26,918 nt of DNA, taken from the IMG/VR virus record IMGVR_UViG_3300015263_000896, positions 1 through 26,918 of that record; one strand, written 5' to 3'. The notes beneath the pieces were generated by a model. That model was not told the DNA's origin, did not search any database, and saw only the letters and a list, made by a program, of their open reading frames with translations. This DNA is from a virus. Made by a program: the position numbers and the translations under genes. Shown here piece after piece: positions 1 to 26,918 of this stretch. How positions within the stretch are numbered: position 1 is the first letter of the stretch; the number at the start of each line of letters is the position of its first letter.

Positions 1-3000
1 GAAACGATCACGACCAGCGGATCGTCGGGAAGCGCTGCATTTGTCGCAGGATTCGCATACGATAGTGTTCCGACCGCGCAGGACAATTACGCCGCCTATA
101 TAAACTCGTCAAACTCCGACATCTACCTGATGGGTGATGACGGCGGCACCACATGGTCAGACCAGAACAGCTCCACAGCCATCCGTGCGGGCACGGTCAC
201 GGGCATCTCTGCCAACATCTACTACCACCATGGCCGTCGTGTTTACGCCTTCCTGTATAACGATAGCGGCACCGTCAAATACGACGAGTTCGACCTGGGG
301 TATTCTGGTGGGACGGCGAATACCAATCTAACATCGGAAGGTGTTGCGACTGGAGGCTCACCGTATACAACCAGCGAAACAGCTATATTTGCTGGTGGTG
401 TTGGACCTAGAAATAACATCGAATACGTTTCAGTCGCTACACTTGGAAACACGACTGACTTTGGCGATCTTACAGACATAACTCTGCGCTCGGTTGGAAC
501 AGGTAGTCTCACAAGAGCGCTCATCACAGGCAATACTGCAGGAAGCAACACGATAAACTATGTAAACTATTTCACATGGGGAAATGGTTTAGATTTTGGC
601 GATCTGACAATTGATCGTGCGCCGGGTGCTGTTTCTAGCAAAACGCGCTCTGTGTTCATGGGTGGACTTAATGGTCCGTCCGGAGAAAACGTCATGGACT
701 ACGTGACGATCTCCACGACCGGCAATGCCGTAGACTTTGGCGATCTAAGCGTTCCAGTTGAATATTCTAGCAACGGCTGTCAGAACGCAACGCGCGGCAT
801 CCTTTCTGGAAACGGAAACGGGTACACCAATACGATCGAATACATAACGATCGCTACCACAGGAAACTCATCAGATTTTGGCGATCTGACACAGCCAAAA
901 GGCTTCTGCGGGGGAGATTCAAACTCAACGCGCGGCATTATAGTTGCAGGTTCTCTCGATACCACGCCTACGACAATCAATGTTTTAGAATACTTTACCA
1001 TTGCAACAACAGGCAACGCTGCAGATTACGGAGATCTTTACAACGGTTCATTTTACGAATCTGCAGGCGCGTGCGGTACGACGCGCGCTCTTTATGCTGG
1101 TGGTCGAACGGCTGCTGGTGGTGGAACAAATGTAATATCATATTCCCCCATAGCAACGCTCGGCAACTCTACTGACTTCGGAGATTTATCTGGAGGCGCT
1201 CGCGGCGCGCTTGCCGGTACGACAAACGCGCATGGCGGTCTCGGCCTTGATCCAGAACCCATGTGGTACGGCCGCGATGGGGAGCTGTGGCCTGTAGCCA
1301 GCATGCACTCGTTTGGCAATACAGGCGGAATGGCGCTGGTTATTGGTGGGTATATTAACGGTGGTAATAAGTATTCTGTCGATTCATTCAATATCGCATC
1401 GACTGGAAACGCAGCAGATTACGGAGATCTAACAACTGCTGTGTCTGATTGGGAGACTGCTGGATCTGCCTCGACATCGCGCGCGGTTGTTTCTCCTGGG
1501 ACAGCACCATTTGATATTTACTATATCAACATTTCATCTGGAGGAAATGTTTCTTCTTTTGGTGATTTTAACTCTACTGACATTGGTGGCGCAGGTGGTC
1601 TTGCTGGTAATTCTTCTTTGGCAAATGATACGCGCGCACTGTTTGCCGGATCGTACAATGTAACCAACACAATAGAATATATAACGATTGCCAGCACCGG
1701 AAATGGCACAGACTTTGGTGATTTGAACAACCCAATTTATTACGGATCTGGACTCGCATCGACTACGAGAGGAATTATAGGTGGTGGCATTACAACAGGT
1801 AGCGTTGATCTAAACGTCATAGACTACATCACGATTGCCAGCACGGGCGATGCGACTGATTTTGGTGATCTTACTCAAGCCCGATCATGCTCAGAATCAA
1901 ATTCTGCTTCTACAACGCGCGGTATATTCGCAGGCGGATGGATAAACGGAGATACATACTACAATATTATTGATTACATTACGATCGCGAGCGTTGGCAA
2001 TGCTACAGATTTCGGCGATCTGTCTGTAATAAGAGGTTTTTCTGCTGGGGCGTCATCTCACGTAAGGGCCACATTCTCGGGCGGCGCGGTTGCTGGTCCC
2101 ACTTTGTATAATAATATTGATTACATTACGATCGCGACACTTGGAGATGCGACGGACTTTGGTGACTTAACATCAGCGTGTTATTTTGCTGCTGGTGTCT
2201 CCAACGCCCACGGCGGTCTTGCATCTCCGGTTGATACGCTCTGGTACGGCGAGGAAGTCTCTGGCACCCAGACCGCCGACTGGACCAGCACGGGCACATC
2301 GACCGTAAGCTGGGATGCAGGCGATATCTCGATCACCAGCGATCTGTCCTCGTCGGGCACCGCAACGGTTAGCTGGGCAGGAGCAGCCACCACAGCCTCG
2401 GACTGGACCTCTGCCGGGACATCGACCGTCACATGGGTTGGTGAGCAGGTTGAAACCGGCACCGTCACGATGGCAGGCACGTCTACCGTCTCTTGGGTGG
2501 GCGTGCAGGTCGAGACCGGCACATGGTCCTCGGCGGGCACAAGTACCGTCTCATGGGATGGCCAGAGTACCACCGCCAGCGACCTGACCAGCGCTGGCAC
2601 GGCCTCTGTTTCTTGGGTCGGTGAAGCCACAGCGACAAGCGATCTCACGGTAAGCGGGACGGCGACTGTCACATGGGATGGAGCGAGCACGGCTGCATCC
2701 GATCTGACAAGCGCTGGAACGAGCACGGTTAGCTGGGTTGGCACACAGGTCGAGACCGGCACGCTCACGGCCGCTGGGACTTCGACGGTAAGCTGGGCTG
2801 GCCAGAGCACGGTCGATAGCGACTTGACGGCGGCTGGAACTAGCACGGTAAGTTGGACTGGCGAAAGCGCGGCCTTGTCCGACCTGACGATCTCCGGTAC
2901 TTCGACCGTCTCGTGGGATGCGGCGGCGACCGTTGATGGCGTGTTGACGGTAGCGGGTACGTCCACCGTCTCTTGGGTTGGCGAGCAGGTCGAGACCGGA

Positions 3001-6000
3001 ACGCTCACGGCTGCTGGTACGAGCACTGCGTCGTGGTCTGGAGCGGCAAGCGTAAGTTCATTCCTGCGTGCTGGAAATTGGTTAAATTCAAATCCTGAAT
3101 TTGACTACGGAGACTCAAGCGGATGGTCTCTAGTTGGTGGTGGAACGACAACGATGTCGTTCTCCAACAACCAAATGGTGATCAACAATCCAGACGGTGA
3201 TGGTTTTCCTGCGAGTTCAGTTTTTACAAGTTACTTACAAAAGCAGTATCAAGCAGTTGTTACAGATATCAGTATTGCCAGTCAGTCTGGTGATGGAGCA
3301 TTTTATCCTAATGTAGGTTACAATTTATCACCAGAAACACTTGTTAACTTTATTATTCAAGTTGGATTTGGTGGAACGCCATCATCTGCAACAATTAACT
3401 ACGTTTATCTGCGTCCAGAGCCATGGTTCTATCAAGCATCTTCCACTGTATCTTCTGCCCTGACCTCTGCCGGAACATCGACGGTCTCGTGGGATGCGGC
3501 AGCGACCGTCGATGGCGTGCTGACGGCAGCGGGTACGAGCACGGTTTCGTGGGTTGGAGAAACGGCGGCCGCGACCGTCACAGCAGACTGGTCTGTTGCA
3601 GGCACGTCCACCGTCGCGTGGGACGGTCAGAGCACGGCAGACAGCGATCTGACGGCAGCGGGTACCAGCACCGTCTCGTGGGTCGGGCAAACGACAGATG
3701 TCGCGGAAGGTTGGTTCGGGACTGACGGCACATCCACTGTTTCGTGGGCAGGCGCTTCGACGGCAACAAGCGATCTGACAGCCAGCGGAACAGCTTCTGT
3801 ATCGTGGGATGGCGAAAGCACTGTCGATGGCGTGCTCACAGCCGCAGGCACGAGCACCGTCTCGTGGGATGGCGTAACGCTTGCCCAGACCACGGTAGAC
3901 TGGTCCGTCACCGGCACCAGCACCGTCACATGGGACGGCGAGGCCACCGCATCCAGCGACCTCACCGTCTCCGGCATCGCCAGCGTCTCATGGGTCGGGG
4001 CCACCACGGAAACCGCCGAAGGCTGGTTCGGGGCTGATGGCACTTCGACCGTTACATGGGACGCCGCATCGACGGTTCAGGCGGCCCTCTCGGCCTCTGG
4101 AACAGCAACAGTTTCCTGGGTTGGCACCCAGACGCAGGTCGCAGCGCTGACCATTTCGGCAGCAGCGACAGTAACTTGGGTTGGTGACTCCACAGCAGAC
4201 TCCACACTTACAGTTGCAGGAACGTCCACGGTAGCATGGACGGGCCGCGCGACCAACGAGGGCGAGGGTTGGTTCGGCGCCGATGGCACCTGCACGGTGG
4301 CCTGGACCGGAGAAGCCTCGATCCTCTCCGACTGGACTGCGGCCGGTACGAGCTCCGTCACATGGTACGGCGAGACACTCGGCGTCGAGGTTGCAGCGCT
4401 GACAGCTGCAGGCACCTCGACGGTCTCGTGGACCGGCGAATCCACCGTCGATAGCGATCTGACGATCTCGTGCGTGCCGACCGTTTCGTGGGTTGGCCAG
4501 AGCACCTTCGACAGCACTTGGACCGCCGCAGGCACATCCACCGTGTCGTGGACCGGCATCGAGATCCAGACCGCCGACTGGACAAGCGCAGGCACCGCGA
4601 CGGTTTCGTGGGTTGGAGAACAGGTTGAGGCGGGCACGCTCACGGCGAGCGGCACGTCGACCGTAACGTGGCAGGCCCTGACCGCATTTACAGCCGCGGG
4701 CACGAGCTCGGTGGCGTGGTCAGGCTCTGCCACGACCAGTGCGGACTGGACGGCCGCCGGCACGAGCACAGTAACCTGGGACGGATTGACGACCAATCTG
4801 GCTGAGGGCTGGTTCGGCGCGGATGGCACATCCACCGTGTCGTGGGCCGCCTCGGCCTCGATCATCTCGGATCTCACGGTCTCTGGCACCGGCACCGCCT
4901 CGTGGGTCGGGGCCAGCACAACGGCCAGCACATGGGCCAGCGCAGGCACCGCGACCGTTGCGTGGGATGGCGAGGCAACCGCCTCATCGGACTGGACTTC
5001 TTCCGGGACCAGCACGGTCTCATGGGTCGCCACACAGACCGAAACGGCCACCTGGACGGCCAGCGGAACGGCCAGCATATCGTGGGTTGGCCAGACGACC
5101 GACATCGCCGAGGGGTGGTTCGGGACCGATGGCACGTCAACGGTCACATGGGCGGGCGAAAGCACGGTCACCAGCGATCTCACCAGCGCCGGCACCTCGA
5201 GCGTTACGTGGGATGGCGAAGCGACTGTTGTGGCGGCACTCACGTCTGCCGGAACGAGCTCGGTTACGTGGGATGGCGAGGCGACTATCAGTGCCGACTG
5301 GTCGAGCAGCTCGAGCGCGACCGTAACTTGGGAAGGCCAGCAGATCGAGGCTGGAACACTGACCGCGGCTGGCACCGCGACAGTGACTTGGGACGGCGTC
5401 GAGATCCGCACCGGGACGCTCACCGCGGCCGGCACGGGAACGGCGAGCTGGGTTGGTCTGGCGACGATCGATAGCACCCTGTCGGCAACTGGCATTGCGA
5501 CAGTGGCCTGGGACGGCGCCAGCACCAATCTGGCGGACTGGACCTCGGCCGGCACCTCGACCGTCTCCTGGTATGGCCAAACCCTGGCCGAGAATACCGG
5601 CGTGTGGATGTCCTCGGGCACGGCGACCGTGACTTGGGACGCTGGCAACATCGCGATCCTGTCGGATCTGACGGTGTCCGGCGTGGCCAGCGTCACTTGG
5701 GATGCCGAGGCCAGCGTGCTCTCGGACTGGACGGCCGGCGGATCCGCCACCGTCACATGGGATGCCGGCAACATCACCGTGGACTCGACCTGGACCTCGA
5801 GCGGCACTGCGGCGGTCTCCTGGTTCGGCGTGGAAGTGGCGGCGACCGAGGTGGACTGGTCGTCTACGGGCACAGCCACGGTCTCACCGGTCGGTGCTTC
5901 GGTGGTCACGGCCAGCTTTGCGGCGGCCGGTACGGGCGCGATGGCCAGTGATGGTGAGGCCACAGTCTCATCCACATCGGCCGCCAGTGGATCGAGCTCT

Positions 6001-6291
6001 GTCACGTTCGATGGCGAGTCGACTATTACTGCAACAGTCAATGCGGATGGCACCTCGACGGTGACGTTTGCTGGTGAAAGTTACACGGCAGCGAACTGGA
6101 ATGCGGCGGGTGCCGCAACTGTGAACTGGGTCAAGCGTGAGCCCGATGAGTCCGACTGGCTGTGTACGGGCACAAGTACCTGCACGTGGGTTGGCTCTGG
6201 TGGGCTGGTGGCAGAGGGCGGCATCGACAATATCATCCGCACCTTCTTCGATCAGAAGTGGCAGAAGAGAAGGCAGAAGAGGACCGCATGA
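1..6291 (+). CDS. Giant phage fibre/adhesin-like structural protein, 5'-truncated by the window edge
   Basis: The frame is open from base 1 without a start, so the true gene begins upstream; 2096 residues are visible. The N-terminal ~750 residues contain about twelve ~50-residue units with the core pattern Ile-Asp/Glu-Tyr-Ile-Thr-Ile-Ala-x-x-Gly-Asn-x-x-Asp-Phe-Gly-Asp-Leu followed by Thr-Arg-x-x-x-x-Gly-Gly. This kelch-like propeller pattern is common in phage structural proteins. From nt 2293 it changes to 58 short repeats of the type GTSTVSWDG, interrupted at 3061-3444 by a separate domain. The C-terminus is short and basic. I infer a virion surface fibre or adhesin that binds the host or its glycans. 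No enzymatic motif, chaperone domain or transmembrane segment is seen. The stop codon overlaps the ATG of the downstream sugar dehydratase (ATGA), implying co-translation. The fibre role is inferred from repeat type and genome context, not from a recognised domain name. Confidence 0.75.
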   Translation, partial: ETITTSGSSGSAAFVAGFAYDSVPTAQDNYAAYINSSNSDIYLMGDDGGTTWSDQNSSTAIRAGTVTGISANIYYHHGRRVYAFLYNDSGTVKYDEFDLGYSGGTANTNLTSEGVATGGSPYTTSETAIFAGGVGPRNNIEYVSVATLGNTTDFGDLTDITLRSVGTGSLTRALITGNTAGSNTINYVNYFTWGNGLDFGDLTIDRAPGAVSSKTRSVFMGGLNGPSGENVMDYVTISTTGNAVDFGDLSVPVEYSSNGCQNATRGILSGNGNGYTNTIEYITIATTGNSSDFGDLTQPKGFCGGDSNSTRGIIVAGSLDTTPTTINVLEYFTIATTGNAADYGDLYNGSFYESAGACGTTRALYAGGRTAAGGGTNVISYSPIATLGNSTDFGDLSGGARGALAGTTNAHGGLGLDPEPMWYGRDGELWPVASMHSFGNTGGMALVIGGYINGGNKYSVDSFNIASTGNAADYGDLTTAVSDWETAGSASTSRAVVSPGTAPFDIYYINISSGGNVSSFGDFNSTDIGGAGGLAGNSSLANDTRALFAGSYNVTNTIEYITIASTGNGTDFGDLNNPIYYGSGLASTTRGIIGGGITTGSVDLNVIDYITIASTGDATDFGDLTQARSCSESNSASTTRGIFAGGWINGDTYYNIIDYITIASVGNATDFGDLSVIRGFSAGASSHVRATFSGGAVAGPTLYNNIDYITIATLGDATDFGDLTSACYFAAGVSNAHGGLASPVDTLWYGEEVSGTQTADWTSTGTSTVSWDAGDISITSDLSSSGTATVSWAGAATTASDWTSAGTSTVTWVGEQVETGTVTMAGTSTVSWVGVQVETGTWSSAGTSTVSWDGQSTTASDLTSAGTASVSWVGEATATSDLTVSGTATVTWDGASTAASDLTSAGTSTVSWVGTQVETGTLTAAGTSTVSWAGQSTVDSDLTAAGTSTVSWTGESAALSDLTISGTSTVSWDAAATVDGVLTVAGTSTVSWVGEQVETGTLTAAGTSTASWSGAASVSSFLRAGNWLNSNPEFDYGDSSGWSLVGGGTTTMSFSNNQMVINNPDGDGFPASSVFTSYLQKQYQAVVTDISIASQSGDGAFYPNVGYNLSPETLVNFIIQVGFGGTPSSATINYVYLRPEPWFYQASSTVSSALTSAGTSTVSWDAAATVDGVLTAAGTSTVSWVGETAAATVTADWSVAGTSTVAWDGQSTADSDLTAAGTSTVSWVGQTTDVAEGWFGTDGTSTVSWAGASTATSDLTASGTASVSWDGESTVDGVLTAAGTSTVSWDGVTLAQTTVDWSVTGTSTVTWDGEATASSDLTVSGIASVSWVGATTETAEGWFGADGTSTVTWDAASTVQAALSASGTATVSWVGTQTQVAALTISAAATVTWVGDSTADSTLTVAGTSTVAWTGRATNEGEGWFGADGTCTVAWTGEASILSDWTAAGTSSVTWYGETLGVEVAALTAAGTSTVSWTGESTVDSDLTISCVPTVSWVGQSTFDSTWTAAGTSTVSWTGIEIQTADWTSAGTATVSWVGEQVEAGTLTASGTSTVTWQALTAFTAAGTSSVAWSGSATTSADWTAAGTSTVTWDGLTTNLAEGWFGADGTSTVSWAASASIISDLTVSGTGTASWVGASTTASTWASAGTATVAWDGEATASSDWTSSGTSTVSWVATQTETATWTASGTASISWVGQTTDIAEGWFGTDGTSTVTWAGESTVTSDLTSAGTSSVTWDGEATVVAALTSAGTSSVTWDGEATISADWSSSSSATVTWEGQQIEAGTLTAAGTATVTWDGVEIRTGTLTAAGTGTASWVGLATIDSTLSATGIATVAWDGASTNLADWTSAGTSTVSWYGQTLAENTGVWMSSGTATVTWDAGNIAILSDLTVSGVASVTWDAEASVLSDWTAGGSATVTWDAGNITVDSTWTSSGTAAVSWFGVEVAATEVDWSSTGTATVSPVGASVVTASFAAAGTGAMASDGEATVSSTSAASGSSSVTFDGESTITATVNADGTSTVTFAGESYTAANWNAAGAATVNWVKREPDESDWLCTGTSTCTWVGSGGLVAEGGIDNIIRTFFDQKWQKRRQKRTA
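295..1290 (+). repeat. Kelch-like blade repeats, block 1 (about 6 blades)
   Basis: Six DFGDL/DYGDL units recur about every 50 residues, each preceded by a Tyr-x-x-Ile/Val-x-T-x-GN strand and followed by a Thr-Arg turn and a GG strand. The block closes with NAHGGL then a WYG motif at about 1225-1270. A 6- or 7-bladed propeller is likely if the preceding degenerate unit (YSGGTANTNL) counts as a blade. The DNA is AT-richer than the downstream repeat array. Confidence 0.7.
1318..2250 (+). repeat. Kelch-like blade repeats, block 2 (about 6 blades)
   Basis: A second set of six FGDL/FGDF/DYGDL units has the same ~50-residue period. It ends with the same closing signature as block 1: NAHGGL and then a WYG motif at about 2203-2250. 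The two blocks therefore look like a tandem domain duplication rather than one continuous array. Confidence 0.7.
2293..6200 (+). repeat. 58-copy ~20-residue Thr/Ser/Trp repeat array
   Basis: Reading the protein gives 58 units with consensus Gly-Thr-Ser-Thr-Val-Ser/Thr-Trp-x-Gly followed by a variable Glu/Ser/Thr stretch and Ser-Asp-Leu/Trp-Thr-x-x. Most units are 20 residues. Several 22-residue variants carry AEGWFGAD or AEGWFGTD (for example near 3700, 4020, 4260, 4800 and 5110). The last five or six units lose the invariant Trp (SPVG, ASDG, TFDG). The strand-turn-strand pattern suggests a beta-rich shaft. The array is interrupted at 3061-3444. Confidence 0.85.
3061..3444 (+). other. Carbohydrate-binding-like domain inserted within the repeat array
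   Basis: After repeat 13 the reading frame enters about 128 residues with no repeat motif, then returns to repeat 14. The insert begins NWLNSNPEFDYGDSSGWSL, the usual opening of jelly-roll carbohydrate-binding modules found in phage fibres, and ends with a YVYLRPEPWFYQ strand. Its DNA is visibly AT-richer than the flanking repeats. It is in frame and translated. The domain type is inferred from pattern only. Confidence 0.55.
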
Positions 6292-7154
6292 CATCCTATC
6301 TCGTGACCGGGGGCACGGGTTCGTTCGGGCGGGCGTTTGTCAAACGCCTGCTTTACCCTGAAGTGACGGATTCAATCTCGCTTTATGCCGAGCGCGTGTG
6401 TGTGTTCTCGCGTGGAGAGCATACCCAAGCCCAGATGCGCGCTGATCTGAGGGATGACAAGTATCTCCGCTTCCTGATCGGCGATGTCCGCGACAAGGAC
6501 CGCCTGCGCCGCGCCATGACCGGCGTCGACGTGGTCGTTCATGCCGCAGCGCTCAAGAGGATCGAGGTGGGTGCCTATAACCCGGTCGAGATGGTCAAGA
6601 CCAATATCGACGGAGCGATCAATGTCATCGAAGCTGCCCAGGATGCCGGGGTCGGCCGCGTGGTCGCTCTCAGCACGGATAAGGCTTACGCCCCCGTTAG
6701 CCCCTACGGTGCCAGCAAGGCGCTCGCCGAGAGCCTCTTCCTCGCGGCCCAGAACACGGTCGGCGCGCATGGCCCTAAATTTGCGGTCTGCCGCTATGGC
6801 AATGTCTGGTGCAGCAACGGTAGCGTGGTGCCCAAGTGGCGACAGCTCCTGGCAAGCGGCGCTGAGACGGTGCCTGTGACGGACCCGGAATGCACACGGT
6901 TCTTCATGACGCTCGATCAGGCGGTTGATCTGGTGCTCGATACGATCGTCACCATGAAAGGCGGCGAGCTGCGCGTGCCGGACCTGCCAGCCTACCGGCT
7001 CGGGGATCTCGCCGAGGCCATGGGCGCCAAGATCGATGTCCTCGGCCTGCCGGCCTGGGAAAAGCGCCACGAGAACATGGATGACGGGCATTGCTCGGCG
7101 GATGCACCGCGCATGTCGATCGATGAGCTCCGCAAGGCTCTGGAGGCTGCATGA
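6288..7154 (+). CDS. pseB: UDP-N-acetylglucosamine 4,6-dehydratase-like (PseB/FlaA1 type)
   Basis: This is a 288-residue SDR-superfamily enzyme. PseB makes a UDP-4-keto-6-deoxy-hexosamine from UDP-GlcNAc, the first committed step of pseudaminic acid synthesis. Visible motifs: Rossmann TGGTGSFG (residues 7-14); GDVRD; the family signature HAAALKRIEVGAYNPVE with KTNI (84-105); catalytic STDK (128-131); YGASK with Tyr139 and Lys143; and YGNVWCSNGSVVP followed by TDPECTRFFMT. The start at 6288 overlaps the fibre stop (ATGA) and puts the Rossmann loop at the N-terminus, so an upstream in-frame start at 6162 is rejected. At 288 residues it is shorter than the usual ~330, with the loss in the C-terminal half. 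An inverting (Pse) rather than retaining (Leg) stereochemistry is likely but not certain. Confidence 0.88.
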   Translation: MTSYLVTGGTGSFGRAFVKRLLYPEVTDSISLYAERVCVFSRGEHTQAQMRADLRDDKYLRFLIGDVRDKDRLRRAMTGVDVVVHAAALKRIEVGAYNPVEMVKTNIDGAINVIEAAQDAGVGRVVALSTDKAYAPVSPYGASKALAESLFLAAQNTVGAHGPKFAVCRYGNVWCSNGSVVPKWRQLLASGAETVPVTDPECTRFFMTLDQAVDLVLDTIVTMKGGELRVPDLPAYRLGDLAEAMGAKIDVLGLPAWEKRHENMDDGHCSADAPRMSIDELRKALEAA

Positions 7155-7792
7155 ACGCGCACCGTGTCACAGAAGAATTTGAGAACGCCGTTGCCAAATA
7201 TACTGGCGCGCCCTACGCGATCGCCACGACCTCGTGCACCATGGCCATCTTCTTGTCCCTGCAATGGATCAAGTCCACAGGTCGCCTGCCAGACGTGATC
7301 GGTTGCCCCCGGCGGACCTACGTGTCCGTGCCCATGCAAATCGTCCACGTGGGCGCCAAGATCCATTTCCAGGACTATGTCTGGAAGGGCTTCTATCGAC
7401 TCGGGCCGACACCGATCATCGACAGCGCGAGGCTATTCACCAGCGGTATGTTCGTGCCCGGGTCCATGATGTGCACCAGCCACCACTGGGGCAAGACGCT
7501 CGGCATTCAGCAGGGCGGCTGCATTCTCACCAGCGACTCCGAGGCGGCCGGCTGGCTCAGACGGGCCCGCTTCGATGGACGCACCCCCGGGGTGCCGCCC
7601 AAGTTCGATCGCTTCCAGATCGGCTGGCACGCCTACATGAGTCCTGAAGTGGCCGCCGAGGGTCTGATGCGCCTGTCGCTGCTGCCCGAGCACAACGATC
7701 CGCTGGACAGCGACGAATACCCGGATTTATCGAAGGCCGAGGTGTTCCAGCCCTACATGATCAAAGCAAATCATCTTAGTGTGGTCGAATGA
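7151..7792 (+). CDS. Short DegT/DnrJ/EryC1-family sugar aminotransferase (PseC-like)
   Basis: The protein of 213 residues resembles PLP-dependent nucleotide-sugar aminotransferases, which add the C4 amino group after PseB. It opens with FENAVAKYTGAPYAIATTSCT, matching the family's opening helix and cofactor-phosphate region. It then has a PxxTYVSVP strand, VGAKIHFQD and a PIIDSAR segment in place of the PLP-contacting Asp region. HHWGKTLGIQQGG follows, in which Lys115 aligns with the Schiff-base lysine before the conserved Gly-Gly. Usual family length is about 370-390 residues, so roughly 40% is missing, mainly from the small C-terminal domain. The frame is clean and coupled on both sides by ATGA overlaps, which argues for a genuine miniature form rather than decay. 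Activity is unproven. Confidence 0.75.
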   Translation: MNAHRVTEEFENAVAKYTGAPYAIATTSCTMAIFLSLQWIKSTGRLPDVIGCPRRTYVSVPMQIVHVGAKIHFQDYVWKGFYRLGPTPIIDSARLFTSGMFVPGSMMCTSHHWGKTLGIQQGGCILTSDSEAAGWLRRARFDGRTPGVPPKFDRFQIGWHAYMSPEVAAEGLMRLSLLPEHNDPLDSDEYPDLSKAEVFQPYMIKANHLSVVE

Positions 7793-8484
7793 AAACCGCA
7801 GTCATCATCCAAGCGCGCTTGGGCTCGAGCCGGCTTCCAGCCAAGATCCTGCTTCCGCTGCCGACAGGACGCACGGTTCTGGAAGAGGTGCTCCAGCGTT
7901 GCTACCAGATACCTGATGTAGATCGCATCGTGATCGCAACGCCTGAAAAAGATCTCGACATCATCTCTGAATACGCAGTCTTTGTTGCTGATCTCGATGG
8001 CTATGCTTCTACAATAGAAAGGGCCGACTATGTCGGCGGTTCAGAACATAATGTCCTGGCGCGCTATTACAAAGCCGCTTGCCGGGTCAATGCCGATACG
8101 ATTATGAGGATTACGGCAGACTGCCCGCTGATCGATCCGGCTGTGTGCTTTGGGGTTCTATGCCTGCATAAGGTTTCAGGCGCCCATTACACCTCGAACA
8201 TCTGGCCAAAACGCCACCATCCCGCAGGCTATGACTGCGAGGTTTTCTCGATGGAAGCTCTGGCCGCAGCGCACTATACCGAGAACAAGACACTGGATGA
8301 GATGGAGCACGTAACGCCGCTCATCCGGTCATATGCTCTGATGAAGGGCAAAGCTGTCCAGTTCAAACCACCTCCAGGCGAGGTGATAGACCAGAGGCCA
8401 CGCACGCTCGACACACTCGAGGACTACCGCCACATCTGGGGGATGATGGAAGATGAAATTGGTGATGGTCGCACGGCGGCCTGA
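7789..8484 (+). CDS. SpsF/PseF-like cytidylyltransferase family protein
   Basis: The 231-residue protein starts with VIIQARLGSSRLPAKILLPL, the nucleotide-binding signature of the SpsF branch of sugar cytidylyltransferases. It continues with DRIVIATPEKDLD and RITADCPLID (Asp111 for metal binding). Further motifs are an SNIWPKR...PAGYDCEVFS segment and EHVTPLI. SpsF/PseF enzymes activate nonulosonic acids to CMP-sugars or are encoded with such pathways. It overlaps the aminotransferase stop by ATGA and overlaps the next gene by 32 bases. Its place after a PseB/PseC pair matches canonical pse operons. Length is close to the family norm of ~230-250. Confidence 0.85.
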   Translation: MKTAVIIQARLGSSRLPAKILLPLPTGRTVLEEVLQRCYQIPDVDRIVIATPEKDLDIISEYAVFVADLDGYASTIERADYVGGSEHNVLARYYKAACRVNADTIMRITADCPLIDPAVCFGVLCLHKVSGAHYTSNIWPKRHHPAGYDCEVFSMEALAAAHYTENKTLDEMEHVTPLIRSYALMKGKAVQFKPPPGEVIDQRPRTLDTLEDYRHIWGMMEDEIGDGRTAA

Positions 8485-8908
8485 TGCCGTCCGACACCTT
8501 TATGACCTGCTCTGCGAGCGCACGCCAGAGCAATCGATCTCGCATCGCAAGATGCCGAGCATGTCCCAGCATCGTGCCTTTGTCGAATCCCACCCCTACC
8601 AATACTGGGCGCTGGTTGAGGTCGACGGAACGGTGGTCGGATCCGTCTATCTGACGCGCGCCAACGAGATCGGCATCGCGATCTACAAGAAACACCGCGG
8701 CAAGGGCTACGGCCCCGAGGCGGTGCGCATGCTCATGGAGTACATGGGGCCGCGTGAATATCTGGCCAACGTCAATCCGCTCAACGAGGCAAGCGCGCGG
8801 ATGTTCAAGAAGTTAGGATTTGCGGTTTGCCAGCACACATACAGGCTGGATCATGAAGATCAACGACGTCAACATCGGACCAAACAGGTCGCCGTACATC
8901 ATCGCTGA
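8453..8908 (+). CDS. GNAT-family N-acetyltransferase (PseH-like)
   Basis: The protein has 151 residues with a GNAT fold pattern. It shows a YWALVEVDGTVVGSVYL core strand pair, then EIGIAIYKKHRGKGYG with the acetyl-CoA loop RGKGYG (82-87). A conserved NPLNEASARMFKKLGF ending follows. PseH acetylates the 4-amino sugar in the pseudaminic acid pathway, and this gene sits in the pseH position before the NeuB/PseI-like gene. It overlaps the preceding cytidylyltransferase by 32 bases and the following synthase by 56 bases. The Arg/His-rich tail (RRQHRTKQVAVHHR) lies in that overlap and is probably a by-product of compression. Substrate is inferred from context. Confidence 0.82.
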   Translation: MKLVMVARRPDAVRHLYDLLCERTPEQSISHRKMPSMSQHRAFVESHPYQYWALVEVDGTVVGSVYLTRANEIGIAIYKKHRGKGYGPEAVRMLMEYMGPREYLANVNPLNEASARMFKKLGFAVCQHTYRLDHEDQRRQHRTKQVAVHHR

Positions 8909-9704
8909 GATGTCCGCAAACCATTGCGGTGATCTCGAGCGGGCCTTGCGCATCATCGATGAGGCCGAGAAGGCCGGCTGCGATGCGGTCAAGATCCAGG
9001 TCTATGACCCTTACCGCCTTGCCAAGGCGCGCGGCGGGCCGGACCGGATCGTGCTGGGCGGGCCGTGGGCCGGCCGCAAGCTGATCGACATCTACTCTGA
9101 AGGGGCAACGCACTACGACTGGCTACCGGAGCTCTTCGATTTCGCCGCCCAGATCGGCATCACGCTGTTCCCGTCGGTCTTCGATCTGCAGTCGATCGAG
9201 ATGCTCGAGTCGCTCGATGCGCCGGCCTACAAGGTCTCGTCGTTCGACCTGACCAACACCAAGCTTCTCGAGGCGCTGAAGGATACCGGCAAGCCTCTGA
9301 TCCTGTCCACCGGGATGGCCACCAACGCCGAGGTGCAAGAGGCTCTGAAGATCGTCGGGCTCTTCAACGTCGGCCTGCTGCATTGCGTATCGGTCTATCC
9401 CTGCCCGATCGATCAGGCCAACCTGAACCGCATGCAGGATCTCTTGACCCTGGCCAATGGGTTTACGGTGATCGGCTACTCGGATCACACCAACGGCGTG
9501 ATCGCACCGATCGCCGCCGCGGCGCTTGGCGCTGAGATTATTGAAAAGCATTTCACGCTTGACGATCGACCGACGCTCGATTCGTCCTTCTCGGTCTGTC
9601 CCCTCGGGATGGCAGGCCTCGTCGCAGGTGTGCGTATGGCATGGGCGGCGTGCCAGCAAGCTGAGGCGGACGACCCGCACCGCAACCTGCGGGTCATATC
9701 ATAG
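8853..9704 (+). CDS. N-acetylneuraminate/pseudaminic acid synthase (NeuB/PseI family)
   Basis: NeuB-family enzymes condense phosphoenolpyruvate with a 6-carbon amino sugar to give a 9-carbon nonulosonic acid. The 283 residues carry the TIM-barrel motifs in order: PYIIAEMSANHCGD (15-27), DAVKIQ with Lys47, FPSVFD (106-111) and YKVSSFDLTN (126-135). These are followed by LILSTGM, LLHCVSVYP (175-183), GYSDHT (208-213) and LGAEIIEKHFTLD (225-237). I chose ATG 8853 because MKIND leads directly into the barrel; an in-frame ATG at 8820 would only add a tail inside the GNAT gene. The family is usually ~340-350 residues with a C-terminal SAF/antifreeze-like domain, and that domain is absent here. It could be NeuB, PseI or LegI; PseI is favoured by neighbours. 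Confidence 0.9.
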   Translation: MKINDVNIGPNRSPYIIAEMSANHCGDLERALRIIDEAEKAGCDAVKIQVYDPYRLAKARGGPDRIVLGGPWAGRKLIDIYSEGATHYDWLPELFDFAAQIGITLFPSVFDLQSIEMLESLDAPAYKVSSFDLTNTKLLEALKDTGKPLILSTGMATNAEVQEALKIVGLFNVGLLHCVSVYPCPIDQANLNRMQDLLTLANGFTVIGYSDHTNGVIAPIAAAALGAEIIEKHFTLDDRPTLDSSFSVCPLGMAGLVAGVRMAWAACQQAEADDPHRNLRVIS

Positions 9705-9717
9705 GCAGGAGATAACG

Positions 9718-9861
9718 ATGCCGAAGGGTAGCAAAGTCGGACGCTGCTACGACGATCTGAAGAAGTCCATGCCCAAGGGCAAGGCCGCAGCCATCTGCCA
9801 GAAGAGCACAGGCCAGTCCCTCAAGACCGGCAAGGCTCCGAAGGGAGGACGCGGGCGGTGA
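9718..9861 (+). CDS. 47-residue Lys/Gly-rich basic protein
   Basis: This very small, strongly basic protein begins MPKGSKVGRCYDDLKKSMPKG and contains AICQKSTGQS. A pattern of this kind (KVGRC, then AICQ-S/T-S/T) recurs as a small domain in phage structural regions. A strong ribosome site (GGCAGGAGAT, 13-base gap after the synthase stop) supports independent translation. Its stop overlaps the GTG of the methyltransferase (GTGA). No catalytic residues are visible. It could bind nucleic acid or be a minor virion component. It is an odd insert among sugar enzymes. Confidence 0.7.
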   Translation: MPKGSKVGRCYDDLKKSMPKGKAAAICQKSTGQSLKTGKAPKGGRGR

Positions 9862-10436
9862 GCGAGCAATTCTGGGCAGGAGACTTCGGCAAGCAGTACA
9901 CCGCACGCAATCGCGTGCAGTGGTCGCAGCGCGTCCCGTTCTGGCAGGGCATCATCGAGTCCCGGCCGCTCTGGCCGCACAACATCCTAGAGGTCGGCTG
10001 CAACGCCGGATGGAATCTCAATGCCATCCGCCACGTCGACCCCAACATCGAGCTCGTCGGTGTCGATGTCTGCCCCGAGGCGGTCGATGAGGCGGCCGCG
10101 GCCGGTCACGACGTCTATGTGATGCCGGCAAGCCAGCTCGAGAACCTCGAGGAAACCTTCGACATCGTGTTCACGGCCGGCGTGCTGATCCACGTGCCGC
10201 CCCATGAGCTCGATGGCGTGATGGATGCCATCATCGCAGCCTCGCACCGCGACGTGCTGGCGATCGAGTACGCAGCCGATCAAGAAGAAGCGGTCGAGTA
10301 CCGCGGTCATTCTGACAAGCTGTGGCGCCGTCCGTTCGGCGCGCTCTACGAGGCCAAGGGCCTGACGCTCGTTGAGACCGGCAATGCCGGACCGGGCTTC
10401 GATCGCTGCACCTACTGGCTGATGAGGAAACCATGA
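9858..10436 (+). CDS. Class I SAM-dependent methyltransferase, pseudaminic-acid-biosynthesis-associated type
   Basis: The 192-residue protein has SAM motif I ILEVGCNAGWNLNAI (43-57) and the ribose-contacting acidic residue at VGVDVCPEAV (Asp70). The post-I/II region is FDIVFTAGVLIHVPP, and it starts EQFWAGDFGKQYTARN. This overall pattern matches the methylase family found in pseudaminic acid gene clusters, which is assumed to O- or N-methylate the sugar. The start is GTG at 9858 overlapping the previous stop; the stop overlaps the amidotransferase start (ATGA). The exact methyl acceptor cannot be read from sequence. Confidence 0.83.
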   Translation: MSEQFWAGDFGKQYTARNRVQWSQRVPFWQGIIESRPLWPHNILEVGCNAGWNLNAIRHVDPNIELVGVDVCPEAVDEAAAAGHDVYVMPASQLENLEETFDIVFTAGVLIHVPPHELDGVMDAIIAASHRDVLAIEYAADQEEAVEYRGHSDKLWRRPFGALYEAKGLTLVETGNAGPGFDRCTYWLMRKP

Positions 10437-11554
10437 CGCTGATCAGATGCAATTCCTGCGTCTATCCGACCACCAAGCCGGATCTCCTGTTCGAGGACGG
10501 CGAATGTGCAGCGTGCCGCAACTACCGCAACCGTCCGGCCGTGGACTGGGCGGCTCGTTACAAGGAGCTCCAGGATATTCTGGCGCGCGCCCGTCCCAAC
10601 AAGGACGGCTTCAACTGCATCGTCCCCTCGAGCGGCGGCAAGGACTCTACGGCCCAGGTGATGACGCTCATCGACCTGGGCGCCAAGCCGCTCGTGGTGA
10701 CCGCAACGACCTGCTACCTGACCCCCATGGGCAGGGCCAACATCGATAATCTGGCCAGACATGCCAAAACCATCGAATACGATCCAGATATCAAAACCAG
10801 AGCCACGCTCAACAGACTGGGCCTTGAGCTGGTGGGGGATATCTCATGGCCCGAGCACGCGGCCATCTTCAGTGTGCCGTTCAGAGCCGCCGTCGAACAC
10901 GATATTCCGCTGGTCTTCTACGGGGAAAACCCCCAGCGCGAATACGGCGGTCCGCTGGATGCGCATGAAGCCCTGACCATGACCCGGCGATGGGTCTCGG
11001 AGTTCGGTGGCCTGCTCGGCCTGCGGTCCGATGATTTCGTTGGCATGGACGGCATCACGGCGGCCGACATGGAATACTACCGCCTGCCCGACGAGGCCGA
11101 TATGGCATGGATCGAGGCCTACTTCCTCGGCCAGTTTCTGCCGTGGTCGAGCGGGGCCAATGCACGCCGCGCGATCGCCGCCGGCCTCGAATATTATCTG
11201 CCATCGCCAGCCAACTACTGGCCTTGGGAGAACCTCGACAACGCGATGACCGGCCTGCACGACCATGCCATGTACCGCAAGTATGGCTATGGCCGCCTCG
11301 CGGCACAGGTCTCCGTCGAGGTCCGCGAGCTGTGCATGTCGCGCCAGACGGCGCTCAACCTGTGCAGAACCAGCGATGGTCTCTTTCCAGAGACCTATGC
11401 CGGCGTGCCTCTCGAGGCCGTCCTGGAGCATCTGGGCGTGACCAGGGGGTGGTTGATCGAGCAGCTCGACAATCACACGTCGTGGGAGCTCTTCAACGGC
11501 GTCGAGGCCGATCGACCGCTCCTCAAAGAGGAGGCGCTTCAGGCGGCTGAATAA
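10433..11554 (+). CDS. N-acetyl sugar amidotransferase (PseA/WbpG/LegA-like)
   Basis: This 373-residue ATP-pyrophosphatase-family enzyme opens with a cysteine knuckle (Cys6, Cys9, Cys25, Cys28) with the spacing CNSCVYP...GECAAC typical of this family. The PP-loop SSGGKDST (66-73) binds ATP. The rest (HAKTIEYDPD, VFYGENPQREYGG, WPWENLDNAMTGLHD, YGYGR) follows the family pattern. Such enzymes convert an acetamido group to an acetamidino group in Pse/Leg or O-antigen sugars. Ammonia comes from a HisH-like glutaminase through a HisF-like partner. A HisF-like gene lies two genes downstream, while a HisH-like gene is not in the window. It overlaps its neighbours by ATGA upstream and TAATG downstream. 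Length is normal. Confidence 0.88.
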   Translation: MTLIRCNSCVYPTTKPDLLFEDGECAACRNYRNRPAVDWAARYKELQDILARARPNKDGFNCIVPSSGGKDSTAQVMTLIDLGAKPLVVTATTCYLTPMGRANIDNLARHAKTIEYDPDIKTRATLNRLGLELVGDISWPEHAAIFSVPFRAAVEHDIPLVFYGENPQREYGGPLDAHEALTMTRRWVSEFGGLLGLRSDDFVGMDGITAADMEYYRLPDEADMAWIEAYFLGQFLPWSSGANARRAIAAGLEYYLPSPANYWPWENLDNAMTGLHDHAMYRKYGYGRLAAQVSVEVRELCMSRQTALNLCRTSDGLFPETYAGVPLEAVLEHLGVTRGWLIEQLDNHTSWELFNGVEADRPLLKEEALQAAE

Positions 11555-12204
11555 TGCACCTCGTCGTTGGAACACCGATGTACGGCGGCCTGTGCTGCTC
11601 GGAATACGTCAAGAGCCTGCTGCAGCTCCAGTCACACCTGGAGAGCAACGGGCATCGCCTGACGACCATCTTTGTCGGCAACGAAAGTCTCGTGCCGCGC
11701 GCGCGCAACAAGATCGCGCGGCTCTTCCTGGAGAAGACGCTGGACGCCAGCCATCTGCTCTTCATGGATGCCGACCAGGAGTTTTCTGTTGGATCCGTCA
11801 TGAAGATGTTGACCGAGGACAAGGACATCATGGACCGGGTGCGGCGCGCGGTCGAAAAAGGGGTTGTCGAGCTGGAGTCCATGACCGGTATCTTCAACGT
11901 CGTGCCCCTCGAGGATGAGCAGGTTGGCTCAGATCCGTTCCGGGTCAAATACGCCGGCAGCGGGTTCATGCTGATACGTCGCTCGGCCTTCGACAAGATC
12001 AAGGCAAGGGTCGAGTCCTATTCGGATCGCGGCGAGCACACCTACAATTTCTTCACGCAAGCCGTTCATGGCGACGAGCTGCTCAGTGAAGACTTCAACT
12101 TCTGCAGGCTCTATGGCGGCCATGGCCGCGTTGCAATTAGAGGCTATGGATGCTGGCCAGTAGGATCATCCCTGTGGTGCTCATGCGCGGACAGCAGGCC
12201 GTGA
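11554..12204 (+). CDS. Phage GT-A-type glycosyltransferase, C-terminally shortened
   Basis: The protein is 216 residues long. It shows the phage glycosyltransferase pattern VVGTPMYGG (4-12), SLLQLQSHLESNGH, NESLVPRARNKIARLFL (43-59) and the metal-binding HLLFMDADQEF (67-77, DAD motif). Later come YAGSGFMLIRRSAFDKI and SEDFNFCRLYGG. It would transfer a sugar from a nucleotide donor. Whether the donor is the CMP-sugar made by this cassette is inference. The last ~20 residues (after CRLYGG) do not look like the usual ending and lie in a 55-base overlap with the HisF-like gene, so the C-terminus may be cut short or replaced. Its start overlaps the upstream stop (TAATG). Confidence 0.75.
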   Translation: MHLVVGTPMYGGLCCSEYVKSLLQLQSHLESNGHRLTTIFVGNESLVPRARNKIARLFLEKTLDASHLLFMDADQEFSVGSVMKMLTEDKDIMDRVRRAVEKGVVELESMTGIFNVVPLEDEQVGSDPFRVKYAGSGFMLIRRSAFDKIKARVESYSDRGEHTYNFFTQAVHGDELLSEDFNFCRLYGGHGRVAIRGYGCWPVGSSLWCSCADSRP

Positions 12205-12917
12205 AGGGCCAGAGGTTTGAGTCGTGGCGAAATGTGGGTCAGGTGCGCATGACGGTGCGCGTGCATCAAGCGAGGAACGTCGATGAACTGGTTCTCCTGG
12301 ACATTTCTGGGCATCCTCCCGACTGTGGTTTTATACGCAGTCTTGCTGGCGATTGCTTCTTCCCACTCACCGTGGGGGGTGGGGTCCGGGACGTGGACAC
12401 TCTCGTCGCCCTTCTTGCAAACGGGGCCGACAAAGTATCACTGAATACAGCAGCGGTAGGCCGGCCGTCGCTGATCACCGAGGCGGCCTCAAAGGTCGGG
12501 GCACAATCGGTGGTCGTAGCGATGGACATCAAAGATGGACTACTGCACACCCATAACGGACGACGAAATACAGGACTTGAAGCAGTTGCTTGGGCGCGAC
12601 GTGTCCAGGAGCTCGGCGCCGGAGAAATCCTGCTCACCTCCGTGGAACGCGACGGAACGCTTGAAGGCTACGACCTCGATCTTATCGAACGGGTCAGTCG
12701 AGCCGTCTCCATTCCTGTCGTGGCTGCAGGTGGAGCTGGAACCTATCGAGACCTAGCACAAGGACTCGAGGCTGGTGCCCACGCTGTGGCAGCGGGCGCC
12801 ATGTGGTGCTTTACGGATCAAACCCCGCCAGGGGCAGCAGAATATCTCTACCGAAAGGGGTACACCGTCAGACACAGGCTCCCAGTGCCAGAGCCTCAAC
12901 CGGTTTGTATCGCGTAG
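12150..12917 (+). CDS. HisF-like amidotransferase subunit (HisF2/WbpI-region type)
   Basis: This 255-residue (beta/alpha)8 protein has the HisF layout: RIIPVVLMRGQQAVKG at the N-terminus, VDELVLLDISG, FPLTVGGGVR (71-80), NGADKVSLNTAAV (91-103), VVVAMDIKDG (121-130), GAGEILLTSVERDG, and VSIPVVAAGGAGT. In histidine-pathway HisF the first strand reads IIPCLDV with a catalytic Asp. Here that position is Leu, as in HisF-like partners of nucleotide-sugar amidotransferases. The later Asp126 is kept. The likely role is handing ammonia to the amidotransferase two genes upstream. The start at 12150 has an AGAGG element ahead and overlaps the glycosyltransferase by 55 bases. It is the last gene before a terminator. 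Confidence 0.85.
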   Translation: MLASRIIPVVLMRGQQAVKGQRFESWRNVGQVRMTVRVHQARNVDELVLLDISGHPPDCGFIRSLAGDCFFPLTVGGGVRDVDTLVALLANGADKVSLNTAAVGRPSLITEAASKVGAQSVVVAMDIKDGLLHTHNGRRNTGLEAVAWARRVQELGAGEILLTSVERDGTLEGYDLDLIERVSRAVSIPVVAAGGAGTYRDLAQGLEAGAHAVAAGAMWCFTDQTPPGAAEYLYRKGYTVRHRLPVPEPQPVCIA

Positions 12918-12923
12918 CCACCG

Positions 12924-12946
12924 ACCCCGCTCCGGCGGGGTTTTTT
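12924..12946 (+). terminator. Rho-independent terminator closing the fibre/sugar transcription unit
   Basis: A 6-bp GC-only stem (CCCCGC / GCGGGG) with a TCCG loop is followed directly by six Ts. It sits 7 bases past the HisF-like stop. This is the first such signal after the giant gene and all ten cassette genes, so they can form one transcript. Confidence 0.9.
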
Positions 12947-12984
12947 ATTGTCTCCACAGCAACAGCAACAGCAAGGAGATCACC

Positions 12985-13428
12985 ATGGCACTATCTAAAT
13001 GGGCCGATAAGATCCTGACGAGCATCCACGGACGCCGGCTGGGTCTGGACGACAAAGGGTTCTTGGTCGGCACCCCCGGCACACGTCACCCTGTCGAAAC
13101 GGTAACGACGGCCAGCACGCTCGCCGATAGCGGTGTGTCGGTCATCAATTCAGGGTCCGCTCTGGACTTCACGCTTGCCGCACCACCTTACGTCGGCTGC
13201 GAGAAGGTCGTGATCAATGCCTCCACCTACGCCAATACGGTCGTTCGATCTACGGCTAACGGCGCCTGCTCGATCTACGCTTCGACCGGCACGGACCAGG
13301 AAGGCGTTAAGGTCACGTTCGCGGCCTCTGTGCGGCCTTCGCTCCATCTGATCGGCATCACCACCGACCAGTGGGCGGCGGTCAATTCCGCTTCGACGGT
13401 CTACTGGTCCGTCTCAACCTCTTCGTAA
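12985..13428 (+). CDS. Small phage structural-type protein (head fibre/decoration-like)
   Basis: The protein has 147 residues starting MALSKWADKIL. A strong ribosome site (AAGGAGATCACC) precedes ATG 12985, so the longer in-frame opening at 12775, which lies inside the HisF-like gene, is rejected. The middle part (TLADSGVSVINSG, FTLAAPPYVGCEKVVIN) and the end (HLIGITTDQWAAVNS) form short beta strands rich in Ser, Thr and Ala. Small phage proteins of this style are common next to structural genes. No enzymatic motif is present. It is a single-gene unit between two terminators. A virion decoration role is inference. Confidence 0.7.
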   Translation: MALSKWADKILTSIHGRRLGLDDKGFLVGTPGTRHPVETVTTASTLADSGVSVINSGSALDFTLAAPPYVGCEKVVINASTYANTVVRSTANGACSIYASTGTDQEGVKVTFAASVRPSLHLIGITTDQWAAVNSASTVYWSVSTSS

Positions 13429-13447
13429 CCTGCGTTTCCTCCCAACT

Positions 13448-13476
13448 GGCCCGCTTTCGAGCGGGCCTTCTTCTTT
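13448..13476 (+). terminator. Rho-independent terminator with TTCG tetraloop
   Basis: A perfect 8-bp stem (GGCCCGCT / AGCGGGCC) with a TTCG loop is followed by TTCTTCTTT. It lies 19 bases after the stop of the small structural-type gene and before the next start at 13489. Confidence 0.9.
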
Positions 13477-13488
13477 CACGAGGCAGAA

Positions 13489-14361
13489 ATGAAAATCGCA
13501 CTCATCGGCAGCGCCCCTTCCAGCGCACGTCTCGCACCTTATGCGGACCCTGAATGGAAGATCTGGGCCTGCTCACCGGGATCAATCCAGTATTTCAAGC
13601 GCACGCCGGACGCCTTCTTTGAGCTCCACCGCTGGGAGCCCGAGCGGTCTTGGTTTTGCATCAATTACCGCACGTGGTTGGCGAACGCGACGTGCCCCGT
13701 CTACATGATCGATCCGATCCAAGCCGTGCCGGCCTCGATCGCCTATCCCAAGGACGAGATGGTGCGCAAGTTCGGACCGTGGTTCTTCACCTCGAGCCTG
13801 TCCTGGATGTTCGCGCTCGCGATCCATCAAGGGGCGACCGAGATCGGCCTGTGGGGCGTGGATATGAGCGCTCAAGAAGAGTGGGAATTTCAGCGCTCTG
13901 GCTGTCATTTCTTCATCGCTCTGGCCCGCGAGATGGGCATCAAAGTCACCATCCCGCACGAGTCTGATCTGCTGCGTCCGCCGCCGTTTTACGGATTTCG
14001 CGAAGTAGACCCCATGCACATCAAGCTGGTGGCGCGCAACGAGGAGCTCACCGCAAAGATCCGCGAGGCCGAGCAGAAGATACAGGCCGCGCGCGATGAG
14101 GCCATGTTCTACAAGGGCGCGCTGGACGCGAATTTGTATACCATCAAGACCTGGGTCGGCGACGGTCTGGCCCTGCAGATGGCCTACACCAACCCAGCGC
14201 AAAAGCCCGACAAGATCCTGATGGCGGCCGCTGAGGTCGAGGCAAGCGCCGCCAAGGTCGCGGACGCGGTCGCGGCCAAGGCCGAGGCCAAGGTTCCAAC
14301 CAAGACGAAAAAGGTTCGCAGCAAGCGCCGTGTGAATGGAGCGGTCCATGCCGAAGCCTAA
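13489..14361 (+). CDS. Conserved phage protein with Rossmann-like N-terminus, function unknown
   Basis: The 290-residue protein begins MKIALIGSAPSSARLAPY, a glycine-rich beta-alpha turn. It continues with WKIWACSPG, FFELHRWEP, CPVYMID, WFFTSSLSWMFALAIHQGATEIGLWGVDM and GIKVTIPHESDLL. Proteins with this pattern occur in many podovirus-like genomes and resemble the MptE-like/DUF115 fold that also forms the core of Maf glycosyltransferases; that link is tentative. Residues ~185-215 look like a coiled coil (Glu/Lys/Ala-rich). The C-terminus is very basic (KTKKVRSKRR). Its end overlaps the start of the small terminase gene by 14 bases. I do not assign an activity. Confidence 0.75.
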   Translation: MKIALIGSAPSSARLAPYADPEWKIWACSPGSIQYFKRTPDAFFELHRWEPERSWFCINYRTWLANATCPVYMIDPIQAVPASIAYPKDEMVRKFGPWFFTSSLSWMFALAIHQGATEIGLWGVDMSAQEEWEFQRSGCHFFIALAREMGIKVTIPHESDLLRPPPFYGFREVDPMHIKLVARNEELTAKIREAEQKIQAARDEAMFYKGALDANLYTIKTWVGDGLALQMAYTNPAQKPDKILMAAAEVEASAAKVADAVAAKAEAKVPTKTKKVRSKRRVNGAVHAEA

Positions 14362-14908
14362 GACGAAACCCAAAAAGAGGGGCAGGCCGAGCGTCTATAC
14401 CAAGGCGCTCGGCGACGAGATCTGCGATCGGTTGGCTGCAGGCGAAAGCCTGCGGTCGATCTGCAAGGATACCCACATGCCGGACGAAAAGGCGGTCCGC
14501 CTGTGGGCGCTCAAGCCAGATCATCCTTTCGCCGTCCACTACGCCGCGGCCCGCGAGGCCGGCTACCTGTCGATGGCCGAGGAAATGCTCGAGATCGCCG
14601 ACGATGGCAGCAACGATTGGATGACGCGCGAAGGCAAGGACGGCGAGCTGTCATGGCAGCTCAATGGCGAGCATGTGCAGCGCTCGCGCCTGCGCGTTGA
14701 ATCCCGCAAGTGGATGCTGACCAAGATGCTGCCGAAGGTGTTCGGCGAGAAGGTCGTCAACGAGATGACCGGAGCCGATGGTGGCCCCATCAAGACAGAG
14801 GCCGTCGATGACCTGGAATCGGCACGGCGCGTTGCGTTCTTGCTGGGCACAGCCGTGACCGCGGCCAAGCAAAGAGCGAAGGCGAAAAAAGATGAGCCTT
14901 CTGAGTGA
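14348..14908 (+). CDS. terS: Terminase small subunit
   Basis: The protein has 186 residues. It starts with a basic AT-hook-like MPKPKTKPKKRGRPS, followed by a helix-turn-helix region (EICDRLAAGESLRSICKD...AVRLWALKPDHPF). Next come YAAAREAGYLSMAEEMLEIAD, SRLRVESRKWMLTKMLPKVFG and a basic tail. This is the small-terminase pattern for packaging-site recognition. ATG 14348 is preferred over in-frame ATG 14336 because GGAG sits 6 bases before it. It overlaps the large-subunit gene by 17 bases. Confidence 0.85.
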   Translation: MPKPKTKPKKRGRPSVYTKALGDEICDRLAAGESLRSICKDTHMPDEKAVRLWALKPDHPFAVHYAAAREAGYLSMAEEMLEIADDGSNDWMTREGKDGELSWQLNGEHVQRSRLRVESRKWMLTKMLPKVFGEKVVNEMTGADGGPIKTEAVDDLESARRVAFLLGTAVTAAKQRAKAKKDEPSE

Positions 14909-16502
14909 GATCCAAGAGCAGCTCAACGCGCTGCCGGACGACAAACGCAAAGAGGTTCTCGATCGCGCCGACAAGCATGCAGAGGGCAAGCTGTGGATCC
15001 CCAACCCGGGACCGCAGCTCGAGGCCTATCTCAGCCCAGCAGATGTGCTGCTCTATGGCGGCCAGGGCGGTGGCGGCAAGTCGGATCTTGGCTTGGGCCT
15101 CGCGTTCACCCAGTTCACCCGATCGCTGGTCATGCGCCGCCGCTATACCGAGCTCACGGGCCTCACAGATCGCGCGCTCCAGATCAATGGATCGCGCAAG
15201 GGCTACAGCGGCTCGCCGCCGCCGAGCCTGCGCACAGCAGACGGGAGACTGATCCAGTTCGCCGCCAACCAGCTTCTGGGTGACGAGCAGAGCTGGCAGG
15301 GCAACCCGTTCAGCTACAAATATTTCGATGAAGCCTGTCAGTTCCTCGAGCTGCAGATCCGCTTCCACTTGGGCTGGCTGCGTGATGCCAGCGGCGGCCG
15401 CACCCGCGCGGTGCTGGGCACCAACCCGCCGGTCGATGCCGATGGCGATTGGATCATCGGCATGTTCCGGCCCTGGCTGGATCTGACGCACCATCACCCA
15501 GCCGAGCATGGCGAATTGCGCTGGTACGTTTCGGTCCCGGATCCGCAGGATCCAAAGAAAATCATGGATATCGAGATCGAGGAGAGGGATCTCGGCAACG
15601 ACGAGCATGGGCGCCATCCCGTGCAGCGCGATGGCCAGACGCTCTACGCCAAGAGCCGCACGTTCATACCCGCGGCTTTGTCTGATAACCCGTACCTGAT
15701 CAGGACGAACTATCAGGCAGAGCTCGACGCATTGCCAGAGCCGATCCGGTCCGCCGTGCGTGACGGTAATTTCATGGCGGCGCGTGCTGACGCTGAATTT
15801 CAAGTGATCCCAACACAGTGGGTCATCGAGGCGCAAAGCCGCTGGACATCGGATGGATGGAGGGACTTCGCCATGACGGCGATGGCCGTCGATCCGGCCG
15901 GCGGCGGCGCGGACGCCGAAGAAATTGTTGCGCGCCACGGACCTTGGTTTGGTCAGCCGATCACGACCCAAGGTGATCAAACAGCAGACGGCTCGACCAC
16001 GGCCGGCCGCATCATCAAGCACAGGCGCAACAATGCGCCGGTCGTCGTGGATGTCGGTGGCGGCTACGGCGGCGCTGTCTGCCTGCGCCTGCGTGACAAC
16101 ATGATCGCACACACGCCCTTCAACGGCGCCAACAAGACCGGTCAGAAGACGCTCGATCGCACGCTGTCGTTCGTCAACAAGCGCGCTGAGGCGTGGTGGA
16201 GGTTCCGTGAGGCGCTCGACCCGGATCAGGAAGGTGGGAGCCCGATCGCGCTTCCGCCCGATGCCGAGCTGCGCTCTGACCTGACGGCGCCGACGTTCAC
16301 GGTGACCGCCAACGGCATCAAGCTGGAAGAGAAGATCAAGATCCGCGATCGCATCGGCCGCTCTCCCGGCAAGGGAGACGCAACTGTCATGTGTTGGTCG
16401 GCGCAAGAAGGGGTCGTGCGTAGGCTGCAAGCCAAGTCAACAGGCAACCGCCCGAGCTACTCGAACGTCGGGTATTCGCACATGAAAAGAGGACGACGCT
16501 AA
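14892..16502 (+). CDS. terL: Terminase large subunit
   Basis: This 536-residue DNA-packaging ATPase/nuclease carries the following motifs. Walker A is GGQGGGGKS (56-64), the adenine/R-rich strand is VMRRRYTEL, Walker B is KYFDEA (143-148), and the coupling motif is GTNPP (176-180). The C-terminal RNase H-like nuclease shows MAVDPAGGGAD (Asp334), VVVDVGGGYGG (Asp387) and a late KGDATVM acidic site. The length and motif order are complete, so this is an intact motor. It couples ATP use to genome packaging through the portal encoded three genes later. Confidence 0.93.
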   Translation: MSLLSEIQEQLNALPDDKRKEVLDRADKHAEGKLWIPNPGPQLEAYLSPADVLLYGGQGGGGKSDLGLGLAFTQFTRSLVMRRRYTELTGLTDRALQINGSRKGYSGSPPPSLRTADGRLIQFAANQLLGDEQSWQGNPFSYKYFDEACQFLELQIRFHLGWLRDASGGRTRAVLGTNPPVDADGDWIIGMFRPWLDLTHHHPAEHGELRWYVSVPDPQDPKKIMDIEIEERDLGNDEHGRHPVQRDGQTLYAKSRTFIPAALSDNPYLIRTNYQAELDALPEPIRSAVRDGNFMAARADAEFQVIPTQWVIEAQSRWTSDGWRDFAMTAMAVDPAGGGADAEEIVARHGPWFGQPITTQGDQTADGSTTAGRIIKHRRNNAPVVVDVGGGYGGAVCLRLRDNMIAHTPFNGANKTGQKTLDRTLSFVNKRAEAWWRFREALDPDQEGGSPIALPPDAELRSDLTAPTFTVTANGIKLEEKIKIRDRIGRSPGKGDATVMCWSAQEGVVRRLQAKSTGNRPSYSNVGYSHMKRGRR

Positions 16503-16504
16503 CC

Positions 16505-16723
16505 ATGTCGAATTTGATCGAAACAACGCGGGGGCTCTTTGGAAAAAAGATGACCCCTGAAAACCAGAACCCCAACAAGAACGCTGCAACGGCTGGTCAG
16601 GAAGTCCCGCAGCAACGCAGCGCGGAAGTGGAGCAGAAGATCGCTCAAGTGCAAGAGCGTCGTCAGCAGCGTCAACAGCAAGCGCGGGCCGGCCGGACCA
16701 TCGGCGGCACGCTGGGTGGCTAG
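16505..16723 (+). CDS. Small Gln-rich hypothetical protein
   Basis: The protein is 72 residues long and polar, with a predicted helical Gln/Arg/Glu stretch (EVEQKIAQVQERRQQRQQQARAG) and a Gly-rich end. It lies between the large terminase and the portal with only a 2-base gap upstream. No family is recognised. It may be a head-assembly accessory factor; that is a guess from position. Confidence 0.6.
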   Translation: MSNLIETTRGLFGKKMTPENQNPNKNAATAGQEVPQQRSAEVEQKIAQVQERRQQRQQQARAGRTIGGTLGG

Positions 16724-16750
16724 TGAACTCTTAACGAAAGGACTTGTCTC

Positions 16751-16954
16751 ATGGGTGGTTTGTTCAAGCGGCCGAAGGCGCCGAAGGTGGTTGTGCCCAA
16801 GCAGCGCATGCCAGTGCTCAACCAGGAATCCGAAGAGGAAAAGCGCCGTCGTGAATTGATGGAAAAAGCAATGTCTCAAGGCCGTCAATCTACGCGCCTT
16901 GTCAAAGGCGGCGGTGGCACCTTCGGTGGCGGCGGCGCTAAGGGGAGTTATTAA
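16751..16954 (+). CDS. Small portal-adjacent phage protein
   Basis: The protein of 67 residues starts MGGLFKRPKAPKVVVPKQRMPV. A charged helix follows (EEEKRRRELMEK), then QGRQSTRLVKGGGG and a Gly-rich tail. A short protein with this Pro-rich start and R-x-S-T-x-L motif typically sits just before the connector gene in podovirus-like genomes. A GAAAGGA site precedes it. It ends 2 bases before the portal start. Function unknown. Confidence 0.7.
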   Translation: MGGLFKRPKAPKVVVPKQRMPVLNQESEEEKRRRELMEKAMSQGRQSTRLVKGGGGTFGGGGAKGSY

Positions 16955-16956
16955 CA

Positions 16957-18708
16957 ATGGCAGCAGGCGATTTCCGAGCAAAAGAGCTGATCGATCTGGG
17001 CAATCGCCTGTTTGCCAAGCGCGAGCCGATGCTATCGCTGTGGCAGGAGATTGCTGAAAACTTCTATGTCGAGCGATCGGACTTCACAGGCGAGCACGTC
17101 ATGGGTGACGATTTCGCCGAGCACCTGATGGATTCCTACCCATCGCTTCTGCGCCGCGAACTCGGCAACTCGATCTCGAGCATGCTGCGTCCGCGCGAGC
17201 GTCAGTGGTTTCGCACCACGACGCTCGATGATGAGAGGGATGCCGATCCAGAAAATGCGCAATACCTCGAGTATGTCGTGCGCAAGATGAAGTCGATCAT
17301 GTACGACACGCGCACCAAGTTCGTGCGCGCCACCAAAGAGTGCGATCATGACTTCGTGACGTTCGGTCAGGGTGTGATCTCGGTCGAGGAATCCCCAGGC
17401 CGCGATCACCTCTTCTACCGGACATTCCACCTGCGCGATTGCGCATGGCTGGAGAATTATGCCGGCGACATCGACCATCTCCACCGCAAGGACAAGATGA
17501 CCGCGCGGCGCATGCTCGAGCGGTTCGGCGAAAAGAACGTCCATCCGACGATCAAGCAGGCCGCCAAGCGCGAGCCCGGAAAAGAGTTCAACGTCCGCTG
17601 CATCGTATTGCCCTATGGCGAATACGACATGATTTCCAAGAACAAGGCCTCGAGCTACGGCAAGAAGCGCAAGCTGCCCTATGTCGTGATCTATGTCGAT
17701 GCCGACAACCAGAAGGTGCTGCGCGAAGGCGGGATGCCAGAGTTCCCCTACGTGATCCCGCGCTGGCACACCGTGTCTGGCCTTGCCTATGCCTACAGCC
17801 CGACGACCTGCATCGGTCTGCCGGATGCGCGCATGATGCAGCAAATGACACGCATCATCCTTGAGGCGGGCGAAAAGGCCGTCGATCCGCCGGTCGTCGC
17901 CGTGGAAGAGGCCGTGCGCGAGGTCAACCTTGCGGCCGGTGCAATCACGTGGGCCGATTTCAGCTTCGATGGCAAGCTGCGCGAGGCGGTCCAGCCGATC
18001 ACCGTCGACAACAACATGAGCGTGGCCTTCTCGATGCGCACCGACATGCGCGAGATGCTGCAGAAGGCGTGGTTCATCGACAAGCTGCAGATGCCGCAGG
18101 TCGAGGGCGCCGATCAGATGACGGCCCGCGAGGTGTCGATCCGCCAGCAAGAGTTCATCAGGAACCTGCTGCCGCTGTTTGAGCCGATCGAGGTCGAATA
18201 CAATTCGCGCGTGCTCGACAAATCCTTCGCCCTGATGCGCAACATGGGCGCGTTCCCGAGCGAGGAAGTGCCAGATGATCTGGCTGGCGCCGAGGTCACA
18301 TGGCAGTTCGAATCTCCCGTGCAAGACTCCGAGCAGCGTTTGGCGGTCTCTCAGTTCCAGGAGACGCTTCAGCTCATCGCGGCGGCGTCCCAGATGGGTG
18401 TCCAGTCAATGCCGGTCGATCTCGATCTGGCGCTCAAGGACGCCATTCGTGGCGTGTCCGCACCGGCCGACTGGTTCAAGACCGATGCAGACTTTGCCGC
18501 AGAGCAGGAAGAAGCCGCCGGCCAGCAGCAGATGCAGGAGCTCATGGCACAAGTCCAAGGCTTCTCCGAGACGGCTGGCATGGCCGCACAGGCCTCACAG
18601 GAAATCGACAAGGCCACCATGCCGCCCGAGCAGCGTCAGCTTGCCGGTCCTGGTGGACAGAAGGCGCTGCCGGCGCCCAAGCAACCAGCTAGAGCGAGCG
18701 CCGTATGA
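16957..18708 (+). CDS. Head-to-tail connector (portal) protein, T7-like
   Basis: The 583-residue protein has the podovirus connector pattern. It opens AKELIDLGNRLFAKREPMLSLWQEIAENFYVERSDF, followed by a SSMLRPRERQWFRTTT region and DFVTFGQGVISVEE. Later segments are FRTFHLRD-type strands, PYVIPRW, YAYSPTTCIGLPDARMMQQMTRIILEAGEKAVDPPVV, and a long C-terminal Gln/Ala-rich helical barrel. It forms the dodecameric DNA channel at the capsid vertex. A GGGGAG site precedes ATG 16957. The stop overlaps the next gene by ATGA. Length is as expected for this family. Confidence 0.92.
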   Translation: MAAGDFRAKELIDLGNRLFAKREPMLSLWQEIAENFYVERSDFTGEHVMGDDFAEHLMDSYPSLLRRELGNSISSMLRPRERQWFRTTTLDDERDADPENAQYLEYVVRKMKSIMYDTRTKFVRATKECDHDFVTFGQGVISVEESPGRDHLFYRTFHLRDCAWLENYAGDIDHLHRKDKMTARRMLERFGEKNVHPTIKQAAKREPGKEFNVRCIVLPYGEYDMISKNKASSYGKKRKLPYVVIYVDADNQKVLREGGMPEFPYVIPRWHTVSGLAYAYSPTTCIGLPDARMMQQMTRIILEAGEKAVDPPVVAVEEAVREVNLAAGAITWADFSFDGKLREAVQPITVDNNMSVAFSMRTDMREMLQKAWFIDKLQMPQVEGADQMTAREVSIRQQEFIRNLLPLFEPIEVEYNSRVLDKSFALMRNMGAFPSEEVPDDLAGAEVTWQFESPVQDSEQRLAVSQFQETLQLIAAASQMGVQSMPVDLDLALKDAIRGVSAPADWFKTDADFAAEQEEAAGQQQMQELMAQVQGFSETAGMAAQASQEIDKATMPPEQRQLAGPGGQKALPAPKQPARASAV

Positions 18709-19019
18709 AGTGGATCCCAAAAGCACACCCCTACGAGCCTGCTGTATGGGATGACGACATAGTCTTTGCGTTCCGGTCGTTCGTGGCCGGAAAGGCCAAC
18801 GAAGGCCAGCAGGCGCTTGTGTGGAAGTACATCCAGTACGTGTGTGGAGTCGGCGAGTACACAGATATGTCCTGGCGTCCAGGCGGTCTGGAAGGCGATC
18901 GCGAGACCAGCTTTGCTGAAGGCAAGCGGTTCGTCGGTCTGCAGTTGTTGAAACTCAACCACCCCGATGTGCTGGAGGCAATCGAGCGCGACCGGGATAA
19001 AACCAGAGGCAAAAGATGA
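18705..19019 (+). CDS. Bbp19-like small phage protein
   Basis: The protein has 104 residues. It shows VFAFRSFVAGKANEGQQALVWKYIQ, then a Gly-Glu-Tyr segment and ETSFAEGKRFVGLQLLKLNHPDV. The S-F-AEG-KR-x-VGLQLL ending is characteristic of a small protein family found between connector and scaffold genes in podoviruses. ATGA overlaps link it to the portal upstream and the scaffold downstream. The role is unknown, presumably head assembly. Confidence 0.7.
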   Translation: MKWIPKAHPYEPAVWDDDIVFAFRSFVAGKANEGQQALVWKYIQYVCGVGEYTDMSWRPGGLEGDRETSFAEGKRFVGLQLLKLNHPDVLEAIERDRDKTRGKR

Positions 19020-20005
19020 GCGAAGATGTAGATCTGAAAACCCCGGAAACGGGCGCAGATCCTGCTCCGCGAGAGGCAGCAGACACAATAGGGCTAGGAC
19101 ACAACAATCCTCCCGAAGAAACCCCCGAAGAGCCCCGCGGAAGCGGGGCTTCTCTTTTGGGGGAAGGCGGCGATGATGGCGTGAAGGTCGAGGCGCCGGC
19201 ACACTGGCCGAGCGATTGGCGCGCCAAGCTCTCGAACGGCGATGAAAAGCTGATGAAGCGCTTGGAGCGGTTCTCGGATCCGGCCAAGATCGTCAACTCA
19301 TGGCTCGCGGCCGAGCAGAAGATCTCGAGCGGTGAGTACAAGAAGGGCCTCGATGAAGGCGCTACGGAAGAGCAGATCGCCGAGTGGCGCAAGGCCAACG
19401 GTGTGCCTGAAGCCGCCGACGGCTACAAGCGTCCTCAGATCGATGGTGTCGAGTGGAGCGAAGACGATGCGCCGATGCTCGATGCGTTGTTCTCCAAGCT
19501 GCACGCGGCCAATGCCTCGCAGACCCACGTCGATGCCGTGCTCAACACCTATGCCGAGCTCGTCGCCCAGCAGAACGAGGCTCGCAACGAGGCGGACCGG
19601 ACATGGCTGCAGCAGAATGAGGACGCCCTGCGCTCGCGCCTTGGCGAGGAGTTCCGGCCGCAGATCAACGTCTTCCAGAGGGTGCTCAACGATCCAGACG
19701 GCCCGCTTCCGCGCAATGTCGCCGAGAAGCTGGTCAATGCCCGCTACGAGGACGGCAACCGCGTCATCAACGATGTCGACGTGGCGCAGTTCCTGATCGA
19801 GCTCGGCCTCAACCACTGGGGTGAGGGCTCCTTGGTCTATGGCGATGCTGCGGTGACAGCGCAGTCGCGCCTGGACGAGATCAGGCAGGTCATGAAGACG
19901 GACTTCGATCGCTACAAGCGCGAAGGCATGGACAAGGAATACTCAAAGATCCTCGAGCGCCAGATGAAGAACACACGATCTGGCCCGAGCTACTTCGATC
20001 CCTGA
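19016..20005 (+). CDS. Capsid scaffolding protein
   Basis: The 329-residue, very acidic protein sits directly before the capsid gene. Features include the phage N-terminal motif GLGHNNPP, then HWPSDWRAKLSNGDEKLMKRLERFSDPAKIVNSWLAAEQKI, and a long helical, charged centre. It ends YKREGMDKEYSKILERQMKN. This fits T7-like scaffolds, which shape the procapsid and are then lost. The start at 19016 is supported by the ATGA overlap and by the GHNNPP motif near the N-terminus. An unusual terminator-like hairpin lies inside the coding region at 19131-19158. Confidence 0.82.
   Translation: MSEDVDLKTPETGADPAPREAADTIGLGHNNPPEETPEEPRGSGASLLGEGGDDGVKVEAPAHWPSDWRAKLSNGDEKLMKRLERFSDPAKIVNSWLAAEQKISSGEYKKGLDEGATEEQIAEWRKANGVPEAADGYKRPQIDGVEWSEDDAPMLDALFSKLHAANASQTHVDAVLNTYAELVAQQNEARNEADRTWLQQNEDALRSRLGEEFRPQINVFQRVLNDPDGPLPRNVAEKLVNARYEDGNRVINDVDVAQFLIELGLNHWGEGSLVYGDAAVTAQSRLDEIRQVMKTDFDRYKREGMDKEYSKILERQMKNTRSGPSYFDP
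19131..19158 (+). terminator. Intragenic terminator-like hairpin within the scaffold gene
   Basis: A perfect 8-bp GC-rich stem (AGCCCCGC / GCGGGGCT) with a GGAA loop is followed by TCTCTTTT. It has all parts of an intrinsic terminator yet lies about 115 bases inside the scaffold reading frame. Confidence 0.65.
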
Positions 20006-20303
20006 GATCGGCGGTGTGGGCGTTGTCTGCAGTTTTTCGAAACTGTAGATAGCGCCCCATCCCCTGCTCTCACCGGATGAGTGGGCAACCCGAATAGCGC
20101 GCACGCTTGGGAAAGCATGTGCACGAAAGGCCCCGCAGCAATCCGGCGCAGGATCCTAACGCCAGCATCAACCGCCCCGCACCAGCATCGCCTGCGGCCC
20201 CACATCCCAGTGGGCAACCCGCGCTCGCGCTCTGCTACCAGCGGACAACCGGACGAGAGGCACACAAACCCAATCCTCAATTTTGCGACACAGGAGGTTC
20301 CCA
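20006..20303 (+). promoter_or_regulatory. 298-bp untranslated leader upstream of the capsid gene
   Basis: No convincing gene lies between the scaffold stop and the capsid start. It holds an 18-bp hairpin (20018-20057) and two exact copies of GTGGGCAACCCG (20081 and 20210). A smaller stem, CCCAC / GTGGG, lies at about 20199-20214. A strong ribosome site (ACAGGAGGTTCCCA) sits just before the capsid ATG. No clear sigma-type promoter was recognised. A leader that sets capsid mRNA stability or translation is likely, but this is inference. Confidence 0.5.
20018..20057 (+). other. 18-bp RNA hairpin with TTCG loop, no U-tract
   Basis: The arms 20018-20035 and 20040-20057 pair over 18 consecutive positions, with three G-U pairs, around a TTCG loop at 20036-20039. 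No T-run follows, so it is not a simple terminator. An RNase III processing or mRNA-stabilising site fits the position 5' of the capsid gene. Confidence 0.7.
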
Positions 20304-21146
20304 ATGGGAAACCCAGCAGTACCTGTCGTACAATACCGAGAGGAATATATCGCCTCCTTCGAACAGGACTACTCCCTGTTGAAAATCGGTACGGTACGCG
20401 AAACCCTGATGAAGGGTAATCAGGCCGTGTTCCTGGTAGCCGGCTCTGGTGGTGCGACCGCGGTAACGCGCGGCTCGAACGGTCAGATCCCCTACAAGAC
20501 CACGAGCTCCACGCAGACGACCGTCACGCTCGTTGAGCGTCACGGACCTTTTGAGATGACCGGATTCGACCTCTTCGCGAATCAAGGTAACCAAAAGGAA
20601 ATCATGATGAAATCGTCTCAGGCGGTGCTTCATCGTGACATCGATCAGACCATCATCGACGTGCTCGACACGGCCACCCAGACGACGGGTGCTGCGGTCA
20701 CGGCATCGCTCGATCTGATCGTCAAGGCCAAGGTGATCTTGGGCAACAACGAAGTCGACCTCACGCAGGAAGACAAGCTGTTTGCAGCGATCACGCCGGC
20801 CTTTGATGGCTACCTGATGCAGATCAAGGAGTACGCCTCGGCTGACTATCAGGACATCAAGCCGCTGACGGGCGCATCGCGTCGTGTCAAGCGTTGGGGT
20901 GGCATCAATTGGATGACTCATCCCAACTTAACCGGTGTTGGCACCAACAGTGAGTCGTGCTTCATGTGGCACATGGACTCGCTGGGTCATGCGGCAAATG
21001 TGGCCGAGATGACTGTTGATGCCGGCTATGAGCGCAAGCAGCAGGTCTCCTGGACCAATGCCACGCTCTACCATGGCGCAGCTCTTTTGCAGAATACCGG
21101 TGTGGTCAAGATGGTCCATGACGGCTCTGCATATGTAGCCAGCTAA
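20304..21146 (+). CDS. Major capsid protein
   Basis: The protein is 280 residues, starting MGNPAVPVVQYREEYIASFEQDYSLLKIGTVRET. ATG 20304 follows AGGAGGTTCCCA, so the in-frame start at 20283 is rejected. Features consistent with a coat protein are RGSNGQIPYKTTSS, FEMTGFDLFANQ, HRDIDQTIIDVLDTATQT and the C-terminal WTNATLYHGAALLQNTGVVKMVHDG. Position immediately after the scaffold and before tail tubular genes supports the call. It should form the HK97-like icosahedral shell; the fold is inferred. Confidence 0.85.
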   Translation: MGNPAVPVVQYREEYIASFEQDYSLLKIGTVRETLMKGNQAVFLVAGSGGATAVTRGSNGQIPYKTTSSTQTTVTLVERHGPFEMTGFDLFANQGNQKEIMMKSSQAVLHRDIDQTIIDVLDTATQTTGAAVTASLDLIVKAKVILGNNEVDLTQEDKLFAAITPAFDGYLMQIKEYASADYQDIKPLTGASRRVKRWGGINWMTHPNLTGVGTNSESCFMWHMDSLGHAANVAEMTVDAGYERKQQVSWTNATLYHGAALLQNTGVVKMVHDGSAYVAS

Positions 21147-21158
21147 TAGGAGGGACTA

Positions 21159-21437
21159 ATGGCTTATTCTTCGACTAATCCTCCGAAGCTGATCGCTCAG
21201 ACCTACGGTGACAGCCCTGGCAATATCTGGGTTTACTCATCGACCCACACGGCGGCTGTTGCTGCTTCGACGGGCTTCATCTCCAACGGCTTTGCCCTTG
21301 GCATGAAGGTGGGCGATTCCTTCCGCAATGTTGAGATGACGACGGCCGGTGCGTACACCGCCTTCGCTGACGGCATTGTCTACACTGTGGGTGCGAGCTC
21401 TGCAGCGTCTGTGACGTTCGCAGCAACCAGCACCTAA
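21159..21437 (+). CDS. Small capsid-adjacent protein (possible decoration)
   Basis: The 92-residue protein starts MAYSSTNPPKLIAQTYGDSPGNIWVYSSTH, then TGFISNGFALGMKVGDSF and a Ser/Ala-rich strand end. A strong ribosome site (AGGAGGGACTA) precedes it. This short pattern (NPPKLI, W-x-Y, LGMKVGD) is familiar in podovirus-like genomes next to the major capsid gene, where it is usually unassigned. A head-decoration role is a guess. A terminator follows, so it ends the head-gene unit. Confidence 0.75.
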   Translation: MAYSSTNPPKLIAQTYGDSPGNIWVYSSTHTAAVAASTGFISNGFALGMKVGDSFRNVEMTTAGAYTAFADGIVYTVGASSAASVTFAATST

Positions 21438-21464
21438 GTTACGCTTCAGTTCGCGTTCAAGCGG

Positions 21465-21498
21465 GGCGAGGCCTTCGGGTCTCGCCTCTTTTCTTTTC
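21465..21498 (+). terminator. Rho-independent terminator after the head genes
   Basis: A 9-bp stem (GGCGAGGCC / GGTCTCGCC, one G-U pair) with a TTCG loop is followed by TCTTTTCTTTTC. It separates the capsid genes from the tail genes. Confidence 0.88.
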
Positions 21499-21510
21499 AA
21501 GAGGTGGCCA

Positions 21511-22041
21511 ATGGCAATTAAATACATCCCGGCGAAAGCCCTGAACCAGACCGCGGCATACTGCTTTACCAGCTATCACGTCGACGTGCCTCCCGGCATG
21601 ACCATGGAGGATCTGTTCAAGCCCGTCAGCTGGGCGCATTTCTCGACCGGCACGCTGAAGAAGAACGACATCATCCGCTGCGTTGCCGAGAACGGATCCT
21701 ATGACATCGATCTGACGGTGCGCGAAGTGACCGTCGGCGGCGTGCACATGGTGCAGCGTCCCCATGTCAACGGCAAGTGCGGCGCTGCCGCGATGGCCGA
21801 GATCGACAAGATCGCAGAGACAGCCGCTCCGACGCTCGTACCCCTTGCCAAGGATGGCAGGCCGGTCGTGCGCGTCGAGTTCCTGAACGCAACAAAATGG
21901 CGTGTCATCGGCCTTGAGGGCGGCGAGGTATCGCGCGACCACAAGAGCGAGGGCGAAGCCATCAAGGAAATGAACCGGTACCTCAAGAGCGCTGGCCTCG
22001 TCATGCCGAAGGTGCCGAAAGCTGAGAAGGAAGTCGCCTGA
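21511..22041 (+). CDS. Phage hypothetical protein (head-tail region)
   Basis: The 176-residue protein starts MAIKYIPAKALNQTAAYCFTSYHVDVPPGMTMEDLF. The N-terminal part is beta-rich (NDIIRCVAENGSYDIDLTVREVTVGGVHMVQ). The C-terminal part (VRVEFLNATKWRVIGLEGGEVSRDHKSEGEA) resembles a small modulator-type fold, but I recognise no family. AGAGGTGGCCA precedes the ATG. Its stop overlaps the tail tubular A start (TGATG), so the two are co-translated. A virion role is inferred from position. Confidence 0.65.
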   Translation: MAIKYIPAKALNQTAAYCFTSYHVDVPPGMTMEDLFKPVSWAHFSTGTLKKNDIIRCVAENGSYDIDLTVREVTVGGVHMVQRPHVNGKCGAAAMAEIDKIAETAAPTLVPLAKDGRPVVRVEFLNATKWRVIGLEGGEVSRDHKSEGEAIKEMNRYLKSAGLVMPKVPKAEKEVA

Positions 22042-22673
22042 TGGCTGCATCACAACTCTCGCTCTACAATGGGGCGCTGCGCATCATCAAAAACCGCAAG
22101 CTGTCGACCATCACGGACGATGTCGAAGCGCGCTATATCCTTGATGACGTCTATGAGGAGGCGCGGGCGTGGTGCCTCGAGCAAGGGTTGTGGAATTTTG
22201 CGTTGCGGGCCGTCATGTTCGAGGCCTCGACAGAGGTTACTCCAGAGTTCGGCTGGGTCTATGCGTTTGAAAAGCCTACCGATTTTGTGCGCCTCAACGC
22301 GATCGGCGGCAACGAGTACATGGACCCGACGCTCGAGGCGTATGTCGATGAAGGCGGCTACTGGCTCGCCGACGTCAACCCGCTCTATGTTTCCTACATC
22401 TCCAACGATACCTCATATGGCGAGGACACATCGAAGTGGCCGGCAACGTATGAGCTCTTCGTTCAACACGAACTGGCCTATCGCATCGCGCCGCACCTGA
22501 CGGCCATGCCGACCGAGCAGCTCAACCAGCTTCTCGAGCTGCGCGATCGGGCCATGAAAGATGCGCGGTCCAAGGATGCTCTGAATCAACCAGCAATACG
22601 GCCCCCCCCCGGCCGTCTGGTGCAGTCACGCCTTGGATCGCGCACCTACTCTGGCCGTCCGTGGTGGAGGTAA
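22041..22673 (+). CDS. Tail tubular protein A (gp11-like)
   Basis: The 210-residue protein matches the podovirus adaptor family that ties the portal to the nozzle. Visible are SLYNGALRIIKNRKLSTITDD, ARYILDDVYEEARAWCLEQGLWNFALRA, FGWVYAFEKPTDFVRLNAIGG, and WPATYELFVQHELAYRIAPHLT. It ends in the family-typical basic GRLVQSRLGSR...WWR. Length is normal for gp11 (~195-210). An eight-C run at about 22604 codes for a Pro stretch near the C-terminus and does not break the frame. Tail tubular protein B follows, with its GTG 3 bases after this stop. Confidence 0.9.
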   Translation: MAASQLSLYNGALRIIKNRKLSTITDDVEARYILDDVYEEARAWCLEQGLWNFALRAVMFEASTEVTPEFGWVYAFEKPTDFVRLNAIGGNEYMDPTLEAYVDEGGYWLADVNPLYVSYISNDTSYGEDTSKWPATYELFVQHELAYRIAPHLTAMPTEQLNQLLELRDRAMKDARSKDALNQPAIRPPPGRLVQSRLGSRTYSGRPWWR

Positions 22674-22676
22674 GGG

Positions 22677-23345
22677 GTGCCAAAGGAAAACGTCCACATC
22701 TCAAAGTTCACGGTCGGTGAGTTTTCTGCGGCAGGCCTTGCGCGTGTCGACCTGGAGATCACGCCTCTTGCTGCCGAGATCCAGGAGAACATTTTCCCGC
22801 AATCGGTTGGCAGCGGCATCGTGCGCCCGGGTACACAGTACCTCGGCACGACCGCGAGCTCTGTGATCCGGCTGATGCCGTTCGTGCGCTCCGTCGATGA
22901 CGTTGCCATGCTCGAGCTCTCCGATGGCATGCTGCGCGTGTGGGTGGACGATGCGCCTGTATCGCGCGCAAAGGTCGATTGTCAGGTCACGAACACGCGC
23001 TTTGATTATGACGGAGGCTGGACCAAAAGCACGACGAGCGGATCGTACATCACGATCGCCGGCAATCTGATGACGCTCGAGGCCCGGGCCCGTGGATCGG
23101 AATGCTGGACGCAGCAGACCATCTCCACATCGAGTGTAAACGTCGAGCAGGCCCGGTTCGCCTGCGCGTCGGATATTCGTCTGGTGGTGAACAATACATC
23201 GAGGAAACATCTCTCGATCGGGGCGTGCATTCTCTGGCCTTTACACCTACGTTCGGCACATTCTACGTGCGCTTCACGACGCGCCTGCAGCGCAAGGCAA
23301 TCATATCTCAGGTCTCGATTGAGACCGAAGGGACGATGGAGATAG
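22677..23345 (+). CDS. Tail tubular protein B, N-terminal part in the first frame
   Basis: The GTG start at 22677 has GGAGG 6 bases upstream. The product begins VHISKFTVGEFSAAGLARVDLEITPLAAEIQENIF, then GTQYLGTTASS, RLMPFVRSVDD and AMLELSDGMLRVWVDDAP. This is the conserved N-terminus of the podovirus nozzle protein gp12. Homology-like sequence runs to about 23147 (ending TISTSSVNVE). The frame then continues as unlikely Arg/Ser-rich sequence to a stop at 23345, while the expected protein continues in the -1 frame. The fragment therefore looks like the first part of a frameshifted gene, or the zero-frame product of an unrecognised recoding event. Confidence 0.7.
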   Translation: MPKENVHISKFTVGEFSAAGLARVDLEITPLAAEIQENIFPQSVGSGIVRPGTQYLGTTASSVIRLMPFVRSVDDVAMLELSDGMLRVWVDDAPVSRAKVDCQVTNTRFDYDGGWTKSTTSGSYITIAGNLMTLEARARGSECWTQQTISTSSVNVEQARFACASDIRLVVNNTSRKHLSIGACILWPLHLRSAHSTCASRRACSARQSYLRSRLRPKGRWR

Positions 23346-26300
23346 AAGCGCCATGGGCTGAGGCAGATCTAAAAAGATTCCGGTATGATCAATCCGCCGA
23401 TGTCATGTTCCTTGCCAACCGGAATGTTGATCAACTCAAGATCGAGCGGCGCGGCGATCATTCCTGGTCTGTCGTTTACTATGAATCCGATGATGGTCCC
23501 TTCACAGCGCCACCGGTTTCAGGCGTTGCCGTGCAGCCCAGCGCAACCTATGGCGAGGTCACGCTGACGGCCGATCGCGATGTCTTCGATGCAAACATGG
23601 TCGGCTCCCTGGTGCGCGTCTTCCATGAACGCCTTGATGCGACCTATGAGCTCGCCGGCAACAACACCTTCACGGATGTGTTCCAGGTCCGTGGCGTGAA
23701 AGCCAAGAATTTCAACGACCGCCAGTTTTCCTATCAGATCTCAGGATCCTGGTCTGGAACGCTGATCGTTCAGCGCTCGATCACGGGCGAGGCCGGAGAT
23801 TTCCTGGACTACAACCGCGACGACGGCACCTCTGCAAAGTACATCTACAGCAATATCTCCGTGGTGCATAAGGGCGAGGAAGAAGACGACAACGTCATCG
23901 GCTACATGCGCATTGGCTTTGTCGAGGGCGCCTACACCAGCGGTACGGCAACGGTTTCCATTCAAGATGAGGGAGATTCAGGTTATGGCATCGGACGAAT
24001 TACCGGGGTCACGTCAGGAACGAGCTGCACAGTTGAAGTCATCGAACCCTTCAACGCAACCTCAAAGACAGCGTCCTGGTCCGTTGGATCGTGGTCGGAC
24101 TATAACGGCTGGCCATCTGCAGTCGCGCTCTATGACGGGCGACTCTGGTGGGCGTCGCTTGATGATATTTGGGGGTCTGAATCCGACAACTACTACGGAT
24201 TCGATGATCTCAAGTCCGGTGACTCCGCGACCATTTCACGCCAAATCGCGACGGGAGGGCAAGTAAGTCGCGCCTCTTGGTTCCTGCCCCTTCAACGCCT
24301 TTTGGTTGGAACATCTGGTTCAGAGGTATCCATCCGCTCTTCCTCTCTAGACAGACCCCTCACGCCAACTAACATCACGTTGAAAGACGCTTCGACATAC
24401 GGCAGTGCCGATGTCTCACCTGTGCGCAAAGATTCCAAGGGCATCTTTGTGCATCGCTCCGGCAAAAAAGTCATGGCTCTTGGGTTCTCCTTCGATGACA
24501 AGGACTACCGCTCCGGAGACCTCACGGAACTCAACGAGGATATATGCGGCACAGGCATCACGGAGCTCGCCATACAGCGCGAACCAGAAACCTACGTCTG
24601 GGCCGTGCGCGAAGACGGCAAATGCGCCATCCTGGTCTATGACGACGAGGATCCTGATAACAAGATTCAGGGATGGTCAAAGTTCGTTACATCTGGTGTT
24701 GTCGATAGCGTCTGCGTTCTGCCTGGGCCAAGCGAGGACGATGTTTATCTTGCGATCGACCGATCTGGAGACAATCAGGCGAATGCATACGTTCCATCTG
24801 AGAACGCCACAAATGCAGAGATTCTCGCCGACGGGCGAGCGCCCGTGGCCGCCTTTGATTTCATAGATCAGTCGGTTTATGTCAGAGATCCAAACAATCC
24901 AGAGACCTATAACTACGAAGGAAGCGGTACGTTCGGCGCAGAAGGCACGTCTGATTTTGGCAAGGCCCTTGGCCCTGATCTGTTTATGATGACATGGATC
25001 GGCTGGGCTTTCGAGATTGGCCACAATAAGCATACACGCCAAGCCGATGGTCGATATTGTCTGCAATATCATAACTTTGTACATTCATCTGAGGACTTCC
25101 GCCACTACTATTGGCAGGGTTATTTCGAGCCGCGCAACATAACTTTTTGGTATTATGGCCGCATCTTCAACACAACGACAGAGCTCTTCGTTGGTGATGC
25201 CAACATGGTTGTCAACCATGACTACGCAACGTCACCGCGCGGCGATCAAACGGCTACAAAGCTGGTCCCGACAACAACGAACGAGCAGCACTGGACATCA
25301 CATTTCCATTTCTCTGGTGGATGGGATGAAAGCTCAAACATCTGGACAGAATACTACGAGTGCCCTGACCTATGGCTGTCTTTGTGGGTAAAGGCAGATG
25401 GCCTTGATACGTGCCAGTTTTTTGTTGTCGGAGCTCGCTCTTCATCATGGCCGACAAAAGCAACAACGCCATGGGCAAACGACTGGCTCGACACAGACAG
25501 CAATTTCGTCCATCGCGCCCTCTTTGATGTCGACCTGACGACAGGCGACATCACGCTTTCAGAGCAGTACCAGTATTATGCCAGCGGCACTGCGCCTGAT
25601 ACGCTCTACATTCTCGATTACTACACGGTCGACAAGGGGGACGGTTGGTGGCGTGTCTTCGTAAATGTCGTTTCTCTCGCGGATGATTCTGAGTGGGGAA
25701 TCCGCATGAAGGACAACCTCGGCAACGTGACGTTTGCAGGAGATGGGACGAGCGGGATACAGGTCTGGGGCCACCAAATTCACGAAGCTGGCACGCCTGA
25801 CAATGACTTCTATTGGCGCACAGAAGACAATCGGTACGATACGTTTGTCCAATGGCGCCTAGACGATCTAGCCCTCCCTTATGAATGGGATGCCGCAGGC
25901 ACTCCAATGGGAGTGCGTGTAGATCAGACTGTGTACAGCAACAATTCAGTATTGACGTACAAGAGATCCGGAACGGTTTTTGACTCATCGACCGCCTACA
26001 ACGGAGATTACAGAGATCGCAGGACGTATGTGGCGCAGATTCAAAACGGCACTGTCCGCTGCAACTATACAGACACGGATCCATCAGGCCTTTTGAAGGC
26101 TGGATTGCTAACAGAGAACGGCAACACTGGAACGGTAACGGGTATTTCTTCGACCTATACCGGATATAGCGTCAGCCGCACAATCCAGTTCAACAGTTCG
26201 CAACCTGATATTGGACGCAATACGCATGCCGTCTTCGTCAAGTACAACGGCAGCGCGAAATATTTCACGCTATCCCAGACCAACACGACGCCGACGACGC

Positions 26301-26918
26301 AGGATGCGTGGTACTCGTGCACGTGGGATATTGAGACGGGTGTGCGGACGGAGGAATATTATCAACCCGGCATAGGAAGCTGGACTGAAGCGACGGATGG
26401 GTTTGTCGAGAGAACAAACGGCATCGAAGCCTATGCCAATGGGTGGTATCGGATCTGGATGCACGGTCGATCAGATCGATCTGGTGGCAGCATTTACTGG
26501 GCCTTATCGGATTCTGCAACGCCAGGATCGAGCACCAATGGCGTCGATCCATCTTCCTACACAAGTCCATCAGGCAAGACAATGCTTGTTTGGGGGCCAT
26601 CTTGGCAGAATGATCTCCCCTTGAAGGATGCCGGAGCGTGCGCCATTCCTGGCTATTACCTGGAAGATACGTCTGAATGGATGACGCTTCCTCTTACAAA
26701 CGATTATCTCTACTCAAATGATCCAACTGGCCAGGAGCCCTTAAGGGATCTCTTTATCCCGTTCTCGCGCCGAAAAATTCCATGGAACAGATCTGATAGC
26801 GATACTGATATGCGGCAGTGCTTCACCTTGGAGCAGACCGTAAACATCACGGGATATGGGACGGATCTCTACTCTCAGTTCGGCGGCGGCGGAACTGACA
26901 TCGATGCGGATTACCATG
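23102..26918 (+). CDS. Tail tubular protein B, main part in the -1 frame, continuing past the window
   Basis: From 23012 this frame has no stop to the last base. The first ATG is 23102, but gp12-like sequence starts at about 23147 (AGPVRLRVGYSSGGEQYIEE). It continues HSLAFTPTFGTFYVRF, then VSIETEGTMEIEAPWAEADL, the WPSAVALYDGRLWWAS strand pair, RLLVGTSGSEVSI, IFVHRSGKKVMALGFSFDD, and TYVWAVREDGKCAILVYDDED. Up to about 24780 it follows the conserved nozzle pattern. After that come long inserts, including two lectin-like domains (about 25170-25850 and 26080-26690). Joined with the N-terminal part, the visible protein exceeds 1400 residues against about 800 in T7, and the end is not seen. The AT-richer DNA of the inserts suggests acquisition. 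Confidence 0.78.
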   Translation, partial: MLDAADHLHIECKRRAGPVRLRVGYSSGGEQYIEETSLDRGVHSLAFTPTFGTFYVRFTTRLQRKAIISQVSIETEGTMEIEAPWAEADLKRFRYDQSADVMFLANRNVDQLKIERRGDHSWSVVYYESDDGPFTAPPVSGVAVQPSATYGEVTLTADRDVFDANMVGSLVRVFHERLDATYELAGNNTFTDVFQVRGVKAKNFNDRQFSYQISGSWSGTLIVQRSITGEAGDFLDYNRDDGTSAKYIYSNISVVHKGEEEDDNVIGYMRIGFVEGAYTSGTATVSIQDEGDSGYGIGRITGVTSGTSCTVEVIEPFNATSKTASWSVGSWSDYNGWPSAVALYDGRLWWASLDDIWGSESDNYYGFDDLKSGDSATISRQIATGGQVSRASWFLPLQRLLVGTSGSEVSIRSSSLDRPLTPTNITLKDASTYGSADVSPVRKDSKGIFVHRSGKKVMALGFSFDDKDYRSGDLTELNEDICGTGITELAIQREPETYVWAVREDGKCAILVYDDEDPDNKIQGWSKFVTSGVVDSVCVLPGPSEDDVYLAIDRSGDNQANAYVPSENATNAEILADGRAPVAAFDFIDQSVYVRDPNNPETYNYEGSGTFGAEGTSDFGKALGPDLFMMTWIGWAFEIGHNKHTRQADGRYCLQYHNFVHSSEDFRHYYWQGYFEPRNITFWYYGRIFNTTTELFVGDANMVVNHDYATSPRGDQTATKLVPTTTNEQHWTSHFHFSGGWDESSNIWTEYYECPDLWLSLWVKADGLDTCQFFVVGARSSSWPTKATTPWANDWLDTDSNFVHRALFDVDLTTGDITLSEQYQYYASGTAPDTLYILDYYTVDKGDGWWRVFVNVVSLADDSEWGIRMKDNLGNVTFAGDGTSGIQVWGHQIHEAGTPDNDFYWRTEDNRYDTFVQWRLDDLALPYEWDAAGTPMGVRVDQTVYSNNSVLTYKRSGTVFDSSTAYNGDYRDRRTYVAQIQNGTVRCNYTDTDPSGLLKAGLLTENGNTGTVTGISSTYTGYSVSRTIQFNSSQPDIGRNTHAVFVKYNGSAKYFTLSQTNTTPTTQDAWYSCTWDIETGVRTEEYYQPGIGSWTEATDGFVERTNGIEAYANGWYRIWMHGRSDRSGGSIYWALSDSATPGSSTNGVDPSSYTSPSGKTMLVWGPSWQNDLPLKDAGACAIPGYYLEDTSEWMTLPLTNDYLYSNDPTGQEPLRDLFIPFSRRKIPWNRSDSDTDMRQCFTLEQTVNITGYGTDLYSQFGGGGTDIDADYH

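Follow-up and report, generated by a model that had tools for sequence, protein, structure and literature searches.

A recurrent phage gene cassette for a putative pseudaminic-type nonulosonic acid pathway that lacks PseG

Gene organization of the cassette

The window analyzed here is the entire IMG/VR record IMGVR_UViG_3300015263_000896 (26,918 bases). A set of nine ORFs occupies positions 6288–12917 on the plus strand, and neighboring ORFs overlap or abut. They encode, in order, PseB, a PseC-like aminotransferase, an SpsF-type cytidylyltransferase, a GNAT protein, PseI, a methylase, a WbuX/PseA-type amidotransferase, a GT-A-like protein, and a WbuZ/HisF-type subunit. A basic ORF of 47 residues (9718–9861, plus strand) lies between pseI and the methylase gene. 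Overlaps of 4 bases are found between pseB and pseC (7151–7154), pseC and the gene in the pseF position (7789–7792), the 47-residue ORF and the methylase gene (9858–9861), and the methylase gene and wbuX (10433–10436), and these junctions resemble those of a translationally coupled operon. A sequence-only reading of this DNA had described nine sugar-related genes forming one unit inside a structural gene region. Both points are borne out, as the ORFs are all in place with family matches far above chance (the glycosyltransferase being the weakest) and the cassette is in the late/packaging region. Chance or misannotation was ruled out by E-values down to 1e-91 and by 77 related loci.

The virus is a BPP-1/T7-like podovirus, and its packaging and head genes follow shortly after the cassette. 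Upstream of the cassette there is a very large, fiber/adhesin-like repeat ORF with an open 5′ end (1–6291, plus strand). Ser and Thr account for 34% of its GTSTVSW-type repeat region, and the protein might possibly serve as a glycan acceptor. Downstream, also on the plus strand, a small conserved phage protein (12985–13428) sits between the cassette and a transferase-like gene in many relatives. The terminase small and large subunits (14336–14908 and 14892–16502; phrog_1482/phrog_979 matches for the pair), portal (16957–18708), scaffold-like protein (19016–20005), major capsid (20283–21146), and tail protein (22041–22673) are further genes of this strand.

Enzymes of the putative core pathway

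PseB (6288–7154, plus strand; 288 residues) belongs to the 5-inverting UDP-GlcNAc 4,6-dehydratase type. TIGR03589 is its top model by far (E = 5e-91), with a score under the curated equivalog cut-off. Its C-terminus is visibly shortened, and Asp131, Lys132, and Tyr140 are invariant in nine viral copies. PseI (8853–9704, plus strand; 283 residues) matches the pseudaminic acid synthase model TIGR03586 (E = 2e-77), again with a score under the curated equivalog cut-off. It retains the catalytic Lys/His residues, and the alignment indicates that it has no C-terminal SAF domain.

The second ORF (7151–7792, plus strand) encodes a compact PseC/DegT-type PLP aminotransferase of 213 residues (PF01041, E = 2e-14). 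Its AlphaFold2 model (pLDDT 95) has the DegT fold with Z scores of 18–21 (maximum 20.8), including 18.7 for PseC (2fn6). The PLP residues Asp91 and Lys115 are invariant among 51 viral copies, and the extracted copies have 196–248 residues (a size window of 180–260 residues was applied). The fold and the PLP Lys and Asp are common to the DegT/DnrJ/EryC1/StrS aminotransferases (ArnB and PseC). However, those enzymes have ~370 residues, whereas the viral form has ~200 and is compacted throughout the fold. A plain C-terminal truncation was ruled out because the alignment covers nearly the entire DegT fold. There are 497 confirmed relatives in viral contigs versus 2 in the 84,980 cellular genomes scanned. 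The assignment as PseC rests on position and fold.

The SpsF-type cytidylyltransferase (7789–8484, plus strand; PF02348, E = 4e-16) is presumed to be a CMP-nonulosonate synthetase and is not the PseF equivalog. Across 78 loci, the PseF slot is occupied by a PseF-type enzyme in 47 and by an SpsF-type enzyme in 21. The GNAT N-acetyltransferase (8453–8908, plus strand; 151 residues; PF13302, E = 1e-13) gave no hit with the PseH model at an E threshold of 0.01, and we call it PseH by position only. A fusion of PseG to this protein was ruled out by the GNAT length of just 131–151 residues.

Tailoring genes

The methyl and acetamidino tailoring genes recognized earlier are indeed present. The Pse-associated SAM methyltransferase (9858–10436, plus strand; TIGR03587, E = 3e-37) and the WbuX/PseA-type N-acetyl sugar amidotransferase (10433–11554, plus strand; TIGR03573, E = 7e-63) both score over the curated cut-offs, and their genes adjoin each other in many loci. 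In Campylobacter coli, PtmH is a known methyltransferase for the acetamidino Leg derivative (PMC13317340). For the WbuZ/HisF-type ammonia-channelling subunit (12150–12917, plus strand), TIGR03572 is the top model (E = 4e-70), with a score under the curated equivalog cut-off.

Compared with the known WbuX-WbuY-WbuZ/PseA-HisH-HisF module, the viral WbuX keeps the PP-loop (SGGKDS) and four Cys residues, all invariant. In the viral WbuZ, the histidine-cyclase residue Asp11 is replaced by Leu, and the ammonia-gate residues Arg5, Glu46, Lys95, and Glu159 are invariant. In contrast to the known module, the viral loci have no HisH (WbuY) except for three distant ones (L012, L061, and L062).

The GT-A-like protein (11554–12204, plus strand) is the weakest family call of the cassette. 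It matches phrog_1574 (E = 9e-24), which carries no annotated function, and PF00535 under the cut-off (E = 0.013). Its C-terminus differs from that of the near-identical L213 owing to a gap of 65 bases, and a check of an initial 12 relatives did not detect the protein.

Recurrence in related viruses

WbuX and most of the module occur in 77 IMG/VR loci, with protein identities of ~40–60%. Per-locus counts (n = 78) are 78 for WbuX, 77 for HisF, 70 for the methylase, 62 each for PseI and GNAT, 56 for PseC, and 55 for PseB. When only fully flanked loci are considered (n = 28), each of eight enzymes is present in 25–28. The canonical order pseB-pseC-pseF-pseH-pseI pointed out in the sequence-only reading holds in the window but appears to be incidental, because the commonest viral order is pseB-pseC-pseF-methylase-wbuX-hisF-pseH-pseI and the order varies among lineages. 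As the module remains intact across these differing gene orders, it does not reflect inherited synteny only. In a search for cultured relatives among 50,697 phage records, WbuX had no match and PseI had just three distant matches. WbuX and the other cassette genes were not found in L157, a 50-kb, 85%-related record; its sequence begins a short way 5′ of the terminase genes, so that phage may still carry them.

The conserved neighbor of the cassette

The transferase-like gene (13489–14361, plus strand) encodes a protein with no Pfam or PHROG match. In a Foldseek search with its AlphaFold2 model (pLDDT 86), the top match was CstII (E = 2e-5), and the best ten were all Cst-II. VIA-align placed Maf (5mu5) at the top (Z = 12.0, rmsd 2.8 over 151), and Cst-II had a Z of 10.3. 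Residues 1–164 of the model share a fold with the central domain of the Maf flagellin glycosyltransferase and with GT42 Cst-II. Unlike Maf, the viral protein has no Maf N- and C-terminal domains, and its sequence profile found no significant relative in the PDB, sialyltransferases included. Based on the model, we regard it as the best candidate for a nonulosonate transferase.

The chances are nevertheless about even that it is a conserved packaging-associated protein, or another nucleotide-binding protein of the same fold, and not a glycosyltransferase. Thiamine pyrophosphokinase (Z = 10.8) and HPPK (Z = 10.7) came close to Maf and Cst-II in VIA-align, and the lack of a sequence match to any PDB sialyltransferase points the same way. 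Moreover, the gene is kept beside the terminase in L160, L162, and Microcystis phage Mvi-Yong1342-1, which are cassette-less and have no nearby nonulosonate genes; these phages ruled out a strict bond between the gene and the cassette. On the other hand, Cst-II and Maf lead the two structural searches, and the gene is strongly linked to the cassette within the lineage, adjoining it in 18–19 of 20 well-flanked loci.

Proposed pathway and alternatives

Judging from the family membership behind each step, the cassette probably constitutes a viral auxiliary route from UDP-GlcNAc to a CMP-pseudaminic-type nonulosonic acid with an acetamidino group and, probably, a methyl group. PseB would dehydrate and invert UDP-GlcNAc, the compact PseC would aminate C4, and the GNAT protein would acetylate the product. 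The sugar would be freed by a host PseG, the UDP-sugar hydrolase missing from the phage, and then condensed with phosphoenolpyruvate by PseI, and CMP would be added by the SpsF-type enzyme (PseF-type elsewhere). WbuX and WbuZ/HisF would form the acetamidino group with ammonia from a host HisH, and the adjacent methylase would probably methylate the sugar. A transferase, with the Maf/Cst-II-fold protein as the best candidate, would move the sugar to a surface acceptor on the virion or the host. What the analysis shows is the identity of the genes, the conservation of their catalytic residues, and, across the lineage, the recurrence of the module and the lack of PseG and HisH; which sugar is produced, what accepts it, how the phage gains from it, and that the host complements the route are inferred.

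Consistent with the sequence-only reading, neither PseG nor HisH was found by searching the 26,918-base record. Among 50 related records of at least 31 kb, PseG was found in none (TIGR03590, and likewise the PF04101 domain), nor was HisH, whereas the positive control NeuB was detected in 48. These long records ruled out a fragment artefact at the lineage level, though not for the window's own genome. A PseG disguised as a divergent GT-B protein was ruled out by the PF04101 result and by the lack of a leftover near-universal ORF cluster. The dependence on host HisH and PseG proposed earlier fared unevenly. The invariant gate residues and the HisH genes of the distant relatives suggest a glutaminase partner for the viral HisF, which has lost Asp11, and it plausibly draws on host HisH. 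A supply of host PseG is less certain and unproven. Of 150 genomes sampled from the candidate host order, only 26 had a PseG scoring over the cut-off, so such a supply would limit the phages to Pse-making hosts. A central step missing throughout the lineage would also be odd if the phages did no more than accelerate a pathway of the host.

There is a fair-sized probability, though smaller than that of the route above, that the cassette only boosts and retailors a host nonulosonate, altering the cell surface during infection (for example, as a superinfection block) and not decorating the virion. The two missing proteins, PseG and HisH, are ones that a Pse-making host would be expected to provide, and a Campylobacter phage protein binds 7-acetamidino-Pse on flagella (PMC7099621). 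However, the late/packaging location beside the conserved transferase-fold gene suits virion modification, and almost all pathway steps are carried, beyond the needs of tailoring.

A viral route independent of PseG appears unlikely. In such a route the sugar would be freed either by an unrecognized hydrolase, whether viral or of a general kind in the host, or through altered substrates of the compact enzymes, so that no host Pse pathway would be needed. It would account for the lack of PseG in all of the long records, which include lineages of differing gene order, and for its rarity in the candidate host order, and several of the enzymes are unusually compact. Nevertheless, there is no other near-universal gene cluster, and no hydrolase candidate of ~250–300 residues is left over except the transferase-fold neighbor.

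Just as doubtful, if not slightly more so, is a product other than pseudaminic acid, such as a legionaminic-like nonulosonate or a 4-amino sugar. The compact aminotransferase does score equally with two models, PseC at 30.9 bits and LegC at 30.2, and the window has an SpsF-type cytidylyltransferase. In contrast, PseB scores 305 bits with the PseB model versus 65 with LegB. Against the PDB, the best match of the viral PseB profile is the UDP-GlcNAc C6 dehydratase 2gn4 (342 bits; CapE, 289), and that of the viral PseI profile is the Pse synthase 8h2c (352 bits), ahead of SpsE (241) by 110 bits and of a sialic acid synthase (203). The PseF-type enzyme of the relatives (TIGR03584, ~153 bits, well over the next-best models) and the Pse-associated family of the methylase agree with this. 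The Pse-type reading is supported by the wide margins by which the PseB and PseI profiles fit Pse-pathway structures best and on the PseF-type enzyme in relatives. We consider improbable the broadest scenario, an old and widespread phage lineage with its own compact CMP-nonulosonate route, bypassing PseG through novel chemistry or a novel enzyme, and a Maf-like transferase decorating its virions with acetamidino-pseudaminic acid.

Relation to known systems and biological implications

The auxiliary route favored here has its closest counterpart in the CMP-pseudaminic pathway of Helicobacter and Campylobacter (PseB, C, H, G, I, and F, with PseA and Maf-family transferases), which provides the best relatives of PseB and PseI and shares PseF (in the relatives), the methylase and amidotransferase tailoring genes, and the pseB-pseC order. 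It differs in that the viral lineage is without PseG and the genes are virus-borne; the window also has a compact PseC, a shortened PseB, a PseI without SAF, and an SpsF-type cytidylyltransferase. Single pseI genes have been named among the viral auxiliary genes of ocean viromes (review PMC6359870), whereas the present case is a near-complete, recurrent pathway with tailoring genes in an uncultured podovirus lineage. Apart from this review, we found no literature on a viral Pse cassette in a search that had most subscription papers and all preprints outside its scope. Three features are new here: a family of compact aminotransferases, a conserved neighbor with a Maf/Cst-II-like model, and the gap left by PseG across the lineage. 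The sequence-only reading had mentioned neither this neighbor nor the small size of PseC nor the missing SAF domain of PseI.

Nonulosonic acids are surface sugars involved in recognition between bacteria and phages. If active, the ~200-residue aminotransferases would interest enzymologists as a minimal form of PLP sugar aminotransferase. The PseG gap raises a testable question, namely whether these phages depend on Pse-making hosts or use a PseG-free route. The recurrence in viruses of a module for nonulosonate synthesis and tailoring suggests that some phages rewrite a surface, either that of the host or their own.

Organization and gene content of the cassette

The nine sugar ORFs of this IMG/VR virus record (26,918 bases) share one strand, with 4-base overlaps at several junctions. 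They lie between a very large Ser/Thr-rich repeat ORF (1–6291) and a packaging/head module (14336 onward) that encodes both terminase subunits (small and large), the portal (head-tail connector) and a scaffold-like protein, along with a tail protein and the major capsid protein. By terminase, the closest isolates are 36–41% identical; phages of Acidovorax, Limnohabitans, Caulobacter and Bordetella (BPP-1) are among them. The upstream ORF is fibre-like, contains approximately 48 GTSTVSW-type repeats (34% Ser and Thr in the repeat part), and directly precedes pseB with an overlap of 4 bases.

HMM searches recovered the nine genes that the sequence-only reading had assigned: PseB (6288–7154), a DegT/PseC-like aminotransferase (7151–7792), a cytidylyltransferase (7789–8484), GNAT (8453–8908), PseI (8853–9704), the Pse methylase (9858–10436), WbuX (10433–11554), a weak GT-A-like protein (11554–12204) and WbuZ/HisF (12150–12917). 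The methylase and WbuX passed curated cut-offs; PseB, PseI and WbuZ were the clear best matches of their ORFs, yet under cut-off. The GT-A-like gene is missing 65 bases that an otherwise almost identical viral record (L213:1–290) contains; this gap alters its C-terminus, and the gene may be truncated in the window record.

Among structures, the viral PseB profile (nine sequences) scored highest with the UDP-GlcNAc C6 dehydratase 2gn4 (H. pylori PseB; 342 bits), compared with at most 289 bits for the CapE group. The viral PseI profile (11 sequences) clearly preferred pseudaminic acid synthase 8h2c (352 bits) over SpsE (241 bits) and sialic acid synthases (approximately 200 bits). The cytidylyltransferases of the window and of the distant locus L012 are SpsF-type, and three relatives tested have a PseF-type enzyme (TIGR03584, 152–154 bits; next best, 49–69 bits). 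Clustering assigned the PseF type to 47 loci and the SpsF type to 21. This exchange of enzyme types within one module independently supports the view that a nonulosonate is activated with CMP.

The PseC-like protein is 196–248 residues long in the copies extracted, and its PLP residues, Asp91 and Lys115, are invariant in 51 sequences. Its AlphaFold2 model (pLDDT 95) aligns with full-length DegT enzymes over approximately 195–206 residues (Z up to 20.8; 18.7 for H. pylori PseC), indicating compaction of the fold, not truncation. Using the same alignment with slightly different patterns, we confirmed 497 compact relatives in one viral scan versus two in 84,980 cellular genomes. One cellular copy is on a short contig (L154) carrying a viral-type cassette. 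The other (L155:2431–3057), rare in an otherwise mostly viral family, lies among ordinary bacterial genes on an Arcicella contig. Distant short homologues (195–214 residues, automatically named) occur in cultured Flavobacterium and Synechococcus phages. The window PseI lacks the SAF domain, and a short C-terminus was also found in 6 of 55 relatives measured.

Recurrence in viral genomes

A search with the WbuX alignment retrieved 77 viral loci. When all ORFs were clustered, window included, WbuX was present in 78 loci, HisF in 77, the methylase in 70, PseI and GNAT in 62 each, compact PseC in 56 and PseB in 55. In the 28 loci whose flanks are long enough at either end, each of the eight enzymes was found at least 25 times. 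The most frequent order is pseB-pseC-pseF-methylase-wbuX-hisF-GNAT-pseI, followed by a small gene (12985–13428 in the window), a transferase-like gene and the terminase. Other lineages have other orders, which argues that the genes move together as a functional unit. Proteins of the relatives are mostly approximately 40–60% identical to those of the window.

Several features of individual relatives were also observed. Sulfotransferase-like motifs, recognized by eye, in a protein adjoining WbuX inside a related cassette (L013:8886–9998) suggest that this phage adds sulfation as a further tailoring. In the same locus, WbuX is split into two ORFs (L013:9995–11115), reflecting either a broken gene or a sequence error. 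ORFs that by eye look like HNH endonucleases lie between sugar genes at L002:12812–13381 and L013:11755–12246. The tail gene pair (window 22677–23345 and 23102–26917) is tandemly doubled, with diverged copies, in two close relatives (L211:3–8371 and L213:10766–17637). An ORF judged by eye to be tyrosine-recombinase-like (L212:15538–16101, minus strand) suggests that another close relative is temperate.

Transferase-like neighbour

The ORF at 13489–14361 matched no Pfam or PHROG family. The top Foldseek matches of its predicted model (pLDDT 86) were Cst-II sialyltransferases (E = 2e-5), and the top VIA-align match was the Magnetospirillum Maf glycosyltransferase (Z 12.0 over 151 residues), with thiamine pyrophosphokinases and HPPK scoring nearly as high as Maf. 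Maf proteins attach nonulosonates to flagellin, and their central domain resembles Cst-II (PMC11339370). Among 20 loci whose upstream sequence extends for 9 kb or more, 18 had the cassette mostly or wholly present; one (L176) had GNAT and PseI only, and one (L162) had no cassette gene. A homologue adjoins the terminase in L160, L162 and the complete genome of a Microcystis phage that yielded neither PseI nor WbuX. These loci, together with the near-equal thiamine pyrophosphokinase and HPPK scores, speak against a strict tie to the cassette. We regard the protein as no more than a candidate transferase.

PseG, HisH and the host

The claim that the operon lacks PseG and HisH, perhaps leaning on those of the host, held at the lineage level as regards the absence. 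None of 50 records 31 kb or longer had PseG (TIGR03590), its C-terminal Pfam domain (PF04101) or HisH (TIGR01855), versus 48 with NeuB, and the same searches detected both PseG and HisH in control genomes. Because IMG/VR records may be incomplete, the absence applies to the lineage and not to each genome. Only three distant loci, L012, L061 and L062, yielded HisH-like genes.

In viral HisF, the cyclase residue Asp11 is replaced by Leu in 11 of 11 sequences, and Arg5, Glu46, Lys95 (Lys99 of HisF) and Glu159 (Glu167) are kept in all 11. Established work on HisF assigns the four retained residues to the ammonia gate, which lies where HisH binds. This pattern fits the use of host HisH. For PseG, the viral genes give no comparable clue. 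The contig L154, which has a related cassette, belongs to the bin of a Thiobacillaceae MAG, and PseG was above cut-off in 26 of 150 genomes sampled from the order of that MAG, which may not be that of the window phage's host. At such a frequency, supply of PseG by the host is possible but would narrow the host range.

Proposed function

The canonical Pse pathway has PseG, whereas the viral cassette lacks it in the records searched. Because PseG was sought and not found, we class the cassette not as a canonical Pse pathway but as a viral variant without PseG, functioning in the same manner. Our literature search, which was of limited coverage, found no earlier report of a viral Pse module; pseI alone has been named among viral genes (PMC6359870). 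Direct results of the analysis are the gene identities, the recurrence of the module, the conservation of residues and the gaps. As for the product, host complementation, acceptor and benefit, we infer that the module most likely makes a CMP-pseudaminic-type acid bearing an acetamidino group and, probably, a methyl group, that HisH and perhaps PseG would be borrowed from the host, and that the sugar would serve surface decoration.
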